From: Mya arenaria
Lineage: Eukaryota > Mollusca > Bivalvia > Myida > Myidae
Direction of reading: 5' to 3'
DNA length: 64,000 bases
Assembly: GCF_026914265.1 (NCBI RefSeq)
Contig: NC_069134.1
Coordinates: 68,255,594-68,319,593, forward strand
The position numbers and the translations under genes are program-made. Under the pieces are notes generated by a model. The model did not search any database. It was given only the letters and a program-made list of their open reading frames with translations, and was not told the DNA's origin. Positions 1-64,000 of this stretch are shown here, one piece after another. Each line of letters starts with the position of its first letter. Position 1 is the stretch's first letter.

Positions 1-31
1 ACGCTTTACCCTTATTTTGACGACAGTCTCT

Positions 32-277
32 TCAATAGTAAACGGTGAGACATAAACCACAAAAATCCACCAGCGCTTTCGTACTTTTAATATCCGGAAA
101 ACGGATATCTACGGAAACACCCGAAGTGACGCTCTTGCGGGGGAGTATCTTGACACCGTTCAGATTTTCTTGATCAAACAAATCGATCTCCAAAATCAAA
201 CAAGTTTTATCAATGGCATTTTTGTTTTTGTTGAAGGAGGCTATTTTCGGGTGAATCTCGTGAAGCTCTTTGGTACG
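32..277 (-). other. Open reading frame fragment, possible exon
   Basis: On the minus strand a frame without an ATG stays open for about 81 codons and ends at a TGA at 34-32. The translation is mixed and globular-looking, with short motifs such as ILEIDLFDQENLNG and VDIRFPDIKSTKALV, and no low-complexity run. I do not recognise the family. No convincing acceptor or start was found inside the open stretch, so it may be a terminal exon whose upstream part lies to the right, or a decayed repeat fragment. It is kept because its composition looks more protein-like than the surrounding AT-rich DNA. Confidence 0.2.
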
Positions 278-282
278 TCAAA

Positions 283-880
283 CGAGGTCAGGGGGGATTT
301 AGGACAGGGCTATAATCCATGTCCTTCATACTTATGTGAATGGTCTCCTTCTCATAAATGTGCATAAGTAAACAAATTAAAAGAAGAATCCTGAAAAAGG
401 GAACTTCACTTTGATTATTTTGTGTAATATTTACTTTTGTGAACAAAAAAGTGCGCCCAGTTTAATACGTAACTGTTTTCTCCACGGAAAACCAGAAATA
501 CTGAAATTGTATTATGATTCGCATATTATTATACAATGGACGTAATATAAATATATTGCAAAACATATCTGCAACATCATTATAAGAGTGATAAATTAGA
601 CGTATTTTCGTGGGACAATTTTATTTTAAAATTGTTATTCATGCGCCACCAAGCGCGCAGCTGCTCGCTTACAAATTTCCGACATGAACAAAAATAATTT
701 GCAAACAGAATGTTAAGTGCAATGACAAGATTTACAACTAATCCGGTATTGCGTCGGTGCAGATTTCAGATCTCACTCCCTCGCTTGACCTACTGAATGT
801 TTACAAAGTTCCAGTATGGTGATCCAGGAATGTTGAGTAAGAATCGTGAGAGAAACAAGCTTTGATGTTGTCATGCGAGT
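283..880. other. No feature seen
   Basis: AT-rich DNA with short reading frames only. I see no splice-bounded exon, tandem repeat or inverted repeat here. Confidence 0.5.
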
Positions 881-1710
881 TTTGAGATGAATTAGCCTTA
901 TTTGTATATTGAGAGCCTTACTTAACGAGATGGTCCATTTGGTTGACATAAGACGGAATGAACGAAGATCACCAATTAAAGTGACACACTTATTCAAAGT
1001 CAATATATACACATGTATAACAAACATAGCTTTTGATTTATAAACCTTTAACCCTTTAACTACATACTAAATAATGCATTTATGAAAAATGTTCAATACT
1101 GATAAGAAAATTGTAACCGTGTATGTAATAGCTGAAACGCAAAAATATTAAATGTCTGGTTTGTGCTAAAATATTTACTGTGATCTACTATATCGTCTCA
1201 TAAGGTTAGAAATACCGTGTTTTCTACACTTTTCATTCAAATTAAACACGGTATCCTTAATAAAAACCGTTGTTTTCGACATGTATTTATTCTTGTTGGT
1301 ATATCAAAACAATTGATTAAATTGTGGTAAAGCTTATTTGGGAGTAAGAGTGCATCTTTAAGCATTCGAAGAATCGCTAAGACCATACATTAAGCAAGTA
1401 CTAAAATGAGAGGGTCCATTTTGGTTGACTTTAGACTGAATGAACTAAGAACATCAACTTAAGCATTCGCGGGGGGGGGGGGGGGGGCGTTAAGACCATC
1501 CAGTAAGCTATTACTTATATGGCATGGTCCATTTGCTTCACTTAAGACTATAAGACTGAATGAACGAAGAATTTTAAATTAAGCATTCGCGGAAGCGTTC
1601 ATACCATCCAGTAAGCTGTCATTTTAATGAGATGCTCAATTTGATTGACTTAAGAGGGCACGAACGTTGATCATCCAAAAATTATTCGCGTGGAGGCGTT
1701 GGACCCATCC
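880..1710. repeat. Degenerate tandem repeat, about 120-bp unit
   Basis: Phrases such as gagatggtccatttggttgac followed by taagac.gaatgaacgaaga recur at about 925, 1410, 1510 and 1625, with AAGCATTCGCGG and GACCATCCAGTAAGCT between them. This gives roughly four diverged copies. A 17-base G run lies at about 1471-1487 inside one copy. No coding potential is evident. Confidence 0.6.
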
Positions 1711-3985
1711 AGTTAGCTGCTTGTATCTTTGGATGATTGTACATTGGGTTGCATTTGCAAGAGTTCGTGTTATACAACCGACATGTTCTGAACTGACCTC
1801 AAAACAGAACATGGCGATGTCAAATCAATACAGCTGTCGTTTAATTTAAACATTTAAACCTGTATTTCAAACAGGAAAAAAATAAAATAATAAAATTAGG
1901 AAATAAACATTATAACCACAGAGTTTATCTGAATTTGTAAGAACAAGTGAAAATACTAAAACGACTTATTTTTTTTATAAAAGTGTAACCTTTCACTTGG
2001 CGAGTTTAAAATGTGGAGTTTAAAAGCAAGTTTGTATTTTTGGTATTCCAGTATTCACAAAGTCACGATTTAAGGAAAACTCCGATCTTATTTTTTCGCT
2101 TAAAAGGTTGCTATGACGTCAATGCGATTAAAGATGCAGTGGTAGTTTCGATTCTAAAAATATCGGGTATATATACCAGCTCCATTGATAAAATGCTGCA
2201 TCATTTATGAAATAAACTCACAGCTAATCAGTGTGCGCTTAGTTTCATCGCCAGTGCAAACAATTCATGATAAACAATGTTTCAATTAGGAGTTTGAATG
2301 ACAGGAGTTTGGTAGTTTGCGTCTAACCACAGTTAAATACCCCCATCGCTTACTTCAGTCGAAATAAGCTATTATTTGAGCTGAAAATTCTCTTTCATTA
2401 AGTTAAAGAACCACTTTATTATAATTAATCTTAATTATGTGCATCACCTTAACCAGTCTGTTTACCATACTGCAACATAATTGCGTTATAAACATACATA
2501 TTTTGATATACCATACAACAATACTATAATGTATATTCCCTACTGATATAATACAAAATGAATGGGGGATTTTCGCATTTACAACACACTTGGCATATAA
2601 AAAAATAATTCCATGTGTTAAGACAATGTACTTATGTAGAATGCTTAATAAACGTCTGTTCTGTTCGGTTCCGTTCTTTTTTGTTCTGTCCTTAATTCAG
2701 AGCAGGGCTTTTAGATTGTAATTGCGATTTCATTGTAATACCTTAATTGTAAAAACCAGCACAATACAAGTCAGACGTCTTGCTTCGCATACACTTTGAA
2801 TGATTGTTTTTAATATATTTTGGGACGATAAGGCAGAATCTGATATGTACGAATGCAGCACGATTTATATGTAGAAACAACATTGGTATTTTTTAAGAGG
2901 TCATGAACCCATTTTGGGGCTCGTACCGGCGACCGACGAGGTGAGTTGCGGGCATGAATCACTCCATCGTCTATAAATACCATACCCAATGGTCCTAGTT
3001 ATTATATAATTATACATGTCGGACCATTTAATGCACCCCATTTCATTCGGGTCGACCCAAGTTGAGCGCATTTATTTTCTATACTGATCCCTCGCTCCTT
3101 AAACTGTCATGGTATCTATGATGTAAGCATAAATAGTTCACTTTCCCATACGCAAACTAGAGTCTACAATTACAGAAAAAATTCACAAACGTTTCCCTCG
3201 TAAGATGATGCGTATTAAGTATTACTTGATTAGCTTATTATGACAGTGCAAGTTTAATTCCCAGTTCTGAAGACTTCAAATAAGGCATTTACGTTACAAT
3301 ATTATATGGAAATTTTATGTGTATCTTTATAACTTCTTTATAATCTAATAGACATGCAAATGTTAATACAAGCTGCATTTTGTATTTATAAACATCTGAT
3401 TGTATCGTATCTAACACTGGATATCTGAAGTAATTTAAATTCAAATACTTGAAATATTTTAAACAGAAAAAAGCTATTGTTTAATTTTTAATCAGCGATT
3501 GATTAGTTTTATAGCTCGACTCAAATGTACCTAATCGACACTGTTGACATGACTCGAGTCTTGTTAGCTATTATTTATATAAACTACATGCTTAGTAATA
3601 CCAGACATTGTACAGCGATGTGAACGCTACATGATAGTTTCTCAAAATACTGAAACCGCACTGTTTACTTCAGTATTTATACTGTGCTATATTTAGGCGC
3701 CAGAAAACATAACTTTACCCAACATACTGTAGAAAACTTCCGGTTATTCATTCTTGTTACTCATCAACAAGGAAATTATTGTTACAGCAATAGTATAAGT
3801 ACAACACTTTAAAAGTTTAATAATTTGTACTTAAAGAAAAACTTTATCAATGGTTGTGTAAGAATGTAAAATGAACTAAAACTGTAATATATGTGAATAA
3901 ATCATTACATGGTAATAAGTTATAACCACCAGTTGAATGGCTTGAGAAGAAAGATATTTTTGTTAACCATACCAGCGGTAGAGCG
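1711..3985. other. No gene seen
   Basis: AT-rich sequence with scattered short frames. A GC-richer island around 2915-2960 has no recognisable tRNA fold or exon. Nothing else stands out. Confidence 0.5.
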
Positions 3986-3995
3986 GACATTGAAA

Positions 3996-4207
3996 ATAGT
4001 AATTGACCTTGAACCCTTGACTTGACCTTGAACCCGTCTTGACCTTGGACCCTTGACCTGACATTGAACCCTTGACTTCACTTTGGACCCTCGATTTTGA
4101 CATAGTATCCTTGACTTGACCTTGAACCCTTGACTTGACTTTGAACCATTGACTTGACCTTGAACCATTGACTTGACATTGGACCCTTGACTTGACCTTG
4201 AACCCTT
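3996..4207. repeat. Minisatellite of 9/18-bp units rich in TGACCTTGA
   Basis: The motif ccttgacttgaccttgaac is repeated with drift. By eye five exact copies of TGACCTTGA occur; its complement TCAAGGTCA is the classical extended half-site bound by NR5A/SF-1 and ERR nuclear receptors. The minus-strand frame through it encodes only a low-complexity K/S/G/Q repeat, so it is treated as non-coding. Confidence 0.7.
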
Positions 4208-5215
4208 CACCTACAGCAGAAGCATGCTCTGTGCATGTCGTCCCAAAATGTTGAATGTGCTAATATCTAGAGTAAAGGAATGGACACGAACTCAAGAATC
4301 GTATGATACCAACTTTTGACCTATGTATGGCGAGTACGGAATTGGTCAGTTGTGTGTAATTGATGATGGAACTCTAACTGCTGACCTCTTAGTTCGACCT
4401 TGACCTTAAATTGACGCAGCTGTGAACATTTAGGCCAAATTACTGGGAGAAAAAAACCCCGTAGGACTGGAGATGTTTTGGATGTGACACACATACGCTT
4501 ACTTTTGACCACTTTGAGAACGTGTATGACCTTGTATTGGTAGTAACAGGCTTTCTAGCACGTGTCACCATTATCGACACGTGACCGTAAAATGACTAGA
4601 CACGTGCGCCAATAAATTCCAGTCCTCCAGAACTGTTTTGTTGTATTTTCAAAGTGGCCGCATCCTTCACCAGCGTTCACATTTGCCTAGGTTTAGCGTT
4701 TTACATGCCAATTATGAGGTTGACACGCCATTGTTCACCTTCTCAACCTGTTTTGTATCAGGTTATGCAAATTATTTGGTGAAATAGAATACTTATTGTT
4801 TAGAATTATTTACACCAGACCCATATATGACCATTATATAGACTCCAAGCACCAAAGTTTAGTTCTTATTCTTGGTGAATTTTCGGGGCTGAAAATGCGC
4901 CTTCCTTAACCTACTCCTTTGATCGCATACAACATATTCAAACACTTTCAACAATCAAAACATGAAACAGCTCTTTGTACTTTTCTCATTTCTCATTCAT
5001 GAAAACATGCTTTTAAGTATGAATTTCATAAGAATGGTGATTTGGCAAGTGGAGATTTGACATGTATTTCCTTATGATACACAAAATCATGTCGTCTGCG
5101 GTTAATATGTTTGCGCATGTCAATTATGGAGAGTTAATTATGTATTTGCCAATTATAATTCATATTTCATTTTCATATTCCTTCTCCTTCTTATATACCT
5201 CCACCACAACCAACA
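4208..5215. other. No gene seen
   Basis: AT-rich sequence with further scattered TGACCTTGACC motifs near 4395-4410. No exon or tandem array can be supported. Confidence 0.5.
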
Positions 5216-5220
5216 CCATC

Positions 5221-5230
5221 ACTAGCAGCA

Positions 5231-5270
<40 letters not shown>

Positions 5271-5343
5271 CAACAAGAAAAAGAAAAAAATATCAACAAC
5301 ACCATCCTTACCATCCCAGCAACATCTTAATGTCATCTTCATG

Positions 5344-5378
<35 letters not shown>

Positions 5379-5385
5379 TCTCCGA
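5221..5385. repeat. Trinucleotide microsatellites (AGC)n and (ATC)n
   Basis: An (AGC)n tract at about 5224-5268 is followed by an A-rich spacer and a (TCA)n tract at about 5339-5378. The plus-strand frame across them reads as poly-serine and the minus strand as poly-leucine, neither of which looks like a real gene. Confidence 0.85.
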
Positions 5386-5439
5386 ACCGGCTCCTACTCC
5401 TACTCCTTCCTCTTCTTAACCCATCGGAAGTGATTTCAA

Positions 5440-5965
5440 GCCTGCCTTTGCTATATAACAGTTATGAAATTGATATCAGTGGAAGTTTCGTCGAGTAGCG
5501 ACCCAGATGCAGAAGTCAAGTACGTTACAAGTAGTGAGCCATAGCGAATGCATTCAGCTTATACCACCGACGCAAAAAATGCCAGCTGACGGTTTAACAT
5601 TTATTGTATTGCTTAATATACGTTTTTTTATGTTTCTATTGATTGTAAATATACGCTGAACGTCCCATTATTGCCCGCGGTTGTAATGTTTACTTCTAAC
5701 TTAACTCATCATGTTTATCAAAGCTTGTGAAATGTTCGTTTAAATTGAAATTGGGGGGGGGGGGGGGGGGGGGGGAACTGGCTAACTGCGTCTTGAGTTA
5801 AGATTTAAGTAAATATTGTATGAATTTCGTTGTTTAAAAGCCAGTCATTTAATAGCGTAAATTAGGAAAACATTAAATTTAGTTGTGTATCTTAAATTCT
5901 CTGTGCAAGGAGGGTCTGTTTCATCATATTTAATAAAAAAAATCAGCTTTGGAAATACTACAATC
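5440..5965. other. No gene seen; G homopolymer
   Basis: AT-rich DNA interrupted by a run of about 22 G residues at 5753-5775. No other feature seen. Confidence 0.55.
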
Positions 5966-5969
5966 TGAG

Positions 5970-6440
5970 ATGTCTCGCCGTTTAAATAGATCTGATTTTG
6001 AAGCATCATCAAGACAGTTCTTCATACATTGTCCTATTATAGTTTTAAAAAAAACGTGTTCAGCCTTGCGCCATACTGAAGGTCTTATTTCGAATGATCA
6101 TTTGAAGAGTCGTCTGCGCATTTTCCGAGAATAGCTAAATGACGTTTTCAGCTTTGTGCCATCTTTGAATTATCATTTGAACAGTCTTCTGCGCATTTTC
6201 CAAGTAAAGCTAAATGGTATTGTCAGCCTTATGCCATCCTAAAGATCTAATTTTTAATTAACATTAAAACAGTCATCAATAAATGACTTTGTCAGCATTG
6301 AGCCATCCTTAAGATCTAATTTTGAATTAACATTAAAACAGTCGTCAGCGCATTTTCCAACTAAAGCTAAATGACATGATCAACCTTGCGCCATTGTTAG
6401 ATCTTATTAAACAGTTTCCTCACATTTTCCGATTATAGCT
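5970..6440. repeat. Degenerate tandem repeat, about 100-bp unit
   Basis: Phrases cagtc.tc.gcgcattttcc, agctaaatgac and gccatcctaaagatcta recur four times with indels. Copies differ considerably, so the array is old. Non-coding. Confidence 0.5.
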
Positions 6441-7336
6441 GAAATATGCTGAAAGAAAGTTGACTTATAACTTATTTCTGGAACATCCAGCAATAACATT
6501 ATCAACTATTTCGACCTTGATTCCATATATGTCCATAATAGGCGCCGACCCTACCCTTTATATACCCTGTTGAATAATAAGTAATGAATATAAGGTCCAT
6601 ACATAAAGCTTATACAATTGAAATACAAATAAAAAAGCGTACCTACTCTTCCAGTTTTTGAACAATATGTAACCTTTACCATACACAAAAATGGCATTAT
6701 TATCGTACAACTAAATTATACAAATGTAAGGTATGCATTAATAGGTTCGAGCCAGAAGTCGAACTTATTGTTTCGTGGGTAGGCAACCTGATCGCCACTA
6801 AATAATCATGACATAAATCTAGATCTATATCTCGTTTGTCCATGTTAAATGAAAGGTCAAGCACGCATATTACAGAAGAACGAACTGGTTGGAATTGGTC
6901 AGAGATTCTGTGTATGGTTCCCGACCTCAGCATCCGAACCAACTCAACCACACTCCACTGAAATAGCGCAGCAGACGGAAGTTATCTTCTGCACCTATGT
7001 ATTCATTAAAGGGGAAATTATGATTCCAACAGGTGAATATAATTATTGAGAGTAATAAAATCATTATGTTGGTCATAAAAACACTGTAAAACCATGAAGT
7101 CATTACAGAAAGTTTTTTTTCAGTAACAGTTGTAATTCAAAATAAAAAATCGATCCCTGTCAAACGTTTGTCTGTTTAAGGGCCTCCGGACCCTTACTTC
7201 ACGACTACACGTGTTCCTTAAATTAATAGGCCCCTATCAATTAAACATAGTGACCGTGTCATGTCAGAAACAATGAACGTCGTAATATTGAGTGTAACAA
7301 GTGTGCTTACATAAAAATGCATTTTTTAAAGAGAAT
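6441..7336. other. No gene seen
   Basis: AT-rich DNA. Two short overlapping frames on opposite strands around 6700-7050 resemble nothing known and have no splice context. Confidence 0.45.
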
Positions 7337-7542
7337 CTGGCCCCAATTTCTCGATACTTCTTAAGCTTAACAGGCTTAAGTAGCTTATTTTTCTATTGAT
7401 TGTGATTATCATAATGATTATTCCTGTCTAAAGTATAAAAAAAACTCTTAAAGAAGTTTATATTATGCAATTTATAGAACACCAAAAATAGTGAGCTTAG
7501 CTTAATCCTGCTATAAGGGAAGTTTCGAGAAATCGGGGCCAG
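7337..7542. mobile_element. MITE with GGCCCC-type terminal inverted repeats
   Basis: The ends CTGGCCCCAATTTCTCGATAC and, in reverse complement, CTGGCCCCGATTTCTCGAAAC are inverted repeats of about 24 bp enclosing 206 bp. The inside is AT-rich with a second weak inverted pair (cttaagcttaacaggcttaag / gagcttagcttaatcctg). There is no coding sequence. A related terminus (cagaaatcggggcc) occurs alone near 9152. The superfamily is not assigned because the target duplication is unclear. Confidence 0.65.
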
Positions 7543-9190
7543 GGTTTTATGAAGTTCACATACTCGTACTACCGAAATATTGCATGATGGTCATCTTGAA
7601 AGTAAAAGTCTCCAAAGTTTCCGAAGCATCAGTATTGCCAGTATTGACGCTATGATATAGTGTTTAGAGAAAGAAGTAGGGGCGGCCATGAGGATTTGAC
7701 TTTAGAGGGACGCACTTTAGGGGCACACCTTGCATGGGGCGTACGCTTCATTCCATAGGAATCTCCAAATATTTCTTTAACCTTGATGGGTTTTTGGGTC
7801 TCCCCAAATAATTAGTTTAGACATTTCTGGTCTAAGTTGGTGCATTTTGTATATTTTAGTTAAATATTACCGTTTAAAACCTTGAAATGTATTGATTTTA
7901 CCAATATAACTTCCCATCTTATTAACCGACGCTGTATTAAACATGTATAAAGTATGTTGTAACGAATGTTACCATGGAAATTAAAGGTAGTTGTTGTTGT
8001 TATTGTTGTTGTTGGCGTCCCAGCACGGTTTTAATTGAACTTGAGAGCGCGCTAAAATTTTGAAACAGTCATAAATATCAGATTGATATTTTTACTTCGG
8101 TCCTGAAACTGAGAAATATTATTGTTATTTCACTAACACATCTCTATAATTAACCGGAGCGAATATATTTAATTGTTTGTTTTTCCTTCCCGAGTTCAAA
8201 TGTTACATAACCAGTTTGAACTCACGTTTTATCGCCACTCGAAACAACGTGCGACACTGAATCATTGGTGTACAGTGATATTGTCAACAGTTACACAATA
8301 CCCAACGTGCTAATGTTAACAGGTTCGCTAAAGTGGCATTGCACCATCTTAGCTCCTCCTGTCGCTAAGTATGTCTTCGATCCTTAAAGAAATGCAAGAA
8401 TATCTCACGTACGATTATTTTTGAGTCGAAACTGGTTCTGAAGTTGTTCAGGGAGCGAGGTACGGGAAAAATCGTGAAAACTTTCCTTAATTATTTTTTT
8501 TTTCCTAGAAAAATAGCATACATTATTTTGATGGAAATTTTCCACACAGAGCTTATACAGTTTTGAAGAAATGCTTTATCTATTAAACCCAGAAACATGT
8601 TTTTCCTACCATACACGTTCCTGTCTTATATTTTACTGTCCGTCTGTCTTTTTTGTCATTATGTCTTAGATGGAGTTAATACAATCAAAGCTATAGGTGG
8701 CTATACACTTCAAAGGTGTTCTCGAACATTCTGGAAAACTTCACAGTTTACTTCATCGCCCTAATTCCTGGTCATGCTGGCCTCACAATATAAACTGTTT
8801 CTACCAATGTGATATATATCGGTGTAAAACATCTGCAAACTGTTAACGAAACTTTAGATCTGGTTCCAAATTCTGGAACAATCTTGAGCCCCTTATGACC
8901 GGATCAAGCTCAGCTCACTATTTTTGTTTTGGTATTGATGTTATTTGACTATTGACTTTGTTGATACAGGTCTAATAAAAAGTATCTGTTCTATTCTGTT
9001 CGGTATAGCTTGTGTTGTAATATCATTTTGAAGAGATCCTAGTCTTCTTTTTGGTAATCACGATAAACCAATCTCCATCCAGTAAAACCAGGTTTAAGTA
9101 ATTTGGCTTGCTGAAGCATGATACCTTAGTTTGTTAGGCTTAAGACCTTTCCAGAAATCGGGGCCTGTGTATTATACTGGAATAAGTAAA
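7543..9190. other. No gene seen
   Basis: AT-rich intergenic DNA downstream of the KLF gene's 3' end. A solitary MITE-like terminus sits near 9150. No exon can be supported. Confidence 0.45.
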
Positions 9191-9199
9191 GAGGACAAA

Positions 9200-10831
9200 A
9201 TAATAAAAATATAACAGTTTATTTGCTCAAAATAACATTTTACCCGGTTGCCCGGATTTTGCTCAAATATGGCTCAATGAATACAATAATATCACCAGGA
9301 AATCGTACACTATTTTCATACGAATGTCTAAACAAACATGGCATCTTCTAATGAAATGAATGAATGGCAGTAAATTATACATGCTTCTATTTCGTTGTCT
9401 AAATTAATTCGTTGTTAAATGTTAATCATCGATATCTGATAGAATGATATTAAAGTAAATGGCACAAGTGTTTACAAATTCAAAGTTTTGACTAGCATAG
9501 CACTTAGTTATTGAAGAAAACAAGAAATATGAAAGATAACAGAGGCGAGTGTAGCACTGCGCCATTGTAACGGAAGTAACAAATATATATATCAACTTCA
9601 ATCTATAAGAAACAGGTAAGCAAAAATTGGAACTCAAAGCAACTAATAAATAAATACAATTTACAACAAAGTACATTCTCAAAATGTCCACACTATTTCA
9701 AACTAAATTCCAAGTCTGTGGCTGCTGTGTATTTTATCCAAGAATAAAATATTTCATTGCATGACGGCTAAGATGTTTGCTAAGAATTTCTGGTTAAATA
9801 TGGAATATTTATAACTAATCTATAAGAGTATAGTAATTAAGACTTACTGCACGTGGAAGGTGCTCCCACGTGCAATTTAGTCATGTGACCTAAAAGGTCT
9901 ACAGAGAAACTTCGCCACGAGTCACAAAGATGTTTTGAACACATTCAATTGCACATAGATTCAATATGGTGATTTAAAAATATTCATAAGGCTGCTTAAT
10001 TAAGCAACTGTTTAGGCACGGTTATCATAATAAAGTTGTTAAGCACTTTGTAAGTTAAAGCTATAGAAAATAACTATATTAAACATACAAAAATATATCA
10101 AATTTAAAGCAAATATAGTTGGTAGCACTTTTCTTCCTTAGCTAAGCGCAGTCGCTGTTTTGATTAAGGCTTTATATAAACGTATACATTTTATAATAAA
10201 ACATTACACCATTCTGTATAAAATACTTTCCGGTGTTTAAACTTGCAAAACAAAAATAAAATAATCAATAATATCAAAGTAACAATGAATATGAAAACCA
10301 GATGTAACAATTAATCTTGCGACCAGTAACAAAAACAAAAAACAACAGAAATGAAAGCAGAGTTTTAACCAACGAAATGGCTGCCTTTGAAACAACTTTT
10401 ACAACAAGTCGTCCTTTAATAATTATATCAACACGTCTGCTTCCATTTCTTATCGCTTGGTCTCAATACATAAACCATGTATCGTATTTGAACGAATATC
10501 TACACCTCAGAGCACCCGCCTAAACTGTATGCCAACATGGGGCGACCAGCACCGCTTAGTTGACCTACCAAGGCCAAGGTGAAGCCATCTCTGACAAAAC
10601 CTGAACCCGTCTTTATGCAAAAATCGCGCATAAAAAATAATCATATTCAATACAACGCGCTGACTATAGAACTATTCAACACAACATTTTACAAAATGTT
10701 GGTCTAAATATAAATAGTCTCCTTCATTTAAAAACTAGGATCAGTGTTCCTATCAAAAGAGTTCACCAACGTAACAAGCACCGGTTGGGCTTCCGATCAG
10801 ATCACAGTAGCTGAAACGCTTTTACAGTCTT
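9200..10831 (-). other. Probable KLF 3' untranslated region
   Basis: The DNA directly after the KLF stop codon on the minus strand is AT-rich and contains many ATTTA pentamers on the sense strand, as expected of an unstable transcription-factor mRNA. A sense-strand AATAAA about 1.6 kb beyond the stop (plus-strand gtttatttgctc near 9220) could be the polyadenylation signal. Other AATAAA-like hexamers lie closer to the stop, so the end is uncertain. The AT-rich short frames here are ignored. Confidence 0.35.
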
Positions 10832-12647
10832 TCATATGTGGCGTTTCATGTGGAGTGACAGATGATCGCTGCGTGAAAACGCTCGCTCACAGAGATGGCA
10901 CTGGAACGGCCGATCGCCGGTGTGCTTCCGGAAGTGACGCGTTAGTTCGTCCGATCGCGCGAACTTCCATCCGCATCCTTTCCACGTGCAACAGTAGGGC
11001 TTTTCTCCTGTGTGCGTGCGCAGATGTGCCTTGAGGTGAGAGCTCTTAGTGTAGGTCTTGCTACATCCGGGATGCGTACAAGTATGCGTAGTCTGGCGTT
11101 TGCGGCCCCACGTGCGACGCCCGCGCTTCTTCGGTTGCACGACTGTTGGGTCCATAATGCTTTGCGGTAAGGTGAGCATGTCGACGAATTGTCGCGGCGA
11201 CGTCGGTGGGGTAATCATGTTAGGCGGAAGTTGCGTAATGTGTCCGTGCATCGCCTGTTGCGCAAGAAGGAACTGTTGATAATGCTGCTGTTGTTGATAA
11301 CTTAGACCCGCATGGGGGATGGATCCCGCCAACCGCATTTGTGGGTGCGTCATTGCCTGTGACATGTGCGACATTGCGGGTAAGCACTTGCCGTGGTACA
11401 TTTCGTGCGCCTTGGAGTTTGGAATGTTCATTGAGTACGACATATGGGTTTGCTGCGGAGACACTGGCGCGCACGAGTGATGAATAGAAGACGGCACGGA
11501 GGCGTTAACATTAAACGATGCGCACGAGCTGCTCGAGTATTCTTGCTTTACTTGTTTATTAAAGTCCATTTTATTCGATTCCACTTCGGGACATAGTGAA
11601 GGCATAGTATCCATAGCACCACTATTACAACTGTCATACTTAATATCAGGTATGTCCAAGAAACTTGAGGAAAAGTCTGGGAGGCCTTCAACAAGGCCGG
11701 GTTCCTGCTTGATTTTACAACTCATTTCATCTTGATACATCGACATGTTATTGTCCACAGTATTTGACAAAATGAAGTCCAGATCTAGTAAATCATCGTA
11801 CAGTTCCTGATTGACTCCTGCTGGCGCCGGTGATCCTGTGCAGGCACTTCCGGGGCTGCTGCACGAGTAATTTGATATCGGGGATTCAGGGGTCTGCGCC
11901 GGTGACAAGGGGCTGCCCAGCTGGTCCACACAGTGGTTGTTGCTGTGGATATACCGCTCAATCTCGCTCCAACTCTGCAAAAATAAAATATAAAACTATG
12001 ACTACACACGAACATCTGAAGTACCAGCAAGATCTGTCTGATGCGCTGATTACATTAAGCGCGCAAAAGATGCGAGTAACTAGACTGTAACGCGATATAG
12101 TCCATTTCAATTGGAGGGGTGATCAGAAATGTTTAAAACAAAACTGGTATTTGTTTGAAGATAATTAAAGTTGCAAAGTGATCAATGGCTTGCTGTTTAT
12201 TTATTTTTTTAGTCAATGTTCTTATTAGTCTAGAAGTTTAATTGGTTGATCACGTTTACCTTTATAATACCTTCTTCGAAATGAATGCAAATAACATAAC
12301 GATACACTTATATTTTTAAGAAAAAATGAACATTTAAAAAATCGTTCAAGTATCCACTTCGACGTTAAAAATCAAGAAATCAAGTTAAAACTACTATCAA
12401 AGTTCAATAAAGTTTTAAAAGCGTTTAATAAAGTTTTAAGAATGCAATTCAGAGTCGGACTCTGTTTAAACTGCGGAATTGCTTTGGTATGCAAGCTTTA
12501 TTTTAACAGTTGAAATAATGTACAATATTATTTTAAAGTAAGTAAATCACCAATGTTGACCATAATCAGTCGCTTAACTTAAGTGAAAGTAGAAATTTAT
12601 CTTACCTCGGCCATCTCTTGATATTCGTGTCCAAGACTGTCTAACAT
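10832..12647 (-). CDS. KLF4: Krueppel-like transcription factor, KLF1/2/4 group (two coding exons)
   Basis: Sequence-specific nuclear activator/repressor that binds GC- or CACCC-boxes. Coding exon 1 is 12647-12606 (starts [14 protein letters not shown], donor GAG|GTAAG) and exon 2 is 11974-10832 (acceptor TTTTTGCAG|AGT), phase 0, giving 394 residues. Three C2H2 fingers lie at about 311-335, 341-365 and 371-394, with the family linkers TGEKP and TGDRP and the RSDELTRH and RSDHLSLH helices; the protein ends six residues after HLSLH. A basic nuclear localisation stretch [13 protein letters not shown] (about 296-308) precedes finger 1, matching vertebrate KLF4. An acidic motif [12 protein letters not shown] near residues 73-85 is almost identical to the KLF4 activation domain, and two SUMO-type sites follow (IKQE, K103; VKQE, K157). 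All three fingers sit in one exon. The group assignment is firm; one-to-one orthology with KLF4 rather than KLF2 is inferred. Confidence 0.94.
11975..12605 (-). other. KLF intron 1
   Basis: A 631-bp GT-AG intron between the 14-codon first coding exon and the main exon. It is AT-rich and shows no repeat or embedded exon. Confidence 0.85.
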
Positions 12648-12784
12648 AATTTATTTCTCAAGATATTATCTAATGTATAATAACTATTTGCATGTAGGAT
12701 CACAAAATTGTACAAGTGTCCGTTCGGAATGCAATTCCAATACAATTTGAGTACTGTATGAAATGTACTTACTGTTATGAGTGT

Positions 12785-12875
12785 ACATGTAATGAGCGGT
12801 TCAACCAATCGCCTCCTGTGGCTATTTATAAGTTGGTATATAAACTGCGCTGCGTATCGTATGTACATCAGTCGA
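12785..12875. promoter_or_regulatory. Candidate KLF promoter, possibly bidirectional
   Basis: Upstream of the KLF start the minus strand carries TTATAAATAG (12831-12822) with an Inr-like TCATT about 35 bp downstream (12795-12791), implying a 5' UTR of about 150 nt. The plus strand carries a CCAAT box (about 12804), TATATAAA (12837-12844) and an Inr-like TCAGT with its A at 12870, 33 bp from the TATA start. The two cores overlap head to head. These are pattern matches only; no transcript evidence is available. Confidence 0.35.
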
Positions 12876-12899
12876 GCGGTTTATGTGAGAGAAGCTAGA

Positions 12900-13390
12900 A
12901 CGTTAGAGAAAATTAGAAAATACCTAACGATTACTCATTGTTTCATGAGAAAGCATATCATGACGTGTTGTATTTACTAGAATAGCTTATTTACCAAAAA
13001 TATTATACTGATGCAATTCACAAATTAAACCGCCAGGCTATTAAATTTTCAAATAGCCACCGAACTATCCCATATTAAATAGGGTATTTACGTTTAAGGT
13101 TACCAAAATATAAGGTTAATTCAATAAAAAAGCGTAAGAATGATTTATTTCTCACGAGCTTTAACATGTTACGGTCATCATTATCATTATATTTTTAATT
13201 TGTTTATTACTATTATTATTAGTAGTAGTAGTATTATTTCTATCGGCTGCGTTAAATTACAACATAACAAGTTCTACATAACATCAACAGTCTTTAGTAA
13301 GAGACTTTATGTGTGAAGTTAATGTAGATAACTAAAGAACTAAACAAATTACACGAATATTTCGGGAATAAATAAAATTAAGTTCAATTT
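12900..13390. other. No gene seen
   Basis: AT-rich DNA on the plus side of the candidate bidirectional promoter. Short frames at 12716-12980 overlap the promoter and resemble nothing known. Confidence 0.45.
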
Positions 13391-13394
13391 TTAA

Positions 13395-13428
13395 CACACC
13401 CCCTCCCCTCCCCTCCCCTCCCCCCTCG
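13395..13428. repeat. C-rich (CCCCT)n tract
   Basis: Repeated ccccct units form a strongly strand-asymmetric pyrimidine tract next to the 49-bp array. Confidence 0.8.
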
Positions 13429-13498
13429 ACCACTGAAAAACTAATAATATATAAATAGGCATACTTGAAGCTGAAACGAAATTTGTTTGCAAGACACA

Positions 13499-14162
13499 AC
13501 CTAAAGAGTTGCATTATAGATACATTACATGTTTTCAAAACCCCATCACCTAAAGAGAAGTTATATAGATACATTACATGTTTTCAAAACCCCATCACCT
13601 AAAGAGAAGTTATATAGATACATTACATGTTTTCAAAACCCCATCACCTAAAGAGAAGTTATATAGATACATTACATGTTTTCAAAACCCCATCACCTAA
13701 AGAGAAGTTATATAGATACATTACATGTTTTCAAAACCCCATCACCTAAAGGGAAGTTATATAGATACATTACATGTTTTCAAAACCCCATCACCTAAAG
13801 AGAAGTTATATAGATACATTGCATGTTTTCAAAACCCCATCACCTAAAGAGAAGTTATATAGATACATTACATGTTTTCAAAACCCCATCACCTAAAGAG
13901 AAGTTATATAGATACATTACATGTTTTCAAAACCCCATCACCTAAAGAAAAGTTATATAGATACATTACATGTTTTCAAAACCCCATCACCTAAAGAGAA
14001 GTTATATAGATACATTACATGTTTTCAAAACCCCATCACCTAAAGAGAAGTTATATAGATACATTACATGTTTTCAAAACCCCATCACCTAAAGAGAAGT
14101 TATATAGATACATTACATGTTTTCAAAACCCCATCACCTAAAGAGAAGTTATATAGATACAT
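13499..14162. repeat. 49-bp minisatellite, about 13.5 near-identical copies
   Basis: The unit contains gagaagttatatagatac, attacatgttttcaaaacc and ccatcacctaaa and recurs every 49 bp. Only three or four single-base variants are visible across the whole array, plus a diverged first unit at about 13499. The homogeneity indicates recent expansion or ongoing homogenisation. Non-coding. Confidence 0.95.
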
Positions 14163-14995
14163 TTAATTACATTGGTATTTGTTTTCTTCTGTTGTCGACG
14201 CCATTCATTATTGTTGTCTATTTCTTGTGTATTTGATAACACGATGAGTCAAGGGAAACAACCGGTAAATTCTTTGCTGTTAAGAAGCTAGCAATGTCAA
14301 AGGTTCTTTCCCCTAGGTAAATGTTTAGTAAGAAATGTAAGCAATAGAAAACAACTGAATATATCTGATGATTTCAAGAGATTAACAAGTAAAACAAAAA
14401 AACAGTTTTACTGTTGTAAACAGTTGAATAACAATTTGATATGTTTCACTGTTTTGAAAGTTTAGCCTGCTCTCACAACCAAAATCAAACGTCAGCGTGA
14501 ACAGAGCTAGCATACAGTTTAACCGAAGATATTTCTGATACAACTGTACATGCTCGCATGCAATCTTCTGCAAAACTACAATAAACTGTCTTTTCATGTC
14601 CTTTTACTGCAAATAATGAACCGAAAATTGTTTGTTTAACGTAATATTTCAATATATATCACCTCATGAAAACACCAAAAGTAAATATAGAGTTTGGTGC
14701 TCACTCAATGAAATATATTTGGTTTTTACTCTGAAACAGTTTCAGAGTTGCACAGCCACACATAGTGTTTTTTTTCGATCACGTTAGTAATATCAGTTTC
14801 AATAATGCTTAAAATATGAAAAAAATCAACTTTATTGACGTTAATTGGAAAATTGCAACATTTTGGAGACGTCATTTTTAACCCGGCACAATGAACGCTG
14901 CTTATGATGATAGTTCTATATGCATATGGGAAGTGTTTGTTACTTCTTTATATAATTGCAAGGCTCTTAAGTGCCTGCAATATAAATAAAAACGG
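14163..14995. other. No gene seen
   Basis: AT-rich spacer between two minisatellites. A 71-codon minus-strand frame at 14382-14597 has no recognisable domain. Confidence 0.5.
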
Positions 14996-14997
14996 TT

Positions 14998-17995
14998 CCA
15001 GGGTCTGGTGTTAGGGGCGAAACTACCAAGCAATGACGTTTCCAGGCTCTGGTGTTTTGGGCGAAGCTACCATGCAGTGACGGTTCCAGGATCTGCTGTT
15101 AGGGGCGAAGCTACCATGCAGTGACGGTCCCAGGATCTGCTGTTAGGGGCGAAACTACCATGCAGTGACGGTTCCAGGATCTGTTGTTAGGGGCGAAACT
15201 ACCATGCAGTGACGGTCCCAGGATCTGCTGTTAGGGGCGAAGCTACCATGCAGTGACGGTTCCAGGATCTGGTGTTAGGGGCGAAGCTACCACGCAGTGA
15301 CTGTCCCAGGATTTGGTGTTTTGGGCGAAGCTACCATGCAGTGACGATTCCAGGATCTGGTGTCAGGGGAGAAACTACCATGAAGTGACGGACCCAGGAT
15401 CTGTTGTTAGGTGCGAAACTACCATGCAGGTACTATTCCAGGATCTGGTGTCAGGGGCGAAACTACCATTCAGTGACGCTCCCAGGATCTGTTGTTAGGG
15501 GCGAAACTACCATGCAGTGACGATTCCAGGATCTGGTGTCAGGGGCGAAACTACCATGTAGTGACGCTCCCAGGATCTGTTGTTAGGTGCCAAACTTCAA
15601 GCAGTGACGGTTCCAAGATCCGGTGTCACTACCATGAAGTGACGGTTCCAGGATCAGGTGTTAGGGGCGAACCTACCATGCAGCGACGGTTCCAGGATCA
15701 GGTGTTAGGGGCGAAGCTACCATGCAGCGACAGTTCCAGGATCAGGTGTTAGGGGCGAAACTACCATGCAGTGACGGTTCCAGGATCAGGTGTTAGGAGC
15801 GAAGCTACCATGCAGCGACGGTTCAAGGATCACGTGTTAGGGGCGAAACTACCATGCAGCGACGGTTCCAGGATCAAGTGTTAGGGGCGAAGCTACCATG
15901 CAGCGACGGTTCCAGGATCAGGTATTAGGGGCGAAGCTACCATGCAGTGACGGTTCCAGGATCAGGTGTTAGGGGTGAAACTACCATGCATTGACGGTTC
16001 AAGGATCAGGTGTTAGGGGCGAAGCTACCATGCAGTGACACTTCCAGGATCTGGTGTTAGGGGCGAAACTACCATGCATTGACGGTTCCAGGATCAGGTG
16101 TTAGGGGCGAAACTACCACGCAGTGATGGTTATAGGATCTGGTGTTTTGGGCGAACCTACCACGCAGTGACGGTTCCAGGATCTGGTGTTAGGGGCGAAA
16201 CTACCACGCAGCGACGGTTCAAGTATCAGGTGTTAGGGGCGAAACAACCATGCAGTGACGGTTCCAGGATCAGGTGTTAGGGGCGATGCTACCATGCATT
16301 GACGGTTCCAGGATCAGGTGTTAGGGGCGATGCTACCAAGCAGTGACGGTTCCAGGATCAGGTGTTAGGGGCGAAACTGCCATGAATTGACGGTTCCAGG
16401 ATCAGGTGTTAGGGGCGAAGCTACCACGCAGTGACGGTTCCAGGATCTGGTGTTAGGCGCGAAGCTACCATGCAGCGACGGTTCCAGGATCTGGTGTTAG
16501 GGGCGAAGCTACCATGCAGTGACGGTCCCAGGATCAGGTGTTAGGGGCGAAACTACCATGCAGTGAAGGTTCCAGGATCAGGTGTTAGGGGCGAAGCTAC
16601 CATGCAGCGACGGTTCCAGGATCAGGTGCTAGGGGCGAAGCTACCATGCAGCGACGGTTCCAGGATCAGGTGTTAGGGGCGAAACTACCATGCAGTGACG
16701 GTTCCAGGATCAGGTGTTAGGGGCGAAGCTACCATGCAGCGACGGTTCCAGGATCAGGTGTTAGGGGCAAAGCTACCATGCAGCGACGGTTCCAGGATCA
16801 GGTGTTAGGAGCTAAGCTACCATGCATTGACGGTTCCAGGATCAGGTGTTAGGGGCGATACTACCATGCAGTGACGGTTCCAGGATCAGGTGTTAGGGGC
16901 GAAGCTACCATGCAGTGACAATTCTAGGATCTGGTGTTAGGGGCGAAACTACCATGCATTGACGGTTCCAGGATCAGGTGTTAGGGGCGAAACTACCACG
17001 CAGTGATGGTTATAGGATCTGGTGTTTTGGGCGAACCTACCACGCAGTGCCGGTTCCAGGATCTGGTGTTAGGGGCGAAACTACCACGCAGCGACGGTTC
17101 CAGGATCAGGTGTTAGGGGCGAAACTACCATGCAGTGACGGTTCCAGGATCAGGTGTTAGGGGCGATGCTACCATGCAGTGACGGTTCCAGGATCAGGTG
17201 TTAGGGGCGAAGCTACCAAGCAGTGACGGTTCCAGGATCAGGTGTTAGGGGCGATGCTACCATTCAGTGACGGTTCCAGGATCATGTGTTAGGGGCGATG
17301 CTACCATGCAGTGACGGTTCCATGATCAGGTGTTAGGGGCGAAGCTACCAAGCAGTGACGGTTTCAGGATCAGGTGTTAGGGGCGAAACTACCATGCATT
17401 GACGGTTCAAGGATCAGGTGTTAGGGGCGAAGCTACCACGCAGTGACGGTTCCAGGATCTGGTGTTAGGCGCGAAGCTACCATGCAGTGACGGTTCAAGG
17501 ATCAGGTGTTAGGGGCGAACCGATCAACGTTTCAAGGATCTGGTCCTAGGAGCGAAATTACCATGCAGTGACGATTCCAGGATCTGGTGTTAGGGACGAA
17601 ACTACCATGCAGTGACGGTTCAAGGATCAGGTGTTAAGGGCGAAACTACCATGCAGTGACGGTTCCAGGATCAGGTGTTAGGGGCGAAGCTACCACGCAG
17701 CGACGGTTCCAGGATCAGGTGTTAGGGGCGAAGCTACCATGCAGTGACGGTTCCAGGATCAGGTGTTAGGGGCGAAGCTACCACGCAGCGACGGTTCCAG
17801 GATCAGGTGTTATGGGCGAAACTACCGTGCAGTGACTGTTCTAGGATCTGGTGTTAGGGGCGAAACTACCGTGAAGCGACAATTCCAGGATCAGGTGTTA
17901 GGGGCGAAACTACCATGCAGTGACGGTTCCAGGATCTGGTGTTAGGGGCGAAACTACCGTGCAGTGACGGTTCCAGGATGTGCTGTAAAGGGCGT
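14998..17995. repeat. 44-bp minisatellite, about 68 copies, with 880-bp higher-order segment
   Basis: The unit contains cagtgacggttccaggatc, ggtgttaggggcga and actaccatg, with period 44 bp. Because 44 is not a multiple of three, repeated frames of 60-86 codons appear in it; they are by-products. Rare variants (tgatggttataggatctgg and gttttgggcgaacctacc) occur at 16113-16160 and again exactly 880 bp (20 units) later at 16993-17040, with neighbours also matching, showing a block duplication inside the array. Confidence 0.95.
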
Positions 17996-20140
17996 AACAA
18001 CCAAATCAGAAACAAATATTTCGCTCAATAGAAAGAACATGTATGAGGATTTAAGGATACCATTCTTACTGCAAGCTTCACTGTGTTGCTGTCGCTCAGT
18101 TCATTCTTAAACACCAATCAGTCATAAGCTTCAAACATTTAAAACGCAATTAAAACGATAGAAAGCTACCTCGACCCTAACCCCCCCCCCCCCCCCACAC
18201 ACACACACACGATTATTTTTTCTTCTTTTTTTCAGTCGTATATAAACTATTTCTTAAGTAAATGAACTTACTCATTATGGTTTCATGACAGATCAATTCT
18301 GCAGGAGACGTCATGTTAAACAGGCTATATTGCAATCACAGTTTAGCACAGTTTAAAGGCATCATGTTAAGAGTCTTCCACAGTACAAAGTGTGTCGGTA
18401 AAACGAAACATTCATTGAACGTTTCAAGATTTCATTTTTCAGTTTTGTGATTCAATATTTTGTAAAGGTAAACATATTGTTTTCATTTGATGTATGTTTT
18501 GGTGAAATAAGAATAGAGCAAGTTGCACGAATGGTTGGTGTATATATATTCAGTTTGTATTCCAGCGGAAAAGTCTTTCGCCAATATGAATTGTTTTGTT
18601 TCAAACAGTCCCAGACCATCGATTCAACTATTTCTCGTTTCTTGATAATGTATATTCAATTAAAAATGTATTTAAAAACATATATAACTTAATTTAATTT
18701 TAGATTTGTTTTGTTTTAGAATTTTTATTTATTTTTTTTGGTTATTTTTTGGTTTGTTTACGTTATGACATTTTTAAGATTAAATGTTAAACAATATTTT
18801 CATTTGAGGCAAAATATGTTTTAATTAAATTTAATTACATGACATTACATGTAAACACAAACGAAAATATATCTCTTATGATTGTCATTAATTTCAGCAG
18901 TTTTCCCATAAAGATGGTTGATCAGTGTGGCATATGAAAGCGTTCCAAATCTTGTAGCATTCTTGCATTAAAATGTAAACAGCTAGACTTCGTTTAAATC
19001 ACCTTCACATTTGTAAAGTAACACATAATTAGTATGCTTATTAGGATCATGTCTTAAAAGACATAGAACATAAATTATTGAACCTTGTTTGGAGGTCCTT
19101 CCTACCACTAGTGCACTGTGGCGACACCTTAATGTTGTTTTCCATGTGTTTAAGAAATGCACGTAACCATGGATGGAAAACTTTTGCATAAATCGGATTG
19201 CCGACCACGCTATCTTGCCTGTAATAATTCCATGCAATAATATAAGTTCTTAAAAGGGACTGGGACTAAATTTGAGGAATATATTTAAAAAAAAAACATT
19301 CGTACGTGTTAAGCATACATACGTATGTAGGGACGAATGGAAGTTTAGACTCACCGATTGGCATTTGAACTGCCATAAAGGCGATCAAATCAAATATATT
19401 CATTTGTTTCCGAACTATCCGAATGTATAAAATACCGAAATATACGTAGGGGAACATGTGTGAACTTTCGTAGAAATCGGTAGCGGATAAATATGAAATA
19501 TACATGCAAATGGAAGCTGTTCCACCTCCAGATCTGATAAGCCTACAGTCAATTTCGTGTGATTTTTGACACGCTAGCTCCTTTTTGACTGTAGATCAAT
19601 TTGTGCATTTGCGCATATATTTCACAATATTGTGATTTTTTTTGTGTTATCCAACAGTTAAATTACAATACAATACAATAAAAAAATGCAGAATTATTAA
19701 CGTTGGTGTATTTTATATCTAAGGAATCAAACTATATCAAACAAACTATATCAAACAAAATAACGATGGTTTAGTTCTAATTGTCTTAATAAAAACACTA
19801 TTACTGCCGGATGTTTTAAACACTTAGATGACGGGTGGGTGGATAATAAAGCACTTTCACATGTATTTCAAATAGTTTTCAGATCGTTAATGGAAACTAA
19901 ATCATATACAGAATGGCTAATGCAAAGAAAATGGAATCAAATGACTTTACAAAATATTTGCATACATACATACAATAATATAAGTATCTATCATGTGTTT
20001 CCGGTACGGATAGAAAAATTCGACCCGAGAGCACGGACCGGAAAAAAACACAACTTTTCATAAACCATACAATAAAAGAAATAAGAAGTGGCGCGTTGTT
20101 GCGCGTGACTCATCTTACATGGGGGGATGTAAGATGGATT
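17996..20140. other. No gene seen; C-run and (CA)n near 18181-18210
   Basis: AT-rich DNA with a poly-C plus (CA)n microsatellite at about 18181-18210. Several 60-84 codon frames on both strands have no domain and no splice context. Confidence 0.45.
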
Positions 20141-20143
20141 TTT

Positions 20144-20484
20144 CCCATTCGGAACCCCTCAGCCATTTTTATCGAAAACAACCTCGGATGTATGCCGGTA
20201 CATCAGTTGAAGTAGTTCGTAATTTTTTGAATTAAATCATTTTAGTAATGTAGTGTTTTAGAATTGTATTTATTGATCTAAGTTTAAACTGATTGCCAGT
20301 GAAGTATATTATTGCAAACATAATTAAGATTTCCAAGAGTAAAGTCATAAAGTTTAACTGCTAAATAAAATCACTACGCGATCTACTTGCAGCGGACTTA
20401 AACGTACCTCTTTTTTAGTATGTAAACCGTCCAAATACATCCGAGGTTGTTTTTGAAAAAAATGGCCGAGGAGCTCCGAATGGG
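20144..20484. repeat. Inverted duplication of an ATG-bearing 50-bp segment
   Basis: The arms are 20144-20193 and 20435-20484, about 240 bp apart and about 90 percent alike. Read outward, each arm contains atacatccgaggttgtttt, then an A-rich step and ATGGC(C/T)GAGG, then ccgaatggga. Both could encode MAE..RMG, the left on the minus and the right on the plus strand, but each frame closes within about 20-30 codons. It could be a foldback repeat or a divergent duplicated 5' end. Confidence 0.5.
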
Positions 20485-20610
20485 ATTTTTCCAGCACTGG
20501 TCACATGACCGGAAACACACGTCCGGTATGCAAGAATATATAACAAGATACAGATGAAACAAAACAAAAAAGGTAACTTTCACATTTCACCGTCCGTTTA
20601 AACACTTCTA

Positions 20611-21478
20611 CACGTGATGACGTCAACACGTTCACAAAGCAAGCATCGCGCCTTCTAAATGGGCGTTATTCACAGCCGGCGTCGACAGTGTACTCTCCCT
20701 TGTTCAAACAGCTTTGCCTTACACTGGACATTTACAAGATTCGTTTTCACCTCCATCCTTATCCGGTTGACGTCAAGCCTGACCCCGCTGAGACGCCATC
20801 ACGCGTTAATTAATTGTGTTTAAATGTCATGTGGCATATGAGATGGTCGTGACTATAAGTTCCCAGTCAAATCCAGATATTAAATATACCCTTTATTTCC
20901 ACGTTTCAGTGATTATACATAAAAAGTTATTGACATGTTAAATGTAAAGAATAATGATATATAAATATGTGAACAAACAAAAATAGTATGGTGTGGGATA
21001 AAACATGTAAACACAAAAGCAAGAAATAACATGAAATAAGTTTCTGTAACAGCAATTTCTTTATAAAACCCCTATTTCACCCATCGTCAAGGCTTATCGA
21101 AATTCGAAATATAAACCATATACATGTACCATGCTACATAGGCTGGGGTGTTTTAGATGCAACTCCTTGTGTTGACGTCATGTTTTATAGAGAACACTTG
21201 ACGACGTCAACACGTTCACACAGCAAGCATCGCGCCTACTAAATGGGCGTTATTCACAGCGCGTCGACGGTGTACTCGCCCTGGTTCAAGCAGCTTTTCC
21301 TAATAGGCTAATACACAGGAAATTTACAGGACTTGTTTTCACCTCCATCTTTTCCCGGTTGACGTCAAGCCTGACGTCACCGAGACGCCATCACGCGTTA
21401 AATAAATTATCACGGTTTAAATGTCATAAGTGACATGAGATAGACTTGACTATAATTTCCCAGCCAAATACAGATATT
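20611..21478. repeat. Direct duplication of a CRE-rich 270-bp segment
   Basis: About 270 bp at 20611-20880 recur at about 21195-21478, offset 584-598 bp. Shared stretches include gacgtcaacacgttcaca, gcaagcatcgcgcc, taaatgggcgttattcacag and gagacgccatcacgcgtta. Exact or near TGACGTCA sites, the CREB/ATF palindrome, occur in both copies and between them (about 20618, 20769, 21173, 21361, 21372). No reading frame spans either copy, so a duplicated regulatory segment is more likely than a gene pair. Confidence 0.6.
20881..21190. other. Spacer between duplicated CRE segments
   Basis: AT-rich spacer with one further TGACGTCA near 21173. No other feature seen. Confidence 0.5.
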
Positions 21479-21479
21479 T

Positions 21480-22354
21480 GAAGAAATGAAGAGAGATGGT
21501 GGGATACAGGGAGGTCAATGTGCGAGTCACTAGACAGAGATAGATAGATTTGTTTCGGCATATAATGCACATGTAATAACAGGGTAAAAATACAGAACAG
21601 AAGAGAACGTATTTTATTACCTGTAAACTTTACAGTTGTTTGTGTTAAATTTACATTTACATTTTCATATAAATATATCAACATTACAACGATACTATGC
21701 AGTGAGGGACTTATAGTATTGACATAAAAAGGATGAACTGAAAATAGTTATATTGCATTTTTTTTTTGCAATTCATCAATGTTAGTAAAATAATATTTTT
21801 TTTTACTTTCGTATGTGTATACATGTTGGAACAATCATTTTCAACATATGACTTACTAGCATGACACATATAGTATTAATTATATAAACATAAGGGTAAA
21901 ATGTTATTTGAATATTCTAAATGTTAATGTAAAAAAAACATCTAATAACGACGCCCAATTAATGATCTGCTTCATATATTCATTGATAAAGTATATCGAA
22001 TCTTAAATGGCAAAAACATTCATGTATATATGGATTCAACAATCCTCGTACACAAGAGCGATGGGGCTATAACTTTACAACGTCATTATCAAACCTCTGA
22101 TGAATGATAATCGATATAACATAACATAATAAATATACAACACATGCTATATCACAGTAAAATAAAACCAATATAATATGGTAATTAGTTATCCGTAATA
22201 GTGCAGACGTAGATAAACATGTTTACATTTCATGTTATCAAATTAATTTGAATCATTTTGTGTTTCAAATAAAAATATTGTTTACCATCTAATCTTAATA
22301 ATGTCATGATTAAAACAAACCAAAATAATAATCATTTTCTTGTCAGAAATGGTG
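21480..22354. other. No gene seen
   Basis: AT-rich DNA with no supported exon or repeat. Confidence 0.5.
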
Positions 22355-22812
22355 CATTTTGAGTGTGTAACGTGCGAGCCAAACAAAACCAACAGATCCC
22401 TTCAGAGAAAGGCATGCTCGACTCTGAAGGGGTCCACTGGTCTTTATATACAGTAAATTCTCAATCCACGCAGAGCCCGTGCTTTGCATATTACCATTAT
22501 GTTATACTATGAACGCACATCCGCCGCCTACAGCGGACAGTTAACATTACCTTCCGCGAGTCTTGGTCTGGGAAAGTCGTGGGTAAGGCAACTCCGGCAG
22601 TTGTCAAATATCCCACCGCTGCCACCATGTGTAATGTGCGACGACAACAAACACCAACAGATCCCTTCAGTGAAAAACATGCTCGACTTTGAAGGGGCCA
22701 CTGGTCTTAATATACAGTAAATTCTCAATCCAAGCAGAGCCCGGGCTTTGCTAATTTGCATATTACCATTATGTTATACATGTACTATGAACGCACATCC
22801 GCCGCCTACAGC
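22355..22812. repeat. Direct duplication with TATA, octamer-like and hairpin motifs
   Basis: Copy 1 is about 22355-22534 and copy 2 about 22624-22812, offset 268 bp. Shared text includes caacagatcccttcag, tatacagtaaattctcaatcc and ttgcatattaccattatgt. On the minus strand each copy has a TATATAA or TATATTAA step about 30 bp before cttcagagtcgagcatg or its variant, and an octamer-like ATGCAAA upstream. Copy 1 also has a perfect 10-bp stem, cccttcagag / ctctgaaggg. It may be a duplicated promoter or small-RNA locus; no known snRNA matches. Confidence 0.45.
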
Positions 22813-23182
22813 CTACCGTGTAATATATTACTTTTTTTCTCCGATATTAACATATAAAGTAAACTTAGGTGTTTCATATTTCCGTTCCAAAATAAATGTT
22901 TTATGTCTAAAACCGTTACTAACGGTTTAAGAAGAAAATGGATAAAACATCATTTTCTGAACTTAAATATAAAAACAGTCCGCTAGTATCTAATGTTTTG
23001 TCAGCAGTCTTATATGACTGGTTTACATGCATTTTCGCATAATTTGGCTCCTTTCAAGACAAAAAATAAAAAAAAAAGTTGTCAAAACGTTCAATCTGTA
23101 AGAGTGCAGCTTTAAATGCATCTTCGATACGTTCCGGGGTTATTACGTGTTTTTTTTTACGGTTTGTCCGGAGAACAAACTT
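22813..23182. other. No gene seen
   Basis: AT-rich spacer up to the target duplication of the Mutator-like element. Confidence 0.5.
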
Positions 23183-23294
23183 GCCCAGTTTGGGTCCCTA
23201 GACTTACCGAAATACGATTATTTACCGAAAGACGGATAAAATTACCGAAATACGCATGAAAGTTACCGAAAGACGCCTTCTAATGCCTCATTCC

Positions 23295-23534
23295 TTACAG
23301 GGTCGTTAAATCTGAGAAACTAGATTCAATAGCCTTGACCAAGGCCTTTTCATCGTCAGTTCCAATGACCAATTTGTCGGAACTGACTCCTAACTTGAGC
23401 TTCAGGTGATGAAAAAAGTGACGATATGTTTCAAAATCACTGTGGTCGTGTATGAACATGGGGCCTAAGAAAATTGGGGGGTCACCAGTGCAGCGGCGAT
23501 TGACGGACAGTTGTTTGTAACAAGTAACTGTCAC
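23295..23534 (-). pseudogene. MULE transposase domain fragment
   Basis: The minus-strand translation contains VTVTCYKQLSVNRR, PPIFLGPMFIH, DFETYRHFFHHL and VIGTDDEKALVKAIE. This matches the middle of the MULE transposase domain known from many lophotrochozoan and cnidarian proteins, where P.(F/M)LGP..(I/L)H and GTDGEKAL are conserved. The N-terminal part of the catalytic domain and everything after about residue 79 are missing. It directly follows the PHD fragment in another frame, consistent with an internal deletion. Confidence 0.7.
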
Positions 23535-23847
23535 GTGTTTACAAATTCAAACTCAGTGATTTGGCTATCATTTACTAAAGGTACAAAATGGTTTGGTACA
23601 AAGTTGCTTATGTCAACAGACATCATCGTCCACATGACGGAAAATTGGGGTTGTGAGTTTCCGGCATCATATGATAATCCACTATATGCACACGATTTAC
23701 AAACAAATTTGAGGTTTTTGGCACTCCATGACTTAAGGTCTTGCTCGGACATTTAGCATGAACCCAATTCCTACAATTAGAACAATGTATGCATTGATCA
23801 CTACTACAGTCAACAACACATATAGCACAAGGAAACTCATCCATCAT
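23531..23847 (-). pseudogene. PHD-type zinc finger fragment of the MULE element
   Basis: From the ATG at 23847 the frame gives CAIC, then HCSNCRNWVHAKC, fitting the PHD spacing C-x2-C ... C-x2-C-x4-H-x2-C. The last pair, FVCKSC, lies in a different frame that begins near 23755, so the finger is interrupted by a small indel at about 23755. PHD or similar fingers accompany transposase domains in several animal transposon families. It is a relic inside a non-autonomous copy. Confidence 0.6.
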
Positions 23848-24956
23848 TAATGATTTCAGAGTGTAAAGTTCTATTAATTTGGACTTGTTTAATACTCACA
23901 GCAATAACTTACCTTTTTACTCGCGATTGTTATTTATGAATCTTCAAATGAAGCCGTCAATTTGTGTGAAAATCACCCGCAATTATAAATGTACACGTAA
24001 TGCGGTCCTTTAATGCGTAATTATTATGGTATTTACTCAACACGTGTCACAGAGCCGAAAAGGGTTTACCCAAATTAACACACTTTCAATAATACCAAAC
24101 TGTCCCCCAAAAACCGTGCCGCTACTTTGTGGGGTGTCATATACCGGGTGATAATTATGTTGTTTTAAACATCGCCTGATTTTGTGTATTTGGTGTGGTC
24201 TGGTTATTAGTGTCCATAAGTAAGCTAATTTATTTGAAGATGAGAACTTCGCTGTTTAAAAACTTCTTATTTCAATTTTCATATAAACAAAAATTAAAAT
24301 TTGAAAGCCCTGAACTATACTATAGATCTAAGTTAGTTTAAAAGAAAATGATTTTAGCGACATTTTCGACCTATTTCAAAGGCAATGTTTCAAGTATATT
24401 CCAAAATACTTTCAAATGCTGTTTATTGATCTAACATTTCCATAAGAATATAAATTCTATTACTTGAATCCAAATTCATAATCATTTTCATAATACAACA
24501 ACTAATAAGTTATTTTTACCTGCGTTAAATCGTCTTTCGGTTTGCGAAGGGAGACAACTATTTCACTGACATATTGTCTTTATTCAATTGAACAATAAGC
24601 AAATATTTTCATGAACTTTTTCATTTTTATGAGTGTGTTTTAGTTATATGAATATTATGAGATCATCATTAATTGGAATAATTGATTATTTTGGAAGCTT
24701 CTGTCTTTCGGTTGGCGAGTCGGCACGCGGAATTCGATCTCGAACACTGAAATTTCAACTGCCTATTACATCATTATATTTTAATATTTTTCTCTAAAAT
24801 TTTGTTTGGTAATGTATTTGTATAATATTAATATAAAAACAATAAAATAAATGCATTAGAAGGCGTCTTTCGGTAACTTTCATGCGTCTTTCGGTAATTT
24901 TATCCGTCTTTCGGTAAATAATCGTATTTCGGTAAGTCTAGGGACCGGCCCAGTTT

Positions 24957-25650
24957 TATTTTGCATTTATTACAGTCGCATAATAAATTGAGCACTGTTC
25001 GGGTTTCCCGAAAAAAACGAAAGCATTATTTTGTTTTTTTCTTCTTAAAGAACGTTGACACAGTTTTCGTGTAAACAACAATAGGTTTAAGTCTGAGGTA
25101 AAACTTAAATCTCTGATAAATTAATTTATATCTGGCATTATGTTTCACATTGTCATCATTGTCTTATAGTATTCGGACACCTCTATTTCGGATGTTCACT
25201 GATGATTATTGTCAACTTGTAGCAGTGAAGCATTTCACATTTTCTAGTGAATATCAAGTTGCGTAAATTGTTAAAGCTGTTTTGCTCATGAATGATTGAC
25301 ATACTTTAAATCTAGGATTAAATGCAGGGTTGGAAACACAAGGGATCCCTTACAGGTCAATAAATCGATACGATCACCGGCGCTACCGGCAATAAAACCC
25401 TCCATAGAAAACGATTAACTCTGTGCAACTCGGCAAAATTTAGCGAGGAAAAAGGTTGCGTACTCGGCGGAATTAAAAACGCCTCCGAGTCACCGCAGAA
25501 AGTGGTAGTTCTGCGTGGTGTACCTGTATGTTACGCTTAAACTTTTGAAAATAAAAAATCAGGAAACAAAACCTGCAAAATACACAGTGTTTTTCACAAT
25601 CGATGGACCTCTGGGATAATGGGCAAAGGCCTCTGTTTTGTCAGAGTCTT
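24957..25650. other. No gene seen
   Basis: AT-rich DNA followed by a GC-richer patch (about 25365-25530) of unknown nature. No exon supported. Confidence 0.45.
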
Positions 25651-25990
25651 TTTCTGTTGTTTTTTCCTTTAAGTTGTAATCAATATAAATTTCTGAAAGG
25701 GCTGTGATTCTTAATGCCACTTTGTTTTTAAATGTCAGCAAACTATAATTTAAAAAAAAAAGCCAAGTAATAAACAACATAACTGACATAGGCACCCCAT
25801 CCAATCAAACCAAAATGAGATTCACCCCTGCATTTGATGATTTTTTTAAAAGTACATTAGAAGTATTAAGGCAATTATTTGTAACAATTAATGGTCTGTA
25901 TTTTAGATGCTTTTTTGACATTGTAAAAAGGAGATTGAAGACAAGATCACTTTTGCTACAGTAACACCTAAGATGACACTTGATTTTTAT

Positions 25991-28594
25991 GCCACCCTTC
26001 GAAGAAGAGGGGGTATATTGCTTTACACATCATGCGGGTCGGTCGGTCCTTCTGTCAAAGCTTGTCCGAGTGATAACTTGACAATTCCTGGACCTATTGT
26101 CATCAAACTTGACATGAAGGTTGGGTCTGATCAGTAAATGACCTCTATTGTTTTTCAGGCTCATCGGGTCAAAGGTCAAGGTCTGTGTAACCTTTAATGG
26201 GAAACTGTACAATGCCTGGACCTATAGTCATCATTTTGACAATAAGACTGGGGCCAAAAAAAAAAATAGGTCTGTTTCCGGTCGCCCGACCGACCCTCTT
26301 ATTTCCGCGCCGACCCTATACTTTTTATTGGTGTAAAAGTTAACTGCGCGCATATTTAGTACTTTTCGGTACTTTCTTTCCGTTAATTTTCTTATCTTTG
26401 GTCACAGTGCTCCAGCTAAGCATAATTAGCGTGGCGGGGCGCCCCGCTGCCCTTTTATGGCGCCCTGCTGCCTTTTCAAACGCCCCGCTGTGCCCTTTTC
26501 ATTGACAGAGCCGCCTTTGATGATAAATAAAACAAATAAATCGCCCATTTGTGTCATCAAAGCGACATTGACCTCGCCGAAATTTTAACACATTGTAAAT
26601 CTGTCAATCAGCGAGTATTTGGCCACTGTCCCATTAGTCAAAACATCGCAATTAGCCATAGGGTAATCCCCTAATCCGATAATTGGGCCGTGTCATCCAA
26701 TTACCAAAACATCGCCAGTAGGCGGAGCTATTGAAAGTTAACCAATCAGAATGTACATTGAGAAGAACCTGATAATATGATATACGTTCATTAAAATGAG
26801 ATAGAAAAGGCGACATAATTATGAAAAATCGTGTCAAGCATTGATGAAGTTAAAAAGTAATTGTTATATGTATTGAACAAACAATGCCAGACATTTTAAA
26901 CATTGATGTTTTTGAAGCAGACGGTCATAGCCATCTCGGGCCATCGGCAAGGTGGCGCTAAGAAAATCAAAAACATGACGTATCACCAAATATTTAATTG
27001 GTTTTCGTGAAATGTTCATGATAAAAAATTGATTTGTAAACACAAAAACATATTATTTTTTTTGCTTTATGTAGAGTTTTAATACTTACAGTATTTTTCT
27101 CCTGTTTACGATGTCAAAAATATCGGCGAGATCGCCATTTTGTCAGAACAACTTTCCGAGTTAATTTCTCAACCTCCCATTATGTATTGGTAAAGTTTTC
27201 ATCAAGGACAGTGATTTAAATGTCATTTGGTTCTTAAATGTCAGCATATTATTTAGCCAGAGACAAGTAAATAACAGCATAGCTGAATGTGACATTCGTA
27301 CCCTATCCCGAACGTACCAAAATAAGATTCGTCCCCCTACTAAATTGACAGGTCATTTATTAGTCATTTTGATTGTTTCAAATCCTTAGCTGTCTTGGTT
27401 TTTGTTTCATTTTTAGATGCTATTTGGAGATAAACTATGTGACATTGACACATACACTTTTGCTGAGCCAAAAATGATACATTTTTTATGAACATTTTAT
27501 ATAGTTCAGTTTGAATGTGAATATAAACTGAGGTGTGTGTTATGGCATAGTTTTTGTATCAGGTTTTACGAAAGTATCACTTCTCCTTAAAGTCTCCCCA
27601 CTTCTCCCTAAATTGACTGAAGGGAGAAGTCACTTCTCCCAAAGTTTTCAGGAGAGTTTTAGAATTTTAATTTTCTATCAAATATAAGAATAGCATTATA
27701 GCACAAATGTGAAATTGGTAAATATGAAAAATTGACAAATCTGAGGCACTCTTTTTCGACATCTGTCATACAGACAAACATGTTCAACAATACATGCATT
27801 TATATTCTAGAAAATGTATATCTATACATTATAATTAATACACATTATACAGTTCTTAATAAATGAATGGACTTGTATTTACATTTTATGCTTTAGTACC
27901 TTTTAAAATTGTCTCATACGCAGTTAATATGGTTGTTTTTGAATAAAAGTCAGCCGCCTTCTATTCTAGATCACTTCCCCCCCCCCCCCCAAAAAAAAAA
28001 TAAAAAAAAAATGCCTACCTACCTACCCTCTCTTTTTTGGGAAGGAGACCGGAAACGAACCTATTTTTTTTTTTGGCCTGGGCCTGACCAGTAGATGACC
28101 CCAATTGATATAAAGGGTTATCAGGTAAAAGGTCACGGTAACCTTGAACGCTAAAAGGTTGTCCCAGTGATAACTCGTCAATGCCTGCACCCATGGCTCT
28201 CAAACTTGACATGAAGGTTGGGCCTGACCAGTAGATGACCCCTTTTGTTTTTTAGGGGTCAAAGGATAAGGTCGCAGTGACCTTTAATGCGAAAAGGTTG
28301 ACAGAGCTTTTTCTAGTGATAACTCATCAATGCCTGGACCTATGGTCATCAAACATTACATGGAGGTTGGACCTGACCACTTGATGACCCCTGTTGATTT
28401 TAGGGGTCATCAGGTCATAAGTCAAGGTTACAGTGACCTTGAATGCAAAAAGTATGTCCAAGTGATTACTCGACAGTGCCTGCATCCATGGCCCTCTATC
28501 TTAACTTGGAGGTTGGGCCTGACCAGTAGATGATCCCTATTGATTTTAGTGTCCTTGAACACAAAAAGCTTGTCTGTGTGACAAATGTCTCTTG
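25991..28594 (+). mobile_element. Short copy of the GCCCCCCTTCGAAG repeat element, split by another insertion
   Basis: Same family as the element at 59240-61512. It begins GCCACCCTTCGAAGAAGAGG, contains two to four of the approximately 146-bp units, and ends gacaaatgtctcttg. An 8-bp A/T-rich direct repeat with one mismatch flanks it (atttttat at 25983-25990, atttctat at 28595-28602). Its body is interrupted at 26252-28078; removing that leaves about 0.77 kb. The units here are more diverged, and no perfect palindromic estrogen-response element was seen in them. Confidence 0.7.
26252..28078. mobile_element. 1.83-kb terminal-inverted-repeat element nested in the repeat element
   Basis: The left end GGCC, A-run, TAGGTctGTTTCCGGTC and the inverted right end GGCC, A-run, TAGGTtcGTTTCCGGTC form inverted repeats of about 28 bp. 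A 3-bp TGG flanks both sides (26249-26251 and 28079-28081); deleting the insertion restores the unit phrase tgggcctgaccag. No transposase frame is visible. It contains a C/A homopolymer block near 27977-28010 and the uninterrupted paralog of the flanking sequence. The superfamily is not assigned. Confidence 0.6.
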
Positions 28595-28602
28595 ATTTCT
28601 AT

Positions 28603-28925
28603 GACTTTACTCCATCTAGGAAATGCAATTATGGTGAATGTGAATATAATTGGGGTCTGTGGTATCACTATGGCATAGAATTTGTATCAGCAGTTCTATT
28701 TTTTTCTTTTTACAAGCAGTTTTACCAACTCTGGCTTGGTAGGGTTGACTGAACAAACTTTCATGTCAAGCCCTGCATTGGATTTGCAATTCAGAGTTGT
28801 ACCGTGACAGGAAGCAAAAATGTTGAGGTAATAGAAAGTTTCCGTGAACAACTATGATCGTGACTAGGTATTGACTGGTTCCAACTTGCCTGCTATTTTT
28901 CAAATTTTCAGTTGATTAAGTAGGG
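28603..28925 (+). other. RAE1 upstream region
   Basis: A polypyrimidine-AG (tttcaaattttcag, AG at 28910-28911) lies just before the RAE1 start, which would suit the acceptor of a 5' UTR intron. The promoter and a leader exon were not identified. Confidence 0.35.
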
Positions 28926-31900
28926 ATGAGTTTCTTTGGTTCTTCAACAAGCACATTCGGCACATCCAGCACCACCGGCATGTTTGGGACGGCCACAAAT
29001 ACAAACTACAATGCTATGAAAGATATTGAGGTATGTGATGAACAAGAAATCATTTTGCAAATGTGATGTTGTTGAAATTTGAAAACTGATAAACAATTAT
29101 TTGAAGTACACTGATCTTTTTATTATTAATGTCAGTGTCAATTTTTAAGTTTTACCTTATTTTTGCTGGTTCTTTTTCTGAGTCACTAATAAATTAAGCA
29201 TGGTACAAGTATATTCATTATAAACAGCTTCAGTCATTTCTTAACTTTACGTTCATATCCTAATATTTTCCTAGTCCGATTTAAAGACAAGTACAAGTGA
29301 TATTAACATATAAGTATGTTACATTAAATGTAACATTACATTAAAATTAATGAAAATTAAGTATGTTAGAATTAAGGAATTTATGAAGTTATAATATCAT
29401 ATGACCAGTGATATACTTAACTAAGGAAAATGACTTGGGTTAGAAAAAATGATTTATTTTACTGATAAGATGTTTTATGAATACTGACCTGGGGCTTTTT
29501 CTAAACCTTTTTTTTATAGCCTCATCGGCAACATTCCAAATACCATGGAGATATATACATGTATACACCACTTTGGATGTACAATTCTTAATGACATTGA
29601 ATCCATTGACAGCTGTATCTTGTCTTTCCAATACTTAAAAGTTACCAATGTAACGGGTATAGTTTATCATCCCAACATATACATACATGAATGATCTATA
29701 GTAAACTACATATATTTGAAAATCTTCCTGAATTTCCTTAATACCTTGATTTGATTTTATCTGATGATACTGTAGATGATACTTCTATGCATTCTTCATC
29801 TTCTGTAAAAGATCGGTAAAGAACTCTATATCAGAGTGCCATGCACACAATTATGCATGTATGTTTTCTGTATGATACAGGTGACCTCCCCACCAGATGA
29901 CAGTGTGAGCTGCCTGAAGTTCAGCCCAGAGTCCATGATGCAGTCTACATACCTTGTTGGAGGCAGCTGGGATAATAATGTAAGAATGATGGCTACTATA
30001 ATAATGTATGCCTAGGTGGATGAGATAATGGTTTCCATGTGGGGCTGGGATAATAATAATGTATACCTTTGCAGGCTGGGATTGATAAAATAATGTTCTC
30101 CTATGGGGGGCTAGAATAATAATGTACCAATTTGGGACTGGGATAAAAATGTCCATCTATGGGGCTGGGATAATAATGTTCACCTAGGTGGTCTGGGATA
30201 ATAATGGTAGCCATGGAATTAGGGGATGTACACCTTGTGGGCTGGAATAAGTATGAATACCTTAGGGGCTGAGGTAATTATGTAACCTTTTGGGACTGGA
30301 ATAACAATGCACATCTTTGGGATGCGATATTAATGTGCTCCTCGAGAGTTGCGATAATGTATGCTTTAGGGGCTGAGATAATAACAAATGCTCTTGGGGC
30401 TGGTATAATAATGTTTGCCAAGGGAGTGTGATAATGATGTACACTTTTGGGACTAGGATAGTATGTATGCCTTTTGGATGGGATAATAATGTTTCCCTTT
30501 GGGGCTAGGATAGTTATGTTCGCCTAGGGGGTGGGGCTGGAATTATAATAGTTGCTTTAATAGTGGACTGGGATAATAATTTTTGCCTAGAGGCTAAAGA
30601 TCTTGATACAATGAGAATGATGTAATCGTTGAACAGTAGATCAGGGTTTGACGCTAATGAAAGTCTGGGAGTCTGCCAGACTTCTAGTAACATTTAGTAG
30701 AGTAAGGGTTAGTTCATGGAATAGAAATATTTTTATAGTTTCTAAAATAAAACATTTAAAATTAAATCTTGTTCAGTATTGCTTTGGACAAACTTTTACT
30801 TTTTTTTCCGCATGTCTTTGAATTTATCTTCCATCACTGGACTCTTTCATTAATATTTATGACTAGGACCCCTTAAATGTAGGGAGTCTGGCAGAAACAG
30901 TCAGTATCCAATACTGTCTAAGATGTCTGTGTTTTACCGAAAAAGTTGTGGGTTAAAGTCCCATCAGGAATACATTCTCTTCACCTTATTCAATATTGTT
31001 CTTATGGTTATCCATAGACAAGCCTGTACGATTCCATTTATTCTAATGGCTATGTGATTTTCCGGTCCAACCAGAACACTCCGATTCTACTCTTAAAAGA
31101 TGCTTATTGAATATGGCCCAGAACTGGTTTTATCCAGAAAACAAACTTTGGGCTTCAAACAGTTAGACTTGTTAATAATTTGTTAAATAGCCTTTTGAGC
31201 TCTATGACAGTAATTTTAAATTCGCTAAGGGGATTGTTTGTAATGTTTTGCTAGAAGACTACAAATCTCAGACAGATCATGTGAGTCATTTATCTATGCA
31301 GGTTCGCTGTTGGGAGGTACAACAGTCTGGTAACATTGTCTTGAAGGCACAGCAGACCCATACTGGGCCAGTCCTCGCAGCTGACTGGAGTGATGTAAGT
31401 ACCTGGGCCTCATTTCATTGAATAATCTGTCAGATCTGGAATCATAAATCTGTCGGAACAGCATAGATGACAATGCTTTGAATTTTTTAATTTTCCTCAA
31501 TTTTGTTCAACTAGAATTCTTTGTTTCAATTTGGTAATATTGGACTAAAGCAGTGTGTTTTATTTCCATTTGGACATGGTACAGTATATAAATATCATAT
31601 GGCAGCATGTGTGATATTGATATTGTCAACCCGAGACCAGAATGATATTTATTTTATTAAACTGAACAAAATTAAGAACATAAAAATGTTTTAAAATAAT
31701 TTAATTCATTTTATTAAAGAAGTTTTACAAGGTAAACAAAATATAACATAATAAAATAATTAGACTAGAACAAAATTTCAATTGTTAATTTCCTGTCATC
31801 AGATGTTTTTGTGTACACATTGAATAGTGACGTCACTGCTGTATGTGTAATAGGGAGGCAATCACGTCATGATTTACCTAAAAATTGACACAGTTATATG

Positions 31901-34900
31901 CCCTTATATGACATTAAAAATATCATTGCGGTCACATGACCTGACAGTGAATTTTCGCTGGGTCACATGTCAAAAATGTTGAAAATGTTTCTGATTGTCA
32001 AAATATCTCTTTCGGGTAATGGGAATTACCATTTTAGACAAAAGGGAGGTATAATAATATATTTTTGCCATCATTTCCCAATTGACAATATTACCAATTG
32101 GAAGAAAGGGTGATTGTTGGTTTGACATAAGTCAAAGCCTTTTGATTTTTCTCTTGGTAGGATGGAACCAAGGTGTTTACGGCGTCGTGTGACAAGACAG
32201 CCAAGATGTGGGACCTGAACAGTAACCAGTTCATTCAGATAGCACAGGTTACCTTCCTTTACACTGCTTATATACAAAAAGACAAGCCCTGTGGCTGGAC
32301 TGTTGTAGAGCTATGACAGGCTTCTGATTAAAGCCTTAAATTTAAGTATTTTCCATATTTAATATTGAAATGTAAGTACTGTAGGCTTTTCGCTGCAAAT
32401 TATATTTCCAAGGTATAGGTTTTCAGTATTGACACTGAATTACAGTGGGAAATATTTCTCCTACATGTACATAATGTATTGTAAAAATAACATTTCAGTC
32501 ATGAAACAGAAGTATTTTTATTACACCTTTGCTTCAATAATGTTCTTTTGTAATTTGTTTTCTGTATAAAAGTAGGCACCTGAAATTTTTTTAAAAGGGA
32601 ATATTATATATTTTGATGATGTAATTATGACTGAACATTGCTTATGTGACTTTCTTTGCAGCATGATGCCCCCGTAAAGACCATCCAATGGGTAAAAGCT
32701 CCAAACTACTCGTGCGTTATGACCGGTAGCTGGGATAAAACTCTCAAGGTACAGTTTCCTATGATTTTGAGCTCTCTATTTTGAAAGTAAACAATCAACA
32801 TATTGACCTGTCATAACCTTTATGCCGTTAGCAGCAGTAGTGTCATGATAGAAAAAAAACACTGGAAACCAAGTGAGACAAATGTACATGTTTTTACATG
32901 TTTTATGAGCCTTTGGTCACACGCATGCCTTTCGGTGATTAAAGATATCATAACATGTATATATAATAAGTGACATGATCTAATTTGGAATACTAAAAAA
33001 GTTCAGCAAAATTCATCATCAAAACTCAGTATGAAAGAAAGTTACAATGAAATGAAGATATGCAGTTTGGCCACTTAAGTCTGAACTCAGACTTGAGACT
33101 GTTTGTAATCATGTCCCTGTTTACAGTGGTTTTTGTCTGACTCATTAACAGTAATGTAGAATTCAACTGTTTAAAACTTGAATATCGTGTTCCAGTTTTG
33201 GGATACACGACAAGCACAGCCGATCATGAGCATTCAGCTTCCGGAAAGGTGTTATTGTGCCGATGTAGTAAGTAGCCATTCATCACTGCTTATTCTTACT
33301 TCATTAGAAGCCATGGATATAATGCTTTGAGACTTAAATATGCTCACAATAATGGAAGCATGTTGTTTCCGCTTTGTCTTTCAGTCTGTCTAACTCCTCA
33401 TTGGGTGTTAAGATTTTTAAAAAATGTAGCATAGATATTAACAACGTTTAAACACAAAATGTCCGATGCAGTGAATAAAAGGCCCATATAGAACAATAAG
33501 GAAAAGTTTTCATGAGCTTCATTTTGACACCAGCAGGATGAAAAGAAGATTGCTCTTTTTTGCTTGTCTGTTTTTCGATAAAAAAGGAGAGGGATTTTGA
33601 TTGCCTTGGAAACTCATATGCCTCAAGATATTGAGCCTCTTGTTATAATAGTTGGCAAGGACAATATTTATATATATAGCAAGGCTTATAAGTATGACTT
33701 TAATAATTGTTGAGTTATGCCCCTTTTAGACTGTAAAAGTTAACTGAGTGCTCTTGTCTGAAAATATTAAAACATGTATTTATTTAAATAATATTAACTA
33801 TGTTAGATATAATGCTAAATAAATTATATTATTCAGAATGTAACTCTTACATGAACTAACTGGTATACTTGTATTTCACAGAAATACCCAATGGCAGTCG
33901 TGGGTACGGCGGGCCGTGGTCTGATCATCTACCAGCTGGAGAACCAGCCGCAAGAGTTCCGGAAGTTTGAGTCTCCGCTGAAATACCAGGTTGGTTATCC
34001 CCCTTGCAGTTGGTTTCAAATAGTAAAAATTAGACAGAAAAAATAAAACAATTCAGCTTTTTTTGGACTTAAAATTTAAGTGATATGTCATTTCATGTCA
34101 GCTTTTAGTGGAAATAAAGAGCAAAAATTAAAGATGCACTCTTATTCTCAAATATGATTTACCACAATTGATACATTTGTTTTAATATACCAAAAAGGAT
34201 GAATAAAATAATGTCGAAAACAAAGGTAATAATGAAGTACACAGAGTTAAGTTTGAAAAGAAAGGAGCAGAAACACGGAATTTCTACCTTAAATGACGTT
34301 AGTAGATCACAGTAAATCTTTTAACAATCACCATAAATTTTGATGTTTGCATTTTCAGCTATTAAATGCACAGTTACAATCTTGTTATCAGTAATTAATA
34401 TTTTTCATAAATTTATTATTTAGTAAGTAGTTAAAGGTTTATCAGTGAAAAATACATGTGTATGTATTGATTTTGAATAAGAGTGTCACTGTAAGTAACA
34501 GTACATTTTATGTATAGTATACTTTAAGGGACATTTCTTTTACATTTTTATAGTCAGCATACATTGCCTTTTCATATGATAGCAGCATTATCTTGCATCT
34601 AAATTTAACATTAAGGTTAATAGAGCTATCAAAATACAAGTTTCCTTGTCAGTTGGTTTGCGTAGATAATATATAGATTAAGTTGTTGATTTTTTCTACA
34701 GCACCGCTGTGTGAATATCTTCATGGACAAGAAGACTAATCAGCCAACAGGTTTTGCGCTGGGCAGTATCGAGGGTCGCGTGGCTATACACTACGTCAAC
34801 CCGACCAATCCTAAGGATAACTTCACGTTTAAGTGCCATCGAGCTAATGGAACATCTAGCAATATGCAGGATATATATGCTGTAAGAAGATTGAGATCAA

Positions 34901-36231
34901 AGCATACTTACTTTAGCTGAAAAATTTTCCACATGCAGAAATTGATATTCTCAATATTTAGCATAAAAAAATGTTTCAGAAAATCTAGTTTATACTACTA
35001 CATGGTAGCTTGATTGTGTTGACAGCTGAAAGCTGATATAAATAACTCTCGAGTCCGTTTCTTAGACAGAAACCAGTACTGGTGTCCATTATGAGAGGGC
35101 GGTGAGAAAGTACTCCTCGTGGGTATCGAACCCACGACCTCTTGGGTGAACAGCGGACACATATTCCGCTAAAGCACTCTCAACCTTGTAGAACAATCAG
35201 GACATGTATTATCGAAGCATCTTAAAAATCATATTTGTTGTCTCAAATTTCTTTTAACAAGCTAAAATTATAAAAGTAGTATTTTGCCTAACAACTTTTG
35301 TAAATAGCTTTATTGCACCATTTCAAATGAAATGGCAGAGAAAATGTGAGAAAAATATCTATTAACTGTCAAAGATTTGATAATCACCGGGAGCACGGCA
35401 GACTGTAAACAAATACATGTGACAGTGTTCACTTTCCTAGAGCTTGAAATATTACTTAAGCTATATTTAGCACAGATACAGCATCTCTTTGCATGAGTGA
35501 GAGTTTGTTTATCTTATAAACATGCCTACAAAATTCTCCCTACCATGGAAAAGTGGGAGCTCAGTTTCATCCTGGCTTAAGTCACTTAAAACTGTAGGAG
35601 ATTTTGGTGCCAAACGTTGAGGAAGAAATGATTTCCATGGATAGTCTATTGTTAATCTTCTTTTTTAATCCCCTAGGTCAATGACATCTCATTCCATCCG
35701 GTCCACGGAACCCTGGCCACTGTGGGCTCTGACGGGCGGTTCAGCTTCTGGGATAAAGATGCCCGCATCAAGTTGAAGACCTCGGAACAGTTTGACCAGC
35801 CCCTAACCGCCTGTAACTTCAACCCCCAGGGCAACATCTTCGCTTATGCCACAAGTTATGACTGGTCTAAGGTGAGACATTCAGTCAAGCGAGTTCAGTG
35901 GTTTGTCACATACTAGTTATCAACAGTAGCTGTTTGAATATTTTTTTGTGCAGGAGTATTAGTATTAGTTAACTAGTAATATTTATTTAATTTATAATGA
36001 TTGCGAAACGGTTATTACAACATCATGATTTTCACTCTATTTGGCACGATGTCTGGGACAAGGGTTGTCTTGTGTTTTTGGGGAAACAAGATTTTTGGTT
36101 GTTTTCCAATTTGCAACTTTTACATCTTTTTTCTACAGGGTCATGAAGGATTTGATCCCCAGAAAATGAAGCCTCACATTTTCCTACGCAGATGTTTTGA
36201 CGAGCTCAAGCCGTCAACAAAGAAGTCTTAA
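28926..36231 (+). CDS. RAE1: RAE1, mRNA export factor, WD40 propeller (ten exons, complete)
   Basis: Nuclear-pore associated seven-bladed WD40 protein that binds the GLEBS motif of Nup98 and of BUB1-family proteins and acts in mRNA export and spindle assembly. Exons: 28926-29030, 29881-29979, 31302-31394, 32161-32247, 32662-32748, 33196-33267, 33882-33989, 34702-34881, 35677-35871, 36139-36231; 372 residues against 368 in human. Key matches are the FG/ST-rich N-terminus ending [82 protein letters not shown] and SYDWSKGHE, all near-identical to vertebrate RAE1. All introns are GT-AG and phase 0. The start is fixed by MSFFGSS, the expected N-terminus. Intron 2 carries a minisatellite and intron 8 a SINE. 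Confidence 0.97.
29962..30600. repeat. Intronic minisatellite derived from the RAE1 exon 2 end
   Basis: About 20 degenerate units of roughly 30 bp, consensus ggggctgggataataatgt followed by a pyrimidine-rich gcctntgg. The core gctgggataataatgt reproduces the last bases of exon 2 plus the first GT of its donor (29965-29981), so the array begins at the exon-intron border. Many units keep an AATAATGT(A/T) donor-like step. It lies in intron 2, which is 1322 bp and the longest of the gene. Confidence 0.7.
35040..35186 (-). mobile_element. tRNA-headed SINE in RAE1 intron 8
   Basis: Read on the minus strand it has a tRNA-like head with a box-B match GGTTCGATACC inside the stem gtgggttcgatacccac, and an upstream A-box-like TTTAGCGGAA. 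It is followed by a core with ggacaccagtactggttt and gaaacggactcgagag. That core resembles the conserved central domain of SINEs described from molluscs; I recall it from memory and cannot test it. There is no clear tail or target duplication. Confidence 0.6.
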
Positions 36232-37205
36232 CCTTCATAATGAAGCATTGAAATTTTGTAACTTTTAGCAGTTGACCTGAACAGCGCTTATTTTTAGTCT
36301 TGTTCTGGTTATGATAAAATCAAATTGATCAAATTTTAACGTAGCTTTTCGTGATACAATCATCGCTCCATGGACATTTGTGTAACAGTATTCAGTGGAT
36401 GTGTACTGTGTTTTAGTAACTGCATGTGTCAACACAAGCTCATACAACTCTTATATGCATGAGGCCATACCAAATAGATTACATGTTTAGTGTCAGGTCC
36501 CATTTTCAAAATATACATACAAAGCGATACACCACAGAAAACACAAATCTGATTCTATTTAAAACAAATGTATATAGGAATGCTCATAATAGCATAGTTT
36601 ACCAATGAAATATCATACAGATTTTTTTTATACCTTTGAAGGTTCAAACAGCTAGAATTTGAACTCATTTTTGTTGAATGATTTATTCCTGATATCTGTG
36701 TTTTTTTAATTATCAATCTCTAGAAATTCAGTTTTCTTTGTTTTGATATCCATTTTATCCAAAATTATTTTATCATTCCGAAGGATGAAAACCTTTCTGC
36801 CCTATAACGCTTAACATAGAATGAATTTGGTAGAGCCTTACCTAGCTTGAGTCAGTGAACATGATTATTGTAATAATACTGAAGTGTTATAACTTTGACT
36901 GTGTGTGCATGAGATGATTTTGCAAGAGCCGAAAGGTACATGTTAGTAAACTGGTCAAAAGGCAGACGTTCTTGTTACTTGTGTTATATTTTATCATTTA
37001 ACATTTATTGCATCAAGTGTTAAACAACCATTACATATTTTCTTGTAAAGGACTTGTGTAATATCATTACCGGTATGCCACATTTTGCGCTACTGTTCCA
37101 CACTATGTCAAGCATTGTACAGATAAATTCATTGATGTCTTCATTTTTGGTGATAAAAATGTGTCATTTGATAAAAAAGAATCTAACATTAGTAGCCAAA
37201 TAAAA
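36232..37205 (+). other. RAE1 3' untranslated region, candidate poly(A) signal at 37199
   Basis: AT-rich sequence follows the stop codon. The hexamer AATAAA at 37199-37204 is a reasonable polyadenylation signal; later AATAAA copies lie near 37799 and 37925. The end is therefore only a candidate. Confidence 0.4.
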
Positions 37206-37476
37206 CAACATTTTATGAAACTTGTTACAGAATCATAACTTTCGATTCAATAGATTTTGTTTAAAATGAAACTCATTTTTGATGACAATGGTTTCATTTG
37301 ATAAAGGGAATCTTACATTTGTTGCCACTTAGTACAGCATTTTATGAAACTTGTTAGGCTTAAAAATCAACCCATGTTTTCTCCGGATACTTCACCAAAG
37401 GCTCGCTTAATTCTTTTTCTAAATTTGTTTCAATTAATTTGTATTAAAGGGCAACTCATTTAAAATAATATACATA

Positions 37477-37651
37477 CAGTCAAACCCAAATAGCTCGAAC
37501 TTTGAGGGACTGGCGTAAATACTTCGTGCCTCGGAAAATTCGAGCCAAGCGGAAATGATTACATTCAGTTTAAAGAAATTGGTCATTTACATTCAGTTCG
37601 ATCCAACCAGGAATTCAAACCAAGCAAGTTTGAGCCAACGAGGGTCGACTG
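37477..37651. mobile_element. Tc1/mariner-type MITE with TA target duplication
   Basis: A 175-bp element begins CAGTCAAACCC and ends, inverted, CAGTCGACCCTCGTTGGCTC, bounded by TA on both sides (37475-37476 and 37652-37653). Internal phrases such as agctcgaac, gagccaagcgg and gagccaacgagg form an imperfect foldback. The CAGTC..ACC termini and TA duplication fit pogo/Tigger-like non-autonomous elements. Non-coding. Confidence 0.65.
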
Positions 37652-38665
37652 TACTTCTAAAATTTTGAAAAGGATCCAATGTTATTGATTTGGTTTGAAA
37701 TGAAGAAATATCAATGGAGATATAAACTGCTTTTTTATACTTAATCAAAAGTAATAAGACAATTATTGTTAATAATGGTTAAAAATTACTGTCAGAGAAT
37801 AAAGCTTAAAATTGAAGTAACATATTATTATAATTATATGTTACTTCAATGTTCAGCTATATTCATATTATTAGCTCTTACATCAGTTGTATTTGAGTTT
37901 CTGCCTTTATCAAGTTATAAACGTAATAAATAAAGTTAGTTTCTGTTGCCCAATCTCAATTAAGATTGTAATGCTTATGATCATACATTTCCAGGCGTAA
38001 CTTCGTTTTTGGCATAAACTGCACTTGAATAAAAAGGCAAAAAATATAACCAAGTGTCATTGCAATTGGACAAGTTTGAGGGAGTTATGTCCCTTAGATC
38101 GTTTGACTTCAAGTATATTCAATTTTTGGAAACTTCTTCAATCGTTGTAGTTGTATTTCAGTTACGCGTGTTGTATTTGAAAAAAAACCTCGAGGTAGTT
38201 ATAGCCCTTGTTAAAATGGTATATGGAATTGTGATTAGTCATCGTGAAAGTTTATATACATTATATCTTTGTCCAACAATAGTTCCTCAACAGCCATTTC
38301 ATCTATCCATTTACTACTGACACCATATTTCTGCCAATAAGAAATTAACATAAGTAGTTAGTACACTGTTTTTTAAAATGCGAGCTGAGGCGATGATACA
38401 AATAGTGGTGACAGATCCCCTGGTAAAATATATTGCAATTGCAGATATATGTAAATTGAACTTCAGTATTATAATTTTTTCTATTCATTTCACACAAGTA
38501 ACGTCATTGCAACAACTGATTTTATTTTCATAAATTTATAATAAGAAAGTTGCATAGGTTTTGAAAAAAATGGAGTGGTTTGAGGAAGAATGATCTTTTG
38601 AAAAGTTATGTGAAGTTTAATTTATAATAATAATAAGTTACCATTATTAATATAACTGCTTTAGT
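37652..38665. other. No gene seen; 40-bp palindrome at 37811-37850
   Basis: AT-rich spacer between the convergent RAE1 and claudin-like genes. The palindrome attgaagtaacatat ... atatgttacttcaat has 15-bp arms and a short loop. An 88-codon plus-strand frame at 38054-38320 has no recognisable domain. Confidence 0.5.
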
Positions 38666-38734
38666 GCCGATATTTATTGGGGTTTTAACAACAGTTTTTC
38701 AGTGTCTTCTGAATTTTGAGCCGACATTCAAAGT

Positions 38735-41700
38735 CTAGTTTTGGCTTTTCTGTTCAACTGGCAGATCGTATAAACTTTTGAAAGTCAGATTCTTAAACTC
38801 CACGAACAGTAGTGCACCCGTCACTGTGCTCATCAACGTTGAAATAATGGCGAAGTAATACGACCATGACAGGTACAGTTCTTCTAATCCTACGCCTGGG
38901 AAATAGTTCTTCTCAATCTTTGAATACAGTTCCCGATTTTTGGTGGCATACACTACTAGGGTCATAATTTGCAGACTGACTGAAAGAAAGAATGTTACAT
39001 TTGAGGAAATTCTGTACTAGTAAGTAAATATAGAGTAAGCAATGGTATTTAAAGTTTTATTTCCATTACTTTAAATCATTTAGTGCGACGAAATAAAAAA
39101 AAAATTGTTCTATGTCTCAATTCAGGGTAAAAATTACTCCATAATATGAAACAGATTTTGTGTTTTTTAAGACATTTTTTCTTATTTAATGAATAAAGTA
39201 AGACAATTGATGGTTTGTAAAATGTTTTACTGATAAGTGGTAAGTCATACTCCCCATATTTTTTAATCACTCTCATGTATTTCGCGTTACCTGTGGCAAA
39301 GGCGGCGAGGCACATGGCGATGACTAGAGGCCGGGCCTTGTGGAGCGCCGGAAATACCACGCACAGGAAGTACAGGACGAAAAGGCAAGCGTAACACATG
39401 GCCGCCAGTATGGAGAAAGCCTGAGTCGCCACGCTGAAGTCTGAAAAATAGACGTTGGTTTGTTATACTAGCGGCTGGAGCTTGGTTAGCGCCGGAAATA
39501 CAGCAAACGGGTAGAAGAGAGGACGTGAACGTGTGTAGCACATGGCCGACAGAATGGGAAGGTCTGGAAACGTGCGTAGCACATGGCCGACAGAATGGGA
39601 AAGTCTGGAAATACTAGCGGGCGGAGCTTGGTTAGCGCCGGAAATACAGCACACGGGTAGAAGAGAGGACGTGTACGTGTGTAGCACATGGCCGACAGAA
39701 TGGGAAGGATTGAAATACTAGCGGGCGGAGCTTGGTTAGCGCCGGAAATACAACACACGGGTAGAAGAGAGGACGTGCACGTGTGTAGCACATGGCCGAC
39801 GGAATGGGAAAGTCTGGAAATACTAGCGGGCGGAGCTTGGTTAGCGCCGGAAATACAGCACACGGGTAGAAGAGAGGACGTGTACGTGTGTAGCACATGG
39901 CCGACATAATGGGAAGGATTGAAATACTAGCGGGCGGAGCTTGGTTAGCGCCGGAAATACAACACACGGGTAGAAGAGAGGACGTGAACGTGTGTAGCAC
40001 ATGGCCGACAGAATGGGAAGGTCTGGAAATACTAGCGGGCGGAGCTTGGTTAGCGCCGGAAATACAGCACACGGGTAGAAGAGAGGACGTACACGTGTGT
40101 AGCATATGACCGACAGAATGGGAAAGTCTGGAAATACTAGCGGGCCGAGCTTGGTTAGCGCCAGAAATACAACACACGGGTAGTAGAGAAGACGTGCACG
40201 TGTGTAGCATATGACCGACAGAATGGGAAAGTCTGGAAATACTAGCTGGCGGAGCTTGGTTAGCGCCGGAAATACAGCACACGGGTAGAAGAGAGGACGT
40301 ACACGTGTGTAGCATATGACCGACAGAATGGGAAAGTCTGGAAATACTAGCGGGCGGAGCTTGGTTAGCGCCAGAAATACAACACACGGGCAGTAGAGAG
40401 GACGTGCACGTGTGTAGCATATGACCGACAAAATGGGAAAGTCTGGAAATACTAGCGGGCCGAGCTTGGTTAGCGCCAGAAATACAACACACGGGTAGTA
40501 GAGAGGACGTGCACGTGTGTAGCACATGACCGACAGAATGGGAAAGTCTGGAAATACTAGCGGGCGGAGCTTGGTTAGCGCCAGAAATACAACACACGGG
40601 TAGTAGAGAGGACGTGAACGTGTGTAGCACATGACCGACAGAATGGGAAAGTCTGGAAATACTAGCGGGCGGAGCTTGGTTAGCGCCAGAAATACAACAC
40701 ACGGGTAGTAGAGAGGACGTGCACGTGTGTAGCATATGACCGACAGAATGGGAAAGTCTGGAAATACTAGCGGGCGGAGCTTGGTTAGCGCCAGAAATAC
40801 AACACACGGGTAGTAGAGAGGACGTGCACGTGTGTAGCATATGACCGACAAAATGGGAAAGTCTGGAAATACTAGCGGGCGGAGCTTGGTTAGCGCCGGA
40901 AATACAACACACGGGCAGTAGAGAGGACGTGAACGTGTGTAGCACATGACCGACAGAATGGGAAAGTCTGGAAATACTAGCGGGCGGAGCTTGGTTAGCG
41001 CCGGAAATACAACACACGGGTAGTAGAGAGGACGTGCACGTGTGTAGCACATGACCGACAGAATGGGAAAGTCTGGAAATACTAGCGGGCGGAGCTTGGT
41101 TAGCGCCAGAAATACAACACACGGGCAGTAGAGAGGACGTGAACGTGTGTAGCACATGACCGACAGAATGGGAAAGTCTGGAAATACTAGCGGGCGGAGC
41201 TTGGTTAGCGCCGGAAATACAACACACGGGCAGTAGAGAGGACGTGAACGTGTGTAGCACATTGCCGACAGTATGGGAAACTCATGTAAATTCTGGTAAG
41301 AAACATTGGATTCAAACAACAAACAGAATCGTTAACTTTTATTGCGTTTGAAACAACACATGTTGTTTATGTGTTACTTAAAGCCAACTGTCCAAAGTAT
41401 ATAGAGAATAATACCATGTGCGAATATCATGTGCGAATATTATGTGCGAATATCATGTGCGAATATTTAATTCATTGTTCAGCTGTTGGTACACTCGAAA
41501 ACTTAGTAACATCACTTTTACACGTGAAACAGAATAAGGACGTGAAAAATAACTTGTTCCATCAACATCTCCAAAAGTAAAAACTTTCCTTTTCCTTATT
41601 CAGATCACGACAGATATTCGACATATTTGCCTATTGCTTTGAAATATTTCTGGAGTCCATTGTTATATGTCTTATTAAATTTCGTTCCAAATTGACTGTT

Positions 41701-42719
41701 TTCTTCTTACTGTTATAAACACACACCACGCAGCAACTGACAGATGCGCGTTGAACATAAGGCTAAATCCAGTTCACTCTCAATAGCGTTACGTTTTTCG
41801 TCAGAATCTTGAAAACCTTTTCTGTCATTTTTTTTAAAAAATAAATCTTTTACAAAAGAGGTCTTATTTAAAATTCTGATGAAGATTTATTAATATCATT
41901 GAAACAAGCATTTTGTTCACATTTTACATGGAACTATTGTTTTCTATGTTTGACTCTACAAAATGTGAACGAGTCCTCCTGAACATTTTCTGGAAACCAT
42001 GGTATGTTTTTAAAGACATTTTGATATAATATAAGTAATACCGGTAGTTAGTTGACATGAAATAACATTTTAATGATTAAGAATGGGCGGAGTGAGCGTA
42101 ACAATATGAAATATCATTGGCTGAAAATGTAGGTTGTGTTCTAACAAGTGTTCACGGGTGTTTAAATGTCCGCCTCCTACCACTCATCCGATACACAATC
42201 CCTGCGTCGGATTTTGCGTTGTCGATGTATCAGCCAATGAGGTTATGTTCTTAGTCAGTTAGATGACCTAAATTAAAATCTTAATGATTAAGAGGGGCTC
42301 GTTCGCGACGCTCACTCCAGCCATTCTTAATCAGTAAGATTTTTATTCATGCCATCTATTACTTCTGCGATAAAGGTTATCTTACCTGTATTGACGGGAA
42401 AACATTCCCAAGCCGCACTGTCCACTCTTTTAACACAAAAATCCCACAGCCCCATTTTCATACTAGCCCCACTCGCCGACCAATTCTTTGTTGCCATGGA
42501 TACGATGAACGAAACTGTTGCTATGAGCAGAACGGCGAATGACGCAATAAAATTAACTGACGTCAAACCGCAAGATGCACAGCGACGGACCGATGACGTC
42601 ACAGCCTCGGTTGGTCTTCCGTTTGGAGCCTTTGGTACAGCTCGTTTTTCAGAATTTGCATTAGTGTCGATGGTAACAGTCTTTCCTTTCATAATGCTCC
42701 TCGTATTTTCTATTTCCAT
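38735..42719 (-). CDS. PMP22/claudin-family four-transmembrane protein (three exons)
   Basis: Membrane protein of the PMP22/EMP/claudin fold. Coding exons: 42719-42386, 39440-39291 and 38979-38735; both introns are phase 1 with donors ACAG|GTAAGA and ACAG|GTAACG and acceptors TTTTTCAG|AC and CTTTCAG|TC, giving 242 residues. TM1 is about 53-76. The first extracellular loop holds the family signature: W80, GLW at 90-92, C95 and C106. TM2 is about 119-142, TM3 148-172 and TM4 199-221, with a short cytoplasmic tail. The N-terminus is unusually long (about 52 residues before TM1); a second Met at residue 10 is an alternative start. The family is clear, but assignment to claudin proper, PMP22/EMP or a CACNG-like subfamily is not. 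A candidate AATAAA lies about 60 bp past the stop (38678-38673). Confidence 0.85.
39465..41277 (-). repeat. 105-bp minisatellite in intron 1, derived from exon 2 of the host gene
   Basis: About 17 units of 105 bp start some 25 bp from the exon 2 acceptor. Read in the gene's sense, each unit repeats the exon 2 core: unit text CVVFPALTKLRPLV against exon text CVVFPALHKARPLV, and ILSAMCY against ILAAMCY, about 19 of 30 residues matching by hand. Each unit also carries TATTTCCAG|AC, like the true acceptor TTTTTCAG|AC. A period of 35 codons leaves two frames open for 493 and 542 codons; these are by-products unless transcripts show otherwise. Units near 39545-39600 include a truncated copy. Confidence 0.9.
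41320..42074. other. Claudin-like intron 1, remainder
   Basis: AT-rich intron sequence. A 13-bp tandem repeat, catgtgcgaatat, occurs four times at about 41415-41466. Nothing else seen. Confidence 0.6.
42075..42332. mobile_element. Foldback MITE at the 5' end of claudin-like intron 1
   Basis: The ends GATTAAGAATGGGCGGAGTG and, inverted, GATTAAGAATGGCTGGAGTG form inverted repeats of about 24 bp over 258 bp. A second internal inverted pair (atcattggctga / tcagccaatga) makes the element fold back. It ends about 50 bp from the exon 1 donor. No coding sequence; superfamily not assigned. Confidence 0.65.
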
Positions 42720-43495
42720 TTTTCCAAAGAATGTTTTACATCATGCAATAAATAAAACTTTAAATCTGTTTTAAACTAATATTTTCACTTTTTAATTGAC
42801 CAGCATGTAGAAGTCTGTCTTTTTGCCTTTTCCAGGATTCATGTAAATGCAGTGGAGTTTTTTATTGAACAATTTGTTGTTCACGACTTTCAAACAAGAT
42901 AAACCTGTTCATTTCACATCATTATTGCAGCCGTATTATTAAAAAATAAACAGTCCCAAACCTTATAATCCGTTATGTGAGCTTTACGACAATTATTGAT
43001 AAGATATTCAGATTTCTAAAAGGCATTTCAATCTGATATCCCGGAACTATGGATGCCTTGGTCTGTTTAAAGGAGTAAACTCAGTGAACTTTTAATACAT
43101 CTAACAGGATTAAAGTGACGCTTCGTTAAGTTTTCGCGGAGGTCCCCTGCCGTTGACGGTAAATACGGCGATGAAATGCATGCAGCAGTAATCGTTTGAT
43201 CAGACTTGAATATTAGCATATGATTATTGATCATCTTAAACTGATTAGCACAGAAAATATTTTGAATTTAGAATTATAATAATGAAATAATGTAATAACG
43301 AAATTTTATTGTATGCTTTCCAGTGATTTAAAAATATCTATCAATGAAATAAAACTTGTATTTCACTAATTCAAATAGTGAAATTTATAAAAATAGCTTT
43401 TGGTGATCACTCGGTGAAATATATTACGGTCTTACACTTAAACAAACAATTATCCTCTTTATCTGCAATATATGACACAGATGCCCCCATTCCTA
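42720..43495. other. Upstream of the claudin-like gene; nothing recognised
   Basis: AT-rich DNA presumably containing the promoter and 5' UTR. No convincing TATA-Inr pair or leader exon was identified. Confidence 0.4.
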
Positions 43496-43504
43496 TGCAC
43501 GTGT

Positions 43505-43775
43505 GGTAAGCAGCCTAGCGGCGTGAAGTAAGCGGCCTAGCGGCGTGAAGTTAGCGGCCTAGCAGCGTGAAGTTGGCGGCCTGGCGGCCTAAGTGTCAGA
43601 AATTGTTCTCTATTTCAAAGCAATTGTCCATGCATTTACTTGGAAAACAATGATAAATTAATGTGTTTTATTAATAATTTAACATCCTGAAGCGGTTATC
43701 AACAATTGTCAAAGAAGTCGATCAAGCAGTTCAACGGCCTAGCGGCGTGAAGATAGCGGCCTAGCGGTATAAAAT
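43505..43775. repeat. 21-bp GC-rich repeat agcggcctagcggcgtgaagt
   Basis: Four units lie at about 43508-43595 and two more at 43733-43770 in the same orientation, separated by AT-rich DNA. They stand out by GC content. No coding sense is visible. Confidence 0.65.
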
Positions 43776-44690
43776 GGTCTATTTCAACGCATTTTTATAC
43801 GCGTTATTTTTTTAATTTCTCGCCTTTGTCATAAAAGCAATGGCCATTATCCCGCCCTGAGTTGATGAATGTACATAAAAGTTACCAGTTGTTGATGCTT
43901 ATGCTGATCATGTGCTGAAAAACAATCAGGTCTGGATAAGCTTGATGGCTATATTATGTGACCTAAGTATCAATTTGCATCGCTAAGTTCAATTAACATC
44001 TTACGGTTCTCGCTTAGAACTATTCTACTTCTTAGAACTAATATATTATACTTAAACCCGGATAGCCTAGAAAGCAACATTAAGTAAACAATTGTTTTCC
44101 ATTTTTAGTAGCAGCGACCTTGACCGCAGATGCACAACTTCACATGAAGACTAAAAATTTTGTGAAGGTTTAATACTTTAACTTATGTTTTTAGATTAAT
44201 GTTACTCTATATGCCTAATGCCATACATCAATGACCGTAACTCTGCAGAGCACAGCAACATATATGGCAATCAGATCTTTTAGGCAGAAAGTTTTACGGA
44301 AAATACGGATAATGCCTCAAAACGGTCCATACTAATAACGAAAAACAACAACATTTTATCGGAAGTCCATTCAAGCACATATATTGAGAGCAAATATGAA
44401 GAATGTCATCTCAAAATTCTTTTAAACATAACGCAACCTAACAACCATGCATGTATGTACATTTAGACGCCATGTTAACAGACATAATTTATTTTAACGG
44501 TGTTGTGTGCACGTATACTTTTGTTGGGAAAATTTGCCCGAGCAATATTTTTTGGAGAATGCAGTTTATGTATATATGTTTATGACCAATCAAAAGAACA
44601 ATGCACCAGATATTGAGTTTTAATATACTTTCATAGAGGTGTGCTTTTGTTAATTTCTCTCTTTTTACAGATTTTAACACCACGTAAGTG
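43776..44690. other. No gene seen
   Basis: AT-rich DNA without supported features; it leads into the 58-bp array. Confidence 0.5.
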
Positions 44691-44704
44691 CTTTCAATGA
44701 TCCC

Positions 44705-47700
44705 TAATCAATGAATCTGCGTTTATATGGCCAGCGTCAAGTTTTATATCGCTAGTGGCACTGAAAAATGAATCTGCGTTTTATATAGCCAGCGTCATGT
44801 TTTATATCGCTAGGGTCATTGAACAATGGATCTGTGTTTTATATAGCCAGCGTTATGTTTTATATCTCTAGTGTCATTGAATAATGAATCTGCGTTTTAT
44901 ATTGAAATGAAAGCGTCAAGTTTTTTTATCGCTAGTATCATATATTAAACAATGACTCTGTATTTTATATGGCCAGCGTCATGTTCTATATCGCTAGTGT
45001 CTTTGAATAATGACTGCATTTTATATTGCCAGCGTTATGTTTTATATCGCTAGTGTCATTGAACAATGACTCTGTATTTTGTATTGCCAGCGTCAAGTTT
45101 TATATCGCTAGTGTCGTATATTGAACAATGACTCTGCATTTTATATTGCCAGCTTTATGTTTTATATCGCTAGTGTCATATATTGAACAATGAATCTGCG
45201 TTTTATATTGCCAACGTCATGTGTTAAATGGCTAGTGTCTTTGAATAATGACTCTGGGTTTTATATGGCCAGTGTTATGTTTTATATCGCTAGTGTCATT
45301 GAACAATGACTCTGTATTTTATATGGCCAGCGTCATGTTTTATATCGCTAGTGTCATTCAACAAGGACTCTGCGTTTTATATGGCCAGCGTCATGTTTTA
45401 TATCGCTAGTGTCTTTGAATAATGACTCTGCATTTTATATTGCCAGCGTTATGTTTTATATCGCTAGTGTCATTGAACAATGACTCTGTATTTTGTATTG
45501 CCAACGTCAAGTTTTATATCGCTAGTGTCATATATTGAACAATGAATCTGGGTTTTATATTGCCAACGTCATGTGTTATATGGCTAGTGTCTTTGAATAA
45601 TGACTCTGGGTTTTATATGGCCAGTGTTATGTTTTATTTCGCTAGTGTCATTGAACAATGACTCTGTATTTTATATGGCCAGCGTTATGTTTTATTTCGC
45701 TAGTGTCATTGAACAATGACTCTGCATTTTATATTGCCAGCGTTATGTTTTATATCGCTAGTGTCATTGAACAATGACTCTGTATTTTGTATTGCCAGCG
45801 TCAAGTTTTATATCGCTAGTGTCATTGAACAATGACTCTGCATTTTATATTGCCAGCGTTATGTTTTATATCGCTAGTGTCATTGAACAATGACTCTGTA
45901 TTTTGTATTGCCAGCGTCAAGTTTTATATCGCTAGTGTCATATATTGAACAATGACGCTGCATTTTATATTGCCAACGTCATGTGTTATATGGCTAGTGT
46001 CTTTGAATAATGACTCTGGGTTTTATATGGCCAGTGTTATGTTTTATTTCGCTAGTGTCATTGAACAATGACTCTGTATTTTATATGGCCAGCGTTATGT
46101 TTTATTTCGCTAGTGTCATTGAACAATGACTCTGCATTTTATATTGCCAGCGTTATGTTTTATATCGCTAGTGTCATTGAACAATGACTCTGTATTTTGT
46201 ATTGCCAGCTTTATGTTTTATATCGCTAGTGTCATTGAACAATGACGCTGCATTTTATATTGCCAGCGTTATGTTTTATATCGCTAGTGTCATTGAACAA
46301 TGACTCTGTATTTTGTATTGCCAGCGTCAAGTTTTATATCGCTAGTGTCATATATTGAACAATGAATCTGGGTTTTATATTGCCAACGTCATGTGTTATA
46401 TGGCTAGTGTCTTTGAATAATGACTCTGGGTTTTATATGGCCAGTGTTATGTTTTATTTCGCTAGTGTCATTGAACAATGACTCTGTATTTTATATGGCC
46501 AGCATCATGTTTTATATCGCTAGTGTCATTCAACAAGGACTCTGCGTTTTATATGGCCAGCGTCATGTTTTATATCGCTAGTGTCTTTGAATAATGACTC
46601 TGCATTTTATATTGCCAGCTTTATGTTTTATATCGCTAGTGTCATTGAACAATATTTACACCTCAACTTCCATTCCTCAATTCCCTTCATCAATCGATGA
46701 ACGCAACATCTTTGGATATGTTCGGATCGTAATTCATTGCATAACAATATACATGAAAGCTATTTATCTTGTTATTGGTTGTATTGTGTCTGCAGGTCCC
46801 GTAAAATATAGATCAACATTTTTAAAAGTGTAAGTTTATTATATTTTAAATATATTGGTACCAGAAGTGTTTTAATTTTACGTTTTAAAGTGATTTCAAG
46901 TGGTTGATCTTTTCCCGCGTTATTGTGACGTCATTTGAAAAAAATGTTTCCGGTTATAGTCGGGTCGTTCTATTTACAGAATGGGTAAAAACGGATTACT
47001 GAAATGTTTTCTTAAATGAAATGAAGTATTTTTTTAACAATTCTTGAATGAAATAATGAAATATTGGTGTAAATATAAGGAATGAATTGCGGGGTTGATG
47101 TCATTATCGGGGATATGAACGCAATTGGGTTGGTCAAAGTACGCGTGGAGTCCTTTGGACTCCACACACATTGACCAACCCAATTGCGTTCATACCCCGA
47201 TAATGACATCAACCCCACAATTCATTCCTTAAATGAATCTGTATTTTATATTGCCAGCGTCATGTTTTATATCGCTAGTTTCATATATTGAACAAATGAA
47301 TCTGCGTTTGATATTGCCAACGTTATGTGTTATATCGCTAGTGTCATATATTGAACATTATGACTCTGCGTTTTATATGGCCAGCGTCATGTTTTATATC
47401 GCTAGTGTTATTGCACAATGAATCTGCGTTTTATATTGCCAGCGTCATGTTTTATATCTCTAGTGTCATTGAATAATGACTCTGCATTTTATATTGCCAG
47501 CGTCAAGTTTTATATCGCTAGTGTTATTGAATAATGACTCTGCATTTATTTAGCCAGCGTCATGTTTTATATCGCTAGTGTTATTGAACAATGAATCTGC
47601 GTTTTATATTGCCAGCGTCATGTTTTATATCTCTAGTGTCATTCAACAAGGACTCTGCGTTTTATAAAGCCAGCGTTATGTTTTATATCGCTAGTGTCAT

Positions 47701-47815
47701 TGAATAATACATCCGTGTTTTATATAGCAAGCGTCATGTTTTATATCGCTAGTGTCATTAAACAATGATTATACGTTTTATATTGCCAGTGTCATGTTTA
47801 TATTGCAAGCGTCAT
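44705..47815. repeat. 58-bp dimeric minisatellite, about 43 units, interrupted once
   Basis: The unit combines two similar half-units: gttttatattgccagcgtcat and gttttatatcgctagtgtcat, followed by tgaacaatgactct. Some units carry a 4-bp atat insertion. The variant tgactctgggttttatatgg recurs at 45601, 46011 and 46421, an exact 410-bp spacing equal to seven units plus one 4-bp insertion, so a higher-order repeat exists. The array is broken at about 46655-47232. Short frames within it are by-products. Confidence 0.93.
46655..47232. other. Insertion in the 58-bp array, ending in a 154-bp palindrome
   Basis: Non-satellite DNA splits the array. Its right part (47077-47230) is a near-perfect inverted repeat with arms of about 75 bp: aaggaatgaattg ... 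ttgatgtcattatcggg ... atgaacgcaattgggttgg, centred on gtggagtcctttggactccac. Aatatttacacc near 46653 and its inverse ggtgtaaatat near 47066 bracket the rest. It may be a foldback element or a recombination product. No gene is visible. Confidence 0.7.
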
Positions 47816-48090
47816 TGAACAAATGCACTGCTTCTTTTGGAACTATCCTCTTCTGATATAATGCTATCTTTAGCCCATTTCTGCAGGTCTTCACTTCTTT
47901 TGTCATGTCAAGTTGCGATTAAAAGTTGAACACTAGGTCTTGAGAAGTCATGAGATTGTCCTTGCTTCGAGCGTTATCATTTTAGTAGCACTAATAACAG
48001 TGCCTGATGAAGAACTCCAGATGTACACCACCCTGCTTCTAAATGATTATTTTCTGATATCTAAATCTTGAATTAAATAGTTTTTGCCTT
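47816..48090. other. No gene seen
   Basis: AT-rich DNA leading into the fossil recombinase region, possibly part of the same element. Confidence 0.35.
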
Positions 48091-49170
48091 TTTCCTCTCG
48101 TGCCAGTATTTTCAAGCAGTTTTAGCAGTTTAAAAAATTGTTCCGTCAAAATAATAATTCTTTATCATCAACTTCAACAATACATCCTCCATAAAGTTGG
48201 TTATTTCAGTTTTTCTGAGTCTATCTCGTATGACAGGTTTGGCAAATCTCTGCACTCTTTATTTTTGCTCTTCTCTAGATATTTCAGTCTATAACGACTT
48301 TAACAAAAAAACTTGTCACCATTTGGTCATACAATAAATGTTTTTATTGCACTGAAGATTCAATAGAGGTCCTTTTCCCTTCATGTTTTTACTTCATTTT
48401 TTTTTTTTGTGTGCCTTGACTCGTACATTAAAATTGTATGCACAGTTTCTTAGTAGATCTTTCAAGTTAGTTTTCAGTATTCGTTATTATTTGAGTGGTG
48501 TAAGATCTCTTCGTCAATTGTTAGATTTTAATTTAGACAGTATCAATCAGTTACTTCTAAATTTCTCTTTGAGAGTGATCTCTCGATTAAAAGGTCATTG
48601 TGTTTAACGGGCTGAAAATCGTCATTTTTTATTTTATTTTAAGGCTCAAGATTATTATTTTTTTTGTTTTTTTTTTGTTTGCTTGTTTCTTATTAGCTAG
48701 AAAGTCTACCTTTGTGTCAACTACGTTGAGTGATTAGCTAAGCATAGGTGTTTATTGCACTCGGATGTATCAGTGGTAGAAACTATTTTAGTAGTTTCTC
48801 TGAAATGTTCAAAAAGATCCAATTTGAAAACTCCTTTAATGGAATTATCTGGTTCTTACCTTTGCCATGTTTCGCCGCTTATTTTAACATGATTAATACT
48901 GGTAAAGGTCTACCTACAGATGCTTTGATGGTGAACCTGTTATTTATTATTTGTTTCATTAACATACCTTTTTTATTTTGGAGAACATTGCACTGGATTC
49001 TTCTTTGCGTTTTCCTCGTTCGTTCAGACGTGGTTTTGCCAATTGTTTTTTATCTCTCAAGAATAATGTTTCGGCTGATGAAATTCAAATTATTGAAAAC
49101 TGGCATTCTGATGTTTATAAGCGTTATATTTTGTCTTTATTTTATTTCATTTGTATGATCCTCTATGTAT
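48090..49170 (+). mobile_element. Fossil tyrosine-recombinase element (DIRS-like or Crypton-like)
   Basis: Scattered plus-strand pieces resemble a transposon tyrosine recombinase: a core-binding segment with YYLSGVRSLRQLLDF and a C-terminal catalytic segment with SFRRG followed by SADEIQIIENWHSDVYKRY. Such recombinases occur in DIRS-type retroelements and in Cryptons; no reverse transcriptase belonging to it can be assigned, so the family is open. The copy is broken, with several breaks, and looks old. No terminal repeats were found. Confidence 0.55.
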
Positions 49171-49254
49171 GCCCATATCTAAAATACTATTTCTATTAAT
49201 TGTTCTGACTTGTTGATTTATTATTTAAGTTATCATATTCATTCTGGCCGCTTT

Positions 49255-50020
49255 CAGAACTACATATGGATCAAACTACCCTATTAAGGATGGTAGAAGA
49301 CTGGCAAACGCCGTAATACAAATATGTAGGCGCAGTTCTAATGGATCTCTCAAACGCTTCGACTGCCTGTCCCATGATTTCATCTTACACAAGCGTAATG
49401 CATGTAAGCCTGCACATCTATCTTACAAACAGAAAACAACGGGTCAAACTTGGTCAAATAGCTAGTGTAACACAGTGTGACTCCATCCTAAAAGGTGTGC
49501 CACAAGGATCAATATTAGGGTCTCTAGTCTTCAACATCTTTATCAATGACATCTTCTACTTTGTCAATAATGCAGCCTTGTATTCTCACGCAGGTGACAA
49601 TACTCCTGCTGTGTGTGATAAAATTCTAGGCGTTGAGGTAGATAGTCTATTAAATTGTGATGCTTAGATTTCTCAAATGTGCAAATATAAAGCTAAGCAA
49701 CTGAATATCCTTAAACGATTAAGCAACTTTTTGACAATCAATGCTAAGCTTATTATCTTTAAATCTTTTATCAGATCCAATTTCAACTACTGCCCTGTTG
49801 TTTGGCATTTTGTAGCAAGACAAACACAACAAAAATAGAAAAGATTCAATACAGATCTTTAAAAAAATGTTTTTAATGATTACACCTCAACTTACGAAAA
49901 TCTTCTTCATGGAGTTCAATTGCCAACATTACATATGAGGAGGGAACGACGAATCGCTATTGAAACTTACAAATGTATGTACGGTATATCACCAGAATAT
50001 GTTCAAAACCTTGTGCAGTG
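49255..50020 (+). mobile_element. LINE reverse-transcriptase fragment, decayed
   Basis: A plus-strand stretch encodes YLTNRKQRVKLGQ, LKGVPQGSILGSLVFNIFIND and, further on, LNILKRLSNFLTINAKLIIF, RSNFNYCPVVWHF and LPTLHMRRERRIAI. These are the fingers/palm and C-terminal tail of a CR1/Jockey-type LINE. The catalytic box usually read as YADD is SHAGD here. The reading frame shifts near 49355-49425 and stops occur near 49665, 49835 and 50020, so it cannot encode an active enzyme. The 5' part and ORF1 are absent. Confidence 0.75.
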
Positions 50021-50029
50021 ATATGTCAA

Positions 50030-50548
50030 CTAGAGGAACCGTGCGCGTGTGGATTGCTTGCCAGTGCAGCTTGGAAATCTAGTTTATGTTATCACTGTGT
50101 ACAGTTCTCTAACCGATTTTACTTTTTGCATTTTTATTCATGAAGATATTAGGAACCGACTTTTGTAAACTCTTGTTCCAATATTGTACCTATATAAAAC
50201 TATATGCTTTTATTTCCAGGTCTCCAGTTCGTCGTTATGTTTTGATATTTGATGTACGTTTGCTATTCATGTCGAACTATATATATTATTGAGCAAATGT
50301 TTCTTGTTAGCATATTTCACTGACTGTGAATAAAGATCATTTATCTTGTATTTTGTATATATAGATAGATAGAAAGGTATCTATCTATCTATCCGATAAA
50401 AAATGATAAAGGGAGGTAGTCCGTAATATATGTTCACTGATTTTTAAAAATGTTCCGAAAGGTGTTGTCTGCTGCATCTTCGACGCCACCTACATCGTGG
50501 AAAGCACGCCGCTGATCTCAAAGCACAATCAATCAAATATTAATTAAA
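50030..50548 (+). other. FKBP1A upstream region
   Basis: Contains a tetranucleotide GATA/TATC stretch at about 50365-50395 and, nearer the gene, a moderately GC-richer patch (about 50460-50520) that may be promoter and leader. No TATA box was identified with confidence. Confidence 0.35.
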
Positions 50549-53500
50549 ATGGGAGTCGAAAAACAAGTTATAACAGCTGGAGACGGTAATGAAAATGTCA
50601 AGATTACAATACAGTTTTTTAATTCTAATTTTACATTCTAGTTAGCTATCACTTCCCGTTAGTGAAGCATGATGGTGTCGCCCAGGCGACATACTACTAA
50701 GTAAATGTTTTCATTTGCACAATGGCTTGATGACAAAGGCTCATTAAAGTCACAAGAAATAATTACAACTACCCAAAATTATATTTTATACATACTTGAA
50801 CATGTATATCACCAATATAATACATTGCCATAAACATAAAACGAGATTTGACAAAATTCAAAAATACCCTATACTGTAATATGAAACAAGTGAAGAATGT
50901 TCGCCCGGCGAAAATGTAAACAAAGACCAAATCTCGTCGAAAATTATAACTTCTTTGTAAGCTACAAACAAAATACCTGGCTCATATATGCAGTGGTCCG
51001 TTATATACATGTTAAAACCGGTATTCTTGTCGAGAGAAACTGTATACGACGTAAATGCTTCAAAATGCGAATTATCACAAGCGCTAGCCAGACATTGTTC
51101 TGTCAAAATGACGTAGTACGCGGTTCGCCTTGATCGATTAGCGAAAGCGGTCTAAGGACGGGAACCATCGGAAAAGCGTTGAGTGTTCGGGTGGTTCCCG
51201 CCCTTTGGTCGCTTATGCTAATCGATGAAGGAGAGCTGGGCAGCCTGACGGAGCACTGTCAAAACATTATTTTGGAAACATGTTTGTGGAAGTGTCTCAT
51301 AAAACTAATGCACCAGTCAATTGTAACCACGCCCCCCCCCCCCCCACGTCCGGGGGTATCCCGGGGATAGCCGGGGAAATGGGCTGTGTTTTTTCCTTTC
51401 AGGTTGCCCCGCAGTGCCGGGTGAATGCCGTGGTTTTGTCTTCGCGCAAAATATAGCGGGGAATGGGCCTTACCTAGGGTCCCTGGGGTGCGGGGCATTT
51501 AGCGGGAATTTTACCATCAGTTCGTTTTACCCGGGGTTGGCTGGACCGAAAGTCAAAGTCCCTGCTATTCCCCGGACCTTGGGGGGGCGTGGTTACAATT
51601 GACTGGTGCATAATCACCTTATCAAACTCCGGTAATAAAACGAAGGCGGCAGGGTTTCCGCCAGGAAATTTATAAGGCGCGTCGGTAGAGGAGGGTCGAG
51701 AGGGTGTCCCCTCCCTAAGTCGATTTTTTTCTATTTTTTTGTAATCAAAATGGTGCAATTTCCTGCATTTTAAACAAGTTTACAGTTATATTCGTATGAT
51801 TTAGAATAACCAACTCAAGTCCGGTTTACATTAAAAATATTTGCGAAAAGGTCTAATTGTTTCTCTTCATTTATTCAGTCTGCGAAATGAAAAAAAAATA
51901 AGCATAGGCCATTCGGGCCTATAACCTTAACAAATCCATAGGCCCGAATCATATTTAATAGGCCCAAAAGAAAAATAACAAGTTTGAGCACTTCATAGAG
52001 TATTTAATTTATATTCTCTTGTAAAAAGGGCAACAAAGAAAACACATGGTCCTCAGCCATCGTCACATCATCATCAGCATCTGAATCTGCTTAAGTCTGA
52101 GCTGTCAATTGTCTTCCTCTGAAACATACATATTTATTGTATTGGACGACTCAATGATTTCAGTTCCATATACCGTTAAAAGTATGTAGGTTATTTCATA
52201 AAAATACTATCTATTGCCATTTGCTTTGGTGCAAGTCCGGGCTAAGCATCTTAGCAATTTATGCCAAAGATAGGACGAGACAAAACTAGCATCTATCAAG
52301 TTATTACGGAAATTCCGTTAACAAATCAGTGCACGACATGATGAAATAAGAACATGATGATGAGTTGTAGTGATCGTGAAGGTCAATGCACCTGGAATAT
52401 TGATTATTTAATATAGTAAAAAAACAAACCATGATATCTAATTGATGCTACCGAAAGGTGACAATGGAATCACCTGGTCAAATATGTGAAGTTCTTAAAA
52501 TTATTTATTGTACCACTTTAATTATTTTAGCTGCAAAAGATCAACGTTGTGTCCTTTTCACTTCAATGTCAGTCGTTTGCCAGGTCACAGTTCATCATAG
52601 CCAGTTATATATATCGCTTTCAGGAACACATTAAAATCTGTTTTGCCACAAACAGAAGAATATAAACATGAAAAATAACAGCTCTTATATTTAGATATGT
52701 GTCAATTTTCATACCATAACACTAAAGAAGGGGTTTGAAAAAATATATTCGCGACTGGGCTTGATCAATGTTCAATTCTAAACAATCACAAAAGTCGCGA
52801 AAATATGTGACAAACCAATTTTTTAGTCGCGGCGTGGCAATTTTGATTAATTGATACGAAATATGTTTTCTACACTAATAAATTAATGTTTTTTAAAGTC
52901 ATGAAGTCTGTTCTGTACCTTATACCGCATTCCATCGCTGAAAATTGATCAACTGGTTCTGTTATCGGCTATCCTATCGTGACGTCATCAAATGGCAGAT
53001 AATTTGAAAAACGGTATAAATGTATTTGAAAGAGTGTATAGGGTGAAGCATTGTAATGCAATCACACACTTTATGATTCATTTTTGTGGACAGGAAAAAG
53101 AAAATCGATACTTTGTGAAATAAAGCATGTATTCGTCCATAAAAAAATCATAGGCCCGCCGGGCGTACTCTCTGCCGTTTTGACAGGCCCGACAGATTTT
53201 TTTATACGCTACGGGCATCGGGCGTGTGGCTTATTTTGCAGACTGTTTATTATTGGTATTTCTCAAGTATTCTGACAATACAATCGGGGTAACTTTTTTT
53301 TGATACTCACAAATTTTTGCGAGTGTTTAAATTTTCAACTCGCAAAACCAGACACTCACTTGCATTTTTTTGTGTTTGCTAGGAAAAGGTATATATTGTA
53401 TGAAAAAAATGGTTTAAGGTATAGTGTAATTGTTTTAATGAATCATCATGTAATTGTACTTTAAACGATATCATCATATATCAATATGTAACACTGACAT

Positions 53501-56500
53501 TACGTTCAGAGGAAGTCTGATCAGGCCAGTATTGGTTTGTGCAAAATATTTTGAACATGTTCCATTCATCATCTTAGTTGAGGGTCAATTTAATGTTCAA
53601 CTCCTTTTTCCACATGGAAACAGTTTTAATGGAAGGATTATTTCATTTTGGCTTCTTTTTTTGGAACAGATTGAGCATTGCCATCAGCCGTCGGCGATTT
53701 TAAATCAATACGCGTAAAATCTTTTTGTTTGTCATCATTATACAGACTGTATCTAGATACGATTATCGCTAAATACCGCCGCCAAAATTGGAAACGAAAG
53801 ACCAGTCTACAAAAATACATAGTAACATAGTACCTTCCACATAGTAACCAGTACCTGCCTGTGCGCATATCATTAAGCCATGTCATCAATTTCTGTGTGA
53901 TTATCGGAAAACGAAAGTAGGCATTTCTAAAATTAGTTTTATATCTATTGTGCAGGATCACCGATTATGTTGATATCCATTTAGAGGATTGCATATTTTC
54001 TGCAAATTTTGAACTCGCAACTTTTTGCGAGTGTCTTTAAATTGAACTCGATTTTTAGCTCGACTATTCGGAGAGCTATACTACTCGCCCAAGCGTCGGC
54101 GTCGCCCCTTGGTTAAGGTTTTGCGTGCAAGCACACATAGGTTAATATCTCAGCAACTACTTGAGGTATTGCATTGAGACTTTATACAATGATACTCAAC
54201 CATCCAACCTACTTAATTAACCAAGTTTGAAAACTCTACTTTGCATTTAATGCCAATAATAGACCTTTATTATTTGACTTAGAAATTCTGGTTAAGGTTT
54301 TGCGTGCAAGCACACATAGATTAATATCTCAGCAACTACTTGAGGTATTGCATTGAGACTTGATACAATGGTACTCAACCATCCAACCTACTTAATTAAC
54401 CAAGTTAGATAACTCTGCTTTGCATTTAATGCAAATAATAGCAAGTTAGATAACTCTGCTTTGCATTTAATGCAAATAATAGGCCTTTATTAATCGACTT
54501 AGAAATTCTGGTAAAGGTTTTGCGTGCAAGCACACATAGGTTAATATCTCAGCAACTACTTGAGTTATTGCATTGAGACTTGATACATTGGTACTCAACC
54601 ATCCATCCTACTTAATTAACAAAGTTAGATAACTCTAGTTTGCATTTAATTCAAATAATAGGCCTTTATTATTCGACTTAGAAATTCTGGTTAAGGTTTT
54701 GCGTGCAAGCACACATAGGTTAATATCTCAGCAACTACTTGTGGTATTGAATTGAGACTTTATAGAATGGTAATCAACCACTCAACGTAATTGAATAACC
54801 AAGATATATAACAGTATTTTTTTCAAATAATTGCCCTTTATAATTAGACTTAAAAAATCTGGTTGAAATTTTCCATGTAACCACATTTATGTTACTATCT
54901 CAGCACATCATGAATTGCATTGAAATCTACACTGAAAAGCGGCGAAATAGTCGAACGCGCTGTCTCAACAGCTAATAATTTTAAAGCGGGGTCGGCTAAA
55001 TAATAACTAAAAGGGAATGTAATGTGTATTACAGATTAATTTATCTTTTTTCTAAATAAATTAAAAATGGTAAACAAAAGGACAACTAACAAATGGATGC
55101 GGGATCAATAAACAAAATAAAATGACACACATGTATGTTACCGAAATCAATTAACACTTATTGTTTACTTTGCAATCATAGGTGATTATAGGGATGATGA
55201 TCGCAATTACGACAGTGGTGTTTTTCACACATTCCCACTTTGATAAAGAATAGGTGGAGTTTGGTTTATTGCACCGTCGATCCTCACCGACACGCCTTCA
55301 TGCTGTTGTCGATCCTGAATGGCTGATACAAATGCCGTAATAGTGTCGACACGCCTCCTGGCTGTCGGTCAACTATTGCAACCGTTGCAATTGCAGCAAA
55401 ACAGTGTATTGTCAAAACTGATGATTGTTTTGATAAGGCTTGTCGCTGCGCAGATTAAAGCATGTCAGCATAATTAACGCGTGTCGGTAATTAGCCTTGC
55501 CAGCAGAAGGCAGGTCGGGCCCGACAAGCCATAAAGGCCTGGCGGAATCCCTAGAAGGCGGGGCTCCTTAAGCGACATAGGATGTCCTTTGTTTCATTTA
55601 AAATGGTGAAGTAAAAGAAAAGTTATCTTTGTTTAAAGTCTTCATTTTATGCAAAATGTTGCCTTTCGACGTAGCATATATATATATTACGTCATTGATC
55701 ACGTGGTATTCACACACTGTGTAATAGTCCACCTAAATGGTCGTCAACGAGTCTTTTGACGATTTCTTTACTATGGGAGATTCGTGACGTCCACCATCCA
55801 AGCAAAAAGTAGCGAACGGTCCTTGCGCAAAGAATCCACGCGGCCACAATTTTGAAATTATCTCCGTTTTAAATTCACATTTCTACAAAAATATAATTGC
55901 CTACTATTAAACACATATTTAATTATGGCATTATGCCAAAAAAATGTTCAGATATCATAAAACACTTACATGTGTCAATTTTTTTATCAAATATCCCAAT
56001 ATCTGTAAATCTGGGACAAATCTGACAGGTTGGGTACGTGTATAACTGTATTCGTGACCCAGAATATATTTATGTGAAAATAAAGACTATTGACAAATTC
56101 AATCTAGTTTAGATTACTGTCGGGTAAATATTGAACAATTTTGTCATTATTATTCAACATCGATGCATAATATTACTATATTTTCTTTCGCACAGTGTTA
56201 AATGGTAGAGAGTTTAGCGTTACAGGGATGTCAAAATAATAATTAAAAAAGTATCCCTGATCGCTCATTATTGTAGCTACAAGGATAACCAGCTTCAAGC
56301 AATCATCCTTTTTAAATGTATTTCAGTCAATATTGAAAACAATCCTGAATGTTGAGAAAAGTTTTTGTTAAATACCAGGCCCTTAGGTCTGCAATAGAAA
56401 ATCATAATTTAGCAAAACGTTTCACATAGTCATTGTCCTCAATTTGTAGACCGTCAGTAGTCTAGATGGCTGCAGAATGACAACATACATAGCCAAATTT

Positions 56501-59500
56501 TCTCATGGGACTGTGCCCATTACTTGATAATTATATCATAATGATCTTCCATGTTTTTTTCTGATGGCACAATGCACAATGTTGACTTTATTCCTTGAGA
56601 TTGTAGCTAACTCTTGTCTCTTTTTTCTTGTTGTAGGAAAAACTTTTCCAAAGAAGGGAGATTCACTATCGATGCACTACACTGGTAAGAATAAGTTAAA
56701 ATATTTAGAGCAGTTGTATATTCTAAGCTAGTCTGTTTTTTTTTTTTTTTTAAATGTCACAATGCCAAACGGATATCTGTGATTGGTGCAATTCTATCAC
56801 AAGATACTTCCCAGTGTTTTTTTTTTTGCTTTTAAGGGAATGGTGGTGGGGCTTTTTGAAACAGAAAATAGCATTATAGTTGGAAAAAGGGAAAGATGCT
56901 AGTAGCATGATTAATATTATTGCCTATTATTTCACAAATCTATCGACATATATTCGTGAATGACACTATATTGATACATTTGCTAATTGTTTAGAGCTCA
57001 ATGCCAGACAACCCGAATGTCAGTCAGACAGTTGGACATGTCCAGTATATTTCCATTGTGAAGGACAAAACTTCAGTCTACGTCATACATAATGTTGGGT
57101 TACAGTCAGCATCGTTCCATTTTTGGCAAATCAATCTGATAGTTGTCCATAAATATTCTGTGTTATTTTCAAATATTATATCATGATTATTCAGTGTGTT
57201 CATCAATGACTCACTATTTGTAAACCCTGAAATGCCAAAAATAATTTTATAACATTCCATTTTGTGTTGTAGCTTTATTCTCGTTGATTTACATTTTCCG
57301 GAAATGTTTGAAAATAACAACACTGATGCTGGGTTTCCGTAAATTTTTATGTTCAGGTGGTTCCGGCCAGTCTTGATAATTGAAATATGCTTACACTATT
57401 TCCGCTCCAATTCAACATGTCAATAACAAAAGATTGTATTTTTCTATTTTCATTTTTGCATAAACATTGTTTGACTTGTTCTATAAATTATACTTTATAA
57501 CCAGATCTTTAATTTTAAGATTGATAAAAATTGTTTGATCTAGCCAGGCTTTCAAGCGGGCCCTTCTTTTCCTACTTTTTTGTTAGGCTCCTACTTTTCC
57601 CTACTTTTTCTTGAAAAAGCCCTACGTTCCCTACTTTTTTTGTAAAAATAGTTCAAGAAATAATAGAAAAGTTTTAACTAAATGCATTGATTGAATTAAT
57701 CTAAATCTTGGTTTTAAAAAGAAGCCATTTCTACAATTTTTGTAGGATTAGTTTGATGCAGTAGGTCTCCAGTGCTGCAAGAGGGGTTCTATAATGAGAA
57801 TGAGTGGTGCAAGTTGACAAGTCAGAGACACCATTTCCAGGTTCATCTCCACATCCTCTGGCTGAATCCCTCTTGAAGCACTGGTTTATAAGCAAAGATA
57901 ACTACATGTACATCACAATTGTCCTTGTCAAAAACTCATTTACCTGCCCATACATGCCATATTATTAAGAGGCTTGCCAGGGGATTTAGGTCTGAATTCC
58001 AGAGGATTTTGATATGTCACCAGGGGATTTTTACACAGCGAAATTTAGCGCAATATCTACATTTATGATAAAAGAATAAATACGGAAACACACTCTAATT
58101 AAATAATTTTTGGACTTAGTCATCATGGTCCTTCATGGAATTTCACACTCATAATATTATGGATCCTTTCCACTGTCATTCTTGAGCTAGTTTTAAAAAA
58201 AAATAAAATAAATAAAACAAAAGTTCCTGGGGATATGGATCCTCCGGTTGGGGGACATGGGATGGGTTGGAATTACGGGGGATTTTTCTGCCGGCAGGGG
58301 ATATAGCATGCATGCCTGCCCCTGAAAGGCATTTCATCTGGAGATTTAATCCCACGAAGTAGAAAGTTGAAATGCCTTGCTACAATTTGGCTTGTTTGAG
58401 TGTAGCCTATATTTCTTTTATAAATCTTTGTTTCTTTATGTGAAACTTGGTGGACTCAGTTGAGTCAATTCTTGAGCCTGTTTGTGAAAAATAGGCCAGG
58501 TATCGGCCAATATGCCCATTGTCAATAAAGCAATTATAACTGCCCTTTCCGATAACTAATTCATCTGCCACTAAAGGAGAAAAGTTAACTCATATTTCAA
58601 ATGTCATGCTTTACTTTTTGCTTGTTTGGTTGTAGCCCATGTTTCTTACATAGTTATTGAAAACCCAATATAACCTTTAGGAACACAGAATTATACAAAA
58701 AAGGGCTAGACCCAACCAAGCCAAATTGAAGCATGGCATTTGAAAGTTAACTTTTATTCTTCCTGGAACTAAATCTCACGGTTGAAGTGTATTCAGGGGC
58801 AGATGAATGAGTTATTTGAAAGGACAACTGATTTAGTCATTTGTTCGCATCAAGAAAGGTAAGTAAAGAGCCCTACTATCCTATACTTTTTGCTCTTAAT
58901 ATCCCTATTTTTCCCTACTTTTTCCAAAAAATCCTCCTACTTTTATCCCTACTTTTTGTAACCAGTCACTTGAAAGCCTGTCTAGCTGACCATGTTTATT
59001 TATATTTTTGGAGGAGGTAATTCAGGTAGATAGGTGTCTATAGTTTCTAACAACAGCTCATATAGATAGATTTGCTAGTTCATGGAAAGAAGAGAGACCT
59101 TGGCTAAAGTTCGGTAAGTAGGGACTAAAAATGAAGATTTAGGTTGTTGATACTAAAAACTGTTTAAAACATTGTGACAGGTAAAGAACTGTTGTGACAG
59201 ATAAAATTTTGGTGTTTACCTGTTGCAATATTTTATTATGCCCCCCTTCGAAGAAGAGGAAAATATTGCTTTGCACAGGCATGTCGGTATGTCGGTCGGT
59301 CGGTCCGTCGGTAGACCAAAGCTTGTCCGAGTGATAACTCAACAATGCCTAGACCTATGGTAATCAAACTTGATATGGAAGTTGGGCCTGACCAGTAGAT
59401 GACCCCTAGTGTTTTTGGGGGTCATCGGGTCAAAGGTCAAGGTCACAGTGACCTTGAATGGTAAAAGGTTGTCCAAGTGATAATTCGAAAATGCCTGCAC

Positions 59501-61828
59501 CCATGGCCCTCAAACTTGACTTGGAGGTTGGGCCTGACCAGAAGATGACCCCTATTGTTTTTGGGGATCATCAGGTCAAGGGTCAAGGTCACAGTGACCT
59601 TGAATGGTAAAAGGTTGTCCGAGTGATAACTCAACAATGCCTGCACCCATGGCACTCATAATTGAACTGGAGGTTGGGCCTGACCAGTAGATGACCCCTA
59701 TTGTATTTGGGGGTCATTGGGCCAAAGGTCAAGGTCACAGTGTCCTTGAATGGTAAAAGCTTGTCCATGTGATAACTCGACAATGCCTGCACCCATGGCC
59801 CTCAAACTTGACTTGGAGGTTGGACTTGACCAGTAGCTGACCCCTATTGTTTTTGGGCCCATCGGGTCAAAGGTCAAGGTCACAGTGACCTTGAATGTTA
59901 AAAGGTTGTCCGAGTGATAACACGACAATACCTGCACCCATGGCCCAGATAATTGAATTGGAGGTTGGGCCTGACCAGTAGATGACCCCTATTGTATTTG
60001 GGGGTCATGGGGCCAAAGGTCAAGGTCATAGTGACCTTGAATGGTATAAAGTTGTCCATGTGATAACTTGTCAATGCCTGCACCCATGGCCCTCAAACTT
60101 GACTTGGAGGTTGGGCCTGACCAGTAGCTGATCCCTTTTGTTTTTTGGGCTCATCGGGTCAAAGGTCAAGGTCACAGTAACCTTGAATGGTAAAAGGTTG
60201 TCTGAGTGATAACTCGACAATGCCTGCACCCATGGCCCTCAAACTTGACATGGAGGTTGGGCCTGACCAGAAGATGACCCCTATTGTATTTGGGGGTCAT
60301 TGGGCCAAAGGTCAAGGTCACAGTGACCTTGAATGGTAAAAAGTTGTCCATGTGATAAGTTGACAATGCCTGCACCCATGGTCCTCAAACTTGACTTTGA
60401 GGTTGGGCCTGACTAGTAGCTGATCCCTTTTGGTTTTTTCGGGTCAAAGGTCAAGGTCACATGTACTTTGAATGGTAAAAGGTTGTCCGAGTGATAACTC
60501 GACAATGCCTGCACCCATGGCCCTCAAACTTGACTTGGAGGTTGGGCCTGACCAGTAAAAGACCCCTATTGATTTTAGGGGTCATTGGGCCAAAGTTCAT
60601 GGTTACAGTGACCTTGAATGGAAAAAGGTTGTCTCTGTGATTACTCAACAATGCCTGCACCTATGGCCCTCAAACTTGACTTGGAGGTTGGGCCTGACCA
60701 GTAGATGACCCCTTTTGTTTTGGGGGTCATCAGGCCAAAGGTCAAGGTCACAGTGACCTTGAATGGCAAAAGGTTGACCGAGTGATAACTCGACAATGCC
60801 TGCACCTATGGCCCACAAACTTGACTTGGAGGTTGGGCCTGACCAGTAGATGAAACCTATTGTTTTTGGGGGTCATCGGGCCAAAGGTCAAGGTCACAGT
60901 GACCTTGAATGGTGAAAAGTTGTCCAAGTATTAACTACAATGCCTTTACCCATGGCCATCAAACTTGACTTTGGAGGTTGGGCCTGACCGGTAGATGGCC
61001 CCTATTGATTTTAGGGGTCATTGGGCCAAAGGTCAAGGTCACAGTGACTTTGAACGATAAAAGGTTGTCCGAGTGATAACTCAACAATGCCTGCACCCAT
61101 GGCCATCAAACTTGACTTGGAGGTTGGGCCAGACAAGTAGATGACCCCTTATAATTTAGGCGTTATCGGGTTAAAGGTCAAGGTTACAGTGACCTTGAAC
61201 GAAAAAAGCTTGTCTGTGTGATAACTTGTCAATGCCTGCACCCATGGCCCTCAAACTTGACATTTAGATTTTTGGTGACCAGCTGATGACTCCTATGGAT
61301 TTTGAGGTCATAGGGTCAAAGGTCATGGTCATAACACACTCTATCCTCAAACTTTGAATGGTCATAATCTTAAAACTGCCTCAACGGCATCCAATGTCAG
61401 TGACAAATCAGCTGTCATTTCGGTCCATGCATATTTCATTTAATTGTCCATATAATCCTGACAACATGGCGCTCAGGGGGGGGGGGGCATAATGTTTGAC
61501 AAACATCTCTTGTTTATTATATATATTATTTATTTTTTTACAGGGGGATTTTTGTTTATCTGAGTAGGGGTAAAATATGTACATTTTCAGGCGGGAATGG
61601 GGCGGAATTTCAGCCGCCAAGACAGCTGAAAAAGGCCCCATTGTTATTATGATACTTGTAGTTCACACTAAAGTCCACAAATAATGGCCAATGAGGAATC
61701 AATTAGAAAAAAAATCAGTTGAAATCTTTCTATTTCAGGAACATTAACAGATGGTAAAAAGTTTGACAGTTCAAGGGATCGTGGAAAACCGTTTTCCTGC
61801 AAGATCGGTGTCGGTCAGGTGATTAAAG
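50549..61828 (+). CDS. FKBP1A: FKBP12-type peptidyl-prolyl isomerase, first three coding exons (3' end outside window)
   Basis: Cytosolic prolyl cis-trans isomerase, the FK506/rapamycin-binding protein and a partner of ryanodine and TGF-beta type I receptors in vertebrates. Exons: 50549-50585 ([12 protein letters not shown]), 56637-56684 ([17 protein letters not shown]) and 61739-61828 ([18 protein letters not shown] ... GVGQVIKG). Introns are phase 1, and the exon borders match vertebrate FKBP1A. Pocket residues Y27, F37, D38, F47, V56 and I57 (Met-inclusive numbering) are present. The expected continuation with the pocket Trp is not in the window. Intron 1 is 6.05 kb and intron 2 5.05 kb, both repeat-filled. 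The third exon ends AAAG|GCAAGT, a GC-type donor. The 13-residue first exon is short, but its sequence and phase fit. Confidence 0.92.
51133..51226. repeat. Imperfect GC-rich palindrome in FKBP1A intron 1
   Basis: The arms tcgattagcgaaagcg ... gacgggaacca and tggttcccgccc ... gcttatgctaatcga pair over about 38 bp with some mismatches and a loop of about 18 nt. No transposon family assigned. Confidence 0.55.
51308..51611. mobile_element. MITE with 31-bp ATGCACCAGTC terminal inverted repeats
   Basis: Both ends read ATGCACCAGTCAATTGTAAC followed by CACGCCCCCCC inward, a near-perfect 31-bp inverted repeat enclosing 304 bp. The inside is GC-rich with repeated ccgggg motifs. It is non-coding; the short frames are by-products. 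It lies in FKBP1A intron 1. Confidence 0.8.
51612..53300. other. FKBP1A intron 1, no gene seen
   Basis: Contains short GC-rich islands with the word aggcccgaat or its inverse (about 51905-51965) and a GC-rich patch at about 53150-53230, probably repeat debris. No exon supported. Confidence 0.4.
53305..54050. repeat. 38-bp direct repeats flanking about 670 bp
   Basis: ACTCaCAAaTTTTTGCGAGTG near 53305 and ACTCgCAAcTTTTTGCGAGTG near 54013 begin matching stretches that continue to tcaactcg / tgaactcg. Offset is 708 bp, same orientation. Between them a minus-strand frame of 107 codons (53961-53638) has no recognised domain. It could be a duplicated repeat end or an unknown element. Confidence 0.4.
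54055..54965. mobile_element. Repeat element with five about 179-bp internal units
   Basis: It begins tagctcgactattcggagag and ends with the inverse cgactattt (gcggcgaaatagtcgaacgc). Internal units start ggttaaggttttgcgtgcaag at 54111, 54290, 54510, 54689 and about 54859, the spacing being 179 bp except where a 42-bp piece is tandemly doubled at about 54400-54480. I recall this repeat as common in mollusc genomes, which I cannot verify here. Non-coding, in FKBP1A intron 1. Confidence 0.65.
54966..56636. other. FKBP1A intron 1, no gene seen
   Basis: AT-rich with a GC-richer repeat-like patch at about 55250-55570. No exon or array supported. Confidence 0.45.
56685..57538. other. FKBP1A intron 2, first part
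   Basis: AT-rich sequence. Two overlapping antiparallel frames at 57001-57323 have no recognisable domain. Confidence 0.45.
57539..58986. mobile_element. 1.44-kb non-autonomous DNA transposon with 6-bp target duplication
   Basis: The element occupies 57545-58980. Its ends are CAGGCTTTCAAG and, inverted, CAGGCTTTCAAG (12-bp perfect). The direct repeat TCTAGC flanks it (57539-57544, 58981-58986). Subterminal regions on both sides carry many copies of ccctactttttt in the same orientation. No transposase frame is visible. A hAT-related origin is possible, but 6 bp is atypical. Confidence 0.7.
59232..61520 (+). mobile_element. 2.27-kb element made of about 146-bp units rich in nuclear-receptor sites
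   Basis: The element occupies 59240-61512. It starts GCCCCCCTTCGAAGAAGAGG and ends gacaaacatctcttg, with the 8-bp direct repeat TTTATTAT on both sides (59232-59239, 61513-61520). After a GTCGGTCGGTCGG leader come about 13 units of about 146 bp, each with gataactcgacaatgcctgc, ggttgggcctgaccagtaga and ggtcaaaggtcaaggtcacag. GGGGGGCATAAT near the end mirrors the left ATTATGCCCCCC. Seven perfect AGGTCAnnnTGACCT palindromes start at 59440, 59586, 59877, 60023, 60315, 60745 and 60891. The short minus-strand frames of 61-79 codons are unit by-products. Confidence 0.85.
61521..61738. other. FKBP1A intron 2, end
   Basis: Short AT-rich stretch ending in the acceptor ctttctatttcag. No other feature. 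Confidence 0.6.
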
Positions 61829-62520
61829 GCAAGTTAACTTTCTTATTGTTCTTAAATCAGTCACTGAACAAAAACATATACACAATAAGTATCCTTTTGT
61901 TGTTTTAATGTTTTTCTGTTCAGAGTATGTATGTATATCAAACATCATATAACCACAATTTATATGCAATCTTGTCATAATATAATAGTGATAGGATGAA
62001 CTCAGTGATTTTTATTTAAATTTTCAAAACCACCTATGGCTTTACAATTGAGAAAATAAGCGCGTTAATTCCCAAAATTGGGAAAATACAATAAACATTA
62101 AAATGGTCATTTAAAATAACCAGTAACAAAGAAGAAAGCTATTAAAACTGTTTCAACTCTCTTTAATGACAGTTACTATCATCAAAACATGTACAACATG
62201 ATTTTTGTGCCAAATGATCCCAATCAATGTTGGGAAATTCTTCATAAATAATAACAAAGGTTATATAATTTATATAATACTTTAATGAATTTTAACATTG
62301 GTATTTTCATCATAATATGCACTGACTCTGTTAACACCTTACATTGTTTAATCCCTTGTTTTAACTCTCTAAAATAATTGATTTTTTAATTAACACTTTC
62401 TTAATTCCTCTTAAATTGGATACAAAATCTGCTGTCTAATAAAAATGATGACTTTCACACTCATAGAGAGAATGGAATTAAATATCAATATTTTTATTTT
62501 TTCCAATTTCCAAATAGTCA
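61829..62520 (+). other. FKBP1A intron 3 (start), GC donor
   Basis: Begins GCAAGT instead of GTAAGT. The rest is AT-rich with no feature up to the hAT-like insertion. Confidence 0.6.
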
Positions 62521-63255
62521 CAGGGGTTTTCTTAAGCGGACGCCCGCTTGTCCGCGCCGGGTTAAAATCGCCGCGGGCAAGTGATTTTTCAAAGCAGGTA
62601 GCCCGCTGGGCAAGTGAGCTTTCGTAGTGAACGCTTTCCGGTAGTTTTATTTTATTTTTCTTTGGGTTAAAATATTTCCTAACAAGCATAAGTTAAACCA
62701 ATTTTGATTCGTTATTGGATTTTAAAACGCCAATCAAATGAATCGTAACGTATAGCGTTCGTCAGCCTTGGCAAGATGGCGGACGGAGACGAACTGGGCG
62801 AAACTGAACACTTTTTTCTCAATTTTCTCAAACGAATTTAAATGGTAAGAATACGAAAATCATCTCATGAAATGTAAAGTTTGTACGAAATATGATGATG
62901 TTGGTTCTTTTGTTACGGGTTCAAACTTCTTTCGAAAAGACTCTTTAAAGGCTCATGAAGAATCGCAAGGTCATTGTAAAAATGAAAAGATAGAAAATGC
63001 AAAAAACCAGAAGTGACAGTGAGGCCATGGCTGGATGATGCTCGTTTGAAAACAAAATGTAGCAGTTAAGATCTGTTAAAAGTTATTCTTTTTGTTTATT
63101 AATAGATATCATTGCCTTTAATACAGATTGATTAAAATTGTATACATATAAACATTTGCAAAGATCGGGCAACCAAATTTTACAGGGGGCAAGTAGATGT
63201 TCAAATTGACTTGCCCCTGGGGCAAGTGAAAGTCAAATCGTTAGGAAAACCCCTG
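62521..63255 (+). mobile_element. hAT-like deletion derivative carrying a TTF-type zinc finger
   Basis: The termini CAGGGGTTTTCtTAA and, inverted, CAGGGGTTTTCcTAA form 15-bp inverted repeats with one mismatch. Subterminal copies of gggcaagtga lie near both ends in both orientations, typical of transposase binding repeats in hAT elements. The pentamer agtca abuts the left end and lies one base outside the right end; a full 8-bp duplication is not seen. Inside is the start of a protein-coding region with a TTF-type finger. The rest of the transposase is missing, so the copy is non-autonomous. Confidence 0.65.
62775..63016 (+). pseudogene. N-terminal fragment of a TTF-type zinc-finger (hAT-like) protein
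   Basis: After AAGATGGCGGACGGAG, an ATG at 62775 opens a 21-codon frame (MADGDELGETEHFFLNFLKR). A second frame from 62867 to the stop at 63016 reads MKCKVCTKYDDVGSFVTGSN, then FFRKDSLKAHEESQGHCK. The CKVC ... F..GS..FR.DSLK.H..S..H pattern is the TTF-type finger found at the N-terminus of hAT-related and ZNF862/KIAA1586-like proteins. Frame FKW precedes an in-frame TAA at about 62855, and the protein stops soon after the finger, so this is a relic. Confidence 0.6.
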
Positions 63256-64000
63256 CAGTCAGACTTGTTTGCAATTGATCAAAAAACAAATGAATGAATT
63301 TTGTAAAATTTCATCAACATGTTTCCTTCGGCATTCATCAAAAAGTAAATACACCATCATTATAATAAATAAATACTTTGTCATTTCACCCAGTTGTCTA
63401 CTTTCAGTTTCACTTCTCAGTTCTGTCATTTTCTGATATTGGCAATGAAGGTCAATGTCATGTATGTAAACATGTAGGTGAGGCATGACAAAGAACAGCA
63501 TTGTCTATTAGTTATTTTAATCCCCTCCTGCACCGAATAATTTACTGTCACTTTTGAATTATTAATCCTTTTGTTGACAATGACACATGTTTTTAACACA
63601 ATGTTTTTAACTCTTAATTTGTTACATGCTCTCTGATTGGATAAAAAATAGAGTTAAACCAATGAAAATCCACCTTTCACCATGACGCGGATGTTACATC
63701 ATTGTGAATAGACGCTTGCATGCATGTAGGGGAAATAACTGTTTTGTTTACATTTTCATCGTCTTTTGTTCTTATTTTCTTTTTAGTTTTAGAACTCAAG
63801 GTTTGGAATTTTTATTCAGAAATGGGAAAAAAAGGATTCTTTATGCCATTGGGAACATGACTGAATACCATAAATATTGCCGACAAAAACCCTGACAATT
63901 CATAATTGTATTTTTTATTCATTTCTGAGGGGAATTGGTTACCTTTTTTTGGGAAAATATGACTATTTTTGGGGAAAATTTGTAAATCTCACGAAAAAAA
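63256..64000. other. FKBP1A intron 3, no exon seen before window end
   Basis: AT-rich. The expected next FKBP1A exon, beginning with a Trp codon after the split Gly, was looked for and not found. Two short frames have no domain. Confidence 0.5.

What the first reader, a model, noticed from the sequence alone, without database searches (positions are those of the whole stretch)
39291..41277. Intron array built from the gene's own next exon
The 105-bp minisatellite filling much of claudin-like intron 1 is homologous to exon 2, which starts about 25 bp away. In the gene's sense, units and exon share ILxxMCY and CVVFPAL.K.RPLV. Each unit also keeps an acceptor-like TTTCCAG|AC in the same phase as the real TTTTTCAG|AC. 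The period of exactly 35 codons keeps the gene's own frame open over about 14 units (to 493 codons). Either exon 2 was tandemly amplified and decayed, or in-frame exon repeats could be spliced in some transcripts, replacing TM2 by Cys/Pro/Arg-rich modules.
Basis: partly seen in the sequence, partly recalled or inferred. Interest (0 to 1): 0.85.

Follow-up and report, generated by a model that had tools for sequence, protein, structure and literature searches.

The report
Intron minisatellite copied from next exon
An intron of a clam claudin-like gene holds a length-variable tandem array of decayed partial copies of that gene's own next exon; it looks like non-coding debris of local duplication rather than a source of new protein modules.

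Summary
On the minus strand a 105-bp array (39467-41280) lies in intron 1 of a PMP22/claudin gene, 26 bp from exon 2 (39291-39440). Full units are degenerate copies of exon 2 nucleotides ~23-118 plus a 10-bp joint. The match is far above shuffles (z 18-20). In the held genome the unit was found only here and in an inverted copy ~1 Mb away; the gene protein hit only these loci, apart from two weak hits.

The 'spliced in-frame module' reading is not supported. Units lack exon 2's donor, and the best array GT scores 3.4 against 7.4 and 11.0. All 18 acceptor-like starts tested here, and all 12 in the second copy, meet a stop before exon 2's donor. Variation shows no coding bias in the gene frame (codon positions 7/13/7). 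A 549-codon ORF out of register is longer.

Best account: an old partial tandem duplication across the intron 1/exon 2 boundary decayed inside the intron and was later amplified as a fast-changing minisatellite. The duplication type is known; a large intronic minisatellite built from the adjacent exon is unusual. No function is shown.

The parts
42386..42719 (-). Exon 1 coding part of the claudin-like gene (inferred); donor CAG|GTAAGA, phase 1
   Evidence: ORF 42327-42740; donor score 11.0; Pfam PF00822 over the joined protein
39441..42385 (-). Intron 1 (inferred), of which about 1.8 kb is the array
41293..41299 (-). Acceptor-like TTACCAG|AA at the distal edge, 12 bp before the exon-2-like sequence starts; possible relic of the duplicate's own acceptor (not shown)
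   Evidence: score 7.85 against 7.11 for the real acceptor, recalled score tables; flank homology to the real acceptor not better than controls
39467..41280 (-). 105-bp minisatellite: 17 full or nearly full units and one 41-bp unit; a unit is exon 2 nt ~23-118 in degenerate form plus the joint ATTTCCAGAC
39564..39604 (-). 41-bp truncated unit, which breaks the 105-bp register near exon 2
39441..39466 (-). The 26 bp of intron left between array and exon 2, with the real acceptor TTTTTCAG
39291..39440 (-). Exon 2 (150 bp, phase 1-1; by family topology, recalled, TM2 and start of TM3), source of the array unit
   Evidence: identical in the second copy, 150 of 150
38735..38979 (-). Exon 3 coding part, to the stop codon (inferred)
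   Evidence: ORF 38735-39016; acceptor score 8.99 at 38979

Best explanation
A short tandem duplication spanning the 3' end of intron 1 and the first ~118 bp of exon 2 put a partial exon copy upstream of the real exon 2. The copy has no exon 2 donor, so it stayed inside the intron and decayed without coding constraint. A derivative of 105 bp, mostly exon sequence, was later amplified and keeps turning over by unequal exchange or slippage, so that two copies of the locus differ in unit number and have rearranged units. The array is spliced out with intron 1. Shown: homology, proximal boundary, restriction to this locus and its copy in the held genome, no coding constraint, array difference between the two copies. 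Inferred: the exact first duplication, the order of events, the exchange mechanism, and removal in splicing.
For: Unit-exon homology z 18-20 over ~97 bp. The unit was found only in the two copies of this locus. The gene protein likewise, apart from two weak hits at E 0.26 and 0.42. The proximal edge joins exon 2's CTAGT to the intron 26 bp before exon 2, as a duplication junction crossing the boundary would. Divergence of unit consensus from exon 2 is K80 0.24, or 0.41 with the poorly matching middle, while units match at 95%: old seed, younger array. The second copy is 97.4-100% identical in the unique segments compared, but its array is 1392 bp against 1814 bp, with a 25-bp sub-repeat in seven tandem copies at one place and two 41-bp units. 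A C>T variant sits in 11 of 18 unit starts here and 0 of 13 in the second copy (sequences listed), which suggests recent spread here (or loss there). Variable sites fall 7/13/7 at codon positions 1/2/3; synonymous fraction 0.24 observed, 0.27 expected in the gene frame (23 units).
Against: The distal edge shows no detectable homology to exon 2's own acceptor region, so the left end of the first duplication is not reconstructed. A 24-bp middle stretch differs from exon 2 at 15 of 24 positions, against 14 of 68 elsewhere, more than even decay predicts. The core has the same length as its exon counterpart (92 and 92) and the period is a multiple of 3, which could hint at an early coding phase. 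In one other frame the synonymous fraction is 0.45 against 0.275 expected. No RNA evidence and no related species were available.
Confidence: 0.85

Rival explanations
1. Array of 'poison' 3' splice sites. Most units carry a CTAAC branch-point-like motif about 27 nt before TATTTCCAG|AC, so the array competes with the real exon 2 acceptor; any use of it brings a premature stop and loss of the transcript, making unit number a copy-dependent brake on the gene.
For: 14 of 15 TTTCCAG sites in the array have CTRAY 18-42 nt upstream (9 of 11 in the second copy), against 242 of 3023 AGs elsewhere on that strand of the window; exon 2 itself has no CTRAY. The unit acceptor score of 4.79 lies in the top 10% of AGs in the window. 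All 30 array entries tested meet a stop before exon 2's donor.
Against: Copies of one ancestral unit are not independent, so 14 of 15 is close to one observation. The real acceptor scores higher (7.11), although it has no CTRAY in that range itself. An AG (CTAG) lies between branch motif and acceptor. Score tables and the branch consensus are approximate and recalled. No RNA data.
Confidence: 0.05
2. In-frame exon modules: units are spliced into some transcripts as extra Cys/Pro/Arg-rich 35-residue repeats.
For: The period of 105 bp is 35 codons; the gene frame is open for 496 codons stop to stop.
Against: Best of 158 array GTs scores 3.42, against 7.35 and 11.0 for the gene's donors. Stops before exon 2 in 18 of 18 and 12 of 12 entries. 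Variation is heaviest at second codon positions. Another frame is open longer. 1613 of 2000 shuffled 105-mers leave at least one frame of a strand open. Units of 104 and 41 bp break the frame.
Confidence: 0.02
3. Chance resemblance or dispersed repeat: the minisatellite is a genome-wide repeat that happens to look like exon 2.
For: The window is rich in other minisatellites, and one of them has many matches on other contigs. The genome search scores only its best candidates and skips very common words (tool's note).
Against: z 18-20 over shuffles; the unit was found only in the two copies of this locus; the genome search with the gene protein hits the units.
Confidence: 0.01

Closest known systems
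Tandem genomic duplication across an intron 1/exon 2 boundary (potato RdRp gene; PMC4974935, abstract and Results section read)
   Same: Duplicated segment takes the 3' end of intron 1 and the 5' part of exon 2; exonic sequence of the upstream copy ends up inside an intron.
   Different: In potato a new intron was gained through a cryptic donor. Here the partial exon copy appears to sit within the existing intron, has decayed, and was amplified to 18 units.
Tandem exon duplication and alternative exons (recalled; U2AF1 case PMC5224494 seen in search listing only)
   Same: Local copying of an exon beside itself.
   Different: Copies here are partial, lack the donor, and no path through them to exon 2 is open.
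Intronic minisatellites linked to splicing (C. elegans CeRep25B; PMC4039745, passages read)
   Same: Minisatellite inside an intron beside a spliced exon.
   Different: In the passages read CeRep25B is a 24-base repeat clustered on chromosomes III and, less, II; here the unit was found at one locus and its copy and is exon-derived.
Polymorphic minisatellite VNTRs in general (PMC8096271, search listing only; otherwise recalled)
   Same: High unit identity, truncated units and sub-repeats, different length in two copies of the locus.
   Different: The source of the unit is identifiable: the adjacent coding exon.

Membership tests
PMP22/EMP/claudin family (the host gene) | Family profile match over the four-helix region | tested here: met
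   PF00822 34.4 bits, cut-off 26.7, residues 57-219 of the inferred protein. A sequence search of solved structures gave only one weak match, lens fiber membrane intrinsic protein, E 0.15
PMP22/EMP/claudin family (the host gene) | W-GLW-C-C motif in the first extracellular loop (motif recalled) | tested here: met
   Exon 1 reads NWSASGASMKMGLWDFCVKRVDSAAWEC by inspection
Minisatellite / VNTR | Head-to-tail units with high identity | tested here: met
   Period 105, 16.3 copies, 95% matches
Minisatellite / VNTR | Unit number differs between alleles | tested here: inconclusive
   The inverted second copy on the same contig differs in array length and structure, but whether it is an allele placed as a duplicate or a true recent duplicate is not settled
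Partial tandem duplication across an intron-exon boundary | Novel junction joining the exon interior to upstream intron, with homologous copies on both sides | tested here: inconclusive
   Proximal junction CTAGT|ATAACAAACC fits; distal flank homology not detected
Alternative tandem exon (functional) | Acceptor and donor flanking an open reading frame | tested here: not met
   No donor score above 3.42 in the array; read-through stops in 18 of 18 and 12 of 12
Alternative tandem exon (functional) | Inclusion in transcripts | not testable with these tools
   No RNA data held

The most novel reading that the evidence does not exclude
The array is a length-variable brake: repeated acceptor modules built from the gene's own exon (branch-point-like CTAAC plus TTTCCAG|AC) divert some transcripts of a claudin-like gene into premature stops, so unit number tunes gene output.
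Probability: 0.05. Interest if true: 0.7.

Novelty: new variant of a known kind. Interest (0 to 1): 0.36.

Why it matters
It is a readable case of where a single-locus minisatellite comes from: the source exon still sits 26 bp away, one duplication edge is preserved, and two copies of the array can be compared. It shows how coding sequence can be recycled into intron mass, an origin that usually cannot be traced (general knowledge, not tested). If the acceptor-decoy reading held, repeat number would be linked to splicing of a junction-type protein, but nothing here shows that.

Tried and rejected
Rejected: in-frame splicing modules; genome-wide repeat; chance. By eye I first took the distal edge (AATCCAATGTTTCTTACCAG) to be homologous to exon 2's own acceptor region; three controls did not support it (47% of 2000 shuffles as good; anchored extension score 0, and 7 of 28 other intronic YAG sites as good), so I do not claim it. 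Whether the joint motif ATTTCCAGAC came from the real acceptor could not be decided; a third candidate, the distal-edge AATTTACATGAG, fitted worse (score 3 against 7). Differences between exon and unit (9/7/13 at codon positions 1/2/3 over 92 columns) do not separate selection on exon 2 from selection on the unit. A Pfam scan of one unit's translation written twice gave only matches below the curated cut-offs (best PDCD10_N, 17.5 bits, cut-off 19.8), which I treat as chance.

Rows left out: one search aligned only units of 104-105 bp (23 rows from both copies), odd-length units were dropped; one search listed 16 of the 17 full unit cores, the one next to exon 2 fell outside the scanned range; the printed count of the T variant was wrong by a slip in the script (0), and the 11 of 18 and 0 of 13 given here were counted from the unit starts it listed. 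In one search arrays with a period under 19 or fewer than 2.5 copies were left out.

Papers: ten searches ran. One search was about the genome assembly; nine were about the feature. None of the papers listed was seen to describe an intronic minisatellite built from its adjacent exon. This is weak evidence: only titles and abstract openings were seen for most, searches listed 15 of 435 and 15 of 326, and the library lacks most subscription journals. PMC10663159 was read in passages, PMC4974935 in abstract and Results section, PMC4039745 in passages.

Full report
Setting. The window is C13:68255594-68319593 of a genome of 1,216,080,610 bases in 18 contigs. [quoted passage not shown] PMC10663159, passages), but the species is an inference from size and contig number. 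The gene lies on the minus strand. Three exons were inferred from frames, GT/AG borders and phases: 42719-42386, 39440-39291 and 38979-38735. The joined protein matches Pfam PMP22_Claudin at 34.4 bits (cut-off 26.7) over residues 57-219. There is no RNA evidence for the exon borders.

The observation. TRF reports a 105-bp array, 39570-41280, 95% matches. Exon-2-like sequence runs from 39467 to 41280 with 18 unit starts: 17 full or nearly full units and a 41-bp truncated one. The unit aligns with exon 2 over about 97 bp (exon nucleotides 22-118); local scores of 60 and 40 under two schemes compare with shuffle maxima of 30 and 16 in 1000 shuffles each (z 17.8 and 19.9). Unit cores are 68-74% identical to the exon, the most distal one 74% (16 of 17 cores examined).

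Specificity. A genome search with the 105-bp unit gave 34 matches, all in two arrays on C13; the tool warns that such counts are lower bounds. A search with the inferred protein gave 26 matches at E up to 1; 24 lie in this locus or its second copy, many of them on array units through the exon 2 part, and two weak ones (E 0.26 and 0.42) lie on C11 and C3. Of 14 arrays in the window tested against unique sequence within 3 kb, this one scored highest (42, shuffle maximum 16). Three short-period arrays (two of 27 bp, one of 22 bp) also exceeded their shuffles (23, 27 and 31), which I take to be leftovers of neighbouring array copies; the other ten did not.

Anatomy. In the gene's sense the unit is exon 2 from its TTTC (nucleotide 23) to CTAGT (nucleotide 118), followed by the joint ATTTCCAGAC. 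The last 32 bp of exon 2 and its donor are not in the unit. At the edge near exon 2 the last unit ends CCGCTAGT and runs straight into ATAACAAACCAACGTCTATTTTTCAG|exon 2. A tandem duplication joining the interior of exon 2 to a point 26 bp upstream of it would leave this. The far edge has an acceptor-like TTACCAG (score 7.85) 12 bp before the exon-like sequence, but its flank is not detectably homologous to the real acceptor region. The joint's TTTCCAG is an acceptor-like motif of medium score (4.79 against 7.11; top 10% of AGs in the window; recalled, approximate tables). It resembles both the real acceptor and, by eye, the exon's own GTATTTCCGG, so its origin is open.

Coding test. If units were spliced in, they would need a donor or an open path to exon 2. 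The best of 158 GTs in the array scores 3.42, against 7.35 and 11.0 for the gene's donors. Starting at each array site in the phase of exon 1 and reading to exon 2's donor, 18 of 18 sites here and 12 of 12 in the second copy meet a stop; the counts include the distal TTACCAG of each copy and the joints that have lost the AG. The unit next to exon 2 runs into an in-frame TAA in the 26-bp remnant (stop at 39465). Among 23 units of 104-105 bp from both copies, variable sites fall 7/13/7 at codon positions 1/2/3, and changes are synonymous at 0.24 against 0.27 expected in the gene frame. One other frame shows 0.45 against 0.275. I read this as noise from 29 changes in related units, but it stands as a result against a flat pattern. 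A 549-codon ORF out of register is longer than the 496-codon gene-frame ORF, and 1613 of 2000 shuffled 105-mers leave at least one frame of a strand open. The long ORF is thus no more than a period divisible by three often gives.

Turnover. A second copy of the locus lies inverted at C13:69.25 Mb. Matches to the window parts searched (20001-39000 and 41300-60000) are spread over 69228462-69277330; no match was listed there for window ~29150-38500 outside the 9.9-kb stretch read directly. Two transposon-like insertions of the window are missing from it. The unique segments compared near the gene are 97.4-100% identical: upstream 725 of 736, exon 1 332 of 336, intron 1 1021 of 1048, exon 2 150 of 150, intron 2 plus exon 3 787 of 790. 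Its array is 1392 bp against 1814 bp, with two 41-bp units, a 96-bp period and a 25-bp sub-repeat in seven tandem copies at one place. A T variant sits in 11 of 18 unit starts here and in 0 of 13 of the second copy (sequences). So the array changes faster than its surroundings. Whether the second copy is a misplaced allele or a young duplicate is undecided.

Mechanism. Best supported: (1) an old tandem duplication across the intron 1/exon 2 boundary (inferred; one edge preserved); (2) decay of the donor-less partial copy within the intron, now K80 0.24-0.41 from exon 2, with a 24-bp patch more diverged than the rest (15 of 24 against 14 of 68) that is unexplained; (3) later amplification and continuing change (the two copies differ); (4) removal with intron 1 (inferred). 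Duplication across an intron-exon boundary is documented in potato RdRp (PMC4974935), where it made a new intron. Here it seems to have enlarged an existing one and become a minisatellite.

The bold reading left open is an acceptor decoy array. 14 of 15 TTTCCAG sites (9 of 11 in the second copy) have a CTRAY branch-like motif 18-42 nt upstream, against 242 of 3023 AGs elsewhere on that strand; the real exon 2 acceptor has none in that range, and every use tested would bring a stop. The sites are copies of one ancestor, so this is close to a single observation, and no RNA data were at hand. I give it 5%.

Verdict. Observation confirmed; the duplicated-and-decayed reading supported; the spliced-module reading strongly disfavoured by the sequence. 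An unusual and well-traceable origin of a minisatellite, otherwise ordinary.

Noticed in passing
window 20001-60000 (in parts) against C13:69228462-69277330 (minus): An inverted copy of much of the window, mostly 96-99% identical outside repeats, lies about 1 Mb away near the contig end; transposon-like pieces at window ~23284-24947 and ~26252-28079, each with many copies on other contigs, are missing from it. Misplaced haplotig or recent inverted duplication.
   Followed up: partly
window 14992-17979, 44709-46653, 47232-47825, 59318-61331: Several other large minisatellites (44-, 58-, 58/173- and 146-bp periods) crowd the window; the 146-bp one matches many places on other contigs.
   Followed up: partly
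L003:4871-5126: In the second copy a 25-bp piece of the unit has itself expanded to seven tandem copies, an array within the array.
   Followed up: partly
window 39367-39390 (exon 2, middle of the part matching the unit): This stretch differs from the unit consensus at 15 of 24 positions while the rest differs at 14 of 68; the cause of the patch is unknown.
   Followed up: no
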